This document shows positions 1 through 60,756 of a stretch of 60,756 nucleotides of DNA, in pieces; within the stretch, counting starts at the first letter, position 1; each line of letters begins with the position of its first letter. The stretch is taken from NCBI GenBank assembly GCA_021776565.1, contig JAJFFQ010000044.1:1-60756 (forward strand). Direction: 5' to 3'. The notes under the pieces are model-generated. The model did not search any database, was not told the origin of the DNA, and saw only the letters and a list, made by a program, of their open reading frames with translations. This stretch comes from Robiginitomaculum sp. GTDB taxonomy: Bacteria; Pseudomonadota; Alphaproteobacteria; Caulobacterales; Maricaulaceae. The position numbers and the translations under genes were made by a program.

Positions 1-167
1 GCCGTTCCGATTTGTCATCTTCGCACAATCTGCATCGCAAACTGTCCTCGAACAGGGGTAAACCTGTCCATCGTCCACTTTACGCACATCTTATACTGAC
101 ATGACAAACAGAATTGCATGATAGTAATGAGGCCTGACCCTGGGGTCTGAACCCTGATAACAAATAG
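1..167. other. Non-coding left edge with a copy of a dispersed repeat word
   Basis: No gene is supported here; the open frames crossing it run antisense to the dehydrogenase or are short. It lies downstream of the acyl-CoA dehydrogenase gene. Positions 128-141 hold the reverse complement of AGGGTCAGGCCTCA, a word that recurs in intergenic DNA at 24373 and 46105. The left neighbour is outside the window. Confidence 0.6.
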
Positions 168-1289
168 CTAAAGCAACAGGTCTTCCAGTTTCTTTTTATG
201 ATAGGTCGCATCGCCAAATTGTGAGGCATGCCAGATGGCGCTACGGCGATAGAGTTGGGCATCACAATCATAGGTGAAACCAAAACCGCCATGAAACTGG
301 ATAGACCGGTCGGCGGCATAGGAGAACGCTTTGTCGGCCTGGGTTTTTGCCATGCGCGTGGCAATCTCTCCGGTGCCCTGCTCATTAAAACAATGGGCGG
401 CGCTATACAGGTGCGAACGCGCTTGTTCATAGGCAATATAGGCGTCAACTGTTGGGTGCTTGAGCGCCTGGTACGAGCCAATGGTTCGACCAAACTGTTT
501 GCGTGTTGTGAGGTAATCGAGGGTATAATCTATGACGTTTTGCGTGCCGCCGCACATTTCTGCCGCCGCAAAAAGATTGGCGCAAAGGTGAATATGGGTA
601 AATGTTGCACTGGCCTGAAGGGGGTCAAGTATGGCGCTCTCTGGCACCGTAACCCCATCCAGTTTTAGCGCATAGGAACGCTTGGTTTCATCAATGATAA
701 TCTCACGTTGCAGAGCGCCCTTTGGCAAGGAGGACTGTTCAATCAGCACCAATGCCGGTTTTTGGTTGTAAAGCACAGAAGCAATAATCCACCGTGCCGC
801 CGCTGCATCGCGCACAAAATACTTGGTTCCTGAAAGGGCGATGCCTGCGTCTGTTCTCATGGCTTTGGCGCAAATATTTTCAAGGTTCCAGTCACCGCTC
901 TCCTCAGTCAGTGCCAGTGTTGCAATACTTCCCGTTGCAATTTCAGGCAGAAAGCTTTTCTTCTGCTCTTCGGTGCCGCCCATCAGTAACGCCTGCCCCG
1001 CCAGACTGGTTGAAAAAAATGGTGCCGCAAGCATAAACCGGCCTATCTGCTCCATCACGGGAACAATCTCGGCAATGCCAAGCCCCACACCTCCATATTC
1101 TTCTGGTATGGCAATCCCCAGCCAGCCAAGTTCGGCAATGTCTTTCCAGACCATCGGGTCATAACCCGGATCGTCTTGCATCAGTTTTCTGACTTTATCC
1201 ATTGGCGATTTGTTGCGACAAAATTTCTTCGCAATTTCAAGAAGATCAGCCTGTTCCTCGCTGAACCCTAATTGCCCTAAATTGTCCAT
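168..1289 (-). CDS. Acyl-CoA dehydrogenase family protein, probable non-catalytic partner subunit
   Basis: The 373-residue product has the ACAD fold: N-terminal helical domain (about 1-120), FAD/substrate motif LALTEESGDW (126-135), and a C-terminal helical domain with RKQFG (263-267) and the FAD motif FHGGFGFTYD (332-341). I chose the ATG at 1289, 8 bases after the stop of the upstream ACAD gene; the longer open frame only runs into that gene. By eye the catalytic Glu is missing at both known positions: neither an ERxxL-type helix nor a YEGT-type C-terminal motif is present. In steroid-degrading ChsE-type enzymes two unlike ACAD subunits form one heterotetramer, and this pair of adjacent genes fits that pattern (inference). 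The substrate is unknown; the divergent carboxylase genes suggest a branched or terpenoid acyl-CoA. Confidence 0.88.
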   Translation of the reverse strand: MDNLGQLGFSEEQADLLEIAKKFCRNKSPMDKVRKLMQDDPGYDPMVWKDIAELGWLGIAIPEEYGGVGLGIAEIVPVMEQIGRFMLAAPFFSTSLAGQALLMGGTEEQKKSFLPEIATGSIATLALTEESGDWNLENICAKAMRTDAGIALSGTKYFVRDAAAARWIIASVLYNQKPALVLIEQSSLPKGALQREIIIDETKRSYALKLDGVTVPESAILDPLQASATFTHIHLCANLFAAAEMCGGTQNVIDYTLDYLTTRKQFGRTIGSYQALKHPTVDAYIAYEQARSHLYSAAHCFNEQGTGEIATRMAKTQADKAFSYAADRSIQFHGGFGFTYDCDAQLYRRSAIWHASQFGDATYHKKKLEDLLL

Positions 1290-1297
1290 GATCTCGC

Positions 1298-2506
1298 CTA
1301 ACGCTTTGGTAGGCCGAGAACGTGCTCGGCAATTATATTGTGCTGAATCTCGGACGTCCCACCACCAATTGTGGCTGAAAATGCGTTCAGATAACCTCGC
1401 GTCCAAAGCCCGTCATCTACAGCGCCTGGATCGCCGACATAGTATCCCGCCCGGGTGCCTTGCATGGTAATAGCAAATTCATTGATGCGGCGGGCAAATT
1501 CGGTTCCCATCAGCTTGCTCGACAAGGGTAGGCCCATGGGTCTTTCCTCGTTCAGCGGCGCAATATGGGCGCGTTCCTTACACAAGTTCAGGCTTTGCGC
1601 CTCAATAATAAACTCGACCAGTTTATCGCGCATGGCCGGATCATCCATGACCGGCGCACCGTTACGTTCCAATGTTTTGGCTAGCTCTATTACCGCAAAA
1701 GCGTCCAAAGGTGTAATCATGCATCCGCCAGCCAACCCGTCACGTGTGCCTCGCTCATATTCCAGCGTCTTCATGGCAACGAGCCAACCGCCCCCCTCCT
1801 CTCCCATCAACCCCTCAGCGGGAATATGCGCATCGGTAAAAAAGGTCTGTGTAAACCCATACTCGCCGGTGAGTTTGCGAATTGGGTGAGTTTCAACGCC
1901 TTCGATTTTCATGGGAGCCAGAAAGAAACTAAGGCCGGCATATTTGTTTGGTGCATCCGTATTGGTGCGCGCCAGCAGGATCATGTATTTTGCGTAATTG
2001 CCCAGCGTCGTCCATATTTTGGAGCCATTAAGTATGTATTGGTCACCCGTGCGTTTCGCCCGCAATTGTGCATTGCCAAGGTCTGAACCGTTCTCTGGTT
2101 CGGAAAAACCCTGACACCAGATATCCTCTGCCGACAAAATACCTTTGATATATTTTTCTTTGTGTGCGTCCGTCCCGATTTCCAGCAGTAATGGCCCCGT
2201 CCAGTTCAGACCGATGGCGTTTAGCATAATCGGTGCATTATGGCGGCGCATGGCGTCGGTTGCCACCTTCTGGAAGGCAGGCACCAGACCGCCGCCGCCG
2301 TATTGGCTTGGCCAGGCAGCACCCAGATAGCCAGCCTCATAGACCTTGCTTTGCCAGTCACGCAAAAACTCAAATTGTTGGTCTGTGCCTACCTCCATAA
2401 ACGTAAGGGGCAACATAAACCCAGGGTCGGTATTGACGTTTTGCGCAAACCACGCATCCGCATCTTTGGCAAATTCGTCAAGTTCGTGCTGATTAACCTT
2501 GCCCAT
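1298..2506 (-). CDS. Acyl-CoA dehydrogenase, probable catalytic subunit
   Basis: The 402-residue FadE-type ACAD has CQGFSEPENGSD (131-142) for FAD/substrate contact, the segment LEYERG (248-253) where many FadE-like enzymes carry the catalytic Glu, and GGGTSEIQ near the C-terminus. The C-terminal motif has Gly where MCAD-type enzymes have the catalytic Glu, so Glu249 or Glu251 is the likelier base. The start at 2506 is supported by a GGAG ribosome binding site about 8 bases upstream; the in-frame ATG codons further up lack one. It is the first gene of a two-gene unit with the ACAD gene ending at 168 and is divergent from atuA. It probably introduces the alpha-beta double bond into an acyl-CoA that the neighbouring carboxylase then carboxylates (inference). 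Confidence 0.9.
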   Translation of the reverse strand: MGKVNQHELDEFAKDADAWFAQNVNTDPGFMLPLTFMEVGTDQQFEFLRDWQSKVYEAGYLGAAWPSQYGGGGLVPAFQKVATDAMRRHNAPIMLNAIGLNWTGPLLLEIGTDAHKEKYIKGILSAEDIWCQGFSEPENGSDLGNAQLRAKRTGDQYILNGSKIWTTLGNYAKYMILLARTNTDAPNKYAGLSFFLAPMKIEGVETHPIRKLTGEYGFTQTFFTDAHIPAEGLMGEEGGGWLVAMKTLEYERGTRDGLAGGCMITPLDAFAVIELAKTLERNGAPVMDDPAMRDKLVEFIIEAQSLNLCKERAHIAPLNEERPMGLPLSSKLMGTEFARRINEFAITMQGTRAGYYVGDPGAVDDGLWTRGYLNAFSATIGGGTSEIQHNIIAEHVLGLPKR

Positions 2507-2603
2507 TAAAACTCCATCGTGTTTCATCAGGACAAGCCTAAAGCACATTTTTTGCAAATGGAATTATTTTGACCCAGAAAAAACGACCAAAGAGACATAA
2601 GCT

Positions 2604-4457
2604 TTGAGCACCAGACCACAAATAATCAGAATCGGTGGCGCCAGTGGCTATTGGGGCGAGAGCACCATGGCAACGCCGCAATTTCTGGATGAAGGCGGTC
2701 TGGACTATATTGTTTTTGACTATCTTGCAGAAATCACCATGTCGATCATGGCACGCGCCAAGGCCAAAAACGCCGATGCCGGATTTGCGACGGACTTTAT
2801 TTCTACCGTTCTAAAGCTGAATTTACCAAAAATTGCGACTCAGGGCGTAAAAATTATTTCCAACGCGGGCGGTATAAACCCGCTTGCTTGTGGTGCGGCG
2901 GCGCGGGCCTTGATTAAAGAGGCAGGGCTTGATCTCAAAGTTGCTATCATCTCCGGCGATGATCTTATGGCTAAAATGGACGATATTGCCAAAAGAGCAC
3001 CACGTGAAATGTTCACTGGTCTTGAGTTTCCAGAGCCGGACAAAATAGCCAGCATCAACGCCTACCTTGGTGCCTTCCCCATAGCCGCAGCCCTGGATCA
3101 GGGGGCCGATATTGTCATTACCGGTCGATGCGTCGATAGCGCAGTGACCCTGGGGGCTTGCCTCCATGCCTTTGGCTGGAAAGCCGATGATTGCGATAAA
3201 CTCGCCAGTGGTTCCCTGGCCGGACATATTCTTGAATGTGGGCCGCAAGCGACCGGTGGTAATTTCACTGATTGGCAAGATGTCCCTGACATTGCCAATA
3301 TTGGTTATCCTATAGCCGAAATAAATGTCGATGGTTCATTCATCATCACTAAAGCAGATAATACCGGCGGACTAGTCAGTGTCGGCACAGTATCCGAGCA
3401 ACTGGTTTATGAAATTGGTGATCCACAATGCTATTTGCTGCCAGACGTAGTGTGTGATTTTTCAAATGTTACCATCACCCAGCAAAGTGATACCCGGGTT
3501 CTGGTGTCACCAGCCACAGGTTATCCGGCGCCGGACACCTATAAAACGTCGCTGACCTATGCGGACGGGTTTCGCACCGGCGTTATGCTCAGTTATTATG
3601 GGTTTGACGCAGACAAAAAGGCAAACATACTGGCAGTGGCAGCATTAAAACGGGCAGACAAAGCTCTGCGACGGTTCAATTTGGGTGATTTTACTGAAAC
3701 CAGCATTGAGATCATTGGCGCGCAAAGCCAGTTCGGTAATTTTAGTGAAATTGACAGTGCCCGCGAAGTTTGTGTCAAAATCGCAGCCCGCCATCCAGAT
3801 GCTATGGGGGTTGGCTTGTTGCTCAAGGAAATTGTCGGGCTTGGCCTTGCCTCACCGCCGGGCTTGTCCGGGTTTGCCGGAGGCAGACCCAAGCCCTCGC
3901 CAGTGGTGCGGCTTTTCTCTTATTTGAGTTCCAAAAAAGATGTAAAAATCCAAATTGATATTGATGGCGAAACGCAAGACTTTTTTGACACCACAGGCAC
4001 ACCCTTTACTCTATCAACTATTGAACGGCCACCGCCTCCGACATACCCTGTGGGTACAGATACACTCGTCGAACTTCCACTTGTCAAGCTTGCCTGGGGG
4101 CGTTCCGGAGACAAGGGCAACAAGGCCAATATCGGCATTATTGCCCGCGATGCGGCGTATCTTCCCTACATTTGGGCGGCCCTGACAGAGGGGGTCGTGG
4201 CCACACGCTTTGCTCATTTTATTGATGGTGGAGCTGATGCCGATAAGGTTCAGCGGTTTTATTTACCGGGCACCAATGCAATTAACTTTCTTGTTGATAC
4301 CGTGCTGGGTGGCGGCGGCATGGCCTCGATCCGCAATGATCCGCAGGGTAAGGGTTACGCGCAAATTTTGCTTGCACAGCCAATACCCATACCGCAAAAA
4401 CTTGCTCTTGCAGAATGGATGGTATTAATGAAACCTGACCCTAAGATGCTGCCATGA
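2604..4457 (+). CDS. atuA: AtuA-like protein (DUF1446 / acyclic terpene utilisation family)
   Basis: The 617-residue product matches the AtuA family along its length: an N-terminal DUF1446 domain (about 5-450) beginning IRIGGASGYWGES, then the typical C-terminal domain with GRSGDKGNKANIG (about 497-509). The start is a TTG at 2604; no better ATG is near and the family N-terminus begins there. AtuA is encoded with geranyl-CoA carboxylase in citronellol/geraniol degraders such as Pseudomonas aeruginosa, but its biochemical role is not settled. Here the gene overlaps the carboxyltransferase gene by 4 bases, so the three plus-strand genes probably form one operon. No atuB or atuE homologue is adjacent, so the pathway, if present, uses enzymes from elsewhere. 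Confidence 0.88.
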   Translation: MSTRPQIIRIGGASGYWGESTMATPQFLDEGGLDYIVFDYLAEITMSIMARAKAKNADAGFATDFISTVLKLNLPKIATQGVKIISNAGGINPLACGAAARALIKEAGLDLKVAIISGDDLMAKMDDIAKRAPREMFTGLEFPEPDKIASINAYLGAFPIAAALDQGADIVITGRCVDSAVTLGACLHAFGWKADDCDKLASGSLAGHILECGPQATGGNFTDWQDVPDIANIGYPIAEINVDGSFIITKADNTGGLVSVGTVSEQLVYEIGDPQCYLLPDVVCDFSNVTITQQSDTRVLVSPATGYPAPDTYKTSLTYADGFRTGVMLSYYGFDADKKANILAVAALKRADKALRRFNLGDFTETSIEIIGAQSQFGNFSEIDSAREVCVKIAARHPDAMGVGLLLKEIVGLGLASPPGLSGFAGGRPKPSPVVRLFSYLSSKKDVKIQIDIDGETQDFFDTTGTPFTLSTIERPPPPTYPVGTDTLVELPLVKLAWGRSGDKGNKANIGIIARDAAYLPYIWAALTEGVVATRFAHFIDGGADADKVQRFYLPGTNAINFLVDTVLGGGGMASIRNDPQGKGYAQILLAQPIPIPQKLALAEWMVLMKPDPKMLP

Positions 4458-6076
4458 CGGTCTTTCAATCCAAAATTGATACGCAATCCAGCGCCTTCAT
4501 GCAAAATCGTGCGGATATGACGACGCTGGTGGAAAAGCTGGGCGCACTTAACGCTCGCGCGCCGGCACGATCAGCAAAACGCAAAGCCAGATTTGATGCG
4601 CGCGGGCAATTGCTCCCGCGTGAGCGCCTGGCCCGGCTACTTGATCCCGGTATGCCCTATTTCGAGATTGGCAATATCGCTGGTTATCTTCTGGATACAG
4701 ATGACGAGGCAAAGTCTATTCCCGGATCAACCATTATGGCCGGTATCGGGTTTATCAATGGTGTGCGCTGCGCCATTGTCACTGATGATAGCGGCATCAA
4801 AGCCGGTACAATGACCACAGGTGGAGGGTATCGGCTGCGCCGTGCGCAGGAAATTGCCTTGCAGCAAAACCTGCCTTTCATCCATCTGGTTGAAAGCGCC
4901 GGTGGTGACCTCCTTAACTATACGGTTGAAGGCTTTGTTGCGGGTGGAACACTGTTTGCCAATCTGGCACGGCTTAGCAAGGCCGGATTGCCGGTCATAT
5001 CGGTCTTGCATGGCTCTTCTACCGCAGGTGGTGCCTATATGCCCGGCCTTTCCGATTACGTGGTCGCCATCAAGGAACGCGGCAAAGCATTTCTGGCCGG
5101 CCCGCCATTGCTTAAAGCAGCAACCGGAGAGGTTGCTACAGAAGAAGAGCTGGGCGGCGCACTTATGCACGCCAGCATTTCCGGGCTAGCCGAATATCTT
5201 GCCGACGACGATGGTGAAGGCATTTTGATCGCGCGCGAGATCGTCTCTCGCCTTGGCTGGAATGATCGTTGCCCACCAATGCCGACGAAACATTTTCGGG
5301 AACCAATATACGATCCCGATGAATTGCTTGGCATCGTGCCGATTGATTATCGCAAGCCTTACGACGTGCGCGAGGTTATGGCGCGCATAGTCGATGGATC
5401 AGACTTTACCGATTTCAAACCACGCTATGGCGTATCGACGGTTTGCGTTCAGGCACAGGTTTATGGTCAGCCCTGCGCGTTCATTGGCAATAATGGCCCC
5501 ATTGACCCCGATGGGGCAACCAAAGCGACACAATTTATGCAACTTTGCGATCAGGCAGATATGCCGCTGGTCTTTTTACAGAACACCACCGGTTATCTTG
5601 TTGGCAAACAATATGAACAGGCTGGCATGATAAAGCATGGCTCTAAAATGATCCAGGCGGTCACCAATATCAGCGTGCCGCGCATCACTTTCATGATTGG
5701 TGCCAGCTATGGTGCGGGGAATTATGGCATGTGCGGGCGCGGTTACAATCCGGATTTTTGCGTCTCCTGGCCAAATGCGTCGATGGGCGTTATGGGCGGC
5801 GAACAGGCTGCGCAGGTGATGTCCATCGTTGCCGAAGCCGCAGCGGCCAAAGCCGGGGCAGAATTTGACAAGGCACAGATGGACAAACAAGGCAAAATGC
5901 TGGCCGATCATTTCAATTCACAATCCAGCGCGTTTTACACATCTGGCCATTGCCTGGACGATGGCATGATCGACCCGCGAAACACGCGCCAAAGTCTCGG
6001 GTTTTTTCTGGCAACCGTTTGGGAGGCACGCCATCGCAGCGTCAAACCCAACAGCTTCGGCATTGCCAGAATGTAA
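4454..6076 (+). CDS. atuC: Acyl-CoA carboxylase carboxyltransferase (beta) subunit, geranyl-/methylcrotonyl-CoA type
   Basis: The 540-residue carboxyltransferase moves the carboxyl group from carboxybiotin to the gamma carbon of an alpha,beta-unsaturated acyl-CoA. Both crotonase-like halves are visible: the N-terminal half with GGGYRLRRAQE (123-133) and GSSTAGGAYMPG, and the C-terminal half with FLQNTTGYLVG and ASYGAGNYGMCGR. Length and motifs fit the methylcrotonyl-/geranyl-CoA carboxylase beta family and not the shorter propionyl-CoA type. Its start overlaps the atuA stop (ATGA) and the biotin subunit follows 11 bases after its stop. The AtuA neighbour favours geranyl-CoA; methylcrotonyl-CoA (LiuB) remains possible because these paralogues cannot be told apart by eye. 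Confidence 0.88.
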   Translation: MTVFQSKIDTQSSAFMQNRADMTTLVEKLGALNARAPARSAKRKARFDARGQLLPRERLARLLDPGMPYFEIGNIAGYLLDTDDEAKSIPGSTIMAGIGFINGVRCAIVTDDSGIKAGTMTTGGGYRLRRAQEIALQQNLPFIHLVESAGGDLLNYTVEGFVAGGTLFANLARLSKAGLPVISVLHGSSTAGGAYMPGLSDYVVAIKERGKAFLAGPPLLKAATGEVATEEELGGALMHASISGLAEYLADDDGEGILIAREIVSRLGWNDRCPPMPTKHFREPIYDPDELLGIVPIDYRKPYDVREVMARIVDGSDFTDFKPRYGVSTVCVQAQVYGQPCAFIGNNGPIDPDGATKATQFMQLCDQADMPLVFLQNTTGYLVGKQYEQAGMIKHGSKMIQAVTNISVPRITFMIGASYGAGNYGMCGRGYNPDFCVSWPNASMGVMGGEQAAQVMSIVAEAAAAKAGAEFDKAQMDKQGKMLADHFNSQSSAFYTSGHCLDDGMIDPRNTRQSLGFFLATVWEARHRSVKPNSFGIARM

Positions 6077-6087
6077 GGATCAGGAAT

Positions 6088-8103
6088 ATGACCGGACAAC
6101 CCCAACACGCGCACAGCTTGCTGATTGCCAATCGCGGCGAAATTGCCTGCCGGGTTATCCGCAGTGCCAAAGCATTGGGGTTACGAACCATTGCCGTTTA
6201 TTCCGACATTGATGCCGACGCGCCCCATGTGCAACAAGCCGATGAGGCTTTTTTACTGGGGCCAGCGCCGGTAAATCAGTCGTATCTTGATGCGGGACGA
6301 ATTCTTGAAGCGGCACAGACCACCGGAGCCGATATGATCCACCCGGGATATGGATTTTTGTCAGAAAATGCTGATTTTGCGACGGCGTGTATCGATGCAG
6401 GTCATATTTTCATCGGCCCGGATGCAAACGCAATTGATCTTATGGGCGACAAGGCCAAAGCCAAGCGCGCCATGGTCAAGGCGGGTATTCCCTGCATCCC
6501 GGGTTATCAGGGCAAGGATCAGTCGGACACCGCGTTGATCGCGGCGGCAAAAGACATTGGCTTTCCCATAATGGTCAAAGCGGCGGCAGGCGGCGGCGGG
6601 CGCGGTATGCGGCTGGTTGAGAATAAACAAGACCTGGTGGCTGCCGTCAAAACTGCACGTAGCGAAGCGCAAAACGCATTTGGTGACGGTGCACTTATAC
6701 TGGAACGTGCGCTTAACCAGCCCCGCCATATAGAGATTCAGATATTCGCTGATCGTCATGGCCATATTGTGCATCTTGGCGAGCGTGATTGCTCAGTGCA
6801 ACGTCGCCATCAAAAAGTGCTTGAAGAAGCTCCGGCCCCCGATATTACCCCCGACCTGCGTGCGGCCATGGGCGCAGTGGCTATCAATGTTGCCCGTGAC
6901 ATCAATTATGTAGGCGCGGGAACGGTTGAGTTCTTACTCGACAGCACAGAGAATTTTTATTTTCTGGAGATGAATACCCGCTTGCAAGTCGAGCATCCGG
7001 TGACTGAAATGGTGACGGGCGTTGATCTTGTGGCCTTGCAAATTCGTGTCGCCCAAGGTTATGTGCTGGGGTTTGCACAAGATGACATAAAAAGCGACGG
7101 CCACGCCATCGAAGCCCGCCTATATGCCGAGGATACTGGCCAGGATTTCCTGCCCGCCACTGGATCAATTGATCTATGGCATCCCGCAACTGGTGATAGC
7201 GTTCGTGTTGATGCCGGCATTGAAACCGGCGGCTTTGTTTCGCCTTTTTATGATCCGATGCTGGCCAAGATCATTGCCCATGGTGCAACGCGTGAGGAAG
7301 CGCGTGGAAAGCTTGTGCAAGCCTTAAAAGAAACAGTATTGCTCGGTGTCATAACCAACAAATCGTTCCTGATTAACGCACTGGAACGCCCTGAGTTTAT
7401 CAAAAGCCAGATAACGACGGGGTTTATCGCCCAGTGCTTTTCCAAAGATGATTTGGCCCCTGATGATTTGCAGCTTGAAGATGCTATCGCTGCGTCTGCC
7501 ATCTTCTATATCTGCGCCCGCAAGCGCGCGTTCGATCACGCTATAACGCTTGCTTCACCATTGCTAAACTGGGCAAGCGCAAGACCCATTGCCACACAAT
7601 ACCGATTTTTCGATGGCGAGAATAATCTTGACCTGAGTGTCAGTCCGGATGGTTCGGATAGCTATCAGGTTTGTTGTGGAGACAAAGAGTTTTCTGTCAG
7701 AATATCTGACTTTGGCGACCATTATGCCATCGTTCAAATCAACAACACCCGCAAAAAATACTTATTCAATCAACCTGTTGATGATGCGACCAACTCAAAA
7801 CTGCAATTGTCCATTGATGGCCGCGATGTCTATCTGAAAAACCTATATGGCGCGACATTAATGGCGCAACAAAGCCCCGATACCGGTTCAGTAACAACAC
7901 CCATGCACGGGGTATTGGTCAAAATTTTTATTTCGCCCGGCGACACCGTCACAAAAGGCCAACCAGTGGCCATCCTTGAAGCCATGAAGATGCAACATGA
8001 ACTTACCGCAGGCATCGATGGCGTGATAGAGGTCGTTCATTTCACTCTTGGTGCTCAGGTCTCGGCCAATGCCCTTTTGATGGAAATCAAAGAATATAAA
8101 TAG
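6088..8103 (+). CDS. atuF: Acyl-CoA carboxylase biotin-containing (alpha) subunit
   Basis: The 671-residue protein carries out ATP-dependent carboxylation of its own biotin and supplies the beta subunit. Domains in order: biotin carboxylase N-terminal domain (SLLIANRGEIACRVIRSA, residues 9-26), ATP-grasp domain with KAAAGGGGRGMR, the motif EMNTRLQVEHPVTE, a BT-type linker region, and a C-terminal biotinyl domain with EAMKM; the biotinyl Lys is about residue 634. The start at 6088 is preceded by AGGATCAGGA; the longer open frame runs back into the beta gene. It is the last gene of the plus-strand unit and converges on a TonB receptor gene 11 bases away. AtuF (geranyl) or LiuD (methylcrotonyl) are the likely identities. 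Confidence 0.88.
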   Translation: MTGQPQHAHSLLIANRGEIACRVIRSAKALGLRTIAVYSDIDADAPHVQQADEAFLLGPAPVNQSYLDAGRILEAAQTTGADMIHPGYGFLSENADFATACIDAGHIFIGPDANAIDLMGDKAKAKRAMVKAGIPCIPGYQGKDQSDTALIAAAKDIGFPIMVKAAAGGGGRGMRLVENKQDLVAAVKTARSEAQNAFGDGALILERALNQPRHIEIQIFADRHGHIVHLGERDCSVQRRHQKVLEEAPAPDITPDLRAAMGAVAINVARDINYVGAGTVEFLLDSTENFYFLEMNTRLQVEHPVTEMVTGVDLVALQIRVAQGYVLGFAQDDIKSDGHAIEARLYAEDTGQDFLPATGSIDLWHPATGDSVRVDAGIETGGFVSPFYDPMLAKIIAHGATREEARGKLVQALKETVLLGVITNKSFLINALERPEFIKSQITTGFIAQCFSKDDLAPDDLQLEDAIAASAIFYICARKRAFDHAITLASPLLNWASARPIATQYRFFDGENNLDLSVSPDGSDSYQVCCGDKEFSVRISDFGDHYAIVQINNTRKKYLFNQPVDDATNSKLQLSIDGRDVYLKNLYGATLMAQQSPDTGSVTTPMHGVLVKIFISPGDTVTKGQPVAILEAMKMQHELTAGIDGVIEVVHFTLGAQVSANALLMEIKEYK

Positions 8104-8114
8104 CATATCATTGC

Positions 8115-10604
8115 CTAAAATTGTCGTCTTAGGGTTATCCCGATTGTTTGAGGGACGGGAGGCGTATGCTGCAGGTTTTGACGAAAACTGAAAGGGTTTC
8201 CAAATGCGAATGTGTTGGCTTTTTCATTCAAGATGTTACGAACAAAAATGGAAGCTTGCCATTGCGATTGTTGCTCTAGAGCCAGACGTAAGTTTAGCAT
8301 ATATGTACGCTCGGCATCACGATTATCAACACGTGCAAATGTAAGTTGTGAACGGCCAGTAAACGTAAAGTCAGCACTGAAAAACCAGCGCCGTTCTGCA
8401 CTAGCGGCCCAGTCATACTCTGCGATTAAACCACCTGCAAGTGAGGGGATACCGGGAAGATGGTCATTCACTTCTGAGCCTAAAAATGGGTTAACGATCA
8501 CAAGATCAGGGTCGTTAAACGAAAAATTGGCATCAAGTGATAGGCCAGGGAAGGGTTCAAAAAGAATGTCCACATCTATACCCCGGCTACGCGCATACCC
8601 GGCGTTTAATATAACCGGGAAGCCGTTTGGCAGTATCTGATCCGACTGAATATCATCCCACTTAAAGGTGAAGGCAGTCGCATGCACGCGCAGGCGATCA
8701 TTTTGAAATGAAAATTTTCCACCAACTTCGTACATGGTCAATTTGTCAGGTTCAAAAACCCGGTTTCTTTCCTCCTCTCCCCCCTCGCCTTCATCTTCAA
8801 AAAACACGCTATCCGGGCTGTTGATATTGATCCCGCCAACCCGGTTTCCTTGCGCCATTTGTACATAGAGAAGCGTATTATCATTTGCCTGAAAGCTTAA
8901 GGTGGCTTTGGGGCTAAAGCCTGAACCACGGGTTTTACCAAGACGCATCACCGGGGCGGTTCCCAAGGCACCATCAACGGTCGCCCGGGTGTGTTCATCT
9001 GAATGAAACCAGCGCACTCCGCCTGTCAAATCGATTGAAAATGGTAAATGCCAAATGCCTTCGCCAAAAAAGGCAACTTCCTGCGTGCGTTCCCTGCGCG
9101 TCTCACTAAAGGCCAAATCGCCACTTATGTTACCTCCAGGAAGAACAGCAGCAGACCCTGGAATATTCAGAGACGATTGAAAACTTTCGCGGCGCTGCGA
9201 AACAAATCCACCAACAAGCCAGTCTAGCTTTCCACCAAGACGGGAGACCAGCCTGGTTTCATTGGAAATCATGTTGATTTTTCGATCACGCTTAAAAACA
9301 CTGGGCGTTACGGGAAAGGGAATGATGATGGGAACGCCCAATGAAGCATCAATCTGGTCGCTGATCGAGCGGCGAATGAAAATGGTAGAGGAAACAATTT
9401 CACCCCAACCATAATTCCCCTTTGCCTCTGCATAAGGGTTTACGAAGTCATCTTCATGGGGTTCGCGCACATAATTGGCACGTTTATAGTTGCCAAGTTC
9501 GCTCAGAAAATATTGTGAGTCATCAGCAATCACGTCCTGGAAATTAAACCCGGCATTGATTTCCCAATTCTCATTCATATTCCATAGTATGCGTGCCCGC
9601 GTACCGAAAACATCAGTAGAATTAACATTGTTAATCCCTAATTTAACATCATCGATATACCCGTCATTGTGATAGAGATAGCCTGTTATCCGTAACGCCA
9701 GCTGGTCATGTTTAAGTGGCATATTGACCGTTGCGCCAATACGGCCATTCTGCCCGCCGTTTCGGGTCAGCGAGGTACCCAGACTAATAGTAGCCGCATA
9801 CTTTTCTATATCGGGGGCATTGGTAATAACCCGGTATAACCCGCCAAGAGAACCGGCCCCGTAGAGAGTGCCTTGCGGGCCGCGCAAGACCTCCACATGG
9901 TCAACATCGTCGAGCTGAAGAAACGGGTCTGGTTCATTATAGTTCAGGCGAATATTATCCAGATAAGCACCAATGGTTGCCTGTTGGCGACCTGTAAAAC
10001 TGCCGTCAGAAATGCCACGGATAAATATTTTGTTTCGGCTTGGCCCCAGATTGGTTGAAGACATGCCAGCTGTGTACAAGGCCAGAGCGTTGGTATCGGT
10101 TATTTGTAACATCTCAAGCTGTGCACTATCAGTAACACTTAGCCCCAGGGGCAAGCGGGACGCCAGACCGGCGCGTTTGGTCGCACGAACAATAATAACG
10201 TCTCTGGTTACAGAAGGTGTCGTGTTTTTTTTTGCGACTTTGGTTTTGACTTCACGGTTTGATTTTGTTGGCTTTAAAATTATACGATATGCCCCCGAAC
10301 CAACTTGATGGTAGGCATATGGCGTGCCGTCCAGCACCGCTTTTAGTGCTTCTTCCAGAGTATATAACCCTAGCACAGCAGGGCGCTTGGTGTGTTTCAG
10401 GTCAAAGGTAGAGAAATCGACCGATATACGGATTTGCTGTGCCAGTCGCGTCAAAGAACGCTCAAGGCTAAGTGCTGGTAAATCTACAATATAGGTTTTG
10501 TCTGATTGTGCTCTGGCAACAGGAGCGTGGACAAGCATTGCACCTGCGCAAAAACTTGCCAGCAATTTTATCAGGGAAACTTTGTGTATAATTTTACCAA
10601 ACAT
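8115..10604 (-). CDS. TonB-dependent outer-membrane receptor with N-terminal STN signalling domain
   Basis: The product is about 829 residues with a signal peptide (LIKLLASFCAGAMLVHAP...ARAQS). A secretin/TonB N-terminal (STN) domain at about 35-110 contacts a FecR-type anti-sigma factor in this family. A plug domain follows, with FIRGISD, VEVLRGPQGTLYGAGSLGG and YRVITNAPD, and then a 22-strand-type barrel ending in Phe (LRRQF). I used the ATG at 10604; a GTG two codons upstream is also possible. The gene follows fecR by 24 bases and belongs to the sigma/fecR/receptor unit, so its ligand (often a ferric siderophore, heme or another chelate) probably induces its own transcription. The ligand cannot be read from sequence. 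Confidence 0.92.
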   Translation of the reverse strand: MFGKIIHKVSLIKLLASFCAGAMLVHAPVARAQSDKTYIVDLPALSLERSLTRLAQQIRISVDFSTFDLKHTKRPAVLGLYTLEEALKAVLDGTPYAYHQVGSGAYRIILKPTKSNREVKTKVAKKNTTPSVTRDVIIVRATKRAGLASRLPLGLSVTDSAQLEMLQITDTNALALYTAGMSSTNLGPSRNKIFIRGISDGSFTGRQQATIGAYLDNIRLNYNEPDPFLQLDDVDHVEVLRGPQGTLYGAGSLGGLYRVITNAPDIEKYAATISLGTSLTRNGGQNGRIGATVNMPLKHDQLALRITGYLYHNDGYIDDVKLGINNVNSTDVFGTRARILWNMNENWEINAGFNFQDVIADDSQYFLSELGNYKRANYVREPHEDDFVNPYAEAKGNYGWGEIVSSTIFIRRSISDQIDASLGVPIIIPFPVTPSVFKRDRKINMISNETRLVSRLGGKLDWLVGGFVSQRRESFQSSLNIPGSAAVLPGGNISGDLAFSETRRERTQEVAFFGEGIWHLPFSIDLTGGVRWFHSDEHTRATVDGALGTAPVMRLGKTRGSGFSPKATLSFQANDNTLLYVQMAQGNRVGGININSPDSVFFEDEGEGGEEERNRVFEPDKLTMYEVGGKFSFQNDRLRVHATAFTFKWDDIQSDQILPNGFPVILNAGYARSRGIDVDILFEPFPGLSLDANFSFNDPDLVIVNPFLGSEVNDHLPGIPSLAGGLIAEYDWAASAERRWFFSADFTFTGRSQLTFARVDNRDAERTYMLNLRLALEQQSQWQASIFVRNILNEKANTFAFGNPFSFRQNLQHTPPVPQTIGITLRRQF

Positions 10605-10628
10605 AAGCACATCATAACCAGAACAGGT

Positions 10629-11687
10629 TTATTGAGAGTTAGCCGGACTAATATGCCGCAAAGCAATACCCGTCTCGGTTTCTACCGCCGATAGCGACAA
10701 TAGAGTCGTTAAATCCCGCACGGCCCTGTCCAGGTCTGTAATTTGTAATATTCCAGAAAACCGTAAATCTGCCAAATCAACATCTGCCATATAGACTGGA
10801 TTGGTAAAATAGCGATTTAACTCCGCAATAACATCTGTCAGGTCGTCGTTTTCAAAAATGAGAAACCCCTGTTGCCAAGCGGTAACTTTCGTCGTGTCAA
10901 ACGGCTGTACAGTTATTACTGTATCGGCTTGATGTACCGCTTGCTGGCCTTCAACGAGGCGTATTTTTGATGTTGAGGAGGGCAGAGTATTATTTTCAAG
11001 GGGCAGAGAATCTACTTCGACAATACCCTCCGTCACAGAAACCCGCGTACGCCCAATATCCATACGGACATCAAAGCGCGTGCCAATATCTGTCACCCTG
11101 AGGGTATTGGCCGCTACCACAAATGAACGTTCATTCTCATGCTGGACAGTAAAAGAAGCCTCGCCCTTTTGAAGGTCAATCAGGCGGGTCGTTTTATCCA
11201 TGCGAACAGCAATGGATGTGCCGGTGTTCAGCATAACTGTGCTGCCATCGGCCAATATTATGGTGCGCTGTTCGCCAATATCCGTGGCATAAAATGTTTC
11301 ACTTGTAACGTCATTTTGGCCAATAAAAACAGGCGCCATCAAAATCAATAACGTGGCAGCAATCGCAGCACCAAAACTGCCACCAAAAGCCCATGGTTTG
11401 GCACTAACGGCTTTGCGTAGCTGGTGCAAAGGAAAAGCAATGACATTGCTGGCAAGTTCTGGTGTATCAGCATGGTCACGCACAATCACTTCAGACAAAC
11501 TACCCACGTCATCCCATGCCAGTGCAATTATGTCATAGGCCTCATTATGGGCTGGGTCAGCTTCCAGCCATTGCGTAAACGTCGTCCAGTCATCGCCGGA
11601 TGCTGATCCACCATGCAGGCGCACGTGCCATTCCAGGGCATCTGCATTGACCTTTTCAGCACGATTAGTATTTGGCTCTTTACCCAT
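10629..11687 (-). CDS. FecR-family anti-sigma factor / signal transducer
   Basis: The 352-residue inner-membrane regulator starts with a cytoplasmic DUF4880-type domain (about 15-60, containing WTTFTQWLEADPAHNEAYD). A single membrane span follows (about 100-122, AAIAATLLILMAPVFI). The periplasmic FecR domain contains DIGEQRTIILADGSTVMLN and DIGTRFDVR, and a C-terminal region resembling an STN-like fold carries RYFTNPVYMADVDL. It should hold the ECF sigma factor encoded upstream until the receptor reports ligand binding. It lies between the sigma gene (94 bases upstream) and the receptor gene (24 bases downstream). Confidence 0.92.
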   Translation of the reverse strand: MGKEPNTNRAEKVNADALEWHVRLHGGSASGDDWTTFTQWLEADPAHNEAYDIIALAWDDVGSLSEVIVRDHADTPELASNVIAFPLHQLRKAVSAKPWAFGGSFGAAIAATLLILMAPVFIGQNDVTSETFYATDIGEQRTIILADGSTVMLNTGTSIAVRMDKTTRLIDLQKGEASFTVQHENERSFVVAANTLRVTDIGTRFDVRMDIGRTRVSVTEGIVEVDSLPLENNTLPSSTSKIRLVEGQQAVHQADTVITVQPFDTTKVTAWQQGFLIFENDDLTDVIAELNRYFTNPVYMADVDLADLRFSGILQITDLDRAVRDLTTLLSLSAVETETGIALRHISPANSQ

Positions 11688-11781
11688 TAACTTTTTATTC
11701 CTTCACTGGATTGACGCCACCAACGACACAAACCCTCCAGTGCATATCTGAATTTTATTCCCACAAACTGTAAAAAAAATA

Positions 11782-12306
11782 TCATGGATCGGCATCTCTT
11801 AAAATTTGCGTTAGCTCACGCATGGCGCGGATGATGTGCTTTTCCACGGTGCTGACAGAAATTCCCAACTCTGCGGCAACCTGTTTATGTGACAAGCCTT
11901 GCATACGGTGTAGTTCAAATGCTTTGCGCGCTTTGGGTGGCAATCTATCAATGGCAGCACGAACCTTGGCGATACGTTCGCCGCGCAAAAGCCGGGTTTC
12001 ACCATCTTCTTCACTAGAAGTGGCAAAACCCCCAATTTTTTCTGTGCTTTCATCAGTCCACTTTTCATCTCGAAGAACGCGGCGTTTACGTTGACGAATA
12101 TTATCAAGCGCCAAGCGCCCGGCCATGGTGAAAAGATAACTGACTGGATTATCAAGCGTTTCGCTTATTTTGGTCTTGCTAACCTTGACCCACAATTCCT
12201 GCACCAGATCCTCGGCCAAGGCCTCATCGCGCACACGTGCAGCGAGAAACCGGCATAAGTTCGCTCGTTGCTCCATATATGTGGTCTGTAGGTCTTCATT
12301 CGACAT
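11782..12306 (-). CDS. ECF sigma factor (FecI-like)
   Basis: The 174-residue sigma-70 family protein has region 2 (RANLCRFLAARV, AEDLVQELWVKV and SYLFTMAGRLALDNIRQ), a charged linker, and region 4 with a helix-turn-helix (HKQVAAELGISVSTVEKHI). The start at 12306 (MSNEDLQTTY) gives the normal family length; the upstream in-frame ATG codons add a tail unlike the family. It directs transcription of the FecR and receptor genes downstream and possibly of the divergent repeat-protein gene. The 264 bases to that gene are the likely promoter region; I did not find a convincing -35/-10 pair. Confidence 0.92.
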   Translation of the reverse strand: MSNEDLQTTYMEQRANLCRFLAARVRDEALAEDLVQELWVKVSKTKISETLDNPVSYLFTMAGRLALDNIRQRKRRVLRDEKWTDESTEKIGGFATSSEEDGETRLLRGERIAKVRAAIDRLPPKARKAFELHRMQGLSHKQVAAELGISVSTVEKHIIRAMRELTQILRDADP

Positions 12307-12570
12307 AGCATTGAATATGGGCAAAAAAGAGAAGGTAGCAATGGAGAGATGCGTAACAATTACATTTGTCTGCATTACCACCACCCATGCCTGTTTTCAC
12401 AGCCTGAACCCTAGATTTTATCACGCTTTTAAGAAGGGTTTTATTCAAACCTCCCCTTGCGCATTACGTTTGTTGTATTTTTTTCCCATCAAACTGGAGG
12501 TTCCGGCCTGACGGCGACGTCTATGAACTGAACGGCTTGTTGCCGGTACTGTAAATCAATGGAGATAATA

Positions 12571-14484
12571 ATGATTTCTCGTAAAAGTTTTTTGTTAAGC
12601 GCGGCCTCCCTCACGGTGATGTGTGTCTCAACGTCGGCTCTGGCGGGGCCTGCATTACATGCTGCTGTTTTGCCTTCGAGTCGGTCTAGCTCCATAAATA
12701 CATCGGCAACCGTGTTTGCCAGTATCATCAATGGGGGGGATAGCATTGCTCATGGCTGTAGTGTCGCTCTTCGCAATCCAAACTTGCCGCTTAGCTTTTC
12801 TTATCAGGCCATGCAGGCTGATAACGCAACACCAGCGGGCGCAGCAGATACCCCGGTTGATCTGGCGCCAGGTGCATCACAAGCTTTCATTTTAACCTTT
12901 ACGGCAAATGCCCCCATGGCTGCCAATTCTGTGCGCCTGTCTTATAGCTGTGCTGATGATGCTGGTAATAGTGTAAAGGCTCCCGTGGTGGACGGTGTTA
13001 ACGCACTGTTTTTCTCTGCCTCTGCCACTCCATCTCCGGATGTACTGACCATTGCACAATCTCCAACCGGGGATGGGTACATCCGTATCCCGACTGTAGG
13101 TGGTGCCGAAGCCATGGCAATTTCTGCTGTTAACATTGGCGTTGGGACAAATGGTAAAGCTGAAGAAGCTGACCTGATCGCAATGCCTGACACTGGTGGC
13201 GTTGCCTTACCGATCAGCTTGTTTGTTTGTGAAACAAATGCAACAACCGGCGCGTGCCTGAGCGACCCTGCAACGTTCATCCATACAAAACTTGGCGCAA
13301 ATCCTTCGACGTTTACTGTATTTGCAAATGCGGATGCAGATGCAGGCATTGCAGATTATCCTGACCTTTCACGGGTTTATTTGCGTTTTTATGAAGAAAC
13401 AGCCTCGCACAGTGCTGAGCGTGGCGAAGATCGTGGGGCAACAGGTCTTGCGGTAACTTCGCCTGCACCAACATCATCACATACTAATGCATTGCCTGAA
13501 GGTATTTGGGAAGCACGCCTGAATAGTACTGATGGCAGTTATCATGAAGGATTGTTTTTTATCTCAGCCGATGGCGATTTGAACGCCATTATTTATGGCG
13601 ATGATGACCACGATGGAGACCGTGACGGCGACCACGATGGAGACCGTGACGGTGACCGCGATGGAGACCACGATGGCGACCGTGACGGCGACCACGATGG
13701 AGACCACGATGGCGACCGTGACGGTGACCGCGATGGAGACCGTGACGGCGACCGCGATGGAGACCGTGACGGCGACCGTGACGGCGACCGCGATGGAGAC
13801 CGTGACGGCGACCGCGATGGAGACCACGATGGTGACCACGATGGTGACCGCGATGGAGACCGTGACGGCGACCGTGATGGTACGGCTACGTTACTTTCAG
13901 GATCAATCAGCACCGACGGTACCGGTGGTTGGTCTGCCAGCACGCAAATCCTTGATCTTGCGGGTACGACGGGCAGCGTTTCCTATCAACTTGGTGGCAA
14001 TTGGAATGCCAACAAGGCATTGGATGGAACCTATTTACCAACGACAGGAACTAGCGTCTCATCAATTGGCAATGGCTCCCTTCGGGCTGCATTTTCAAGG
14101 GATTATGACCAGCCCACGGTAATGGCTGATCTTGCCGGTAGTTTTGACTTTTATGATGGCCGCACGGACATTGGCGATATCACCATATTCAGCGATGGTA
14201 CATTTAACGGAACCTATAGCCTTCCCGGCTCGGTGCAAATATGCAGAGCCTCAGGTGATTTTTCTTCTGCAAGATCAGGGGTAAATCTCTATACGGTTAC
14301 CGTTTCATTGCAAAACTGTGATGCTGCTGGCCTTTATAACGGTGTCGCCACCCTAAAAACCGAAGACGATGACAGAAGTTCTGCTGTCAACCCAATACTG
14401 GGCATGGCAATGACCGCCGATAACAATAGCGGTATCGTGCTGGATATTTTTCCGCAAGGACACCGCCCTGACGATCACCACTAG
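12571..14484 (+). CDS. Secreted protein with 23 tandem D(R/H)DG units
   Basis: The 637-residue protein has a clear signal peptide (MISRKSFLLSAASLTVMCVS then TSALAGPA). The start is the ATG at 12571, 6 bases after GGAG; the ATG at 12559 overlaps that ribosome binding site. Residues about 30-340 form an extracellular-looking domain with paired Cys (HGCSVAL, SYSCADDAG, LFVCETN...ACLSD). Then comes a 92-residue acidic repeat (13606-13881) and a C-terminal beta-rich domain of about 200 residues. DxDG spacing resembles Ca-binding EF-hand and thrombospondin type 3 loops, so divalent-metal binding is a fair inference; the His variants could bind transition metals. I recognise no family for the flanking domains. 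It is divergent from the FecI-like sigma factor. Confidence 0.85.
   Translation: MISRKSFLLSAASLTVMCVSTSALAGPALHAAVLPSSRSSSINTSATVFASIINGGDSIAHGCSVALRNPNLPLSFSYQAMQADNATPAGAADTPVDLAPGASQAFILTFTANAPMAANSVRLSYSCADDAGNSVKAPVVDGVNALFFSASATPSPDVLTIAQSPTGDGYIRIPTVGGAEAMAISAVNIGVGTNGKAEEADLIAMPDTGGVALPISLFVCETNATTGACLSDPATFIHTKLGANPSTFTVFANADADAGIADYPDLSRVYLRFYEETASHSAERGEDRGATGLAVTSPAPTSSHTNALPEGIWEARLNSTDGSYHEGLFFISADGDLNAIIYGDDDHDGDRDGDHDGDRDGDRDGDHDGDRDGDHDGDHDGDRDGDRDGDRDGDRDGDRDGDRDGDRDGDRDGDRDGDHDGDHDGDRDGDRDGDRDGTATLLSGSISTDGTGGWSASTQILDLAGTTGSVSYQLGGNWNANKALDGTYLPTTGTSVSSIGNGSLRAAFSRDYDQPTVMADLAGSFDFYDGRTDIGDITIFSDGTFNGTYSLPGSVQICRASGDFSSARSGVNLYTVTVSLQNCDAAGLYNGVATLKTEDDDRSSAVNPILGMAMTADNNSGIVLDIFPQGHRPDDHH
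13606..13881 (+). repeat. 23 x 12-bp in-frame tandem repeat (GAC CRY GAY GGN)
   Basis: Twenty-three units of 12 bases lie head to tail with no interruption. Each encodes D-R-D-G (16 units) or D-H-D-G (7 units). Synonymous differences between units (GGA, GGC or GGT; GAC or GAT; CGT, CGC or CAC) form higher-order pairs of about 24 bases, which suggests expansion by duplication. Because the unit is a multiple of three, copy-number change would keep the frame. It also explains long open frames on the other strand (Ser-Pro-Ser-Arg repeats) and in frame +2, which are artefacts. Confidence 0.97.
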
Positions 14485-14516
14485 AGCCTTTACGACTTAA
14501 ACTCTTCGGTTCTATA

Positions 14517-14565
14517 AAATCTGAACCCGCAGCAAGGTTTCATGCTTTGCTGCGGGTTCAGATTT
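14517..14565. terminator. Perfect 19-bp inverted repeat, probable terminator
   Basis: The arms at 14517-14535 and 14547-14565 are exact reverse complements around an 11-base loop, 33 bases after the stop of the repeat-protein gene. The downstream flank is only mildly T-rich (GTCTTCT), so efficiency as an intrinsic terminator is uncertain. The rest of the gap to the CapA-like gene is A+T-rich and shows no gene. Confidence 0.55.
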
Positions 14566-14768
14566 GTCTTCTAACAGTGCTTTGTCAAAGATTTACAAAG
14601 AGTAGCTGTAATAATTATTTAGAAAAATAACGTTTCAAATCAATGCCTAACCGGCCCATGAGATACAATAATAGTGTTTCATATAATTATTGCTGGACAA
14701 AACCAATTCATTCTTTGCATGGTTGATGCTTGATTTTTGAGTGTTTTGGTTGTGTGAGGACAGTTATT

Positions 14769-16013
14769 TTGAGAAACCGGTTTCAAGTATCAGGGTTGCT
14801 AATTACCGCTTTTGGTTTCGTTTTATCATCGTGCGCATCATTGCCATCACCAACCTCCAAAGACGATGGCGTAGTGACAATCATTGCTGGTGGCGATGTC
14901 GAGTGGAGCGGTCGGGTGCGTGACCCGGAATACTATGTGGGTGTAAAAGACACAAAATCATTGATGCGTGCAGATGGTTGGCGCCGACTTTCATTTGTTG
15001 CCAATGATGAAAGCAAGGCATTCATTGAACGTGAATATGATCGAGTATTGGAAACGGACACCTCACATCATAACGCTGCAAAGCAATATGATCTGAATGA
15101 TCTCACTTTTGATAATGCCCGTGATCGTAACAGCTATCCTTTTGCACACGTCACTGATATTTTGCGTTCCGCTGATATTACCTTTTTGAATCTGGAAACG
15201 CCACTTTCTGATAATGGCCGGTTAAGCGGCGCTTTCAGAACATCACCATCTTTTGCAAAGGCCTTGGCCAGCGCCGGTGTGGATATTGTTTCCACCGCCA
15301 ACAATCATGCTTTTGATGCAGAAGGTGAAGGCATTGAAGATACGATAAAAGCTCTGGCAGAGGCCGGAGTGAAAAGAATTGGTACCGGGCAAAATCTTGC
15401 CGAGGCAACTGAGCCAAAAATTATTGCCGCTGATGGTGTTCGTGTTGCTTTTCTGGCCTATACATATGGCGTTAATCCGACAATCACGTCTCTTGGGTTT
15501 GCAACACATGAACGATCTGGCGCAGCGCCGCTTGACCCTTTTCTCATTAGAAAAAACATTGAGTCCGTTCGTGACAATGCCGATATTGTTGTCTTGTCCT
15601 TGCATTGGGGCCTGGAAAATAAAACAGAGGTACATCCTGCCGCCAGAGCGTTTGCCCACAACCTGATTGATGCCGGTGCAGACATAATCCTTGGTCATCA
15701 CCCTCATGTCCCCCGTGGCGTAGAAGTGTATGGCGACGGACTTATCGTTTATTCAATGGGCAATTTTATTTTTGGGCATAACCATGATTACTGGGGCGAT
15801 AATTTTCTAGTGAATATTCAAGCCACAAAAAAAGGTCTGCAATCTGCACATATCACCCCAATTGCAGGCGCTGGCCCTGATATGATGCAGCCATTTGCGC
15901 TAAAGGGAAAACGCGCACACTCATTGCTCAAAGCCATTGAACGACGCTCACAGGAACTTGGTACAGAAATGACCATTGCCGATAATCAGGGTAATATTAA
16001 ATTATCGGACTAG
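14769..16013 (+). CDS. CapA/YwtB-family metallophosphatase-fold lipoprotein
   Basis: The product has 414 residues from a TTG at 14769. That start has GAGGA 8 bases upstream and gives a clean lipoprotein signal (about 1-22, lipobox LSSC); another TTG at 14730 would add 13 residues before it. Family motifs are AGGDVEWSG near the N-terminus, NLETPLS, STANNHAFDA, SLHWGLE, GHHPHVPRG and YSMGNFIFGH, typical of CapA, the poly-gamma-glutamate synthesis/export protein. The family also contains bacterial enzymes of unknown substrate, and no capB or capC homologue is present, so polymer synthesis is not supported. It lies ahead of a TonB receptor and two M14 peptidases, with 232 bases before the receptor. 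Confidence 0.87.
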   Translation: MRNRFQVSGLLITAFGFVLSSCASLPSPTSKDDGVVTIIAGGDVEWSGRVRDPEYYVGVKDTKSLMRADGWRRLSFVANDESKAFIEREYDRVLETDTSHHNAAKQYDLNDLTFDNARDRNSYPFAHVTDILRSADITFLNLETPLSDNGRLSGAFRTSPSFAKALASAGVDIVSTANNHAFDAEGEGIEDTIKALAEAGVKRIGTGQNLAEATEPKIIAADGVRVAFLAYTYGVNPTITSLGFATHERSGAAPLDPFLIRKNIESVRDNADIVVLSLHWGLENKTEVHPAARAFAHNLIDAGADIILGHHPHVPRGVEVYGDGLIVYSMGNFIFGHNHDYWGDNFLVNIQATKKGLQSAHITPIAGAGPDMMQPFALKGKRAHSLLKAIERRSQELGTEMTIADNQGNIKLSD

Positions 16014-16121
16014 ATTATTCTATTTCCATATGAAATATGGGATTGATGCTTTTATCTTATTTTTGTTATGCGATGAAATTGTCACATATTCTCGTAGTTT
16101 TGCCCTTAATTTGCTCGCAGC

Positions 16122-16136
16122 ATAACCTGAGGTTAT
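16122..16136. promoter_or_regulatory. Palindromic T-N11-A box, candidate LysR-type operator
   Basis: ATAACCTGAGGTTAT is a perfect 6-3-6 palindrome and contains T-N11-A, the core of LysR-type binding sites. It lies 110 bases upstream of the receptor gene that begins at 16246. The LysR gene at the far end of the locus is the obvious candidate to act here (inference). Confidence 0.4.
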
Positions 16137-16245
16137 ACCCCACAGCCAAATTCGTATTTCCCTGCCTCTCAATGCAATGTGTATTGTTATGGCATCATCG
16201 TGAATATTATCCGCACTAAACGCGTGGATCCTAGAGGGGAAAGAA

Positions 16246-19200
16246 ATGTTGAAATTCAAAAAATTCGGGATTACGGGATGTCAGAAAAGAGGTTTGTTTG
16301 CCTCTACTGTTATCCCTGTGTTTGCCCTGGCCGCGGCAGCTTCTGCACAAGAGGGGGCAGAAGCTGCCAAAACCGAGGACGCTATCATAGTCACCGGCAC
16401 CCATATCAAGGGGGCAAAGGTAACAGCCACTCTGCCGGTTTCAATCATTAGCATTGAAGACATTGAGGCACTTGGCAGTTTTGATGGTGATAACCTTATT
16501 CGCTCCCTACCCGGTCAAGGCGAAGTTGATTTTCGTGACGACAATAATAATACGGTCAACAATTCTCGCGGCGATGTTTCATCAATCAATTTGCGCTCGC
16601 TTGGCCCTGGCAATACGCTGGTTCTTCTTAATGGCCGTCGTCTGGTTAACCACCCGGGTACGCAAACAAAAAACCTCGTACCTGCAACAACGGTCAATAT
16701 GAACGCTTTGCCTGTTGCCGGGATCAGTCGGGTTGAGATATTGAACGATGGTGCTTCGGCTATTTATGGCTCTGATGCTGTTGCCGGTGTATTTAATACT
16801 TTTTTGAAGAATAATTTTGAAGGTGCCAGTGCTTCTTTTCGCCACAGTTTTTCAGATGATACAGGGCTTGATGAACAACAGCTTACATTAAACCTGGGGC
16901 AAGATTTCAACGATGGCCGTACTAATGTTTCAATCGCGGCCAGCATTTCTCAACGCGATGGACTACTATCCAGTGAAGTCCCCCTCTCTGCCAACTCAGA
17001 CCAGCGTGATTTCCTGATCGGGACAAGCTTTGAAGGCGATACAAGCTTTGACAATCGTCATACCAGAACCGCCTGGGGACAATTTACGCTACGCACAAGC
17101 AGTAGCACACGGGTTAGACAAAATGGGACGACACTGACAACTTCTTCGGGACGCTTTCACATCCAGCCAACTTCGTTTTCCGGCTGTCGTGGAACCACAG
17201 CAACCGATTTGTCGACGCCAGGTATTTGTATAGATGATAGTTCTCTGGATCGTAATTTGCGTCACAATCGAGGTGCGGATCGCTCTCTCATTTCTGATCG
17301 GGACAGGGTCAATGTTTTTGCCTTCCTCAATCATGAGCTTAACAGCAATGTAGAAATTTATGGTGAGGCCGGGTATTACCGTGCTGAAACCGATGCAACC
17401 ATTGAGGCCATCACACCTATTTCCAGCGGCGATATTGTCATTCCGGCAAACAATTACTGGAACCCGTTTGGCCCGGTTGCGTTTTCTGATGGAACGATCA
17501 ACCCTAATCGTTTGCCAGGGTTGAGCAATGTGCCAGTTGAGGGGCTTCCGGTTTTTGTCGATGGCGCCCGATATCGGTTTACCGAGCTTGGGCGACGCAA
17601 TGTCAATGTGGTCAACACCACATTTCGGTCATTAATTGGTGCCCGTGGTGACTTTGGAACATCAGGTTGGGATTGGGACAGCGCGGCGATGTATTCGCGC
17701 GCCAGAACCACTGATGTAACTGACAATCGGGTGTCTTCCACTGCATTTGCAGCAGCTTTGGATAATGAAACCCCAACTGCATTTAACATGTTTAACGGTG
17801 CCGACCCTAACAACCCAAACTCTCTGGACAGCACCACAAACCCGCAAAGCGTTATTGATACATTTTTGATTGATGTATCGCGTCAAGGCACCACTGAACT
17901 TGCTCTGGCTGACATTAAAGTATCCAATGGCAGCGTTTTTGAACTACCCGGTGGGCCAATTGGCGCGGCGTTTGGTGCCGAAGTGCGGTATGAATCCTAC
18001 GCGGAAGATCGTGATGACCGCCTGGATGGCACCATAACATTTACCAACCCGGTAACCGGCGCATTCACGGCCAGTGATGCAATGGGTTCTAGCCCTACGC
18101 CTGACTCTCGCGGTTCGAGAGATGTTTTCTCGGCCTATGGCGAGTTCTTTGTTCCTGTGGTTGGTGAGCATAATAACATACCTCTGGTTCACGATTTAAG
18201 CGTGCAGCTTGCTGGCCGTATTGAAGAATTTTCTGATATTGGTTCCAGTGGGTTCAAACCACGTGTGGCCGGCACCTGGTCAGCGTTTGAATGGCTTAAA
18301 GGTCGCGCGTCATGGGCCAAAGGCTTCCGTGCGCCAAACTTGCAACAAATCAATAACCCGATCGTGTTCCGCTCCAACACCCGTGAAGATTCGATTTTTT
18401 GCGAGGCCGGGGTTCGTAATGGCACATTTGCCAATTTTGCAGCCTGTTCTGGCTTCTCGGAATCCCGTGAAGAGCGGCGTGCGAGCAACCCTAACCTGAA
18501 GCCGGAAAAAGATAAAAACTTTACCTATGGTATTATCCTGGAACCTCAATTTTTTGAGGGTGCAGCCAGCTTTCTCAACGGCTTCACGTTTACTGCCGAC
18601 TGGTGGGACATAAAACAAAAGGATGTCGTCGGCATTTTTGGTGGTGGTAACCATGTAGACCTCGACTATGCCTTGCGTGTTCAGGGATTAACGAATGATG
18701 CTGTGGTGCGTGCTGCCCCAACATCGGATCAAGTCCTCTTTTTTGCTGGAACCGGCATTGATGCCGTGGGCGATATCCTGTTCATTGAGGATGCTTTTCT
18801 AAATCTATTGCCACGTCGCATTAAAGGCGTTGATTACGCGGTTTATTACAAACTTGATGATACACCGCTGGGTGATTTTAATTTCAAGGTTAATGTCGCG
18901 CAGATGAAGAAGTTTTTCATAGAGCCATCCCCCAGATCTCTACAAGTCTTAGATGCCATTGATGCAGGGTTAATAGATTCCTCAGTATCAATTTCAAACG
19001 CCGGCAGCATTATCAGACGAAACGGCACCCCAAAATGGCGCGGCACAAGCACCTTTGCCTGGCGTCACCAAAGCGGCATTGGTGCCGGTGGACTGGTTCG
19101 TTATGTTGGTAGCTTTATTGACACCAGTGCCGGACTTGATCCCAATGGCGATGCGCACAAAATCAAGGACTGGGCAACGCTAAGCCTTTATGCCCAGTAT

Positions 19201-19365
19201 GAACACCCAGGAGAGGGTATGTTGGCTAATACGCGCTTTCGCGTAGGAGCAACAAACATTACCAATGAAGCACCAAGGCAGGATGATGAAATCAGGGGCT
19301 TCAAATCGAGCATGCACAATGCTCGTGGTCGGGTTATCTATCTAGATTTGAAAAAATCATTCTGA
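16246..19365 (+). CDS. TonB-dependent receptor, large (1039 aa)
   Basis: A long signal peptide (ending ALAAAASAQ) is followed by a TonB-box-like segment DAIIVTGTHI (about 45-54). The plug has LPVSIISIEDIEALGSF, LRSLGPGNTLVLLNGRRLV and VEILNDGASAIYGSDAVAGV. The large barrel contains RASWAKGFRAPNLQQI and SNPNLKPEKDKNFTYG and ends in a terminal Phe (KKSF). There is no STN domain, so control is not of the FecI/FecR type. The ATG at 16246 has GAGGGGAAAG just upstream. LNGRR-type receptors of this size often import oligopeptides or oligosaccharides; the two metallopeptidase genes directly downstream favour peptides. A strong terminator hairpin follows the gene. Confidence 0.93.
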   Translation: MLKFKKFGITGCQKRGLFASTVIPVFALAAAASAQEGAEAAKTEDAIIVTGTHIKGAKVTATLPVSIISIEDIEALGSFDGDNLIRSLPGQGEVDFRDDNNNTVNNSRGDVSSINLRSLGPGNTLVLLNGRRLVNHPGTQTKNLVPATTVNMNALPVAGISRVEILNDGASAIYGSDAVAGVFNTFLKNNFEGASASFRHSFSDDTGLDEQQLTLNLGQDFNDGRTNVSIAASISQRDGLLSSEVPLSANSDQRDFLIGTSFEGDTSFDNRHTRTAWGQFTLRTSSSTRVRQNGTTLTTSSGRFHIQPTSFSGCRGTTATDLSTPGICIDDSSLDRNLRHNRGADRSLISDRDRVNVFAFLNHELNSNVEIYGEAGYYRAETDATIEAITPISSGDIVIPANNYWNPFGPVAFSDGTINPNRLPGLSNVPVEGLPVFVDGARYRFTELGRRNVNVVNTTFRSLIGARGDFGTSGWDWDSAAMYSRARTTDVTDNRVSSTAFAAALDNETPTAFNMFNGADPNNPNSLDSTTNPQSVIDTFLIDVSRQGTTELALADIKVSNGSVFELPGGPIGAAFGAEVRYESYAEDRDDRLDGTITFTNPVTGAFTASDAMGSSPTPDSRGSRDVFSAYGEFFVPVVGEHNNIPLVHDLSVQLAGRIEEFSDIGSSGFKPRVAGTWSAFEWLKGRASWAKGFRAPNLQQINNPIVFRSNTREDSIFCEAGVRNGTFANFAACSGFSESREERRASNPNLKPEKDKNFTYGIILEPQFFEGAASFLNGFTFTADWWDIKQKDVVGIFGGGNHVDLDYALRVQGLTNDAVVRAAPTSDQVLFFAGTGIDAVGDILFIEDAFLNLLPRRIKGVDYAVYYKLDDTPLGDFNFKVNVAQMKKFFIEPSPRSLQVLDAIDAGLIDSSVSISNAGSIIRRNGTPKWRGTSTFAWRHQSGIGAGGLVRYVGSFIDTSAGLDPNGDAHKIKDWATLSLYAQYEHPGEGMLANTRFRVGATNITNEAPRQDDEIRGFKSSMHNARGRVIYLDLKKSF

Positions 19366-19413
19366 TTTGATGGTCTCTTGGCTTGCGATTTATACAATTT
19401 TTGTATGATTTAC

Positions 19414-19449
19414 GAAATAAAGGGGGGCGGTTTCGCCCCCCTTTATTTC
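19414..19449 (+). terminator. Strong 16-bp hairpin terminator between receptor and M14 gene
   Basis: GAAATAAAGGGGGGCG (19414-19429) pairs perfectly with CGCCCCCCTTTATTTC (19434-19449) around GTTT, followed by TTTGGG. It begins 48 bases after the receptor stop and ends 14 bases before the next start codon. It probably lowers read-through from the receptor gene into the peptidase genes. Confidence 0.8.
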
Positions 19450-19463
19450 TTTGGGTGCTCTAA

Positions 19464-20672
19464 ATGATGGCCACAAAGCATCACATCACAACCCTTTTGG
19501 GGTTTGCTTTTATTATTACGGGCTGCCTGTCTAGCCTTCCATTGGACAAGGTAGGTTCTGAAACAGAAACCGCTCTTTGCGCGTGGCACGACGTTAAGCT
19601 TTACAACAATTTTGATGCTGCCAGAGTTGATCGCTGTGAAATCAGTGATGATGGTTTTCGCCTAACCATCTTGCCAGAAGCAACGCCCATAAACCCAAGT
19701 CCGTGGTATGCTTTTCGCCTTGAGGCCGACCAACAGCAAACGGTTACCGTTACTCTCAATTACCCGAATTTCAAACACCGTTATCCGGCAAAAACCAGTC
19801 TGGATAAAAAACAATGGACTCGGTTACCTGATGAACAAATTACGATTAACCAGGCAAGCGATGAGGCTATTTTAGCCATTCCGGTCTCAAATAACCCTCT
19901 TTATGTTTCTGCACAGGAACTCATAACAGCCACCGATTATCAGCACTGGACCAATCAGGCACTTACCAACTCTCCTTTTCTCCAGGCCCAAACTCTGGGC
20001 GCATCAAGGCAAGGAAATGAGATTATAAAGCTCACAGCACATGCCGCGTCCAAAAAGTCGGCTGGCACGATTATGCTGGTAGGTAGACAGCATCCGCCAG
20101 AAGTGTCGGGTGTTTTTGCTTTTTTTGCATTTAGCAAAGAAGTACTGGGATACTCCCCTCTTGCCAAAAGGTTTCGAGAGCGTTTCTCAATTGTGATGAT
20201 CCCGGTTCTCAACCCGGATGGCGTCAAGGCAGGACATTGGCGATTCAATGCTGGTCTTGTTGACCTTAACCGCGACTGGGGGCCATTTACCCAGCCCGAA
20301 ACGCAGCTGGCGCGCGATGAGTTGGCCCGTATTGATAATGATGAAGGCTTGGCCTTGTTTCTGGATTTCCATTCGACCTTCAAAAACGTTATCTATACGC
20401 AGACTGATGATGTACAAACGGTGCCACGTGATTTTGCGGCACGCTGGCATAAGGCCATGAATGATAGAGACCCTGATATTGGACTTGTCCGACAAGCAGG
20501 GCACAACACTGATCGACCGACGTCAAAGGCCTATGTTTATAAAATATATGGTGTTGCGGCGATTACCTTTGAAATGCACGAAGAGGAAAAACGAAGTTCA
20601 ATTCAAGAGTTTTCACGTATCGCTGCCCAGGAAATGATGAAAATATTGCTGGCTGATAGTCGTGAAAAATAG
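19464..20672 (+). CDS. M14-family zinc carboxypeptidase-like lipoprotein
   Basis: The 402-residue protein has a lipoprotein signal (LLGFAFIITGC, lipidation Cys about residue 21), which puts it in the periplasm on a membrane. An N-terminal beta domain of about 130 residues precedes an M14 peptidase domain. Zinc and catalytic motifs visible are GRQHPPEVSG (HxxE), NPDG, VDLNRDWGPFTQPE, FLDFHST (third zinc His) and ITFEMHEEE (catalytic Glu). This arrangement is seen in cytosolic-carboxypeptidase-like and deacylase-like M14 enzymes, which trim C-terminal or side-chain amino acids. Start codons ATG-ATG at 19464/19467 lie just after the terminator hairpin. It probably processes the ligand brought in by the upstream receptor (inference). 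Confidence 0.88.
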   Translation: MMATKHHITTLLGFAFIITGCLSSLPLDKVGSETETALCAWHDVKLYNNFDAARVDRCEISDDGFRLTILPEATPINPSPWYAFRLEADQQQTVTVTLNYPNFKHRYPAKTSLDKKQWTRLPDEQITINQASDEAILAIPVSNNPLYVSAQELITATDYQHWTNQALTNSPFLQAQTLGASRQGNEIIKLTAHAASKKSAGTIMLVGRQHPPEVSGVFAFFAFSKEVLGYSPLAKRFRERFSIVMIPVLNPDGVKAGHWRFNAGLVDLNRDWGPFTQPETQLARDELARIDNDEGLALFLDFHSTFKNVIYTQTDDVQTVPRDFAARWHKAMNDRDPDIGLVRQAGHNTDRPTSKAYVYKIYGVAAITFEMHEEEKRSSIQEFSRIAAQEMMKILLADSREK

Positions 20673-20699
20673 ATGGTATCAAGGAAAGGATAGGTTGCG

Positions 20700-23318
20700 A
20701 TGTCTCAATTTAATCAAGTAGTGAGAATTTTTCTTCTAAGCTGCGTCATGTCTCTATGTATGGTGACACAAGGCTTTGCTCAAATTAGCGGCGGTGAACA
20801 ACTGACCGCAAGTGAAGATGATTATCTGGCATATTTTTTTCCTGATGCTCCTGAATTTGAGACAGGAATTCCAGCGCCCCATGAAATACTGGGCTATCCT
20901 TCGGGTGATATGCATATCACGCCAGAAATGCTTCATTCCTATGTGACCGTCCTGGCAAATGTTTCTTCAAAAGCAAAGTTGGAAATTACTGGCCACAGCT
21001 ATGAAAAGCGGCCATTGACGAACATCTATATCTCCTCTTCGGCCAACATAAAGAATCTTGAGGGCATAAGAAAGCAACATCTTGAGGCATCGTCTCCCGA
21101 TGAAGATATACTGGTGTTAAAATTGGCGTATTCAATTCATGGAGATGAACCTAGCGGTTCAAATGCTGCCCCGTTAGTGGCCTATTACCTTACCGCCTCA
21201 ACCGATCCCTGGGTAGAAGCTTTCCTAGAACATACAGTCGTAATCCTTGAACCAGCCCAGAACCCGGATGGCCTTGCCAGGTTTGCACAATGGGTCAATG
21301 CACACCGCACCAAGGTTGAAACCCTTGATACGGCGCAAAGAACTCTGCACCAACCTTGGCCAGGGGGACGCACCAACCATTATTGGGCGGACTTGAATCG
21401 TGACTGGATATTTGTCGTTCATCCTGAATCCAAGGCGCGTATCAGGCAGTATCAAAACTGGAAACCTCATGTGCTTGGTGATTATCATGAGCAGGGAGGC
21501 AATAAACCAAGTTACTTTTTTCAACCGGGTCATCCAAAACGCACACATCCACTTACGCTGCCTGAAAACCAACAAGTAACAAAACAACTCGCACAGTTCC
21601 ATGCAGATGCTTTGGACAAGACAGGGCAGGCATATTTTTCCGAAGAAATCTATGATGATTTTTATTACGGAAAAGGTTCGGCCTATCCCGATATTACAGG
21701 TGGCATTGGTCTTTTGTTTGAGCAAACCGCAAGTCGTGGACAGATTAGGGATTTTGAGGGTGAAATATTGACGTTCAATCGGTCAATTATGAACCAGATC
21801 ACAACATCATTTTCGCTTATGCGGGGCAGTCATGCCTTGCGAGAAGAGCTTATAAACTATCGGTTTATTTTCAAAGCACAAGAACGGCAAAGAGCCGGTA
21901 AGTCCAAAATCAAAGGTTATGTTTTTTCCGATGACGGTGATCCTGCACGCGCCAGGGCAATGATAGAGATGATGGCCGCCCACAATATTACTGTGCATGA
22001 ATTATCAAAAACAATGACTCGTGATGGCAGACAATATGAGCCACATCACGCATGGATTGTGCCAGCCGACGCCACGCAATACGGGCTTGTCACATCCTTG
22101 TTCGAGTCTCGGATCGCTTTTGAAGACAACGTGTTTTATGATGTTTCGACCTGGAATTTGCCAACAGCATTTAATCTGCCCTATGCATCGCTCAAGACTG
22201 TAACTGAGGTTCTGGGCAATCGCGTAGATAGCCAACCAGTACCGGAACCGATGCACATTGACAAAAATGCTGTGGCCTATGCAATCCCATGGAACCAGTT
22301 GGATGCATCTATTGTCTTAGAAGCATTATTAGCAGAAAAAATAATTCCCAGAGTCTCGGCTAAACCGTTTGTCGCTGAAATTGTTGGTGGTAAACGCCAG
22401 AGGTTTGCTCAAGGCACGTTGTTAGTTAGATTGCGTGATGACAACACAGCGAAGGCGTTGGAGCGTGCTTTGGCCAACGCCCCGTCAGTTATTGCTGTGG
22501 CACTTTCCAGTGGCTTGACTTCTGAGGGGCCAGACTTGGGTTCACGCAAGATGAAGGCAATACATCCGGTAAAGCTGGCACTGCTGGTCGGGTCAGGCGT
22601 AACATCAACCGAGGCGGGGGCAATATGGCACTTCTTTGACAGACGGGTTGGTGCTCCATTGACATTGCTGGATATCAATCGTTTGCGCAAAACAGATATT
22701 TCTGAATACACACATATTCTTATGGCAGACGGAAAATATTCTGATCTATCAGAAGACACAGATTTACTGAAAAACTGGATAGATGCTGGTGGTGTGCTGG
22801 TCGCACAAAAACGTGCAGCAAAATGGGTGAATGAAAAGTTTCTTGATGCACATGAGGAGGATGCATCCGCAGGTGTTGAAGACGGTGAAGGCGATGAAGA
22901 AGAGGCGGAACCAGAATACCGGGCCTATCTGGATTATGAGCGCGACAATGGTGATCGCCTGGTGCGCGGTTCTGTATTGAACTCGGTCGCTGACCTCACC
23001 CACCCGTTTGCTTATGGTTATCAGCGCGACACCATACCTTTATTTCGCACGTGGAATGAAAAAATGAACCGTGCGAAAATCAGTTATGATACACCGCTAC
23101 GGTACACAGATGATCCCTTATTGTCCGGGTTTATTAGTCAGGATAAACTGGATGAACTGGCTGGCACACCCGCGATCGCCACTCACCGGTTGGGCAAGGG
23201 ATATATTGTAACGATGGCGGATAGCCTTGTTTTTCGTGAACTATGGCGTGGCACAGAACGTATTTACGAGAATATCATATATTTCACGCAAACCATTGAG
23301 GAGCGTAAGGACAAATAG
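20700..23318 (+). CDS. Secreted M14-family metallopeptidase, 872 aa, with extra C-terminal domains
   Basis: A signal peptide (about 1-27, VTQGFAQ) is followed by an M14 catalytic domain. Zinc ligands are in SIHGDEPSGSN (His/Glu) and LGDYHEQGG (His); other motifs are EPAQNPDG, ADLNRDW and the region GGIGLLFEQTASRG that carries the catalytic Glu. About 480 residues follow the catalytic domain and include a glutamine-amidotransferase-like segment and an acidic linker (EDGEGDEEEAEPEY). This long architecture is known among bacterial zinc carboxypeptidases of unclear substrate. It starts 27 bases after the lipoprotein M14 gene and is probably co-transcribed with it. Both enzymes would act in the periplasm. 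Confidence 0.88.
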   Translation: MSQFNQVVRIFLLSCVMSLCMVTQGFAQISGGEQLTASEDDYLAYFFPDAPEFETGIPAPHEILGYPSGDMHITPEMLHSYVTVLANVSSKAKLEITGHSYEKRPLTNIYISSSANIKNLEGIRKQHLEASSPDEDILVLKLAYSIHGDEPSGSNAAPLVAYYLTASTDPWVEAFLEHTVVILEPAQNPDGLARFAQWVNAHRTKVETLDTAQRTLHQPWPGGRTNHYWADLNRDWIFVVHPESKARIRQYQNWKPHVLGDYHEQGGNKPSYFFQPGHPKRTHPLTLPENQQVTKQLAQFHADALDKTGQAYFSEEIYDDFYYGKGSAYPDITGGIGLLFEQTASRGQIRDFEGEILTFNRSIMNQITTSFSLMRGSHALREELINYRFIFKAQERQRAGKSKIKGYVFSDDGDPARARAMIEMMAAHNITVHELSKTMTRDGRQYEPHHAWIVPADATQYGLVTSLFESRIAFEDNVFYDVSTWNLPTAFNLPYASLKTVTEVLGNRVDSQPVPEPMHIDKNAVAYAIPWNQLDASIVLEALLAEKIIPRVSAKPFVAEIVGGKRQRFAQGTLLVRLRDDNTAKALERALANAPSVIAVALSSGLTSEGPDLGSRKMKAIHPVKLALLVGSGVTSTEAGAIWHFFDRRVGAPLTLLDINRLRKTDISEYTHILMADGKYSDLSEDTDLLKNWIDAGGVLVAQKRAAKWVNEKFLDAHEEDASAGVEDGEGDEEEAEPEYRAYLDYERDNGDRLVRGSVLNSVADLTHPFAYGYQRDTIPLFRTWNEKMNRAKISYDTPLRYTDDPLLSGFISQDKLDELAGTPAIATHRLGKGYIVTMADSLVFRELWRGTERIYENIIYFTQTIEERKDK

Positions 23319-23330
23319 GATTTAAACTCA

Positions 23331-24239
23331 TTATCCAATATCCTGTTGCTCTGCGCTATAGTCATCATAAACGCTGCGAAAGCAGTCCAAAAACAATTGG
23401 CCAAGGGCCTGTAGTGGGCGTGCTTGCGCATAAAGTGCATTGACTTCAAATGTTAAAGGTGGATCCAGCTTTTTATATTTTAAGTTTTCGTGTCCACCGG
23501 CAGAGCCGGTAAACTCATCAACGATGGCAATGCCGACGCCGCTGGCGGCCAGGCTTTTGGCAACAAAACATGATTCAGCAATAGCAACGGGGTCGACCCA
23601 ACCATCTATTTTCTGAATTTCCTGCCACAACACCCCGCCTAACGGGCCATTCGCATTCATGGCGATATAGTCTCTTCCCGCCACTTCGCAAAGCGGTACT
23701 CGTGTAGGTCGATTGACCAATAGATCCCCGACATACACACACGTGAACTCAGCTTCTCCAAGCTTAATGCGTTGAAGTCCGGAATGTTCAGGCGCCGAAA
23801 ATACCAACCCAAGGTCATTCTCATGAGAGCGCAAAGACGAGACAAGGTCGCCATAGTGCTGGGTTTGAAGTTCAAATGTGGTATTAGGGTGTGTCTTGCG
23901 AAATTTGGCAATAGCTCTGGGTAATAACTCATAGCTCAACCCGGTAATGGTCGATATTCTGATATGCCCGGAAAGAGCACTACGCAAATTTTGTACGGTA
24001 CGGCGGATGTTGCTAATGTTTTGATGAACTTTGCTGACCTCATCATAAAGTCGATGCGCTTCCTCTGTGGGTACAAGGCCTTGTCCGGTACGCTCAAACA
24101 ATAAAAAACCTAACTGGTCTTCAGTGTGGCGCAATGCCTTGCTGACTGCGGGTTGTGAAACATTCAATTTACGTGCTGCGGCACTAATTGAGCCATTGGT
24201 ATACACGGCATAAAAAATTTCGATCTGTTGAAGGCGCAT
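23331..24239 (-). CDS. LysR-family transcriptional regulator
   Basis: The 302-residue protein has an N-terminal winged helix-turn-helix (about 1-60; GSISAAARKLNVSQPAVSKA) and a periplasmic-binding-like effector domain (about 90-295). It converges on the second M14 gene with 12 bases between stops and is the only regulator in the receptor/peptidase region. Palindromic T-N11-A boxes lie just upstream of its own start (24257-24271) and upstream of the receptor gene (16122-16136), which suggests autoregulation and control of that locus. The effector is unknown; a peptide or amino acid would fit. Confidence 0.92.
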   Translation of the reverse strand: MRLQQIEIFYAVYTNGSISAAARKLNVSQPAVSKALRHTEDQLGFLLFERTGQGLVPTEEAHRLYDEVSKVHQNISNIRRTVQNLRSALSGHIRISTITGLSYELLPRAIAKFRKTHPNTTFELQTQHYGDLVSSLRSHENDLGLVFSAPEHSGLQRIKLGEAEFTCVYVGDLLVNRPTRVPLCEVAGRDYIAMNANGPLGGVLWQEIQKIDGWVDPVAIAESCFVAKSLAASGVGIAIVDEFTGSAGGHENLKYKKLDPPLTFEVNALYAQARPLQALGQLFLDCFRSVYDDYSAEQQDIG

Positions 24240-24256
24240 ATTCTACCATTTCTTGA

Positions 24257-24271
24257 TTGCATATTTTGCAA
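24257..24271. promoter_or_regulatory. T-N11-A palindrome upstream of lysR, candidate autoregulatory site
   Basis: TTGCATATTTTGCAA has 5-base perfect arms around a 5-base centre and contains T-N11-A. It lies 18 bases upstream of the LysR start codon, where autoregulatory LysR sites are usual. Its arm sequence differs from the box at 16122, so a shared recognition sequence is not shown. Confidence 0.4.
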
Positions 24272-24372
24272 CAAACTGATGTGTCTTGGTGAAACCCGGG
24301 CGGACTTGCGGGGGCACTTAATATATCACTGCAATTTCCCCCTCGTATATCTTCATAAGGCGTTTGTCCATT

Positions 24373-24387
24373 AGGGTCAGGCCTCGT
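24373..24387. repeat. Copy of dispersed word AGGGTCAGGCCTCGT
   Basis: An exact 15-base match to 46105-46119, and a 13-base match on the opposite strand to 128-141. All three copies are intergenic. It lies between lysR and the 3' end of the alpha/beta-hydrolase gene, in a 180-base gap with no gene. Confidence 0.6.
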
Positions 24388-24419
24388 GACTGTCCCGCTT
24401 TATATGAAGAGACGCACAG

Positions 24420-25319
24420 TTATAAGCAATTTTTCAGAGCGGTAATAAATTCCGGTTTTCGTAGTATGGTGATGTGATCGGCATCAGGAATTATGGTCAA
24501 ATTCACAAGGGATACTTGTTCTTTTAGGGATTTTGCACCGACCAGCAGAGGATCATTTTCACCTATGACAACACAAACAGAAAGGGTGATCGCGCTTATA
24601 TCTTTACGACTAATAGCCAGTTCATCCAGATGACGTATTACTGCTGCTAAAGCTTTGCCATCATTAAAATACCGGGTGAAAAACCACACCAGCACGACAT
24701 GACGCAATCCCGGCTTTTTACGCTGGCCTTCAAAGGATTGCGACAGCGGTGACACCCCTTTTCCCGCTTCAAGGCGCAGGGCGTATTGTTCGCGTGTCTT
24801 GTGAAACGGCCCCGTATGTGGCGCTTCCCACCCGGAGCCAAGTAACGCAATGCTCAAAAAACGTTGCGGGTGAGTGACTGCCAGCTTTAGCGTGAGAATA
24901 CCACCAAGCGAATATCCGGCCAAATGCGCTTTGGAAATGCCAAGGTGATCCATCAGCCGCACGACATCTTCGGCCATTTCAAGGCCATAGGCGTCGCTCA
25001 TGTGCGGTTTGCCGCTTAGGCCATGACCACGCAAATCCATAGTAATCACCCGGTACTCCGTCTCCAGTTTCTGCGCGATGCCTGGATTGCGCCAATTGAG
25101 GTCACTGTTAATCGCAAAACCATGAACCAGAATGACAGGTGTGCCTGACCCGGTGTCCGTATAATGAATGGTTACGCCAGCCGACTGAAAACTTTCCCCC
25201 GGTGTGCGGTTGGTCAAGGTTCGGGTGAGCCAGCCAAGAGCGATGGTTATGACCAGAGCGGCGATTATACCCGTCAATACCAACAACTTTAGAGTTTTCG
25301 CGGCCCCTGACACCCTCAT
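24420..25319 (-). CDS. Alpha/beta-hydrolase, membrane-anchored
   Basis: The 299-residue protein has an N-terminal membrane anchor (about 7-30, LLVLTGIIAALVITIALGW). The hydrolase fold shows VILVHGFAINSD (oxyanion region), MDLRGHGLS, the nucleophile elbow AGYSLGG, the acid in GENDPLL and the catalytic His in PDADHITI. The start at 25319 lies 7 bases after the preceding gene; an upstream in-frame ATG would overlap that gene by 38 bases. It is the last gene of the eleven-gene minus-strand unit. Ester, lactone or thioester hydrolysis is possible; the substrate cannot be told from sequence. Confidence 0.88.
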   Translation of the reverse strand: MRVSGAAKTLKLLVLTGIIAALVITIALGWLTRTLTNRTPGESFQSAGVTIHYTDTGSGTPVILVHGFAINSDLNWRNPGIAQKLETEYRVITMDLRGHGLSGKPHMSDAYGLEMAEDVVRLMDHLGISKAHLAGYSLGGILTLKLAVTHPQRFLSIALLGSGWEAPHTGPFHKTREQYALRLEAGKGVSPLSQSFEGQRKKPGLRHVVLVWFFTRYFNDGKALAAVIRHLDELAISRKDISAITLSVCVVIGENDPLLVGAKSLKEQVSLVNLTIIPDADHITILRKPEFITALKNCL

Positions 25320-25326
25320 ACTGCCA

Positions 25327-25989
25327 TCAGTTTTTTGGTTCCTGGTAAATGGTACCAAATACAAAATCGAAAACCGGGTATGAGATATTAAAATTATAAC
25401 GGCCCATCAACCGCTGGTCATGATGCAGTGTGTGATGACGGCGAAGAACTTTCATAAAAGGTAATCGTCCGATCAGACTGTCTGGCTCAAGATGATAGGC
25501 AAGATGCAACAGTTCGTAATTCAGGAAATAAAATGTTGCCATAAAAACGAAGAGCAAGGCCACATTCTGCGATATAAAATAATAAATCAGGATGGCAACA
25601 GGCAGCGCAAAACACCCAAAAAAGAATACCAGCATAATGGGGGGAAACATGATTGCCTTGAAATCTTTGGCGCTGTCTATCGTAGTTTCGTCCTGAGTGA
25701 AAAACGTATGATGTTCCAGCGTGTGGCGTTTGAAGATCAGGCCAAGAAAGCGGGTTTTGTGATGCATCGGGCCTTTGTGACCAAGGTATTCAGAGAGATT
25801 GGCATAAAGGAAAACAACCGGGATGGTCAGCCATTCCAGGGCAGATACATTGCCTAACATTACGGCACAAACGCCCATAATGCTCAGAGTCACGATGAGC
25901 GTTAGTATCAGGTGTAACCACCCCGAATATCGTTCAACATTATTTTCTTTACGAAATTTGTGCCGGGCTTTGCAAACTCTTTCCTGCAT
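25327..25989 (-). CDS. Fatty-acid hydroxylase / sterol desaturase superfamily membrane protein
   Basis: The 220-residue integral membrane protein has several hydrophobic segments and the clustered His boxes of the di-iron hydroxylase superfamily: HKGPMHH, HTLEHH, HLAYH and RRHHTLHH. Such enzymes use iron and O2 to hydroxylate or desaturate lipids or isoprenoids. AGGAG lies 8 bases before the ATG at 25989. It follows the acyl-CoA ligase gene by 17 bases in the operon, so its substrate may be an acyl chain or terpenoid handled there (inference). It is not near the sphingolipid genes. Confidence 0.85.
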   Translation of the reverse strand: MQERVCKARHKFRKENNVERYSGWLHLILTLIVTLSIMGVCAVMLGNVSALEWLTIPVVFLYANLSEYLGHKGPMHHKTRFLGLIFKRHTLEHHTFFTQDETTIDSAKDFKAIMFPPIMLVFFFGCFALPVAILIYYFISQNVALLFVFMATFYFLNYELLHLAYHLEPDSLIGRLPFMKVLRRHHTLHHDQRLMGRYNFNISYPVFDFVFGTIYQEPKN

Positions 25990-26006
25990 TATAATTGTCT
26001 CCTGCC

Positions 26007-27860
26007 CTATGAACCGGTTGTTCCATCTTCGGCATAAATACTCTCGATCAGGTCTTTGTATTGTGCCGCAAGTATATCGCGTTTGAGTTTCATGGTCGGT
26101 GTTAATGCCTCGCTACCCGGTGCAAGCGGGGCGTCAAGAATCCTGAATTTTTTTACCTGTTCCACACGTGAAAACATCCGGTTGACACGCATGATTTCAG
26201 TTTCAATTTTTGTGTTGATTTGGGTATTTTGGCTAAGGTCGGCATACCCCGTATGCCTGATATTGTGTTGTAGCCCGTATATGGTGGCATTTTCCGGATC
26301 CAGAACAATCAGGCAGGCCAGATATTTTCGCCCATCACCAACCACCATACAGTCAGCAATCAGGGGATGGAATTTCATCTCATTTTCAATCTGGGCCGGT
26401 GAGATATTTTTCCCGCCAGAAGTTATGATAATGTCTTTTTTGCGCCCGGTGATATACAAAAACCCATCCTCATCAAACCGACCAAGATCGCCAGTGTGCA
26501 ACCAGCCATCCTTAAGGGCTTCGCCGGTCTCTTTTTTCTTGTTGATATAACCAACAAAGATATGATCGCCTTTGATGAGAATTTCATCATCACTGGCTAT
26601 CCGGATTTTACTATCAAGCACTGCCTTGCCGACTGATCCCAGTTTTCGTTTATCCAGTGGGGCAATGGCTGCCACACTGCCATTTTCTGTCAGGCCGTAG
26701 GTTTCGCGCACATCAAGACCAATGGCTGCCATCCACAATAGTAAATCTGGCGAAACGGGCGCGGCACCGCAAATGACGAAACGGGCGCGTTCCATGCCAA
26801 TTTTCTCACGTATCTTACTCATCACCAGCCTGTCAGCGAGTTTTTGCAGACCGGCAAAAAGAACGGGTACCTTGCGTGCATTATATTTATAGCTCGCGGC
26901 CCGGCGACCAATAGTCAGGGCAATTTGGTATGCCCATCGTTGTAGCAAAGAGCCTTTTGCAATGGCCGCCATGATGGCATCATAAAACTTTTCCCAGATA
27001 CGCGGAACTGCAAAGAATACATGCGGCGACACTTCGCGAATTTCCTGTGCAAGTGTGTCCCGACCCTGTGAAAAGGTAATCTGTGCACCGTGCATCATTG
27101 GGCGCAGACAAGTCAGCATGCGTTCGGCAATATGGCTTAGCGGCAGGAAAGAAATCATATCATCGCCTTCGGCGATATGCAGATATTTATCGTGCACGGC
27201 AATCTCATACATAATGTTTTTGTGTGTCAACATAACCCCTTTGGGGGGGCCGGTTGTGCCAGAGGTATAGATCAGGATTGCAATGTCGTCTGGCATAACG
27301 GTGCTGGCAAGTCGTGCAAACCGACCATCATCCTGTTGTTTCACCTGTTGCCCGGTTTTGCTCAGAACGCTGAAAGGCAGAATGGTGTCATCACCGGGTT
27401 TGTTAATTGTGCTTTCATCAAAAGTTATGATTTTTTTCAGGCCAGACAGTCGATGGCGAACCTTCAACACCTTGTCGAGTTGGGCCTGATTGCTGACAAA
27501 AATGAAAGTTGCGCCACTGTCATCAAGACAATACTCAACCTGCTCAGAAGTGCTGGTGGGATAAATGCCAACAGAGACACCACCTGCACAAAGAATGGCC
27601 ATATCCGCATAGAGCCAATGCGGAGAATTTTCACCCAAAATACAAACACGATCGCCCCGTTGCAATCCCAGTTCAGCAAGGCCCAAAGCGGCATGTTTCA
27701 CGCGCTCTGCATAATCAGACCAGGTGCAAAAACCCCCTTTGCCATCGCGTTGCAGCCATAATGCGGGATGTTCACCGTATCGTGCTGTTGCCCGCATGAA
27801 TTGCTGAGGGATTGTGCTTTCTCGCCAATTTTCAGGCTGTGTGGGCACCGTTGTCTTCAT
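26007..27860 (-). CDS. Long-chain acyl-CoA synthetase (AMP-binding)
   Basis: The 617-residue adenylate-forming enzyme activates a carboxylic acid to acyl-AMP and then acyl-CoA. Motifs: P-loop ILIYTSGTTGPPKGVMLTHK, A5-like ETYGLTENG, WLHTGDLGRFDEDGFLYITG and GRKKDIIITSGGKNISP, with a C-terminal Lys in MKLKRD. Length and motifs fit the FadD15/long-chain class. The start overlaps the stop of the alcohol dehydrogenase gene (ATGA). It probably activates the acid substrate of the surrounding beta-oxidation-like genes. Confidence 0.92.
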   Translation of the reverse strand: MKTTVPTQPENWRESTIPQQFMRATARYGEHPALWLQRDGKGGFCTWSDYAERVKHAALGLAELGLQRGDRVCILGENSPHWLYADMAILCAGGVSVGIYPTSTSEQVEYCLDDSGATFIFVSNQAQLDKVLKVRHRLSGLKKIITFDESTINKPGDDTILPFSVLSKTGQQVKQQDDGRFARLASTVMPDDIAILIYTSGTTGPPKGVMLTHKNIMYEIAVHDKYLHIAEGDDMISFLPLSHIAERMLTCLRPMMHGAQITFSQGRDTLAQEIREVSPHVFFAVPRIWEKFYDAIMAAIAKGSLLQRWAYQIALTIGRRAASYKYNARKVPVLFAGLQKLADRLVMSKIREKIGMERARFVICGAAPVSPDLLLWMAAIGLDVRETYGLTENGSVAAIAPLDKRKLGSVGKAVLDSKIRIASDDEILIKGDHIFVGYINKKKETGEALKDGWLHTGDLGRFDEDGFLYITGRKKDIIITSGGKNISPAQIENEMKFHPLIADCMVVGDGRKYLACLIVLDPENATIYGLQHNIRHTGYADLSQNTQINTKIETEIMRVNRMFSRVEQVKKFRILDAPLAPGSEALTPTMKLKRDILAAQYKDLIESIYAEDGTTGS

Positions 27861-28906
27861 GACCCAGGCTCTACAATAACGCGAACGACACCGACTTCCT
27901 TTCTGGCCAAATGTTGTAGGGCGTCATTGGCTTGCGAGAGTGGGTAGCGCGCGGAAACAGAAGCAGAAAGATCAAGGCGTCCGGCGGCGACCAGGGCAAA
28001 CAGGTCAACAATGTCTGCTTTATTCATTCCAAAAGAGCCAAGCACAGATTGTTCACGGCCAACAAAGGCGGCCAGAGGGGGCAATGATGGTTTATCCATA
28101 CCAACCCCAACCAGAACCGCACGCCCGGTCTTGTCCAGCATGCGTATGGCCAGTTCTGCGGTTTTGGCACGGCCAACGAACTCAAGCGCCAGATCAACAC
28201 CAGAACGACCAAGTTTGGCGCGTAAAGTTCTGACAAAATCTTTATCAGCTGGATCAAGGGCAAAATCGGCACCAAGCGCACAAGCCCGTTTCCTCGCTTC
28301 GTTTTGCACATCAACAGCAATGATTTTGCCGGCACCCATCATCCTGGCCAAAATGACAGCGTGGGTGCCAAGGCCACCACAGCCAATTACGGCCACCGCT
28401 TCGGCAGCGCGTAATTGACCACGACTGCGCAAGGCATGAAACGGCGTTGAAACGCCATCTGTAATGATCGCAGCAATATCAAAGGCAACTTCATCAGGAA
28501 TGGCGATGACGGAACAGGCCGGTGCGGTGACATAATCGGCCAGGGCACCGTTGCGGGCCATGCCATAGACCTTTGACCGCTCACAGAGTGATTCGCGCCC
28601 GATGGCGCAAAATCGGCAGGTTCCGCAAAAGGCGGCAGGGAACATGGCAACCCGGTCGCCAACGGCAAAATTTGTCACGCGCGGGCCAAGGCTAGCGATC
28701 ATACCTGCGGCTTCATGGCCAAGGGTGATGGGCGTGTGCTCTACCGGCAGATCGCCATCAACGGCAAGATGAAGATCGGTGCCACATAAACCACAGGCGG
28801 CAACTTTGACCAGAACTTCACCCTCTGCAGGCTCTGGCACAGCAAGGGTTTCTATGCGTAGAGGTTCACCCGGACAAATCAGTTGTGCGGCCTGCATTTC
28901 AGTCAT
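27857..28906 (-). CDS. Zinc-dependent medium-chain alcohol dehydrogenase
   Basis: The 349-residue MDR-family enzyme has the catalytic-zinc region ACGLCGTDLHLAVDGD and GHEAAG, four structural-zinc Cys in CGTCRFCAIGRESLC, and the Rossmann motif VIGCGGLGTHAV. It should oxidise an alcohol (or reduce an aldehyde or ketone) with NAD(P). The start at 28906 has GGAG six bases upstream and overlaps the TetR gene by 8 bases. In the operon it could supply the aldehyde or acid precursor for the ligase; the alcohol is unknown. Confidence 0.92.
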   Translation of the reverse strand: MTEMQAAQLICPGEPLRIETLAVPEPAEGEVLVKVAACGLCGTDLHLAVDGDLPVEHTPITLGHEAAGMIASLGPRVTNFAVGDRVAMFPAAFCGTCRFCAIGRESLCERSKVYGMARNGALADYVTAPACSVIAIPDEVAFDIAAIITDGVSTPFHALRSRGQLRAAEAVAVIGCGGLGTHAVILARMMGAGKIIAVDVQNEARKRACALGADFALDPADKDFVRTLRAKLGRSGVDLALEFVGRAKTAELAIRMLDKTGRAVLVGVGMDKPSLPPLAAFVGREQSVLGSFGMNKADIVDLFALVAAGRLDLSASVSARYPLSQANDALQHLARKEVGVVRVIVEPGS

Positions 28907-29537
28907 GGGATTCTCCATTGCCGGGATCGGGCAGCAACCCGCCCATAAGCAAATCAAGGATGTGCTTCATATCCCGATTTGTAGGGTGGCGTGGTGAACC
29001 AAGGTTTGCCCGCGATGCTCGCAACAGGGTCAGGCCCAAAAAAGAGGCCCATAATAAATCGCTGGCAAAGCGGCCACCCTCCTGCCCCAATGCACCTTCC
29101 AGTATTGTGGTGAGGCGTTGAAAATTATCACCGGAACGGCGAATGATTTCTTTGCGCACGTCATCTGATACATCAGTTGTTGATCGTGGCCGGGCCAAAA
29201 ATGCCGACAATTGATAATACTCAGGATGTTCTTTTTGCACGCGTGCAAAAAACCCCCACAGCCTGATGAGGGTATCTTTGGGTGTAAGAGTTGTTGCCGC
29301 AATTTTGGTCAAGCCATGGTGCCAAAATTCGATACCCTCAAACAAAAGCGAGGTGAAAATTTCATCCTTGCTTTTGAAATAGAAAAAAATGGTGGCTTCG
29401 GAAAGTTCGCAATGGTTGGCAATTTGTTTGGTCGTGGTGCCGGTAAAACCGCGCTCCAGCAGCAAGGCGCGTGCGGCGTCCAGAATTGTATCCTTACGCG
29501 CGGTGCGTTCGCGCTCCCTGCGTTCCTTGACGCCCAT
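28899..29537 (-). CDS. TetR-family transcriptional regulator
   Basis: The 212-residue protein has an N-terminal helix-turn-helix (about 15-62; GFTGTTTKQIANHCELSEAT then IFFYFKSKDEIF) and a helical ligand-binding domain. TetR proteins in beta-oxidation clusters usually bind acyl-CoAs and repress the cluster. It is the seventh gene of the minus-strand unit, 2 bases from the ACAD gene. A 15-base motif shared by the promoter regions at 34773 and 37547 is a candidate target (inference). Confidence 0.92.
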   Translation of the reverse strand: MGVKERRERERTARKDTILDAARALLLERGFTGTTTKQIANHCELSEATIFFYFKSKDEIFTSLLFEGIEFWHHGLTKIAATTLTPKDTLIRLWGFFARVQKEHPEYYQLSAFLARPRSTTDVSDDVRKEIIRRSGDNFQRLTTILEGALGQEGGRFASDLLWASFLGLTLLRASRANLGSPRHPTNRDMKHILDLLMGGLLPDPGNGESHD

Positions 29538-29539
29538 AT

Positions 29540-30682
29540 TTATACTCCCAACATGCGTGCAATTGTTTCGCGTTGAATTTCACTGGTTCCCTCGCCAAGT
29601 TCCAGCACTTTGCAATCCCGATAAAATCGCTGGGCATTACTTTCACGCATATAGCCTTGCGCACCGCATAAATGCAGCGCCCGCTCACACACCCAGGTCG
29701 CTGTTTCGGTAGCAAAAAGTTTGGCCATTGAGGCTTCCTTGTCATGAGGATGACCTGCATCAGCAACCCGTGCAGCATGGAGGGTTAACTGCCAGCCAGC
29801 CTCCAGCCGGGTTGCCATATCGGCCAGTGTGAAGCGAACAAACTGATGACGAGAGACGGGTTTGCCCGCTTGCATCCGCCCGGCTGTGTAGTCAATAGAT
29901 TCTTCCATTGCTGATCGTCCCAGACCGACGCCAAAGGCGGCGCTGGCAATGCGCCCCAAAGTGAGAACCTTTAAGGCTTGCAAAAATCCGTAATTCTCTG
30001 GCCCAAGTAAATTAGCTACAGGTACGCGACAATCATCGAATACGATCTCGGCCATTTCTGATGCGCCCATGCCCAGTTTTTTGAACGGCTTACTGACGCT
30101 GACACCTTTCATCCCCGGCTCGATCAGAAACAACGACATGCCCTTCAGACCTTGTTCTGGTTCAGTAGAGGCGACGATAACCATGAAATCTGCGAAGGGA
30201 GAATTGGTGATGTATAGCTTGGCACCGTTGAGGACGTAATCATCACCGTCTTTAATGGCGCGGGTCGCAACGCACGAAATATCAGCGCCCGCACCGGCCT
30301 CGGCATAGCCCCAGCAGCCAATGGTTTTTCCCGCCAGGGCGTCTGGCAGGATGCGGGCTTTTTGCTCATCATTGCCAAGGTGAAACACAGCCGCGCTGGC
30401 CAATGCAGTGTGCACATAAAGTCCAAGGGCAATGGCCGCAGAGCCGCGTGCCAGTTCTGCACACAAAAGCGCATAAAGCACAGAGCCACCGCCAGAACCG
30501 CCTACGTCTTCGGGAAAGGCAGCCCCAAGCCAGCCCAGTTCGCCCAGTTTTTGAAACAGCGCCTGCGGGTATCGTTCTTCCATGTCCCAGCGCGTTGCAT
30601 TTGGCGTAATTTCTTTTTTCACAAACGCCCTTACGGCATCGCGAAACTGGATTTCTTCCGGGTTTAAGGTCGGATCAGTCAT
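29540..30682 (-). CDS. Acyl-CoA dehydrogenase (MCAD-type catalytic Glu)
   Basis: The 380-residue classical ACAD has an N-terminal helical domain, FAD/substrate motifs GCWGYAEAGAGADIS and LYITNSPFADF, and a C-terminal domain with LCGAQGYMRE and LGEGTSEIQRETIARMLGV. The Glu of GEGTSE is at the position of the MCAD catalytic base, while the G-helix reads LGRIAS with no Glu. Two bases separate its stop from the TetR start, and an enoyl-CoA hydratase-like gene lies 14 bases upstream. It catalyses the first oxidation step on the cluster's acyl-CoA. Confidence 0.92.
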   Translation of the reverse strand: MTDPTLNPEEIQFRDAVRAFVKKEITPNATRWDMEERYPQALFQKLGELGWLGAAFPEDVGGSGGGSVLYALLCAELARGSAAIALGLYVHTALASAAVFHLGNDEQKARILPDALAGKTIGCWGYAEAGAGADISCVATRAIKDGDDYVLNGAKLYITNSPFADFMVIVASTEPEQGLKGMSLFLIEPGMKGVSVSKPFKKLGMGASEMAEIVFDDCRVPVANLLGPENYGFLQALKVLTLGRIASAAFGVGLGRSAMEESIDYTAGRMQAGKPVSRHQFVRFTLADMATRLEAGWQLTLHAARVADAGHPHDKEASMAKLFATETATWVCERALHLCGAQGYMRESNAQRFYRDCKVLELGEGTSEIQRETIARMLGV

Positions 30683-30696
30683 TGCATATCCACTTT

Positions 30697-31476
30697 TTAT
30701 TCACCGCGAAAAACGGGTTTTCGTTTTTCTCGAAAGGCAGCAACACCCTCACGATGATCGGCGCTTTGCAGACATTGAACTTGCGCAAATATTTCATAAT
30801 CAAACTCAGCTTCCATAGTCAGATCAAGCGACTTGCGTATGGCATTTTTAGTAAATGCTGAGGTTCGCGGCGCGCCAGCAGCAAGACGATTGGCCAGCTT
30901 GCCAAGGCTGGCGTCAAGCTGATTTTCGGGAACAATTTGCGTCACCAGACCAATTGCCTGCGCTTCCTCTGCGTGAACAATACGGCCAGTCATCATCATA
31001 TCTGTGGCGCGGCCAAGGCCAACAAGGCGCGGCAGAAAATAACCAGCCGACATATCGCACCCGGCAAGTGCCAGTTTGACAAAAGGTGTGCAAAATTTTG
31101 CTGTGTCAGCGGCAATACGAAAGTCACAGGCCAGTGCCAGACCTAAACCGCCACCAAATACATTACCATGGCATCGGGCAATGACGGCTTTGCCACATGA
31201 AGAAATGAGACGAATTGGATCAAGATAGCGATCAACAATCCATTCCCAGTCTGCCGGTGTACGGTCGATCATCTGGCCAATATCAGCCCCGGCGCAAAAG
31301 GATTTCCCCACCCCGGCAATAACAATTGTACGGACATCAGGATTATTTTTTGCATCTTCAAGCGCATCGATCAGTGTCTCTAACAATGGTGCATCGATGG
31401 CATTCAATTTTTCTGGACGGTTTAGCGTTAGCGTCCGCACTGCATCTGTAGTATCAATCAGTAGTGTATCTGTCAT
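30697..31476 (-). CDS. Enoyl-CoA hydratase/isomerase-family protein with altered catalytic positions
   Basis: The 259-residue crotonase-fold protein keeps the CoA-binding/oxyanion segments FCAGADIGQM and GNVFGGGLGLALACD. The two catalytic Glu of hydratases appear changed: CTPFVKLALAG has Phe in place of the first Glu, and GRATDMMMTG has Asp in place of the second. It may therefore be an isomerase, a hydrolase or another crotonase activity, not a simple hydratase (inference from alignment by eye). Its start overlaps the thioesterase stop by 4 bases. Confidence 0.88.
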   Translation of the reverse strand: MTDTLLIDTTDAVRTLTLNRPEKLNAIDAPLLETLIDALEDAKNNPDVRTIVIAGVGKSFCAGADIGQMIDRTPADWEWIVDRYLDPIRLISSCGKAVIARCHGNVFGGGLGLALACDFRIAADTAKFCTPFVKLALAGCDMSAGYFLPRLVGLGRATDMMMTGRIVHAEEAQAIGLVTQIVPENQLDASLGKLANRLAAGAPRTSAFTKNAIRKSLDLTMEAEFDYEIFAQVQCLQSADHREGVAAFREKRKPVFRGE

Positions 31477-31907
31477 TGCTTCCTCGGTCTTAACGCGTAA
31501 GTAAACTCACCTTCAAAAACGGATGCACCCGCTTCGTCGGTCATGCTAACTGTTACGGCAATATCTGCACGCCCGGTGTCTGAAAATTCCTGACGCGTGG
31601 TTGATGCGCCCGCCTGGTTTAACGCAGCATGAGCACTTACGTCACCTTCGGGACGACGAGTATAGCGAATTTGGGCATCCCTCAGTAGCACAAAGGCCTG
31701 TCCGGCGGGCAAGGCACGGTCGGCAATAACCCCGGCAGCGGTTTCTGCCAGTGTATATAACGCCCCGGCATGAAAGGAGCCAACATAGTTTGCAAGGTCA
31801 TCGCGAAAGGGTATTCGCAAGACCACACTTTGCCCGGTATCTTCGTCAATTCTAACGTTGTGCCAGACAACATAAGGGATGCTTGCCAGTAATTTCGCCA
31901 ATGGCAT
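31473..31907 (-). CDS. Hotdog-fold thioesterase-like protein (PaaI/DUF4442 type)
   Basis: The 144-residue protein has the hotdog core pattern: DDLANYVGSFHAGALYTLAE on the central helix, then TRRPEGDVSAHAAL and FSDTGRADIAVTVSM strands. The family hydrolyses acyl-CoA thioesters or binds acyl-CoA. It lies 2 bases from the amidohydrolase-like gene and overlaps the downstream crotonase gene by 4 bases. Its role may be release of CoA from a dead-end intermediate. Confidence 0.8.
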   Translation of the reverse strand: MPLAKLLASIPYVVWHNVRIDEDTGQSVVLRIPFRDDLANYVGSFHAGALYTLAETAAGVIADRALPAGQAFVLLRDAQIRYTRRPEGDVSAHAALNQAGASTTRQEFSDTGRADIAVTVSMTDEAGASVFEGEFTYALRPRKQ

Positions 31908-31909
31908 TG

Positions 31910-32764
31910 CTACAAATCCAGCTTGAAAGCACGGATCAGATTATCCCGCACGACTTTGCGGTAAATTTCATCTGATAATCCAAGGTCTTCAATTTCACTT
32001 AACGTGCGATCAAAGGATAAAAGCGGGTAGTCCGTGGCCCAGATTACTTTGTCCTTGCCCCATGTTTTGGTAAAATGAACAAAGCTTTCCGGCCATTGCC
32101 GGGCTGAGCGGGCAGAGGTTTCAACATAAACATTGGGATGTTTCCATGCCAGCGTCATCATTTCATCATGCCAGGGTTGACCCAGATGGCAGCCGATAAT
32201 GACAAGATCGGGAAACGCAAGCGCCACCTCATCAAGATAAATTGGCCGACCACATTCGGACGGCAGAAGCGGGCCAGTATGCCCGACCTGTAGCGCAACC
32301 GGCACGTTCAGTTCAGAGCATTTCATGTAAACCGGCCAGTAATGTTTGTCATTAGGTGCCAGGCCAGTCATGCCATCGCCATACATATAAGGCTCAAGAC
32401 GGACACAGCACATGCCCAGATCCTTGACCAGATATTCGACATCGGCGGCCACTTTCATGGGCTTGTCCATAACATTCACGCTGCCCGCCGGAATGAAGCG
32501 ATCCGGGTGCGCCTTGGCGATTTTGGATACTTCCTCATTGGTCATCACCGGGTCGCCTTTATAGTAAAAAGACGACAGGATCAGCTTGTCCACGCCGGAA
32601 CTATCCATTTCTGCCAGCAGGTCTTCAACAGACTGCCCTTCGGTCATGTGCTTGGGCGAATTATATTTGCTGAAAATATGTAAAAATTCTTCGGGCCAGC
32701 GTTTTGCCCCTTCCGGGCTGACATAAGTTGCCCATGCGTCGATTGCGATTTTTTCTCTGGTCAT
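31910..32764 (-). CDS. Amidohydrolase-superfamily (TIM-barrel) protein with degenerate metal site
   Basis: The 284-residue protein belongs to the amidohydrolase-2 family (ACMSD / dihydroxybenzoate decarboxylase relatives): VDKLILSSF, DRFIPAGSVN, VALQVGHTGPL, GCHLGQPWHDEM and WATDYPLLSFDRT. The N-terminal metal motif HxH is replaced: the first strand reads AIDAWATYV. The later His (VGHTG, GCHLG) and the Asp (TDYP) remain. It may use a single metal or none, or act as a C-C lyase or hydratase. It sits among acyl-CoA enzymes, 3 bases from the hydratase gene upstream and 2 from the thioesterase gene. Confidence 0.82.
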   Translation of the reverse strand: MTREKIAIDAWATYVSPEGAKRWPEEFLHIFSKYNSPKHMTEGQSVEDLLAEMDSSGVDKLILSSFYYKGDPVMTNEEVSKIAKAHPDRFIPAGSVNVMDKPMKVAADVEYLVKDLGMCCVRLEPYMYGDGMTGLAPNDKHYWPVYMKCSELNVPVALQVGHTGPLLPSECGRPIYLDEVALAFPDLVIIGCHLGQPWHDEMMTLAWKHPNVYVETSARSARQWPESFVHFTKTWGKDKVIWATDYPLLSFDRTLSEIEDLGLSDEIYRKVVRDNLIRAFKLDL

Positions 32765-32767
32765 GAT

Positions 32768-33559
32768 TTATCTTCCTTTGAATACTGGGATACGTTTTTC
32801 AATAAAGGCCTGAATGCCTTCTTTTGCATCTTCGCTTTGGCGAATTGGTTCTGCCTGAAATTGCTCCAGCCGCAGAGCCTCATCCAGTGGTAAATGCGCC
32901 CCCTGATAGACGGCATCGCGGGCAGCACGCACGGCCAATGGCCCGTTATCAGCAATCAGGGCGGCAATCTGCATGGCTTTTTCCATCAACTGGTCGCTGG
33001 CAACGCAATGGTTGATTAACCCCCAGCGCAAAGCCGCCTCGGCGTCGATGGGCGCACCGGTCACAATCATCTCTAATGCAATCCCCAATGGTAGTGCGCG
33101 CGGCAATCTCTGGGTGCCACCAGCGCCCGGCAAAATGCCGCGCTTAACCTCTGGCAGACCAAAGCTTGCATGCTCGGCGGCAATGCGAATATCGCAGGCA
33201 AGCGCCAGTTCAAGCCCCCCTGCAAGGCAGTGCCCGTTAATGGCGGCGATAACCGGCTTTCGCGGGTCAAAATTGCGCGTCAGGCCACCTAGTCCGGGTG
33301 CATGTTCACCATGTTCGCGTCGCTCCAACGGGGTCATTGAGGCGTAAAAGGCACCAATTTCCTTCAAATCAGCACCGGCGCAAAAGGATTTGTCCCCCGC
33401 GCCAATAAGCACCGCAACGCGCAAACGTGCATCATCACGAAAGTTTTTCCAAACCCCGATCAGTTGCTCACGCATTGCGGCGTTAAGCGCATTGCGGGCT
33501 TCTGGCCGGTCAATGGTGACAACCAGAATGGTGTCTTGCTCATGCGTCCTGATGGTCAT
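32768..33559 (-). CDS. Enoyl-CoA hydratase
   Basis: The 263-residue crotonase-fold enzyme keeps both hydratase Glu: FGLPEVKRGILPGAGG and IALEMIVTG. The oxyanion motifs FCAGADLKEIG and GHCLAGGLELALACD are also present. It adds water to the enoyl-CoA made by the neighbouring dehydrogenases. The start overlaps the stop of the ACAD gene upstream (ATGA). Unlike the paralogue at 30697-31476 it looks fully functional. Confidence 0.92.
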   Translation of the reverse strand: MTIRTHEQDTILVVTIDRPEARNALNAAMREQLIGVWKNFRDDARLRVAVLIGAGDKSFCAGADLKEIGAFYASMTPLERREHGEHAPGLGGLTRNFDPRKPVIAAINGHCLAGGLELALACDIRIAAEHASFGLPEVKRGILPGAGGTQRLPRALPLGIALEMIVTGAPIDAEAALRWGLINHCVASDQLMEKAMQIAALIADNGPLAVRAARDAVYQGAHLPLDEALRLEQFQAEPIRQSEDAKEGIQAFIEKRIPVFKGR

Positions 33560-34710
33560 CGGCGTTGCCGTTCCGGGGTGAGACCGGACGCGCCGGCGAT
33601 AATTTCTCGCAAGACTTCACTGGTTCCCGCCCCTATGGTGAAGGCCAGAGAGTCGCGATAAAGACGCGCCATCTGACATTCTTCCATATGGCTCATACCG
33701 CCGTGGATTTGCGCACATTCCCGCGCGACCGAAATGGCCGTTTCGGTGCAAAACAGTTTCGACATGGAAATTTCGGCATTGCACGGCTCGCCCCGCACAT
33801 AAAGGTCAATGCCCTGATACATCAGGGCTTCGGCGGCGTGGATAGAGGTCAGGGCATCGGCAAGCCGGTGACGCCAAACCTGAAAATCAAGCAATGATTG
33901 CCCGAACGCCTTGCGGTCATGACCGTGCTGGCGTGCGGCATTCCACATCAGCCGCATTTGCGCACAGGCGATCAAGGACAGCACCAGCCTCTCGCCGCCA
34001 AAACCCTGCATGATTGGCTTGAAACCGCCATTTTCCTGGCCTAATAAATTACGTGCCGATACACGGCAGTCATCAAAGAACAGCTCTGCTGTATCGGAGG
34101 AATGGGTGCCAATTTTCTTAAGACGCCGGCGCGTCAGACCCGGTGTGTCTGCCGGGACAACGATCAGCGAAATTCCGCTATGACCCGGCCCACCGGTGCG
34201 AACTGCCGTGGTTATAAAATCAGAGATGGTGCCATTGGTGATAAAGGTTTTGGCACCGTTGATGACATAGTCATCACCGTCACGAACCGCCCTGGTGCGA
34301 AGTGAGGCCACATCAGACCCGGCACCCGGTTCGGTGACACCCAGGGCACCAATCATCTCGCCGACGATTGCTGGTTTAAGAAAAATGTCCATCAGCTCTT
34401 TTGAACCGGCAAGTTCAATAATTTTGGTGGCAAACTCCGCATGGGTCATGATCGCCACCGTCACGCCAACCGATCCACATTGCATAAGCTCTTGCACAAG
34501 AACGCTGGTGTACCAAAAATCCAGACCAGCACCGCCATAATCCGGTGATAGCCGCACACCCAAAAAACCCAATTCACCCAATTTTTGAAACAGCGCCCGT
34601 GGCACCTGCCCCTCATGCTCCCAGGCAACGGCGTTTGGCGTTATTTCCCGTTCGACAAAAGTCCTTAATGACCCGCGAAACTGTTCATGGTCATCGGTAA
34701 AACCCTGCAT
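33556..34710 (-). CDS. Acyl-CoA dehydrogenase (isovaleryl-type catalytic Glu position)
   Basis: The 384-residue ACAD has GALGVTEPGAGSDVASLRT, TFITNGTISDF and AQIHGGMSHMEE. The C-terminal motif reads IGAGTSEV, so the MCAD-position Glu is lost, while the G-helix reads GGERLVLS, matching the isovaleryl-/long-chain ACAD position of the base. GGAGG lies 8 bases before the ATG at 34710, which decides the start; a further in-frame ATG upstream lacks a site. It is the first gene of the eleven-gene unit. A branched substrate would fit (inference). Confidence 0.92.
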   Translation of the reverse strand: MQGFTDDHEQFRGSLRTFVEREITPNAVAWEHEGQVPRALFQKLGELGFLGVRLSPDYGGAGLDFWYTSVLVQELMQCGSVGVTVAIMTHAEFATKIIELAGSKELMDIFLKPAIVGEMIGALGVTEPGAGSDVASLRTRAVRDGDDYVINGAKTFITNGTISDFITTAVRTGGPGHSGISLIVVPADTPGLTRRRLKKIGTHSSDTAELFFDDCRVSARNLLGQENGGFKPIMQGFGGERLVLSLIACAQMRLMWNAARQHGHDRKAFGQSLLDFQVWRHRLADALTSIHAAEALMYQGIDLYVRGEPCNAEISMSKLFCTETAISVARECAQIHGGMSHMEECQMARLYRDSLAFTIGAGTSEVLREIIAGASGLTPERQRR

Positions 34711-34772
34711 CGTCAAAGCCTCCAAAAGACGTTCATTCGCAACATCAAAATAAATTAAGGATAACTTATTTG

Positions 34773-34787
34773 TCAAGTGATACTCAA
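34773..34787. promoter_or_regulatory. Candidate operator TCAAGTGATACTCAA
   Basis: The motif lies 63 bases upstream of the first gene of the eleven-gene unit. It matches 37547-37561 (TCAAGTAACACTCAA) at 13 of 15 positions, and similarity continues into the T-rich left flank. It is partly symmetric, as expected for a dimeric regulator; the TetR protein encoded in the unit is the natural candidate. Confidence 0.5.
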
Positions 34788-34927
34788 GTTAAATATGAAA
34801 AACACCAAGCCACCAGATGAAGCGGGCGGAGCGAAGGCAGATAAGACTGGTCATAAAATGCAATCGTGTCATCAGGGAAAATCAAGTGAGTTGATGACTC
34901 GGATGGGTTCTCTTGTTTGTCGTAGCC

Positions 34928-35009
34928 TGTCATTGCCCGATTTATTCGGGTAATCCAGAACAACGTTGCCAGGCAAGGCTGGATTACCGGGACAAGCCCG
35001 GTAATGACA
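34928..35009. repeat. Intergenic palindromic element (31-bp imperfect inverted repeat)
   Basis: Left arm 34928-34958 begins TGTCATTGCCCG and ends GGGTAATCCAG; right arm 34979-35009 is its imperfect reverse complement (CTGGATTACC ... GGTAATGACA). Each arm holds a smaller palindrome. The 'gTAATCCAG/CTGGATTACcgg' pattern is common in intergenic repeats of alphaproteobacteria. It could fold as a cruciform or an RNA hairpin. Confidence 0.75.
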
Positions 35010-35301
35010 ATAGGAGGTTGTCCCTGACCAACGAGAGAAAGTTGGCGTCAGAAGCTTGTAAAGCGACAACAGTAAACAAGTGCGTTCAGGTAACTGTCAC
35101 CCGTAATGACGGGTAATGACGTGGATCATAAACATGTAGAAAAAAACAGATGCAATCGTGTCGTCCCGAGAAAAACATCAGTTTTATCCGGGACCCATAG
35201 TACATCTCAAATTCCTGATAGACCCCGGTGTGTATGAGTTGCGGTATAACAGGTTAGTTGCGGTCATTCACCCGTCCACGCTGGCATTTTTCGCTGCCAA
35301 T

Positions 35302-35925
35302 TCACGCCGGCCACAACACGGATTTTGCGCGATCAAGATTTTTCAACACCAACATAATTGCCGCACCAAACAAGATAGCAGTCCACATGAAATACTCCTC
35401 ACTGATAATCGCGAAGAACCATGTCAGCTTTTCCGTTGGTTGAAAGTTCAGAAGCAGGAACTGAACTTGTGTGAGGGCAAAAAGTACAGAATTGGTTGCC
35501 AAAGCAGCAACGAAAAAGACGCCAACCAGCAAATGTTTCTTTTTGAACAGTGAAAATGCCAACCCCGCATAAGAAAACGCGGCTGCAATCAGTATCACAT
35601 ACAGCCATAATGGCACCACATTATCCGTTACATCACCACTGTTCTCGAAAAGTGCGGCCAACAGATAGATTTTTGCTGTCGCCCACGCGAGAGCACAAGA
35701 CGCCAATATCCATCTTACCAATGGTTCAAATTTTTTCATCTTCAAGTTCTCCATAAACATGGTTGCAAAACACCCGATTGCAAAATTGAGAGCTTCCCAA
35801 TCTGATTTGATGTATTTGATCTCGACAGCCATCGCCAGCGTCCATGACCGCCGATCATAAGCGGCAATTATTTTGGTATGTTTGATAAGATTGTTGGCTA
35901 TATTTCGTATAGAAAATATTTTCAT
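35302..35925 (-). CDS. Membrane protein co-encoded with a PadR regulator
   Basis: The 207-residue protein has a hydrophilic N-terminal stretch of about 70 residues, then four likely membrane spans (WILASCALAWATAKIYLLAA, LWLYVILIAAAFSYAGLAF, LLVGVFFVAALATNSVLFAL and FMWTAILFGAAIMLVL). I recognise no family. Its start overlaps the PadR stop (ATGA), so the two are translationally coupled. PadR genes are often paired with small membrane proteins or exporters they control; the function here is unknown. Confidence 0.75.
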   Translation of the reverse strand: MKIFSIRNIANNLIKHTKIIAAYDRRSWTLAMAVEIKYIKSDWEALNFAIGCFATMFMENLKMKKFEPLVRWILASCALAWATAKIYLLAALFENSGDVTDNVVPLWLYVILIAAAFSYAGLAFSLFKKKHLLVGVFFVAALATNSVLFALTQVQFLLLNFQPTEKLTWFFAIISEEYFMWTAILFGAAIMLVLKNLDRAKSVLWPA

Positions 35926-36236
35926 GAAACACCTCCGACCGGTTTCAACGATTTGGGAATGATCCGGTCAGTGGTTTTAAGCGAATTAGCTAAAGCTATC
36001 CCTGTTTTCGAAAGACGATAGACATGTCTTGGCGGCCTGCCGGGCGGGTCTGCCACTCTCCATTCAGAGTTGAGATATTCCTGATCGTCAAGGCGCATGA
36101 GAATGGGATAAAGTGTGCCTGATTTGAGACCCGTTTGTTTGCACAGCTCATATCCGTGCCACCAAATATCCGGAGTGGCAAAAAGCGTTCCAAGCACCTG
36201 TTTTGTCTGTTTTGATATGATTCGTCGTCGAGCCAT
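35922..36236 (-). CDS. PadR-family transcriptional regulator
   Basis: The 104-residue protein is a short PadR-type winged helix: LGTLFATPDIWWHGYELCKQ, then GLKSGTLYPILMRLDDQEYL (recognition helix), the wing and RHVYRLSKTGIAL. It lacks the longer C-terminal dimerisation helix of larger PadR proteins. It is followed by the coupled membrane-protein gene. The A+T-rich 42 bases upstream (ATATTCTATATAAGTAG) probably hold its promoter. Confidence 0.88.
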   Translation of the reverse strand: MARRRIISKQTKQVLGTLFATPDIWWHGYELCKQTGLKSGTLYPILMRLDDQEYLNSEWRVADPPGRPPRHVYRLSKTGIALANSLKTTDRIIPKSLKPVGGVS

Positions 36237-36278
36237 ATTTATATTCTATATAAGTAGAGTTTATAGTCAAGAATATTT

Positions 36279-37454
36279 TTAATCCTCAACCGTAAACGTC
36301 AATCCGGCGTTCTTGACAAGGCGCTCCACCAGCGCATTGCCCATGGCGGCTGCCGGTGTCCAGATGCCGCCGGGCGTATCGGGGCAGTCGCGCAACAGGC
36401 ATATGGCTGCTTCGGCGATCATTTTTGATGTTGACCCATAGCCCGGATCCCTATCGCCCTTCACACCAACTTTAATTGGCTTTTCTCCATCGGATTGACC
36501 AATAAATAAAATGTCATAATAGCCTGTTCGCCGCTCTTCCTCGCTTGGGCCTTCGCCGGGTTTGGGCGCATCATCACTCATCAATGACCGATCAGAAGCT
36601 ACGGCAAAAGCGATTTGTTCGCCTTTCTCACCGGGGCCGGTCATGAGCATTTCAGAATACAAAAAATCCTGGCCATAGGCGTGACCCATCAGAGCGTTGG
36701 AGCGATGCACATTTTTGGTATTGATCGGGGCCATGATGAAGGGCGCAAGCCAGCTTTGCAGTTCCGGGTCAAAATGCGATTTTGTACCACTGGGCTGCTT
36801 TGGGCCATCAAAGCCGGGGGTCAGGGCAAAGGGGCTTTTTAGAAGTTCAATCAGGGAGCGATCTTTGCTTGCCGCAATCATAGTGGCTTTCAGGCTCGCC
36901 GCCGTTCCGCCTGAAAATGTGCCTTTCATGGCGCGCACACGGGCCTTCACTTCACGGCAGGGCTGGCCGAACCTCCTTTGAGCCTCATCTTGCAAAACCA
37001 GCACACCCAAATCAAACGGGATTGAGTCAAACCCGCAAGACAAAACGATCCGTGCGCCGGTTTGCTTCGCATTGGCGCTATGTGCGTCAATCATTTGACG
37101 CATCCACGCGGGTTCGCCGCACAGATCAACATAGTCTGTTCCGCTTTGCGCACAGGCTTCAACAAGGGCGCTGCCATAAAACTGATAGGGGCCGACCGTC
37201 GAGATAATGACCTTTGCGCGCTCTGCCATGATTTTCAGAGATTCCGGGCCGCTGGCATCAGCAACAATCAGGGGGGTGTCTGATGGTGCACCAATTATGT
37301 CGCGCACTTGGGCAAGTTTTTGCTCACTGCGCCCGGCCATCGCCCATGAGAGTTCTTCACCACGTAGATTGCATTGAATAAGATATTCAGCAACGAGACG
37401 ACCCGTGAACCCACTTGCACCATAAATAACAATATCAAATTTCGGTATGGGCAT
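36279..37454 (-). CDS. Saccharopine-dehydrogenase-like / trans-acting enoyl-reductase-family protein
   Basis: The 391-residue NAD(P)-binding protein starts with the Rossmann motif IVIYGASGFTGRLVAEYLI (about 7-25), followed by SWAMAGRSEQKL, ISTVGPYQFYG and YVDLCGEPAWM, typical of the family that includes mycobacterial trans-acting enoyl reductase and many uncharacterised proteins. GGAG lies 7 bases before the ATG at 37454, deciding the start. It is divergent from the thiolase-like operon, with the shared operator-like motif between them. A role in reducing an unsaturated acyl intermediate is plausible but unproven. Confidence 0.85.
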   Translation of the reverse strand: MPIPKFDIVIYGASGFTGRLVAEYLIQCNLRGEELSWAMAGRSEQKLAQVRDIIGAPSDTPLIVADASGPESLKIMAERAKVIISTVGPYQFYGSALVEACAQSGTDYVDLCGEPAWMRQMIDAHSANAKQTGARIVLSCGFDSIPFDLGVLVLQDEAQRRFGQPCREVKARVRAMKGTFSGGTAASLKATMIAASKDRSLIELLKSPFALTPGFDGPKQPSGTKSHFDPELQSWLAPFIMAPINTKNVHRSNALMGHAYGQDFLYSEMLMTGPGEKGEQIAFAVASDRSLMSDDAPKPGEGPSEEERRTGYYDILFIGQSDGEKPIKVGVKGDRDPGYGSTSKMIAEAAICLLRDCPDTPGGIWTPAAAMGNALVERLVKNAGLTFTVED

Positions 37455-37546
37455 GTGATTTCTCCAGAAAGAGTTTAGATAAACAAATCGACATAGGTTT
37501 GCGAGTTTTACAAGCACGTATTTTCAAATTGACCATAACATATTTA

Positions 37547-37561
37547 TCAAGTAACACTCAA
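37547..37561. promoter_or_regulatory. Candidate operator TCAAGTAACACTCAA in divergent promoter region
   Basis: It lies 33 bases upstream of the thiolase-like gene and 93 bases upstream of the reductase-like gene, and matches 34773-34787 at 13 of 15 positions. The position suits repression of both directions. Confidence 0.5.
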
Positions 37562-37593
37562 CAAATATACAAACCAGTGATTGAAAAGCAACC

Positions 37594-38724
37594 ATGCAAA
37601 GTGCCATAATTGCCGGCATCGGCCATACAGAGTTTGGGCGTTTACCTGAACGCACGGCCTTTGATCTGGAGGTGGAGGCATCAAAACGGGCCATTGAAGA
37701 TGCTGGACTAACCCCGGATGATGTAGATGGCCTCATCACCGACCCGGGGCCAGCCCAGGGTATTTTAGACGGCATTACCCCGCATTACCTGGCCCTTGGG
37801 CAATACCTAGGGCTAGATCCTGCCTATACTGGCTCGGACATTCTGGGTGGGGCCAGCAGTATTGCCATCATCCAGCGTGCTGTGCTGGCGATAGAGGCTG
37901 GCCTGTGTTCGGTTTGCCTTTGTGTCTATGGCGATTCCGCATTGTCTACGCCTGGCTCATATAGCTATGGACGCGGTGATGATGCTGCCTTCGGTTTGTT
38001 TGGTGCGGTTGGTATTCATGCCCTTGCGGCGCAACGACATATGCACAAATGGGGCACCCGGCCCGAGCAACTTGCAGAAGTGGCCATTGCCGCGCGTAAA
38101 CACGCAGCACAAACACCTCATGCCCAAAATCAACGCCCGTTGACGCTGGAACAGTATCTGGCAGACAAATATATCGCCCAGCCGCTCCGGCGGGCCGATT
38201 GTTGCCTGATGTCTGATGGGGCCGCTGCTGTTATAGTAACGTGCCCAGACCGGGCGGCAGATTTGCGCCAGTCACCGGTCAGAATTTTAGGGCACGGTCA
38301 GGCCAGCAGCCTTTCAACATGGGCCTCGACAGATCATTTTGACACGCTGCCCGCAGCACGGTGTGGCCCGCAAACCCTGGCCCGTGCAGGACTAACGCCG
38401 AATGATATTGATCTGGTGATGCTCTATGACTGTTTCACCATTGTGGTTTTGATGCAGTTGGAAGATTACGGGTTTTGCAAAAAGGGTGAGGCCGGTGCTT
38501 TTGTTGAGGGGGGACGCATCGGGCCTTCGGGAAGCTTGCCGGTCAACACCTCTGGCGGTTTGCTTGCCGAAGGGTATGGCGGCGGTATGCTGCATGTGAT
38601 TGAGGCCGTAAGACAGCTACGTGGTGTCGCGGAACAACGCCAGATCAAAACCGTGCAAACAGCACTGGTCAGTGGACACGGGCTTGGCATGAACACCCAT
38701 GCAACATTGGTTTTGGGGAAATAA
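37594..38724 (+). CDS. Thiolase-fold protein lacking the nucleophilic Cys (SCP2/Ltp2-like, possible retro-aldolase)
   Basis: The 376-residue thiolase-superfamily protein is of the lipid-transfer/SCP2-thiolase type: IAGIGHTEFGRLP, DVDGLITDPG, VNTSGGLLAEGYGGGM and a C-terminal GHGLGMNTHA. Where thiolases have the nucleophile in N-C-S-T/S-G, this sequence reads GGASS (85-89), and the C-terminal Cys is also absent. It keeps LYDCFT (Tyr278), a Tyr motif shared with Ltp2-type aldolases that pair with DUF35 proteins in steroid side-chain cleavage. The DUF35 gene follows 11 bases downstream. Retro-aldol cleavage of a 3-hydroxyacyl-CoA is the favoured reading (inference); a non-enzymatic or acyl-carrier role is possible. 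Confidence 0.87.
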   Translation: MQSAIIAGIGHTEFGRLPERTAFDLEVEASKRAIEDAGLTPDDVDGLITDPGPAQGILDGITPHYLALGQYLGLDPAYTGSDILGGASSIAIIQRAVLAIEAGLCSVCLCVYGDSALSTPGSYSYGRGDDAAFGLFGAVGIHALAAQRHMHKWGTRPEQLAEVAIAARKHAAQTPHAQNQRPLTLEQYLADKYIAQPLRRADCCLMSDGAAAVIVTCPDRAADLRQSPVRILGHGQASSLSTWASTDHFDTLPAARCGPQTLARAGLTPNDIDLVMLYDCFTIVVLMQLEDYGFCKKGEAGAFVEGGRIGPSGSLPVNTSGGLLAEGYGGGMLHVIEAVRQLRGVAEQRQIKTVQTALVSGHGLGMNTHATLVLGK

Positions 38725-38735
38725 CGGATTGGCAG

Positions 38736-39167
38736 ATGAGCACAAATAGTCAAAATTCTTACCCCCTGCCCCAACCAACGGGTTTCACTAAAAAATTCTG
38801 GGATGCCTGTCAGGATAAGGTTTTAACGGTGTATGCCTGTAAAAACTGCGACCACACTTTTTTACCCGGTGGCCCAGCTTGCCCACAATGTTGGTCACCT
38901 GACCTTGTTTCGCAACCGGTTTCAGGTCTGGGCACTGTCTTTAGCTTTGTTGTCTATCAACGCACATACCACCCGGCCATTCCTGCACCCTATGTGGTGG
39001 CATTGATAGAGTTGGAAGAAGGCCCCAAACTCATTTCCAATATCATTGGCTGCGCCCCAAAGGATGTAGAGATTGGTATGTCGGTTCGCGTTCACTTTGA
39101 AACAAAAGACGGATTTTTACTACCACGATTTACCCCATTAAACCCTGACAATAAGAGCGAGGGATGA
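38736..39167 (+). CDS. DUF35 OB-fold protein with N-terminal zinc ribbon
   Basis: The 143-residue protein has a rubredoxin-like zinc ribbon, CKNC (35-38) and CPQC (49-52), followed by an OB-fold domain (GLGTVFSFVVYQRTYHP, PYVVALIELEEGPKLISN, VEIGMSVRVHFE). Proteins of this family bind acyl-CoA and form complexes with thiolase-fold partners, e.g. the ChsH2 DUF35 domain with Ltp2. Position directly after the thiolase-like gene supports that complex here. Confidence 0.9.
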   Translation: MSTNSQNSYPLPQPTGFTKKFWDACQDKVLTVYACKNCDHTFLPGGPACPQCWSPDLVSQPVSGLGTVFSFVVYQRTYHPAIPAPYVVALIELEEGPKLISNIIGCAPKDVEIGMSVRVHFETKDGFLLPRFTPLNPDNKSEG

Positions 39168-39170
39168 GCC

Positions 39171-40031
39171 ATGCCCGGTGATAAACCAAAATCCAAACGC
39201 ACCAAAGACCATATCGGCAAGTATGTCGCATCAGGCAATTGGGGCGAGTATTGGACAACGCGGATTAGCCAGGCACAAAGTGGCCGTATTCACGTTCGTG
39301 GCTACCCGGTGGAAGAACTCATTGAAAAATTGAGCTATACACAATCCGCTTTTTTGCTCTTGACCGGTGAAGTACCTGATGAACGCCAGGCGGCAATTTT
39401 TGATCTGGTTTTGCGAAGCGGCATGGATCAGCAATTCATCAGCGCCGCCGTTGGTGCCGCCCGCTTTACCGCATCGGCCTCACCCGAAAGTGCCATACCG
39501 GCACTGGCCAGTGGCATATTGGCCAGTGGTTCGGTCACCGGATCACCCCAGGAACCGGCAGAAATGCTTATGGAGGCTGTATCCTGGAAAATTGACGCAC
39601 AAGAGGCCAGTAAAAAGACCATCGATATCTGGATGGAGCGTAGAGGTGCCGTTCCCGGCCTGGGCCATCCCTTGCATAAAAAAGCCGAGCCACGTGTGGT
39701 TGTTGTGCGCCGATTGGCGCAAGAACTGGGTGGGTGGTGCCAACATGGTCAATTTCTTGATGCCATTGAAGCCGAAGTTGAACGCCGCAAAGCCAAACGT
39801 ATCCCCATAAACCTTGCCGGTGCGCTGGGGGCAATTACGGCTGATTTGGGGCTAGACCCGCTTATCATTGGTGGTTTGGGGGCCATGAGTTATGGCATGG
39901 CTCTATTGGCGCATATCACCGAGGAAGTGCGCGAGGGCGTCCCCTTGCGCATTATACCCGATCAATTGGGCGCACATTATGCCGGGCCGAAAGAGCGTCA
40001 TTTACCCAAAGGCAAGGATGAAGAGGGCTAA
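39171..40031 (+). CDS. Citryl-CoA lyase-like protein (citrate synthase superfamily)
   Basis: The 286-residue protein has the short, citrate-synthase-like fold of citryl-CoA lyases: RISQAQSGRIHVRGYPVEEL, FLLLTGEVPD, and the conserved GLGHPLHKKAEPR (163-175, with catalytic-type His166), then GALGAITADLGLDP and HITEEVREG. The family cleaves citryl-CoA to acetyl-CoA and oxaloacetate. Between a thiolase/DUF35 pair and an acyl-CoA ligase the real substrate may instead be another 3-hydroxyglutaryl-CoA (inference). It follows the DUF35 gene by 3 bases and precedes the ligase gene by 2. Confidence 0.87.
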   Translation: MPGDKPKSKRTKDHIGKYVASGNWGEYWTTRISQAQSGRIHVRGYPVEELIEKLSYTQSAFLLLTGEVPDERQAAIFDLVLRSGMDQQFISAAVGAARFTASASPESAIPALASGILASGSVTGSPQEPAEMLMEAVSWKIDAQEASKKTIDIWMERRGAVPGLGHPLHKKAEPRVVVVRRLAQELGGWCQHGQFLDAIEAEVERRKAKRIPINLAGALGAITADLGLDPLIIGGLGAMSYGMALLAHITEEVREGVPLRIIPDQLGAHYAGPKERHLPKGKDEEG

Positions 40032-40033
40032 TC

Positions 40034-41587
40034 ATGATCCACCCTTACTCTCATTATCCTGCTCGTGCGGCGCGGCACTGGCCAGATCATGTGGCGCTGA
40101 TGGAAGGAACACGCACGCGTACCTATGCTGAACTGGATCGGCAGGGCACTATCATAGCCAATGGCTTGATCGAGCTTGGCTTAAAACCAGGTGAGCGCGT
40201 AGCGATATTGCAGCAAAACTGCATTGAATATGTTGAGGCGGTTGTGGGCATTGCCCGTGCAGGGGGCGCGTTGGTGCCACTTTTAGGGGTACTAACCGAA
40301 GCCGAACATGCTTTTATATTGAGCAATTCCGGCGCACAGTTTGCCATTGCATTATCACCTGACCGGGTCACACATTTACGCGCTGCCGCCACAAATGATG
40401 TAGTTGTGCTAACCTTTGAGGACACCAAGGACAGCATCAATCTAAACAAAATATCCACAATATCCGACGCTCCAATTGTTGTGGATTGTCCGCCAATGCA
40501 ATTGGCACAGATACTTTACACATCGGGTACGACGGGCAAACCCAAAGGTGTCACCCACTCTTATGCCAGTGTATCGGCGGCGATGAATTTCTGGGCGAAT
40601 ACGTTTGATCTTAACCCGCAAGACCGCCTTCTCGGACAGCTTGCCCTTAGTCATTTTTGTGGCCGCGCCATGGACAGTTGTTGGGTGGCCGGTGCGCAAT
40701 TGGTTATCTTGCCTGAGGCGGATCCGTCGGCGGTTCTACACGCAATAGAGACACACAAAATCACCATGATGTTGATGGTGCCAACGCTTCTTCGGATGTT
40801 GCTCGATCACCCGGGCGCTGTGGCCGCTGACCTTACCAGCTTGCGGGCTGTGGTTTATGCCGCCTCTCCGGCAGCACCATCCCTGGTCAAGCGTGCCAAT
40901 AAACAATTGGGAGCCGTTCTGCACACAGGCTTTGGTCAAACAGAGGCCTATGGCCTCAACACAATTATGGGGCCAGAAGAACACGAGGAAGCACTGGCCG
41001 CAGGCGGCGAACGCTTAACCTCTATCGGGCGCGAATGCCCGACCGCGCAAGTAAGAATTCGCTCAGAGACAGGCGAGGATATCAAAACCGGTGAAGTTGG
41101 CGAGATATGGGTGTGCGCTCCGTGGATAACACCGGGGTTTTGGCAGCGTCCGGATCTGGACGAGCAACGCCTCTCAAATGGTTGGCTGCGCACAGGTGAT
41201 TTGGGACGGGTTGAAGCGGATGGCTATTTTTATCTGGCCGATCGCAAGGAAGATATGATTATCACCGGCGGTTTTAACGTCTATCCAACCGAGGTTGAGA
41301 ACGCGCTTATGGCCCATGAAGCGGTTGCAGAATGTGGGGTTTACTCTGTACCTGACAGCAAATGGGGTGAAGCAATTAACGCTTCGGTGGTCTTGCGATC
41401 AGGGTATGAAATCTCACCCGAGGATTTACAGGTCTTTGCCAAAAGCAGACTGGCGCGTTTTAAGGCACCAAAGATTATACGCATTGTGGATGAGCTTCCC
41501 AAAACACCGGTTGGCAAAATATTGCGGCGCAAATTACGCGAACCTTATTGGCAGGGAAAAACCAGAAATGTACATGGCGTAGAATAA
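40034..41587 (+). CDS. Acyl-CoA synthetase (AMP-binding)
   Basis: The 517-residue ligase has ILYTSGTTGKPKGVTHSYAS (P-loop), HTGFGQTEAYGLN, WLRTGDLGRVEADGYFYLAD, RKEDMIITGGFNVYPTEVE and a C-terminal TPVGKILRRKLR with the catalytic Lys. Size and motifs fit the medium-chain/aryl or fatty acyl-CoA ligases. It ends the four-gene operon with the thiolase-like gene. It probably activates the pathway's entry acid or a free acid released by the lyase (inference). Confidence 0.92.
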   Translation: MIHPYSHYPARAARHWPDHVALMEGTRTRTYAELDRQGTIIANGLIELGLKPGERVAILQQNCIEYVEAVVGIARAGGALVPLLGVLTEAEHAFILSNSGAQFAIALSPDRVTHLRAAATNDVVVLTFEDTKDSINLNKISTISDAPIVVDCPPMQLAQILYTSGTTGKPKGVTHSYASVSAAMNFWANTFDLNPQDRLLGQLALSHFCGRAMDSCWVAGAQLVILPEADPSAVLHAIETHKITMMLMVPTLLRMLLDHPGAVAADLTSLRAVVYAASPAAPSLVKRANKQLGAVLHTGFGQTEAYGLNTIMGPEEHEEALAAGGERLTSIGRECPTAQVRIRSETGEDIKTGEVGEIWVCAPWITPGFWQRPDLDEQRLSNGWLRTGDLGRVEADGYFYLADRKEDMIITGGFNVYPTEVENALMAHEAVAECGVYSVPDSKWGEAINASVVLRSGYEISPEDLQVFAKSRLARFKAPKIIRIVDELPKTPVGKILRRKLREPYWQGKTRNVHGVE

Positions 41588-41708
41588 TAACAAGGGTATC
41601 GAAAATTTATACCGAACCGGAATCTGCGCTCAAATAGCGGGCGCAAGCACCGCGATAACGCACTAAGAAATGGTGAAGGTGAGAGAATTATTGTCGAACC
41701 GAAATCAA

Positions 41709-41724
41709 GGGTGCGACTGCACCC
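41709..41724 (+). terminator. Possible hairpin downstream of acyl-CoA ligase
   Basis: GGGTGC-GACT-GCACCC forms a perfect 6-bp stem about 120 bases after the ligase stop, with a second small hairpin (GGCGC-TTCTT-CGCGCC) about 30 bases on. No T-run follows. The 41588-41781 gap shows no gene. Confidence 0.3.
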
Positions 41725-41781
41725 CGGCAATCCTTTCCGCTCCGCCCTAAGGCGCTTCTTCGCGCCGCGAGACAAAAGAAA

Positions 41782-41856
41782 TGGTGGGCGATACTGGGAT
41801 TGAACCAGTGACCCCTACAATGTCAATGTAGTGCTCTCCCGCTGAGCTAATCGCCC
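41782..41856 (-). tRNA. tRNA-Val (anticodon GAC)
   Basis: The minus strand folds as a standard 75-nt cloverleaf with encoded CCA. Acceptor stem GGGCGAT pairs with ATCGCCC; the D-arm contains GCTCAGCGGGAGAGC; the anticodon arm is CTACA-TTGACAT-TGTAG with anticodon GAC; the T-arm is ACTGG-TTCAATC-CCAGT; discriminator A is followed by CCA. Confidence 0.97.
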
Positions 41857-41941
41857 TATGACAAGGAAACCTTGAAACAAGAGCAGCGTCTATAGCCAAG
41901 CGCCCGGCCCCGTGCAAGGGCGCGGGTCAGTCACGTGATAC

Positions 41942-42307
41942 TCAAGCCGCCATAACCCGTTCAACTTCGGCAACAAGTTCGCGCAGGTGAAACGGCTTGG
42001 ACAATACCTTGGCATCTTTGGGTGCCTGATGCCCCGGGTTTAGCGCCACGGCAGCAAAGCCGGTAATGAACATGATTTTCAGTGATTTGTCTTTTTCGGC
42101 GGCCTTGCGTGCCAGTTCTATGCCATCAACGCCGGGCATAACAATATCAGTCAGCAATAAATCAAAGTCAGTTGGTGTCGAGCGTAAAGCATCCAGCCCT
42201 TCATCACCATCAGCGCACGAGATAACCTCATGACCGGCGCGTTCCAGTGCGCCTGCCAGAAAACCTCTCATCGAATCATCATCTTCGGCTAATAAAATTC
42301 GTGCCAT
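41942..42307 (-). CDS. cpdR: Single-domain response regulator CpdR
   Basis: The 121-residue receiver-only protein has acidic pocket EDDD (8-11), phosphoacceptor Asp54 in LLTDIVMPG, ITGFAAVALN and Lys104 in LSKPFH. The segments ARILLAEDDDSMR and ELARKA...KIMFITGFAAVALN match CpdR, which in Caulobacter primes the ClpXP protease for cell-cycle substrates and is controlled by the CckA-ChpT phosphorelay. It ends Met-Ala-Ala, a ClpX-friendly C-terminus. The start at 42307 gives the family length; the upstream extension is not CpdR-like. It is divergent from the N-formylglutamate amidohydrolase gene. Confidence 0.9.
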   Translation of the reverse strand: MARILLAEDDDSMRGFLAGALERAGHEVISCADGDEGLDALRSTPTDFDLLLTDIVMPGVDGIELARKAAEKDKSLKIMFITGFAAVALNPGHQAPKDAKVLSKPFHLRELVAEVERVMAA

Positions 42308-42455
42308 GTCCACTCCTGATACCCGTTTAACCCTCTTTTGGGGCTTTTTTATGGTTGTTCGCCTTAACAATAACCCAAGAGAGTAAAGGGGTTGTGAAGG
42401 CGCAGCATTCTTTGTTGCTCTTGACGAATCCTGACAGGCACGCAAGGGTCTGCAT

Positions 42456-43355
42456 ATGAATGTCTGGAGCACTCTTGACGCGGCGGTAAGGCCTTCACGG
42501 CACATGCCCTGGCCCGGGCTTTATCCTCCGTTTGAAATTTGTACGCCAAAGCGCGCTTTGCCGGTGGTTTTTGCCTCACCTCATTCAGGGCGCTGTTACC
42601 CCAGAGAGTTTCAACAATCCAGTCGTTTGGATGCACGCTCACTACGTTTATCCGAGGATGCCTGGGTTGATGAGTTATTTAATGATGCGCCGCGTTTTAG
42701 TGCCACATTGCTGAGCGCGCGGTTTCCCCGGGCCATGGTGGATGTAAACCGTGCGCCCACAGAGCTGGATCCCGATATGTATGGCGATCATTGCCCACCT
42801 CTGTCGCAGGGAAAAAGTGCGCGTGCCCTTGCCGGGCTGGGGGTTATACCGCGTATCGTCGCCTCAGGCATACCGATTTATAGCAATAAAATACCATATG
42901 CAGAAGCTGTGCAACGCCTACATCATCTGCATGCGCCCTACCATGATGCGCTCTCGAACTTTATGGTTTCCCAAAAACAGCACTGGGGTTGTGCCTTGCT
43001 GATAGACTGTCATTCCATGCCCTCATCATGTGCAGAACATTGCCCGGGAGGGACGGCAGATATTGTTCTTGGCGATGGGCATGGCCGCACCTGCAACCCG
43101 GCACTAGCCACCCATGTCGAGCGCACATTGACCGCTTTTGGATACCGGGTTGTGCGCAATACACCCTATTCTGGCGGATATTCAACGCTGATGTATGGCA
43201 AACCGAAGCTAGGGTTTGAGGCCTTGCAAATCGAGATCAATCGCGCGCTTTATATGGATGAGAAACGGTTTGAAAAAACGAATGAATTTGCAAGGCTGCG
43301 TAACAATATGGGAAAGCTCTGCAAGGCAATTTGCACTTTTATACGCTCTGCATAA
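42456..43355 (+). CDS. N-formylglutamate amidohydrolase family protein
   Basis: The 299-residue protein has the family's zinc-type motifs: VVFASPHSGRCYP (about 34-46), DAWVDELF, RAPTELDP, LLIDCHSMPS and a C-terminal LQIEINRALYMDE. The family hydrolyses N-formylglutamate to formate and glutamate in histidine breakdown, but many alphaproteobacterial members stand alone, as here, without other hut genes; the true substrate is then unsure. It is divergent from cpdR and followed by a GC-rich hairpin. Confidence 0.85.
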   Translation: MNVWSTLDAAVRPSRHMPWPGLYPPFEICTPKRALPVVFASPHSGRCYPREFQQSSRLDARSLRLSEDAWVDELFNDAPRFSATLLSARFPRAMVDVNRAPTELDPDMYGDHCPPLSQGKSARALAGLGVIPRIVASGIPIYSNKIPYAEAVQRLHHLHAPYHDALSNFMVSQKQHWGCALLIDCHSMPSSCAEHCPGGTADIVLGDGHGRTCNPALATHVERTLTAFGYRVVRNTPYSGGYSTLMYGKPKLGFEALQIEINRALYMDEKRFEKTNEFARLRNNMGKLCKAICTFIRSA

Positions 43356-43360
43356 AAAAA

Positions 43361-43380
43361 CCGCGCCCGTTTGGGCGCGG
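43361..43380. terminator. GC-rich hairpin after N-formylglutamate amidohydrolase gene
   Basis: CCGCGCCC-GTTT-GGGCGCGG is a perfect 8-bp stem 6 bases after the stop codon. A run of seven A precedes it, so the T-run lies on the minus strand; on the plus strand the downstream flank is AAAGTTAT. Two smaller hairpins follow (43401-43413, 43415-43431) before typA. Confidence 0.5.
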
Positions 43381-43569
43381 AAAGTTATGTAGGGAGGAAA
43401 CACCCAAAAGGGTGGCGGTGTGTAACACCGCGTACCAGATAATATATTGCGCCGCACAAAAATCAAGAGTGCAGTGCACAAAACTGAAACTTTGGCTATC
43501 TTTTGGATCATGATTGCTTTAGCTGACGCGTTTGTCTGTTTCAGGCAAAATACCTGAGAGTAAAATTCA

Positions 43570-45393
43570 ATGCGCAACATTGCCATCATTGCCCACGTTG
43601 ACCACGGCAAAACCACGCTGGTCGATCAGATGCTTATCCAGACCGGTGTGTTCGCCGCTCATGAAAAACGCCCTGAGCGGGCAATGGATAATATCGATCA
43701 GGAGCAGGAGCGTGGCATCACTATTATGGCCAAATGCGCCAGTGTGACCTGGCAGGAAACGCGCATCAATATAATCGACACCCCGGGTCACGCAGATTTT
43801 GGCGGCGAGGTAGAGCGCATCCTGTCTATGGTCGATGGGGCAGTTCTGCTTATTGATGCTGCCGAAGGGCCAATGCCGCAAACCCGCTTTGTATTGTCCA
43901 AGGCGCTGGAACTGGGATTATGCCCGATGGTGGTGCTGAACAAGGTGGATCGTACCGGCGCAGACCCCGAAAAAGCATTAAATGCCGTTTTTGATCTGTT
44001 TTCTGATCTTGGTGCCAATGACAAGCAACTGGACTTTCCTTTTGTTTATGCTGCCGGGCGGGATGGTTGGGCCAGCCGGCAAGAGGGGGTGGTCGGCAAA
44101 GACCTGACCCCATTGTTTGAAACCATTGTTGAACACGCCCCGCCACCAGAGGCGGCCAAACGTAGAGAGCAGCCATTTTCAATGCTGGTGTCCATGCTGG
44201 ATGCTGATCCTTATGTGGGGCGGGTGCTGACCGGGCGTATAGAAACTGGCTCAATACGCGTGGGGGATCTGGTGCAAGCTTTAGCCCGAACCGGAGAACC
44301 AATAGAGCGCGCCCGGCTGTCCAAACTATTTGTCATGCAAGGTATGGAACGTATCCCTGCCGAAGAAGTTCATGCAGGCGATATTGCCGCGATTGCCGGG
44401 TTTGGCACAGCCAATGTGGCCGATACCCTGGCCGCGCCTGAAGTCAAAGACCCAATAACGGCAACGGCCATCGATCCGCCAACCATGGCGGTGACCATTT
44501 CAATCAATGATTCGCCATTGGGTGGGCGTGATGGCGACAAAGTACAATCGCGGGTTATCCGTGAACGTCTGCTTCGTGAAGCACGATCCAATGTAGCTAT
44601 CGAGGTACGCGACGCCAGCACCGGTGCCGATGCCCTGGAATTGGCCGGACGAGGTGAGTTGCAACTTGGCGTATTGATTGAAACCCTGCGCCGGGAAGGC
44701 TTCGAGCTTTCTGTATCCCGACCTCGCGTATTGATACGAACCGATGAGCAAACCGGCGAACGGCTGGAGCCATATGAGGAAGTTATCTGCGATGTGGATG
44801 AAGCCCATTCGGGCACGGTGATAGAGAGCCTGACACAGCGCAAGGCAGAGTTAAAAAACATGTCCCCGGCCGGGGCTGGCCATATTCGGCTGGTCTTTGA
44901 TGCACCATCCCGGGCGTTAATCGGTTATGGTGGGCGGTTTTTAACCGAAACCCGTGGCAAGGGCGTGCTAAACCGGGTGTTTTCACACTGGGGGCCGTGG
45001 CGCGGCGTTATCGAGGATCGTCAACGCGGTGCGCTGATCTCTATGGTGGATGGCAAAGCCTCAGCTTTTGCGCTAATGAATATAGAGCCGCGCGGTACGC
45101 TATTCATTGGCTCTGGCGAACAGGTTTATGGCGGCATGATTATTGGTGAATGTACGCGCGGCGATGATTTGATGGTCAATCCGATCAAAGGTAAAAAGCT
45201 GACCAATATGCGCGCCTCAGGCAAGGATGATGCGATCACGCTGATAACGCCAAAGCGTCTCACTTTGGAACAGGCCATCGCCTGGATCGCCGATGACGAG
45301 CAGGTTGAAGTTACACCTAGCGTCACCCGTGTACGAAAAATAGAACTCGATCCAATAAAAAGAAAGCAAAAACAAAAACTTATAAAAAACTGA
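43570..45393 (+). CDS. typA: Translational GTPase TypA/BipA
   Basis: The 607-residue GTPase has G1 [10 protein letters not shown] (8-17), G2 in ERGITI, G3 [12 protein letters not shown] and G4 NKVDR, then the EF-G-like domains and the TypA C-terminal domain ([33 protein letters not shown]). It binds the ribosome and acts in subunit assembly and stress or cold adaptation. Length is normal. It stands alone on the plus strand, followed 71 bases later by an XRE regulator gene. Confidence 0.96.
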
Positions 45394-45464
45394 ACATTCG
45401 GCACGCCTTTTGCTTCCTTGAGGGCAGGTGTTATCTACGACACCAGAGTTTGAGGTATGTTATT

Positions 45465-45842
45465 ATGGTCAGTACAATTGATATTCATGTCGGGCGCCGA
45501 TTGCGCCGCCGTCGTCGCCTTTTGGGCATGACCCAGCAGGGGCTTGGCGAACAGGTGGGCATCCGTTTCCAGCAAATTCAAAAATACGAATGTGCTGCCA
45601 ACCGCATTAGTGCCAGTCGCCTGTTTGACCTTTCCGAGGCTTTGCATGTTCCGGTGCAATACTTCTATGATGGTCTTAGCAACGAAGAAGCGGCCAATGA
45701 TTCCAATGTTTTGCCTGCCGATATTCTTACCCAGGGCGAAACAATGGAACTTGTCCGGGCGTATTATACACTGGACGAAAGCACACGGCGCCGTCTTTTG
45801 GAACTGGCCAAAGCCATGAGTGGATCAGCCCCGGCTGCTTAG
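45465..45842 (+). CDS. XRE-family helix-turn-helix regulator
   Basis: The 125-residue protein has an HTH_3 domain (about 8-65: VGRRLRRRRRLLGMTQQGLG, FQQIQKYECAANRISASRLF) and a helical C-terminal tail with TMELVRAYYTLDESTRRRLL. This SinR-like type is conserved and often multi-copy in alphaproteobacteria. GAGG lies 9 bases before the ATG at 45465. Its TAG stop codon forms the first three bases of the inverted-repeat element at 45840-46105. Confidence 0.9.
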   Translation: MVSTIDIHVGRRLRRRRRLLGMTQQGLGEQVGIRFQQIQKYECAANRISASRLFDLSEALHVPVQYFYDGLSNEEAANDSNVLPADILTQGETMELVRAYYTLDESTRRRLLELAKAMSGSAPAA

Positions 45843-46105
45843 GTCGTGAACCATAAACAGGATCAACATGGTATGTGACAATTTGTTCGGATAACAGGCG
45901 CAAAGCCGAAGGAAGCCCCATGGCTTTCAAGACTTTGCAACGCATTAACCGGACACATTGGTCATATCCGAAAGGACGTGCAACCCGCGTTAATCTGCGG
46001 CGTCGAAGGTCTCAACCGTATCCTGGATACGCTTTTCACCCTTCTTCTGGCATATTTTAACGGTTTAGCACGCCATTTTGACCCTGTTTACGAGTTCACG
46101 ACCTA
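45840..46105. mobile_element. Putative MITE-like element with about 32-bp inverted ends
   Basis: The outer 12 bases are perfect inverted repeats: TAGGTCGTGAAC (45840-45851) and GTTCACGACCTA (46094-46105). Similarity continues inward to 45871 and 46073 (left ATAAACAGGATCAACATGG; right reads GTAAACAGGGTCAAAATGG on the other strand). The 200-base interior encodes no recognisable protein. No clear target duplication is seen. The right end abuts the dispersed word at 46105. A non-mobile regulatory or RNA structure is the alternative. Confidence 0.5.
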
Positions 46106-46361
46106 GGGTCAGGCCTCGTCAATGTAGGTCTTGTATTGAATACTATGGTTCCTCCCCGTCCCCAGGGTTTTGGCCACAGCCGTGCGTACCCCTTGCTTTA
46201 GTGTGCAAAAATGCCGCATATTACATTGGGTTACACTGGACGGGGCAAATAACACATGAACTGGTGCATATTTCTGTCCATTTGTGCTAAACGCCCGTCG
46301 GCGTTTCGCTTCTGGCAAGCGAATGTCATTATTGTATAAATATCAAAGGCATGATGCTGTC
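45843..46361. other. Intergenic stretch between the XRE regulator and acyl-ligase genes
   Basis: It holds the inverted-repeat element, the dispersed word AGGGTCAGGCCTCGT at 46105-46119, and then about 240 bases with no supported gene. The 61-codon open frame at 45875-46060 lies inside the element, has skewed Arg-rich composition and no family resemblance, so I do not call it. Confidence 0.65.
46105..46119. repeat. Copy of dispersed word AGGGTCAGGCCTCGT
   Basis: Identical over 15 bases to 24373-24387; the third copy is on the opposite strand at 128-141. It directly abuts the right end of the inverted-repeat element. Confidence 0.6.
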
Positions 46362-48122
46362 ATGAATGATCTTCAACCGACACCGACGAAAAGTGGGATT
46401 CCGCGCAGATTTGCAAATTTTGATTTGCTGACAGATGCGCTGGATTATGCCGCAAAGGGTCAGGCCGGGCTTAATTTTTACACGGCCCGCAACGGGCTTG
46501 AAGACGTGCTATCCTACGCGCAATTGCGCACACGCGCCCTTGATGCTGCCCGGCGTATGTTGGCCGCCGGTCTGACCTCGGGGGATCGGGTGGCCATTAT
46601 CGCCGAAACGGATGCAGAATTTGTTGTAACATTTTTTGGTTGTGAATATGCCGGCTTGATCCCCGCACCCTTGCCCCTTCCCGTCGCCTTTGGCGGTAAG
46701 GAAGGATACATCGCACATTTAAAGCGGATCATGCAGGTGTGTGGCGCCAGTGCCGTGTTTAGCCCGGCATCTTTGGTTGAGTGGATCAAAGATGCAGCAC
46801 AAACCCTGGATTTGGTTTATGCTGGCTCTCTTGCCGAACTTCAACCAGCAAAAAAACCGGATACACCCCTGCCCCGCGCCAAACCGCAAGACATGAGTTA
46901 TTTACAGTTTTCTTCGGGGACTACACGCTTTCCTCTGGGTGTTGAAATTACGCATGAAGCATTTATGGCTAACGCTCAGGCGATATGCCGTGACGGCTTA
47001 CAATTGCGTGAAGATGACCGGGCGTGTTCCTGGTTGCCGTTTTACCATGATATGGGTCTGGTGGGATTTTTGCTAGCTCCAATAGCCGCCCAGCTTACTG
47101 TTGACCTATTACCAACCCGGGACTTTGCCAGACGTTCTTTGGGCTGGTTGAAAATGATTTCAGATAACCGGGCCACGCTCGCCTATAGCCCTTCCTTTGG
47201 CTATGAGCTTTGCGCCCGTCGTGCCCGCACGGCCAAACTCGACCATCTTGACCTTTCTTGCTGGCGTGCTGCCGGTATTGGTGGCGATATGATCCGCCTT
47301 CCTGTGCTGGATCGCTTTACCGAATGTTTTGCCAAAGTAGGGTTCAAGGGTAGTGCTTTTGTTGCCAGTTACGGTATGGCCGAAGCAACGCTGGCGATCA
47401 GTTTTGCGCCGCATGGTCAGGGTCTTGTCTACGATACGCTGGATTTAAACGCCCTTGACCGGGATAGTCTTGCGATGCCGACAAAACCGGGTAGTGGCGT
47501 GCCACAACGCGCATTTGCCCTGTGTGGTGCCGCGCTTCCTGGCCACAAGATAGAAGTACGCAATGCAAAAGGAACGGCTCTGGGTGAGGGCGAAGTAGGA
47601 CGTATTTTTGTCACTGGCCCCAGCCTGATGAAAGAATACTACGGTAATGCAGGAGAAACAGCCTGTGTTTTGACCCCCGATGGCTGGCTTGATACAGGTG
47701 ATCTTGGTTATTTTCGCAATGGCCAGATCGTCATAACTGGTCGGGTCAAGGATTTGATCCTGGTCAATGGGCGTAATGTCTGGCCACAGGATCTTGAGTG
47801 GGCTGCTGAAAATGGCAATGACGTTTTACGTGCCGGTGATGTGGCGGCTTTTTCTATAGACGATGGTGAGGGTGAGCAGGTGATCTTGCTGGTTCAAACC
47901 CGCATTTCTGACCCAGAACGACGCAGCTCTTTATTGAGCGGTATCGAGGGTCTGGTCAGTTCTGAATATGGCCTTTTGGCCAAGGTGGTCAGTGTGCCAC
48001 CCCATAGCCTACCACAAACCTCCTCTGGCAAACTGAGCCGGATCAAGGCGCGGAAAATGTATCTGGAGGGGGCTTTTGAACGTGCGCGTAAATCCAGTCC
48101 TCATGCTGCGGGTACCGCGTGA
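46362..48122 (+). CDS. aasR: Fatty acyl-AMP ligase / acyl-ACP synthetase of the sphingolipid locus
   Basis: The product has 586 residues from the ATG at 46362; ATG codons upstream (46284, 46323) are possible but lack family similarity. Motifs: LQFSSGTTRFPLGVEITHEA (P-loop), LPFYHDMGLVG, YGMAEATLAISF, WLDTGDLGYF and GRVKDLILVNGRNVWPQDLE. This is the fatty acyl-AMP ligase branch, which loads acyl chains on carrier proteins. In Caulobacter the homologous gene beside spt is needed for ceramide synthesis and is proposed to charge the dedicated ACP. The next gene starts inside its stop (GTGA). Confidence 0.85.
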   Translation: MNDLQPTPTKSGIPRRFANFDLLTDALDYAAKGQAGLNFYTARNGLEDVLSYAQLRTRALDAARRMLAAGLTSGDRVAIIAETDAEFVVTFFGCEYAGLIPAPLPLPVAFGGKEGYIAHLKRIMQVCGASAVFSPASLVEWIKDAAQTLDLVYAGSLAELQPAKKPDTPLPRAKPQDMSYLQFSSGTTRFPLGVEITHEAFMANAQAICRDGLQLREDDRACSWLPFYHDMGLVGFLLAPIAAQLTVDLLPTRDFARRSLGWLKMISDNRATLAYSPSFGYELCARRARTAKLDHLDLSCWRAAGIGGDMIRLPVLDRFTECFAKVGFKGSAFVASYGMAEATLAISFAPHGQGLVYDTLDLNALDRDSLAMPTKPGSGVPQRAFALCGAALPGHKIEVRNAKGTALGEGEVGRIFVTGPSLMKEYYGNAGETACVLTPDGWLDTGDLGYFRNGQIVITGRVKDLILVNGRNVWPQDLEWAAENGNDVLRAGDVAAFSIDDGEGEQVILLVQTRISDPERRSSLLSGIEGLVSSEYGLLAKVVSVPPHSLPQTSSGKLSRIKARKMYLEGAFERARKSSPHAAGTA

Positions 48123-49069
48123 TTTCAAGCCCTGAGCGTCCTCTTGTTGCGCTTACCGGTGCCACCGGGTTTTTAGGCCGTTATCTTGTTCAGGCCTTGT
48201 CTGCAAAAAACTATCGTCTGCGGGCACTGGTTCGATCACTGCCTGTGCATGAGCAGTTGGCAGCACACAAATTAGAGTTGATTGCGGGCGATTTGGGCGA
48301 TCAGGCCGCCCTTGAGCGCCTGACCAGGGGTGCAGATACAATTATACATTTGGCGGGAGCCATAAAGGGAAATGATGAGGCATTGATGCGGATCAATGGC
48401 GAAGGCACTAGCCGCCTCGCCGCCGCCTGGCAAAATAATGCCCAGAACGCCCGGTTGATTTGTGTATCTTCTTTTACTGCAAGAGAGCCGCAACTATCCG
48501 CCTATGGAGCCAGCAAGCATTTCGCCGAAAATGCTATGCTGGCTCTGAATGGCAATTGGCTCATAGTTCGCCCGCCAGCGGTTTATGGCCCCTGGGATCG
48601 GGAAACCCTGAGCATTTTCAAGGCGTCCCGTTGGCCCTTGCATCCCATGCTGAACGGTGAAAATGCCCGCCTTAGCCTCATCCATGTGCGTGATGCAGCC
48701 GATGCGCTGTGCGCGCTGGGCCAGGCAGGGCCAAAGCAGCAAATTGTTGAGCTTTCTGATGCAGCACCAGCGGGATATAACTGGCCTGAAATCGTCATGG
48801 CGGCGTGTCGGGCCGCATCCAGCACGCCTCGGCCAGTTCGCCTTCCCCCGGCTCTGGTCAGGCTGGCAGCCACACTTAATGGCAGATTTGCCCGGATGCG
48901 GGGCAAGGTCAGTATTTTCGATGAGGGAAAGGCCCGCGAAATCCTGCACCCGGACTGGACAGCGCAGTTGCAACATCGCGTGCCGGCTGAGGTTTGGGGG
49001 CCAAAAATAACGCTTGGCAAAGGCTTTGCAGAAACCGCATCATGGTATCAAAAAGCGGGCTGGCTATAG
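48119..49069 (+). CDS. cerR: NAD(P)-dependent epimerase-like reductase, ceramide pathway (CerR-like)
   Basis: The 316-residue extended SDR has the nucleotide motif LTGATGFLGRYLVQAL (about 13-28), the catalytic motif YGASKHFAEN (YxxxK) and IHVRDAADALCAL. The start is GTG, overlapping the ligase stop by 4 bases. In Caulobacter the locus SDR CerR reduces the 3-keto group after N-acylation (oxidised ceramide to ceramide). The neighbours here (acyl ligase, ceramide synthase, spt) support the same role. It converges on the ceramide synthase gene with a 6-base overlap. Confidence 0.83.
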   Translation: MISSPERPLVALTGATGFLGRYLVQALSAKNYRLRALVRSLPVHEQLAAHKLELIAGDLGDQAALERLTRGADTIIHLAGAIKGNDEALMRINGEGTSRLAAAWQNNAQNARLICVSSFTAREPQLSAYGASKHFAENAMLALNGNWLIVRPPAVYGPWDRETLSIFKASRWPLHPMLNGENARLSLIHVRDAADALCALGQAGPKQQIVELSDAAPAGYNWPEIVMAACRAASSTPRPVRLPPALVRLAATLNGRFARMRGKVSIFDEGKAREILHPDWTAQLQHRVPAEVWGPKITLGKGFAETASWYQKAGWL

Positions 49070-50209
49070 CGGTTTTTCGTAAACCCGGTAGGTTTTGTAG
49101 GCTTCGCCGCCAAGGGTTTCAATCATCCGGCGAACCGGGGCATTGCCTTCCAGTATCCAGGACATTTCCACCCGTTTAATCGGAGAGTTAAACAAATCCG
49201 ATTCAACCGCATATATCAGCCGAAAAGGTAATATTTGCCCCAACAGACCTTCACTGAATTTTTCCCGAACCCCCATTAGCAACACTCGCGCCGTTGCCGG
49301 ACGGATAACTTTCAGACGCCATAAAAGCTTAAGCCAACCAAACGGCACCAGGCGACCGTTCAAACCATCAATGGCCCCATTTATATCAGGTAGGCAGACA
49401 ATGAAGGCCGCTGGCTCACCGTCAATATCAGCAAACCAGGCCAGTTCCTTGCGAATCAACGGGCGCAATTCCTTGGCCATATGCGCGGCTTCCTTTTCCG
49501 TCATCGGGACAAACCCCCAATTGGTGTGCCAGGCCTCGTTAAAAATGCTGACGATAGTTTTGATTTCCCGGTCATAGTGTTTCATGTCGAACATGCGCAT
49601 ACTCACATGACCACTGCGCCGCTCAGCCATTCGTCGCCATTTTTCAGGGAACAGAAAATCAGTGCCACGAATATAGGCGATGAGATCCTTGGCCTTGGCA
49701 AACCCTGCCGCCTCGATATGCCCGCCCATATAGGCCGGATCATGGGACATGAGCATCATCGGTGGCGTATCAAATCCATCAACCAGAAGGCCGACTTCCT
49801 GATTGATGGAAAGGTTAAACGGCCCTTGAATGGTATCCATACCCCGGTCACGAAGCCAGGCTGAGGCCGTTGCCAGCAATGCCTCCGTAACAGACGGATC
49901 ATCAATGGCGACAATCATGCCAAAATGGCCGGTTTTGTTGTTATTGGCTTTCAGGGCCAGTTGATCGACCTGGGCGCTTATGCGTCCAACTGCCTTATCG
50001 TTTTTTCGGGCTATCCAGTATTGCGCCTCTGCATGTTCAAAATAGGGACTTTGTCCAGGATCAAGAATACCCAGACGTTCAATCTCCAAAGGCGATATCC
50101 AGTTTGGATCATCACCGTAAAGTATGGTGGACAGACGAATAAACTCCCTCAATCCCGCCTTGCCCTTTACGGGTTCAATACAAATATCCCCGGCCACATT
50201 AATTCTCAA
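49064..50209 (-). CDS. bcerS: GNAT-fold bacterial ceramide synthase (bCerS-like)
   Basis: The 381-residue protein is of the type often mislabelled 'dATP pyrophosphohydrolase'. It has a GNAT-like acyltransferase fold: AQYWIARKNDKAVGRISAQV, GFVPMTEKEAAHMAKELRPL, ELAWFADIDGEPAAFIVCLP and a C-terminal MSWILEGNAPVRRMIETLG. The Caulobacter homologue N-acylates 3-ketosphinganine and is unrelated to eukaryotic ceramide synthases. The likely start is TTG at 50209, overlapping the lptG stop; a GTG at 50197 is the alternative. Coupling to lptG/lptF is notable. Confidence 0.83.
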   Translation of the reverse strand: MRINVAGDICIEPVKGKAGLREFIRLSTILYGDDPNWISPLEIERLGILDPGQSPYFEHAEAQYWIARKNDKAVGRISAQVDQLALKANNNKTGHFGMIVAIDDPSVTEALLATASAWLRDRGMDTIQGPFNLSINQEVGLLVDGFDTPPMMLMSHDPAYMGGHIEAAGFAKAKDLIAYIRGTDFLFPEKWRRMAERRSGHVSMRMFDMKHYDREIKTIVSIFNEAWHTNWGFVPMTEKEAAHMAKELRPLIRKELAWFADIDGEPAAFIVCLPDINGAIDGLNGRLVPFGWLKLLWRLKVIRPATARVLLMGVREKFSEGLLGQILPFRLIYAVESDLFNSPIKRVEMSWILEGNAPVRRMIETLGGEAYKTYRVYEKPL

Positions 50210-51287
50210 GCCTCAGAAGAAACCAGCTGCCACCAGCGGCAAACAGAATAGCCGTTGACCAGGCGGCGGCAAACATGGGGATAATATGGGCCTGACCAAG
50301 AGAAAGCAAAATGCCGTCTGCAAGTAAAAAACTGAACCCGGCAATGATAGCAAAGCCCAGATTGCGTGATGTGGTTCCTGCACGACGTTGACCGGCGGCC
50401 ACCGGCGCTGCCAGCAACAGCATGATGAGCGGTGAAAACAGTGTCAGGTATGCCTTTTGCAATTGCAGTTGATAATAATCACCCGAACGCGATCCGGCGG
50501 CATTGCCCTTGATAACCTTGCGTGAACCTGAGGTGGAAATGCTAACCTCTGGATTGGCCAGCTCTAAAATTGTGGACGGGCTAAGGGCCGTGTGCCAGGT
50601 CATGGCCGACATGGAGAACGTGCTAGATCCGCCATCGTCAGAGCCAATAAATCGATCCACGCTGTTGAGTATCCAGGCACCATTGCCTTGCCATTGTGCA
50701 TCATTGGCCTGAATGCGTTCCGAGATTTGCTGATCGCGATTCAGTGAATAAATGGTGACGCCTTCAAGGTTTCGCCCGCCATTGGTGTGGGATTTAATGC
50801 GGATCACGCTATAGGTTGTGCGCGCCCAAACCTCATCACCTGGCTCGGTGTTTGCGGCTGATCGGGTTGCCGCATCCGGGTCGGTTCGCTCCCACCATGA
50901 TACAAAAACCTTGTCAGCACGGGGCACGATCTGATCCGAGAGGAAAAAATAGGCAATGCCGATAAAAAGTGTTAGCGGAACCAGCATGAAAACCGCGCGA
51001 TAGGGCGTTTGGCCAGAGCCGCGCAGGGCAATCATCTCGCTATTTTGTGCCAGTGAAAAGAACGTTAGTGCTGCGCCCAGCAAAGTAGAAATCGGCACCA
51101 GACCTTGCATGGTCACAGGCATACGCAAGGCAATATATTTCAAAAAACCGAAAAAGCCTTCACCGCGCTCGATAATATCAGTTGAGGCACCCAACAGGTC
51201 TATGAGCTGCATCAAGGCTGTAAAGGATAGTAACACCCAGAACATTTTGATTGCCATTTGACGTGAAAGATAACGGGAAAGAATCAT
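50199..51287 (-). CDS. lptG: LptG-family permease (YjgP/YjgQ)
   Basis: The 362-residue inner-membrane protein has the YjgQ layout: N-terminal spans (about 10-125, beginning ILSRYLSRQMAIKMFWVLLS), a periplasmic beta-jellyroll domain (about 130-270, with VIRIKSHTNGGRNLEGVTIY) and three C-terminal spans (LTLFSPLIMLLLAAPVAAG, NLGFAIIAGFSFLLADGILL, IIPMFAAAWSTAILFAAGG). With LptF and LptB2 it would extract lipid from the inner membrane. Its start overlaps the lptF stop by 4 bases. It is followed by ceramide synthase, not lptD, so the cargo may be sphingolipid instead of LPS (inference). Confidence 0.88.
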   Translation of the reverse strand: MILSRYLSRQMAIKMFWVLLSFTALMQLIDLLGASTDIIERGEGFFGFLKYIALRMPVTMQGLVPISTLLGAALTFFSLAQNSEMIALRGSGQTPYRAVFMLVPLTLFIGIAYFFLSDQIVPRADKVFVSWWERTDPDAATRSAANTEPGDEVWARTTYSVIRIKSHTNGGRNLEGVTIYSLNRDQQISERIQANDAQWQGNGAWILNSVDRFIGSDDGGSSTFSMSAMTWHTALSPSTILELANPEVSISTSGSRKVIKGNAAGSRSGDYYQLQLQKAYLTLFSPLIMLLLAAPVAAGQRRAGTTSRNLGFAIIAGFSFLLADGILLSLGQAHIIPMFAAAWSTAILFAAGGSWFLLRLEN

Positions 51288-52525
51288 GAGTTTTGCGCCT
51301 GACTGGATGGGCGAAACCGTTCTGGCAGAAGTCGCTTGATCCGCCGCGCAACAAAGTCAACCAGTTTGAAAATATGACGCAACGGCATGCCTTGCCCCTG
51401 GCCTTTTGTGACAAAAAACAACCAGGCACAGAAAACCCCAAAGCCAGCCCCAAGTCCCCAAATGGCTGGCCCGGGATTGATGATCTGCAAATCACCAAAC
51501 CCCTCCAGTAATTGTATGGACTGGTGATAGGCAATAATAATGACCCCGGTCAGGGCTATGCTTTCCCATCGCGGCGTGCGTTTTGCCGATAACCCCATTG
51601 GCACAGCCAGAAGGGGAAGAAAAATCAGGGACAGGCCACGCACCAGACGCGCATGAAATTCGGATAACAAACGGGCGCGCCGTTCATCCGGCCCAGGCAT
51701 TGCCGCTTCATCCCATAATTCATTTAAGGTCATTTCACGTTCGCTGAGACCTCTGGGGCGAAAAATCGGCGCGTTGGCAGAATACTCACGACTGATGTCC
51801 AGTGAGCCAAAATCCAGCGCCGTTGTATCGCCGTCCTCATTGGTTGGCATGGTGGTACCATCATTAAGGCCAAGAACCAGCCTACCAGCGTCCTTGTGGG
51901 CGACCAATTCGCCAGTTTTGGCGGTTATCGCTGTTTCCACAGTACCCTGGCCGCTTTCATCGGCGGTAATTTGAAACACAAACACACTGGTTAACTTACG
52001 CCCTTCCGGGCCAACCTCCAGCGCACTAAGGCGCAGGCCATTGCCCGTGTCTATGAATGTGCCTGGAATGATCTGGGCATCCCATGGGGAGTTGATAAGC
52101 GCATGTTTGATCGCGCTAAAAGCGTAGCGGCTATAGGGCTGAATATAACCAAACAGGGCTACACTAATCAGCGCCAATGCCATTCCGACAACAATAAAAG
52201 GCACGGCAATGCGTTGTATAGAAAGGCCGCTGCCTTCCAGGGCATCCATCTCGTTTTCTTCGCACATCCGCAAAATGACCGACAACATGGAAAAACAAAA
52301 GGCCGCCGGTAATGCCAGTCCCAGATAGTGCGGCACCAGATTGGCCGCCATGGCAAAGACCATTCCGGCCCCGCCGCCGCGTTCAGCCAACAGCTCAAAC
52401 AAACGCACAATGCGCTCCAGTAACAGGGCCGTCATAACAACGGCCATCGACACCATTAACGGCTTGAACAAAAGGCGCAGCATATAAAAATCAACCATAA
52501 GCACGCGGATCTGGCGGGGTTTCAT
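51284..52525 (-). CDS. lptF: LptF-family permease (YjgP/YjgQ)
   Basis: The product has 413 residues from the ATG at 52525, which has AGGA 5-6 bases upstream; a GTG at 52567 is an alternative. It has N-terminal spans (MLRLLFKPLMVSMAVVMTAL; MVFAMAANLVPHYLGLALP), the conserved coupling-helix segment EENEMDALEGSGLSIQRI, a periplasmic jellyroll (about 150-300) and C-terminal spans (LSLIFLPLLAVPMGLS, WGLGAGFGVFCAWLFFV). It is the partner of LptG encoded directly downstream. No LptB, LptC, LptA or LptD gene is in the window, so an ATPase must come from elsewhere. Confidence 0.88.
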   Translation of the reverse strand: MKPRQIRVLMVDFYMLRLLFKPLMVSMAVVMTALLLERIVRLFELLAERGGGAGMVFAMAANLVPHYLGLALPAAFCFSMLSVILRMCEENEMDALEGSGLSIQRIAVPFIVVGMALALISVALFGYIQPYSRYAFSAIKHALINSPWDAQIIPGTFIDTGNGLRLSALEVGPEGRKLTSVFVFQITADESGQGTVETAITAKTGELVAHKDAGRLVLGLNDGTTMPTNEDGDTTALDFGSLDISREYSANAPIFRPRGLSEREMTLNELWDEAAMPGPDERRARLLSEFHARLVRGLSLIFLPLLAVPMGLSAKRTPRWESIALTGVIIIAYHQSIQLLEGFGDLQIINPGPAIWGLGAGFGVFCAWLFFVTKGQGQGMPLRHIFKLVDFVARRIKRLLPERFRPSSQAQNS

Positions 52526-52666
52526 TGCTGTCCTGCGGGCAGAAATAAGATCAGATGGACTAGTCACAAATACGGCTCTGTATAATGGCAGGAGGGGGAG
52601 GTTTTAGTAAAATAAACACGTTTACACATTAGAAAAATTTACCCTGTTTGGCAAGGTTTGCTGACC

Positions 52667-53578
52667 TCACGCACTGTTCAAGATAACTTGTGCGGCCAGT
52701 GTTGTGGGCAAATTTCTACCGGCATAACGGTGAACATTGAGTGAAATTTTCCAAACCCCCTGCACGCGCTGCACCTCATATTCATGCCAGCAACTGACCG
52801 GATAATGTTTGCCCGCACGCACAGAAAGAGAGGCAACGCCCATTACCGGAACCGGGCCATCCGGCCCGGACAATGTATGCATGCTGGAGCAATGGGTGTG
52901 GCCGTGCAAGATCAGTTCAGCGCCGGTTTTTGCAATGATTTGAGCGAAAGTTTCAATATCTTCAAGTCCGCCGCGTGGTTTTTGTGGGCCTGCTGGTGGA
53001 TGATGCAAGGCGATAATTCTGCACAGGTTTTCCCGCCTGGCTTTACTTAAAACTTCTCGTAAATGATCGCGTTGGGTCTCACCCAGCCGCCCGCTGCACC
53101 AGCCTGCAGGGGTTTCTATGGCTGTTGAAAGGCCAATAAAAATAATATCATTTTTACGTTTTGTGAAAGGAAAAGTACGGGCATTTTGTTGCCCATCCCC
53201 GCGCATATAGGGCGCAAGTTGCAAAAGCCCGTCCCGGGCACCGCCCTCATCCAGAAGTAAATCATGATTACCAGGAATTGCCGTGACATCTATCGGCGTT
53301 CCCAGGCTTTGCAGCCAGCCTGCGGCACGATCATATTCGCCGGGGAGGGAAAGATTGGTCAGATCACCGGTGACAAGGATATGCGCAGGCGCACGGGCCA
53401 GTAAATCCTTGACCATGTGATCGGTAACTGTCTTGTGGTGAATGTTGCGACGGTTACCAAACCATGAGAGAGCCGAAAAAAATCTCTTGTTGAGAAATGC
53501 ACCCGGGCGCGAACAATCGCCAATGAAAGTTGGCAAGTGAATGTCAGAGACATGAGCAAAGCGAAATGATTGTGACAT
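52667..53578 (-). CDS. Calcineurin-like metallophosphoesterase
   Basis: The 303-residue protein has all five metallophosphoesterase motifs: HVSDIHLP (9-16), VTGDLTNLS, PGNHDLL, ALHHPPAG and ILHGHTHCSS. It is cytoplasmic by appearance, with no signal peptide. Relatives include cAMP/UDP-diacylglucosamine-type phosphodiesterases. It lies between lptF and the ceramide kinase gene, divergent from the latter, so a phosphorylated sphingolipid or head-group precursor is a possible substrate (inference); a general phosphodiesterase cannot be excluded. Confidence 0.87.
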   Translation of the reverse strand: MSQSFRFAHVSDIHLPTFIGDCSRPGAFLNKRFFSALSWFGNRRNIHHKTVTDHMVKDLLARAPAHILVTGDLTNLSLPGEYDRAAGWLQSLGTPIDVTAIPGNHDLLLDEGGARDGLLQLAPYMRGDGQQNARTFPFTKRKNDIIFIGLSTAIETPAGWCSGRLGETQRDHLREVLSKARRENLCRIIALHHPPAGPQKPRGGLEDIETFAQIIAKTGAELILHGHTHCSSMHTLSGPDGPVPVMGVASLSVRAGKHYPVSCWHEYEVQRVQGVWKISLNVHRYAGRNLPTTLAAQVILNSA

Positions 53579-53665
53579 ATTATCGACTATGTTCCCGGCG
53601 CACTGGTGACAAATAGAATGGATGAAATTAAGTCTTCATAATCTTAGGTAAAAAGAGCATAAATT

Positions 53666-54646
53666 GTGAATCCGAACCTGTCATCACCACTTGCCCGCAT
53701 TGGCGTTGTGCAAAACCCGTTCAGCACATTGAATCGCAAGCGTTACGGCGTTCAACATGCCGCGAAAAGCGATCAGGGCATTTATGTGGAACAGGCAGAG
53801 AAAACCAGTGATATTGGCCGGATACTACAACAGTTTCACGATTTGAAGGTCAACATAATCGTTATCGATGGCGGCGATGGCACAGTGCGTGAAGTGCTTA
53901 GTCAATGCCCGAACGTGTTTGGCAGCACCATGCCGTTATTTTGCATCTTGCCATCTGGAAAGACCAATGTATGCGCCCATGACACGGGTACAGCCAGATA
54001 CAAACGCGATGCGTTCAACCGCCTTCTGGCATTGCGCAAAACGGGCATTGGGCAGGAGCATTTACGCCGCCGTTTTGTGCTCAGGGTAGAATGGGAAGAT
54101 GATTTTCACCCGCCGGTTCATGGCATGCTCATCGGGTTTGGCGGATTTCGCGAGGCCACAAATCTGGCGCAAAGCCACGTTCATTCCAAAGGTTTGAACC
54201 ATAATGCTGCTGTGGCAATGACCATTGTCAGCTTCTTCTATAATGCTATTTTCGGGCGCGATGACCAGGGTCTACGTGCCGGGGAAAACATGAGCATTGG
54301 TTTTGATGGCAAAAGAGAAATAAACCACCCGCGCTTTGGTGCCATACTCACGACACTACAATCCTTCCTGATCGGCGTGTGGCCGTTTTGGGGCGATGCC
54401 TCGCGCGCGATCACATGGCTGGATGTTGATGCCCCGCCGCCGCGTCTTTTGGCTGCTGCCCTGGCTGTATTTAGAAAACGCCCCAAACCATGGATGGAAG
54501 CGGCAGGTTACCGAAGTGGTAGCGCCAACAATCTGCTCATAAAGACACACAAGCCGTTTATTATAGATGGTGAAACGTTTGAACCTGGCCCTGGCGGACG
54601 ACTGCGAATCACAAGCGATTTACAAGTTGATTTTATTGCACCATGA
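53666..54646 (+). CDS. cpgB: Diacylglycerol/ceramide kinase-family protein (CpgB-like)
   Basis: The 326-residue protein begins with a DAGK catalytic domain: VVQNPFSTLN (14-23), the nucleotide motif IDGGDGTVRE (67-76) and LPSGKTN (95-101), followed by the C-terminal beta domain. The start is GTG at 53666. The family phosphorylates lipid hydroxyls; in Caulobacter the sphingolipid-locus member CpgB is a ceramide kinase that begins ceramide phosphoglycerate synthesis. Position between ceramide genes supports that activity. The next gene overlaps its stop (ATGA). Confidence 0.82.
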   Translation: MNPNLSSPLARIGVVQNPFSTLNRKRYGVQHAAKSDQGIYVEQAEKTSDIGRILQQFHDLKVNIIVIDGGDGTVREVLSQCPNVFGSTMPLFCILPSGKTNVCAHDTGTARYKRDAFNRLLALRKTGIGQEHLRRRFVLRVEWEDDFHPPVHGMLIGFGGFREATNLAQSHVHSKGLNHNAAVAMTIVSFFYNAIFGRDDQGLRAGENMSIGFDGKREINHPRFGAILTTLQSFLIGVWPFWGDASRAITWLDVDAPPPRLLAAALAVFRKRPKPWMEAAGYRSGSANNLLIKTHKPFIIDGETFEPGPGGRLRITSDLQVDFIAP

Positions 54647-55596
54647 GCAATACACAGGATGCTTTAGATCAATTTATCAATGTCGAACTTGGCCAGCCGG
54701 TTATGGCCGAGGCCAAGTTTCTGGCAAAACAAATTGCAGAGGAAATGGGCGAGCACGCTCTTGCAGTATTGTTTTATGGTTCATGCCTGCGCACTGGCGA
54801 CGGTGCGGGGCTTATGGATTTCTACGTCCTGACCGACGGAGCCGAGGGCTATGGTTCGGGGGCCGTTTCGCGCTTCGCCCACACACTGGTGCCGCCCCTT
54901 GTGCGTTATGCCAAAAATGAATTTGACGGCAAGCCGATCCATGCCAAAGTCGCCGTCATCACTCTTGAGCGTTTTGCGGAACTGGCACAGCACAAGGCAT
55001 TTGATATTTCTATCTGGGCACGGTTTGCCCAGCCCACCGCCCTTGTATTTGCTCGCGATAAGACTGTGCAGGCCAGGGTACATAACGCCATTCGCAAGGC
55101 CATTATAACGGGGATAAACTGGGCCGTTTACTTTGGCCCTGATGAAGGGACGGCAGGAGCGTTCTGGTGTGCGCTTTTTCGCGCAACTTATGCGGCTGAA
55201 TTGCGTATAGAAAACCAAAGTCGGGCAGATCAAATCATCGCCCTTGCGCCGCAACGTTATGATGAGTTGTTTTTGCCCGCCTTGGCGGCGGCGGGGTATT
55301 CACCAAAGTCTACCGGACAAAATACGTTTCGCCTGTCCGATAGAAACAAGCGCCGCCTGGCCTTGAAACTAAAATGGTTAGGCTGTCAAATCACCAGCAA
55401 AACAGTTAATTTGCTCCGTATATTCAAGGGAGCCGTGACGTTTGAAGGGCGGGCAGATTATGTGGCGTGGAAGCTGGAACGACAAACCGGCGTGACGCTT
55501 GAGCTTACACCCTGGCAGCGGGATCATCCGTTGTTGGCGTCACCGCAGATTCTGTTTCAGATGTGGCGCAAGGGCGCGTTTGCAAATCGCCATTAA
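54643..55596 (+). CDS. Nucleotidyltransferase-like protein coupled to ceramide kinase
   Basis: The 317-residue protein is soluble-looking and of no family I can name with certainty. The N-terminal part has VLFYGSCLRTGDGAGLMDFY (43-61), resembling the GS-x(n)-D core of the nucleotidyltransferase fold. The second acidic residue of the usual DxD is Tyr61, so the active site is incomplete or arranged differently. The remainder is helical with conserved-looking GAFWCALFRATYAAELR. It is translationally coupled to the ceramide kinase gene, which suggests a step in ceramide head-group assembly. Whether it equals CpgA or CpgC of Caulobacter I cannot say. Its last 92 bases overlap the spt gene tail to tail. 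Confidence 0.75.
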   Translation: MSNTQDALDQFINVELGQPVMAEAKFLAKQIAEEMGEHALAVLFYGSCLRTGDGAGLMDFYVLTDGAEGYGSGAVSRFAHTLVPPLVRYAKNEFDGKPIHAKVAVITLERFAELAQHKAFDISIWARFAQPTALVFARDKTVQARVHNAIRKAIITGINWAVYFGPDEGTAGAFWCALFRATYAAELRIENQSRADQIIALAPQRYDELFLPALAAAGYSPKSTGQNTFRLSDRNKRRLALKLKWLGCQITSKTVNLLRIFKGAVTFEGRADYVAWKLERQTGVTLELTPWQRDHPLLASPQILFQMWRKGAFANRH

Positions 55597-56848
55597 GCTG
55601 CGCCGCACCATTGCCTTGCTGCGCAGTCTTATCGGCCCTTTTGCTATTGGAGAGGGTGATTAACCCCAATTCCCGGCCAATTCTGGTGCAAACCTCGATC
55701 GCCAGGGCAATCTGCTCGGTCGTGTGGGCTGCACTAATGGACGAGCGTAGCAAATACCAGCCAAAAGGTGTCGCTGGCGGCAGCGCAAGATTGGTATAGA
55801 CACCGGCATCAAGAAGTCCGTTCCATAACCCAATGGCCTTTTCCGGGTCAGACAAGCGAATGGCGACAATCGGGCTTATGGTTGGCCCAAGTTCAAACCC
55901 GGCCTGTTGCAGGCCAGTGTAAAGCTGCGTGGCATTATCCCATAATTTTTTGCGCAAATCTGTGGCACCGGCAATTTTAGCCAGTGTCTTGCGAGCCGAG
56001 GCAACAACAGATGGCGGCGGACTGGCAGTAAACATATAAGGGCGGCTGACAAAACGAACAATACCCAGCCCTGGCAGATTGGAAACCAGAAACCCGCCAA
56101 CGGTGCCTATGCTTTTTGAAAATGTACCGGTGATGAAATCAATATCGCCTTCAACGCCTTCGCGTTCACACAGACCCCGGCCCTTTTGGCCAAGAACGCC
56201 AAGGGAATGGGCTTCATCGATCAACAAATACGCGCCATATTTTTTCTTGATTTCAACAAATTCCTTGAGCGGAACCATGTCGCCAAGCATGGAATATATG
56301 CTTTCAACAACGATCAACTTACTGCCCGACGTGCCTTCAAGACGTTTTAGCTTGCGTTCCAGATTGACCGGGTCGTTATGTCGAAAACGGATAACCTGGG
56401 CATCACTAAGACGGCAGGCGTCATAAATACTGGCATGGCTATCGGCATCAATAAGAAGATAATCATCGCGCCCGGCAAGGGCGGCAATGGCACCAAGGTT
56501 TGCCTGATAACCGGTTGAAAAAAGAATCGCAGAGCGCATGCCGTAAAAGACCGCAAGTTCCTCTTCCAGGGCTTTGTGACCATTATAACTGCCATTGGCA
56601 ATGCGAGAGCCGGTGGTACCGGTACCTTGCGTCTTTAACGCCTCAATGGCGGCATTAACAGCGCCTTCATCAAAAGTCATGCCCAGATAATTATTGGTTC
56701 CCATCAAAATGGTGCGTTTGCCATTCAGCATGGCTTCTGTAGGCGAGATAATATCTTCAAACTGCAATTGATCGGGGCTTCTGCCCAGGGCTGTCAGGGC
56801 GGTATGCTGTTCCTGCAAGGGTGCAAATTTATCGAAAATACTACTCAT
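55505..56848 (-). CDS. spt: Serine palmitoyltransferase
   Basis: The 447-residue PLP enzyme is of the alpha-oxoamine synthase family and condenses serine with an acyl thioester to 3-ketosphinganine. Key sites are His138 (ADSHAS, stacks on PLP), Asp211 in DEAHSLGVLG and Lys245 in TGTFSKSIG (Schiff base). The start at 56848 follows the acpR stop by one base. A low-complexity tail of about 45 residues after residue 400 (rich in Thr, Ala, Asp and Gln) exceeds the usual family end and lies in the overlap with the convergent gene. Pairing with an acyl carrier protein gene separates it from KBL (glycine acetyltransferase) and BioF. Confidence 0.9.
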   Translation of the reverse strand: MSSIFDKFAPLQEQHTALTALGRSPDQLQFEDIISPTEAMLNGKRTILMGTNNYLGMTFDEGAVNAAIEALKTQGTGTTGSRIANGSYNGHKALEEELAVFYGMRSAILFSTGYQANLGAIAALAGRDDYLLIDADSHASIYDACRLSDAQVIRFRHNDPVNLERKLKRLEGTSGSKLIVVESIYSMLGDMVPLKEFVEIKKKYGAYLLIDEAHSLGVLGQKGRGLCEREGVEGDIDFITGTFSKSIGTVGGFLVSNLPGLGIVRFVSRPYMFTASPPPSVVASARKTLAKIAGATDLRKKLWDNATQLYTGLQQAGFELGPTISPIVAIRLSDPEKAIGLWNGLLDAGVYTNLALPPATPFGWYLLRSSISAAHTTEQIALAIEVCTRIGRELGLITLSNSKRADKTAQQGNGAAQLNGDLQTRPCATSETESAVTPTTDDPAARV

Positions 56849-56849
56849 G

Positions 56850-57125
56850 TCAGGCAGCTTCCTTTTGAAGAACGGCAATGGTTTTTGTCAGATCAGACAG
56901 GGTTTGAACTTCGGCAATGCGCTCCATCGGGATTGAAATATCAAAACTGTCTTCCAGGTCGAAGATGAAATCCATGATCGCCAGTGAGTCCAATCCCAAA
57001 TCGCGGGTGATGTTTGTATCTGGCCCGATTATAGCATTGTCTCCCGCCCGTTCACGCAAATGGGTTTTGATTTCCAGCATAATGGTTTCAGGGTCGGTTT
57101 TCACGGGTGTATTTGATGATGCCAT
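56850..57125 (-). CDS. acpR: Acyl carrier protein dedicated to sphingolipid synthesis
   Basis: The 91-residue ACP has the phosphopantetheine site DLGLDSLAIMDFIFDLED with Ser47. It is acidic and helical, and its stop lies one base before the spt start. In Caulobacter the spt-linked carrier protein is needed for ceramide synthesis and is charged by the locus acyl ligase. The ligase gene at 46362 is the probable partner. Confidence 0.9.
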   Translation of the reverse strand: MASSNTPVKTDPETIMLEIKTHLRERAGDNAIIGPDTNITRDLGLDSLAIMDFIFDLEDSFDISIPMERIAEVQTLSDLTKTIAVLQKEAA

Positions 57126-57514
57126 ATCAAATTACTCTGCGCTGAACGTGCAGAACCATCCTCACTTGTTTTGGGCAGCAAATTATGGGTAACAGCTTGT
57201 AGCCCCGCCTGCCGAATTTCTTTCCCCTAAAGAGAAATCCCAGAATGTCAAATCCTGCGTACTGTACCGCATTATGGAAGAAGTGGCACGGTAAAGTCCA
57301 GTCAATAAAGGTTTCATAGTCTGACGGTGCATGAATGGACGCGAAGGTGGCCGTGAGGCTTTGAAATATCTAGTGTTCAGTTTTATTCAGGTCATTGATT
57401 TCATAAGAACAAGTTTGTTGATTGACCAGAAAAAAGGTACAAAAAACCCTATACCTAACGCATTAGTCAGGTAAATTGGTTATACACTTTTGATCCTGTT
57501 TGTGGGTGTATGCC
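57126..57514. other. Intergenic region upstream of acpR-spt
   Basis: 389 bases with no supported gene. The part next to 57125 probably holds the promoter of the acpR-spt unit; the part next to 57515 is the 3' flank of the patatin-like gene. I see no strong hairpin, repeat or RNA family signature. Confidence 0.6.
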
Positions 57515-59713
57515 CTAAAATGTGCGGCCAAATTTGAAGAAAAACTGCGTTGTGCTGCCACTGCCATATGCACCACCAAGGAACAAAGGCCCGAGCGGCG
57601 TGTCAGCGCCCACATAGAGTGAGCCTGAATAGACATTGGCCTGCTCATTCACATCAAAAAAGCTAAGAGGCAGCCGACTGTATTCACCAATGACCCCGAT
57701 ATAAATCGGAATATCAATCAGCTTGCCAGTCTGGGTCAGTCTGCGAAAAACCTCTATGGAGCCATAGGTAAATGAACTGGCAGGCAGTGAGTTGTTGGAA
57801 AATGACCCAAGTTGGCGAAATCCGCCCAGTGAGAAAATCTCCAACGAACTGTTTACCTGATTTTTTTTCGATGTTTCGCCATAACGACCATTAAGCAAGA
57901 CCCCAAAGTTTGAGACATCGAACGCCGCCAAAAGGGATGCGTCTAGCGTATCAACAGAAGCGATAGGGCGACCACCCATATCATAAGTGCGCTTGGCCCG
58001 TATGCGTACCCGTTGCCCTGAGGTGGGCCAGTCATTGCGATCAAGCGTATCGGCAGCAAAATATACCCCCAGATTTGCGCGATCAGCACCACTGGTTTTG
58101 AAGTCATCAAAAATGCTGACGATTTCAGACAGGCGCGTGGTGTCGATACCGCCTTCAAGGGCGACAACACCCCATGCGCCAATCTCCCGCCCGGTGCGAC
58201 CCCGCAGCCCGATTTTTCTGGCGCGAAAATCGCCGACCCTGATGCTCAAAACGTCAATTTTGCGCTGTTCCCAGCGCACAAAAACCTCAGGCTGTATAAA
58301 AAACCGCCCGGCCCGGCCCAAGGGCTGATACAGCTCGGCACTAAGGCCAATATCTGTACCAAATTCACCAGACAGGCTAAAATCCCCTCCATAAGCACTC
58401 AAGGGCTTGTGGGTTAATCTGGCCAAAACAGCATAGCTCGAGCTGCCCTCGAAATCATTGGTGGCATTTAGCCCGATTTGCACGAGATTTCGCCCCAGGC
58501 TGTTTTCATTAACGGTTAAAACAGTGGCCCCGTTTGAATGACCCAGATCAACCTCTCCAAAACCGCCAAAAGACGTCAGATTGCGCAAGCGACGGTTTTG
58601 TTTTTTCGGGTTTTCGTCATCCTTTTGACCTTGTAAAAAGCGGTTCTGGATCAGGCTGTCTTTCACCCTGGTATGGTTTACAATTTTAAGATCAGACGAA
58701 ATAACGGGTGATTGAACCGCCATCATCCGCCTTCGCGCCGGGGCCGCCCTGGCCTTGATTGCCAACAGGGCATCTTTTAGGCCAAGCCCAACCTCTCGCC
58801 CGGCTTTTATGCCCTCAGCCGCCCGTTCATAGGCCGCTGTGCCGATATTGATGGTGTTGGGGCGAATGAGAATATCACCCTCGCCCATAAGGGCTAATTC
58901 ACGCTCTACGCCTCTCCACACAACAATGGTGGTGATTTGCAAGGTGGTGCCAGCAACGGAAATATCTGATTGCGGTGCGTCTGGCGGATTAGAAACATCA
59001 ACGGCGATGATAATATCAGCGCCCATTTTCTTGGCCGCTTCAATAGGTAAATTCGATGCAATGCCGCCATCCACATAAAGCCGACCATCAATGTTTCTGG
59101 GGGCAAAGGCCGCCGGAACCGCCATGCTGGCCAGTATGCTTTCAACCAAATCGCCGCGATCAAAGGCTTTTGCTTCACCGGTATGTAAATCTGTGGCAAT
59201 GGCACGAAACGGAATTTCAAGATGATCGAAATTGGCGTCTGTCGGCACGTTGGAGAGAATTTCGCGATAAAACTGCTTTAGCCCCCGCATGGACGACAAC
59301 CCACCCGGAAGTTTCACCCCGTCTTTGCCAATGCCGGCAACATTGCCGGAAAAATAGGATTCTTCGCGTTCTTTTTCTACAAATGACTTATCGCGCCGTG
59401 GGGTTCCGCCTCTGAAAATTGTGCCCCAGTCATTAGAATTAAGAATGTCTCCGATCTCGTCCGCCGAATATCCTGTGGCATAAAACGAGCCAACCACAGA
59501 CCCCATGCTGGTTCCGGTTATACAATGAACAGGTATTTCCAGTTCATCCAGTATTTGCATCACGCCAACCTGGGTGCTGGCCTTGGCCCCTCCCCCGCTT
59601 AGCACCAAACCCACATCCAGCCCGTCTTTATCATCAAAATCACAGGCACTGGCGGCATGAGTAAACAAGAGCAAGATAAACCAAACCACACCTGTTGGTA
59701 AAAACCGCTTCAT
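57515..59713 (-). CDS. Patatin-like phospholipase fused to outer-membrane barrel (PlpD-like)
   Basis: The 732-residue protein has a signal peptide (1-23, GVVWFILLLFTHAASA). The patatin domain (about 32-320) shows GGGAKA oxyanion loop (40-45), GTSMG with nucleophile Ser69, and VDGGIASNLP with the dyad Asp. A POTRA-like segment follows and then a BamA/TpsB-type barrel ending FFFKFGRTF. The ATG at 59713 begins the signal peptide and has GGGGG about 7 bases upstream; earlier in-frame starts would bury it. Such type Vd proteins display or release a phospholipase A at the surface. It lies next to the sphingolipid genes; a functional link is unproven. Confidence 0.9.
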   Translation of the reverse strand: MKRFLPTGVVWFILLLFTHAASACDFDDKDGLDVGLVLSGGGAKASTQVGVMQILDELEIPVHCITGTSMGSVVGSFYATGYSADEIGDILNSNDWGTIFRGGTPRRDKSFVEKEREESYFSGNVAGIGKDGVKLPGGLSSMRGLKQFYREILSNVPTDANFDHLEIPFRAIATDLHTGEAKAFDRGDLVESILASMAVPAAFAPRNIDGRLYVDGGIASNLPIEAAKKMGADIIIAVDVSNPPDAPQSDISVAGTTLQITTIVVWRGVERELALMGEGDILIRPNTINIGTAAYERAAEGIKAGREVGLGLKDALLAIKARAAPARRRMMAVQSPVISSDLKIVNHTRVKDSLIQNRFLQGQKDDENPKKQNRRLRNLTSFGGFGEVDLGHSNGATVLTVNENSLGRNLVQIGLNATNDFEGSSSYAVLARLTHKPLSAYGGDFSLSGEFGTDIGLSAELYQPLGRAGRFFIQPEVFVRWEQRKIDVLSIRVGDFRARKIGLRGRTGREIGAWGVVALEGGIDTTRLSEIVSIFDDFKTSGADRANLGVYFAADTLDRNDWPTSGQRVRIRAKRTYDMGGRPIASVDTLDASLLAAFDVSNFGVLLNGRYGETSKKNQVNSSLEIFSLGGFRQLGSFSNNSLPASSFTYGSIEVFRRLTQTGKLIDIPIYIGVIGEYSRLPLSFFDVNEQANVYSGSLYVGADTPLGPLFLGGAYGSGSTTQFFFKFGRTF

Positions 59714-59811
59714 TTTATTCCCCCACATTTTTGCTTCACCTGTTCGGCAAAGTACCTCATACCATATCAATCCTTTTAATAAATGTATGATCTAAAGCAT
59801 TGAGGGAAGCC

Positions 59812-60594
59812 ATGAAAATAGCCAGCTGGAATGTCAACTCTGTGCGCACGCGCCTACCCACTATTATAGACTGGCTGAAAGATGCCCGCCCGGACGTGGT
59901 CTGTTTGCAGGAGATCAAGTGCCAGGATGAGCAATTTCCCACCCAGGCCTTTGAAGACCTAGGCTATAATTGCGCGATACATGGGCAAAAAAGCTATAAT
60001 GGTGTGGCTATCCTGTCCCGTTATGCCATAGAGGAAAGCATGACTGGCCTTCCCGGCGATGAAGCCGACGACCATGCCCGCTATATCGAGGCCGTGGTCA
60101 GCGCCGATAAAGGCCCATTACGGGTGGCCAGCATCTATCTGCCCAATGGCAATCCCAAAGAGAGCGAGAAGTTTGATTACAAGCTGAACTGGATGCGCCG
60201 TTTGCGCACCCACGCCAAAACCCTGCTTGCCTATGAGGAAAAACTGGTGCTAGCCGGGGATTACAACGTGATTTATCGCGACGAGGATTGTTGGGACGTT
60301 GAGGCATGGGCCGATGATGCACTTTATGCGAGGGAAGTACGCGATGAGTTTGCTGCCCTGCAATGGTGTGGCTTAACCGATGCCTGGATGGCCAGGGATG
60401 CCCGCGCCCATCAATATACTTTCTGGGATTATCAGCGCGGCGCATGGCAACGCGGCCATGGCATCCATATCGACCATATTTTGTTATCATCACAAGCCAC
60501 CGACGTCCTGCAAGGCGTGGCAATAGCCAAAGAGACCCGGGCCATGGACAAACCATCGGATCATGTGCCGGTGATCGTGGAACTGGACGCATGA
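59812..60594 (+). CDS. xthA: Exodeoxyribonuclease III
   Basis: The 260-residue endonuclease/exonuclease/phosphatase-fold enzyme has KIASWNVNSVRTRLP (2-16), LQEIKCQDEQFP, the central GDYNVIYRDEDCW, and the C-terminal HIDHILLSS and KPSDHVPVI. It cleaves at abasic sites and trims 3' ends in base excision repair. GAGGG lies just before the ATG at 59812; a TTG four codons earlier is less likely. It is divergent from the patatin-like gene with 98 bases between. Confidence 0.95.
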   Translation: MKIASWNVNSVRTRLPTIIDWLKDARPDVVCLQEIKCQDEQFPTQAFEDLGYNCAIHGQKSYNGVAILSRYAIEESMTGLPGDEADDHARYIEAVVSADKGPLRVASIYLPNGNPKESEKFDYKLNWMRRLRTHAKTLLAYEEKLVLAGDYNVIYRDEDCWDVEAWADDALYAREVRDEFAALQWCGLTDAWMARDARAHQYTFWDYQRGAWQRGHGIHIDHILLSSQATDVLQGVAIAKETRAMDKPSDHVPVIVELDA

Positions 60595-60756
60595 CCGAAG
60601 TGCTCTAGGGTCCAGACTTATTCAAATGGTTTAATTTCATGCTTTTAAGGGGTGCTGAATGGAAGAAAGTCAATGCAGCAAAGGCTAACTGCCTTTGCAA
60701 GGCTGAGTTTCGACAGACAGCTTCTCATAAAAGCACCTGTAAGGCGAGGTCTCTTT
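60595..60756. other. Right edge, no gene seen
   Basis: 162 bases after xthA with no supported gene. CTAGGGTCCAGACTTATT at 60605 resembles the dispersed AGGGTCAGGCCTCRT word but is not identical to it. Confidence 0.5.

Follow-up and report, generated by a model that had tools for sequence, protein, structure and literature searches.

Results

We analysed a 60,756-nucleotide stretch of a Robiginitomaculum sp. contig (JAJFFQ010000044.1; hereafter the window) that carries a pair of Lpt-type permease genes within a sphingolipid locus (Table 1). The gene order is lptF2-lptG2-cerS; lptF2 and lptG2 share a 4-base ATGA overlap, and lptG2 abuts cerS or overlaps it by no more than 11 bases, with cerS starting at TTG or GTG. 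Serine palmitoyltransferase (spt), fatty acyl-AMP ligase, SDR-type reductase and lipid kinase genes and an ACP-sized frame all lie within 6 kb of the pair, and no lptD is found in the sphingolipid locus of the window. Profiles and frame coordinates thus confirm the initial annotation, which had placed LptF and LptG inside a sphingolipid locus, overlapping or abutting a ceramide synthase gene. Its end point for the pair, 52525, is 42 bases short of the full extent of the longest open frame, which reaches to 52567 (GTG).

Table 1. Genes of the sphingolipid locus in the window
Feature	Coordinates	Strand	Remarks
aasR, fatty acyl-AMP ligase	46284..48122	+	NF006624, 831 bits; name from synteny
cerR, SDR/epimerase family, candidate ceramide reductase	48119..49069	+	PF01370, 85 bits; name from synteny
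cerS, bacterial ceramide synthase (name inferred)	49064..50209	-	Abuts or overlaps lptG2; position as in the Caulobacter cluster of PMC11324152
lptG2, LptG-type permease	50199..51287	-	362 aa
lptF2, LptF-type permease of an ABC exporter	51284..52567	-	427 aa from the first GTG
Metallophosphoesterase	52667..53578	-	PF00149, 56 bits; directly upstream of lptF2
DAGK-type lipid kinase (candidate ceramide kinase)	53666..54646	+	PF00781, 40 bits
Conserved sphingolipid-locus protein	54643..55596	+	Without Pfam or NCBIfam match
spt, serine palmitoyltransferase	55505..56878	-	NF047599, 633 bits (cut-off 500)
acpR, candidate acyl carrier protein	56850..57125	-	91 aa frame adjoining spt; name from synteny

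The cerS product has no match in Pfam or NCBIfam. Frames 45–85% identical to it occur in 15 other loci, with spt visible in 13 of these within the stretch fetched. In all nine named Robiginitomaculum loci cerS lies 0–45 bp from lptG2, and the linkage is therefore not due to chance. Among 28 mapped sphingolipid loci, the metallophosphoesterase gene is present in 15, the DAGK-type lipid kinase gene in 21 and the gene for the conserved protein without a family match in 22; acpR-like frames are found again next to spt in relatives.

Both permeases match PF03739 (LptF_LptG) over nearly the whole model, at 210.8 bits for LptG2 and 187.7 bits for LptF2 (cut-off 27.9), and residues 3–359 of LptG2 align with LptG chains of solved structure (best E 6e-19). 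Together with the conserved synteny, these matches rule out a chance frame. The LptB-coupling glutamates are present in both proteins (LptF2 E84, LptG2 E88). The best model for LptG2 is TIGR04408 (LptG; 229 bits, NCBIfam cut-off 240), and the better Lpt model for LptF2 is TIGR04407 (LptF; 173 bits, NCBIfam cut-off 230). As a diagnostic, these equivalog cut-offs fail: the canonical pair of the same genome likewise scores below them (TIGR04407, 199 bits; TIGR04408, 220 bits), whereas the pair of an LPS-less genome, G037, exceeds both (243 and 254 bits). Because an LPS-less genome's pair passes "LPS export" cut-offs, names alone cannot separate the two types.

The window pair is not the sole LptFG of its genome. 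A whole-genome search recovered a second, canonical lptF-lptG pair next to lptD on another contig, C50, which also holds the genome's one LptD match, in agreement with the initial observation that lptD is missing from the sphingolipid locus. PF06835 (LptC) has one match in this genome, within an lptC-lptA-lptB cluster; no LptC2 was found with this profile, which a diverged LptC2 could escape. Inspection by eye of one Phenylobacterium locus recognised no LptC-like frame upstream of aasR. The frames there include a Polysacc_synt-type flippase and one that resembles a ligase and shares 24% identity with aasR.

The LptF and LptG trees both separate alphaproteobacterial sphingolipid-linked copies from pepA/lptD-linked copies, with the window pair opposite the latter at supports of 100/97 (LptG) and 100/99 (LptF). 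Among alphaproteobacteria, then, spt-linked copies form a side of their own in each tree. Neither outcome that the initial annotation named as refuting its reading, a sole lptF/lptG in the genome or grouping with canonical LPS exporters, was observed. The Caulobacteraceae pairs L016, L018 and L019 share the window pair's side in both trees. Also on the sphingolipid side are the G191 pair at C4:46585 and one LptF of G194, with no reference sphingolipid gene within the 18–19 kb fetched. A common origin for every sphingolipid-linked pair, those of Enterobacterales included, is disfavoured (AU p 0.0115 for LptG, 0.0095 and 0.0089 for LptF); the Enterobacterales rows sit on long branches, and long-branch attraction may lie behind this result. 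Only about four changes of LPS state are needed on the gene trees.

Near-identical rows were removed from the trees. G027 has a partial LptG (L106), which is absent from the LptG tree but kept in the residue alignment, giving the latter 25 canonical LptG rows; L076 and L092 contribute LptF rows only. Seven of the 15 cerS loci (L009–L013, L015 and L017) are not in the trees, and the L008 pair entered through L079. Nine of the 165 Spt-negative genomes are represented (G001, G033, G041, G057, G060, G063, G183, G189 and G022), G022 by its canonical pair only; G182 is in no tree.

The coupling-helix glutamates of LptF and LptG serve LptB (PMC5082905), and sphingolipid-linked alphaproteobacterial copies retain them (LptF E84 in 29/29, LptG E88 in 26/28). 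LptG positions 40 and 41 are reported to bind the inner core and the 4'-phosphate of lipid A (PMC6744409). Position 40 is basic in 22 of 25 canonical versus 1 of 28 sphingolipid-linked copies and position 41 in 18 of 25 versus 3 of 28, the basic residues being mostly replaced (by T, D, G, S or E); most residue differences stem from one split, and the pattern of LptFG, LPS and Spt is confounded by kinship. LptG position 34, where E. coli-type LptG makes a charged contact, fails as a diagnostic site, being mostly Asp in both classes.

We surveyed 190 genomes of the class Alphaproteobacteria for LptFG, LpxC and Spt. The Spt threshold (E 1e-120) excludes an oxoamine-synthase-family enzyme of G022 that is under cut-off for both bioF (325 bits) and NF047599 (265 bits). 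Spt was found in 25 genomes, 10 with LpxC and 15 without. At least four LptFG matches (two pairs) were present in 9 of the 10 LpxC-positive, Spt-positive genomes versus 1 of 147 LpxC-positive, Spt-negative ones (Fisher p 8e-13, kinship ignored). Three matches occur in the Spt-negative genomes G025, G064, G087 and G182. Among the named cerS-bearing genomes drawn from the 15 cerS loci, all eight searched have at least four matches; two of these are Enterobacterales, whose second pair lies within the sphingolipid locus. Against a role in sphingolipid export, G079 has a ceramide locus and only the canonical LptFG pair.

All 15 Spt-positive genomes without LpxC also lack LpxK; exactly one LptFG pair is found in 13 of them and none in two. 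Every one of the 13 single pairs lies 0–5.05 kb from a sphingolipid gene and groups with the sphingolipid-linked copies in each tree. These LPS-less relatives keep only the sphingolipid-linked copy, and the pair therefore most likely ships sphingolipids. LptD, LptB and LptA are each retained in 14 of the 15 genomes and a detectable LptC in 12, and pepA adjoins lptD at the usual lptF-lptG position in nine of the 14 with LptD. LptB gave a single match in 23 of the 25 Spt-positive genomes (70 candidates scored in large genomes); LptB, LptA and LptD occupy one locus each in nearly all of them. None of 26 genomes searched has two matches to PF06835, which a diverged LptC2 could escape. With one LptB, LptA and LptD locus and no second LptC found, the rest of the machine therefore appears to be shared with LPS. 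Hence, of the dedicated sphingolipid exporter first proposed from the window, the permease pair does look dedicated, but the remaining components do not.

Discussion

The route of bacterial sphingolipids to the outer membrane is stated to be unknown in two 2024 papers (PMC11324152 and PMC11087976), the first of which named LptC2, LptF2 and LptG2 (CC_1168, CC_1156 and CC_1155) as candidates in Caulobacter crescentus. Sphingolipid export by LptF2G2 is thus already in print as a proposal; the initial annotation's choice of the pair as a direct candidate gains support from the census and trees, but it is not new.

We put the probability at roughly 0.7 that LptF2G2 extracts sphingolipids and feeds a shared LptB-C-A-D machinery, where the substrate, the sharing and the direction of transport are what we infer from genomic patterns. 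In an ABC exporter of the Lpt type, LptF2 and LptG2 would form the membrane permease and, working with the LptB ATPase that also serves LPS, would draw anionic sphingolipids made by the cell itself out of the inner membrane's periplasmic leaflet. The sphingolipid would then pass to the same LptC-LptA-LptD bridge as LPS. Where a genome has both lipids, its two FG pairs would converge on one bridge; in lineages without lipid A, the canonical FG pair would have been lost and the entire machine given over to sphingolipids.

A less probable arrangement, though one that deserves weight, is that sphingolipids leave by their own route, through LptC2 and a bridge or outer-membrane exit of their own in place of the shared LptC-A-D. 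The proposal of CC_1168 as LptC2 (PMC11324152) speaks for it. So does G066, a single-contig, 100% complete genome whose ceramide locus is accompanied by no LptFG, LptD, LptC, LptA or LptB match (70 of 166 LptB candidates scored); Lpt is therefore not always needed for ceramide making. LptD retention can also have other reasons: it is kept in 9 of 18 Spt-negative genomes without LpxC, a class set by LpxC (the LpxK search covered the Spt-positive, LpxC-negative genomes). The same nine have at least two LptFG matches, so retention without LpxC is not special to Spt-positive genomes; their completeness is 71–91% in six and 95–100% in G059, G062 and G134. Together with the G191 and G194 copies, G066 and these nine genomes also weigh against our main reading. 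The PF06835 searches, within that profile's reach, and the retention of LptD, LptA and LptB in nearly all LPS-less Spt-positive genomes argue against a separate route.

It is improbable that LptF2G2 exports LPS, as a redundant or specialised system (for example for modified LPS) that happens to lie in a sphingolipid locus: full-length membership in the same family, the retained LptB-coupling residues and the G037 pair's passing of the "LPS export" cut-offs would fit, but 13 genomes lacking LpxC and LpxK have such a pair and no other, and LptG 40/41 has mostly lost its basic character. We likewise give little credence to the idea that the substrate is a different lipid, produced solely together with sphingolipids, or that the pair serves membrane maintenance and not export; the G022 pair in an inositol-type lipid operon suggests that pairs may serve other lipids, and the extra copies of G191 and G194 have no sphingolipid gene nearby, but cerS, spt, the lipid kinase or another locus gene lies 0–5.05 kb away in the sphingolipid-linked loci measured.

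Taken together, the census turns the named LptF2G2 candidate into a sharp, testable model. The model of a sphingolipid-specific permease on a shared bridge predicts that LptF2G2 are the dedicated parts and that LptB, LptA, LptD and probably LptC are shared. It offers a reason for the retention of LptD in LPS-less alphaproteobacterial sphingolipid producers and points to possible activity of Lpt-directed compounds against bacteria that lack LPS. More broadly, and here we see even odds, Lpt may be a general lipid-export bridge and not an LPS machine, a single LptB-C-A-D set working with exchangeable LptFG modules, each recruited to the biosynthetic locus of its lipid. Such recruitment would have occurred independently in the sphingolipid clade of alphaproteobacteria, in Enterobacterales with the sphingolipid locus and in the inositol-type operon, and in LPS-less sphingomonad-like lineages the bridge and LptD would carry sphingolipids alone.

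Comparison with known systems

The closest described counterpart is Caulobacter LptF2/LptG2 (PMC11324152), where lptF2, lptG2 and cerS likewise lie in a ceramide/phosphosphingolipid locus and the same role is proposed. Orthology is probable from synteny and from Phenylobacterium and other Caulobacteraceae proxies. Unlike Caulobacter with its proposed LptC2 (CC_1168), the genome studied here has one PF06835 match only, that of lptC-lptA-lptB.

The G022 pair (L063) resembles the window pair in that it, too, is the second of its genome and neighbours lipid head-group genes and a gene for an alpha-oxoamine synthase. It differs in being very divergent (82 and 76 bits) and in its operon, which encodes inositol-1-phosphate synthase and a CDP-alcohol phosphotransferase and has no cerS match.

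With the canonical LPS exporter LptB2FG(C), the window pair shares the whole-length family match, the LptB-coupling glutamates (PMC5082905) and the F-G order. Unlike the canonical pair, it lies on a separate side of the trees and is unlinked to pepA, lptD or surA, and its sphingolipid-linked type mostly lacks the basic LptG 40/41 residues and persists in genomes that have neither LpxC nor LpxK.

Results

By sequence, both window frames are genuine LptF/LptG genes, matching PF03739 essentially over its whole length (see table), and residues 3-359 of lptG2 align to solved LptG chains (E 6e-19). The two genes overlap by ATGA, and lptG2 is contiguous with, or overlaps, the start of cerS, the ceramide synthase gene, for which zero Pfam or NCBIfam models matched. 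The neighbourhood contains genes for a fatty acyl-AMP ligase, an SDR-type reductase, a lipid kinase and serine palmitoyltransferase (Spt), as well as an ACP-sized frame; the names aasR, cerR, cerS and acpR were assigned by position from the Caulobacter cluster of PMC11324152. Robiginitomaculum MAGs are the nearest named relatives, which would make the source an alphaproteobacterium, and all nine Robiginitomaculum loci share the order acp-spt / unnamed conserved gene-lipid kinase / phosphoesterase-lptF2-lptG2-cerS / cerR-aasR, with cerS and lptG2 spaced 0-45 bp apart (9/9). CC_1157, taken by position as the counterpart of the window metallophosphoesterase, is called probably unrelated in the available text of PMC11324152, although the metallophosphoesterase recurs in 15/28 sphingolipid loci mapped.

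Features of the window and of loci from other genomes
Feature	Position	Strand	Remarks
lptG2 (LptG-like)	window 50199-51287	-	PF03739 210.8 bits (cut-off 27.9), essentially whole model
lptF2 (LptF-like)	window 51284-52567	-	PF03739 187.7 bits (cut-off 27.9), essentially whole model
Metallophosphoesterase	window 52667-53578		upstream of lptF2; found in 15/28 sphingolipid loci mapped
Unnamed conserved gene	window 54643-55596		beside lipid kinase
Patatin-type phospholipase, 751 residues	window 57515-59770		adjoins acp gene of ceramide locus; ~500 residues beyond patatin domain
Ceramide locus of genome G066 (L164)	G066:C1:1500000-1519500		aasR-cerR-acp-spt-phosphoesterase-cerS
Third LptFG pair of genome G191 (L166, G191:C4:38000-57000)	8571-10855		sphingolipid type; Robiginitomaculum-like genome
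Divergent LptFG operon of genome G022 (L063, G022:C2:493000-509000)	1997-12369		apparent operon

The initial annotation took the window pair for a paralogue rather than the genome's only lptF-lptG, and a second pair beside lptD bears this out. The genome (2.9 Mb, 96% complete) contains four LptFG matches: two form the window pair, and the other two lie on contig C50 in the order pepA / lptF-lptG-lptD-surA-pdxA-ksgA, where the genome's single LptD match adjoins LptFG.

Maximum-likelihood trees were built from 59 LptG and 62 LptF rows, drawn from 23 genomes with Spt (Spt+) that have LptFG, 9 without (Spt-), E. coli and named relatives. In the LptF tree, a sphingolipid side of 31 rows (29 sphingolipid-linked, 2 unlinked; support 100/99) faces a canonical side of 26 (25 linked to pepA, lptD or surA, 1 unlinked; 100/96). 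In the LptG tree, 28 sphingolipid-linked rows and one unlinked row split from all others (100/97). No pepA-, lptD- or surA-linked row falls on the alphaproteobacterial sphingolipid side of either tree. Among alphaproteobacteria, spt-linked copies stand apart from canonical ones. Across the sphingolipid-linked alphaproteobacterial rows, these gene trees require a minimum of four changes in LPS state. The LptG of genome G167, ambiguous by BLAST alone (103 bits to E. coli LptG, 101 to window LptG), falls on the sphingolipid side. So do a third pair of G191 and an LptF of G194, around which reference sphingolipid genes were absent from the 18-19 kb fetched (19 kb for G191).

Two Enterobacterales, Rahnella woolbedingensis (L020) and Pseudocitrobacter vendiensis (L021), carry a second LptFG pair inside a sphingolipid locus that also encodes a Polysacc_synt-type flippase, and both keep a canonical pair. 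Their canonical and sphingolipid-linked pairs cluster with E. coli, apart from both alphaproteobacterial sides. A single clade for all sphingolipid-linked rows was rejected (p 0.0115 for LptG, 0.0095 for LptF), with the caveat of long branches.

A census of 190 genomes of the class, evenly drawn, was scanned as one set for LptFG, Spt (E <= 1e-120), LpxC and LptD; its Fisher tests ignore kinship and are a guide only. Spt was called in 25/190 genomes, 10 of them LpxC+ and 15 LpxC-; LpxK is missing from exactly these 15. At least four LptFG matches occur in 9/10 Spt+ LpxC+ genomes (G027 has five, with its canonical LptG divided between two contigs), and the tenth, G079, has a single pair, adjoining lptD. 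Exactly one pair is present in 13/15 Spt+ LpxC- genomes and none in two (G066, G071). Each of the 13 single pairs has a sphingolipid-locus gene at a distance of 0-5.05 kb, and both trees place it on the sphingolipid side. LptD is retained in 14 of these 15. In nine of the 14 (G012, G037, G039, G058, G071, G093, G131, G145, G167) pepA is immediately adjacent to lptD, and the canonical lptF-lptG is thus absent from precisely the site it normally occupies; for the remaining five, the stretch fetched showed no pepA beside lptD. All eight named cerS-bearing genomes searched (from 15 loci) have at least four LptFG matches.

Four matches occur in only one of 165 Spt- genomes, G022. Genes for an alpha-oxoamine synthase (31% to window Spt), inositol-1-phosphate synthase, SDR, CTP-transferase, GT4 glycosyltransferase, FGGY-type kinase and CDP-alcohol phosphotransferase appear to form an operon with its very divergent pair, and this looks like an inositol-type lipid locus having its own permease pair.

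Among the exceptions, G071 is 82% complete. G066 (single contig, 100% complete) has a ceramide locus, and a search of its genome gave no match for LptFG, LptD, LptC, LptA, LpxC or LpxK, nor for LptB among the 70 of 166 candidates scored; G079 has a ceramide locus plus canonical LptFG only. Neither the lipid kinase nor the unnamed conserved gene was seen in 19.5 kb around spt in either genome, so both may produce a plain ceramide with no need of such an exporter. G012 and G145, however, do have the pair and likewise show neither gene in the stretches fetched.

The remaining transport parts are mostly single. LptB has one match in 23/25 Spt+ genomes (two in G145, zero in G066; 70 candidates were scored in the scan of the largest genomes), LptC (PF06835) has one in 22/25 and two in none, and an LptA-type match adjoins the LptC or LptB match in 24/25. 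The window's genome has lptC-lptA-lptB together on contig C6, followed by an apparent rpoN. LptFG engage LptB through glutamates, according to the available part of PMC5082905, and these are kept in 29/29 LptF and 26/28 LptG sphingolipid-linked alphaproteobacterial copies. Most simply read, two FG pairs would draw on a single LptB and a single bridge.

Contact residues of LPS-bound LptB2FG were taken from the text available for PMC6744409. LptG 40 is basic in 22/25 canonical versus 1/28 sphingolipid-linked copies, and LptG 41 in 18/25 versus 3/28, with Asp/Glu in 17/28 of the latter. Both Enterobacterales have Asp at the two positions in sphingolipid-linked copies, and Lys/Arg in canonical ones. 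LptF R33, which contacts the 1-phosphate, is conserved in 26/29 sphingolipid-linked versus 12/25 canonical copies. LptG 34 was uninformative, as copies of either type mostly carry Asp there. The pattern fits a smaller head group, but the alphaproteobacterial changes stem largely from one split.

Discussion

Spt and ceramide synthase are cytoplasmic and the reductase periplasmic, as described in the portion of PMC11087976 available, so the lipid must be flipped. We propose that LptF2G2, powered by LptB, would take sphingolipid from the periplasmic leaflet and that the lipid would be handed on via LptC and LptA to LptD. This proposal of substrate, complex and direction builds on the observed genes, their linkage, the tree split, the loss pattern and the retention of other parts.

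LpxC- Spt- genomes serve as a control. LptD is present in 9/18, the same nine that have at least two LptFG matches (Fisher against the Spt+ group for LptD retention, p 0.009, ignoring kinship), so LptD kept without LpxC is not by itself proof of sphingolipid export. Six of the nine (G019, G023, G087, G127, G151, G166) are 71-91% complete, and LpxC may simply be missing from their assemblies; G059, G062 and G134 (95-100%) are less easily dismissed. Some of the nine may be incomplete and others may export a further lipid. This control slightly lowered our confidence in sphingolipid extraction by LptF2G2 into shared LptB-C-A-D machinery, from 0.74 to 0.72.

NCBIfam LptF/LptG cut-offs do not separate the two types, since the window genome's canonical pair falls below them (199, 220 bits) and LPS-less G037 has a pair that clears them (243, 254 bits). 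In genomes lacking LPS, sphingolipid-type pairs may therefore carry an LPS-exporter annotation.

Among the literature matches listed, judged by title or abstract start and with bioRxiv and most subscription journals outside the coverage, we found one paper proposing or testing a sphingolipid role for LptFG, PMC11324152, and no earlier report of an LPS-less census. In its available text, CC_1168, CC_1156 and CC_1155 are LptC2, LptF2 and LptG2, probably acting in phosphosphingolipid transport analogous to that of LPS, with transport itself outside that study. The window pair is a further member of the kind proposed there, to which we add the loss pattern and the inferred shared bridge.
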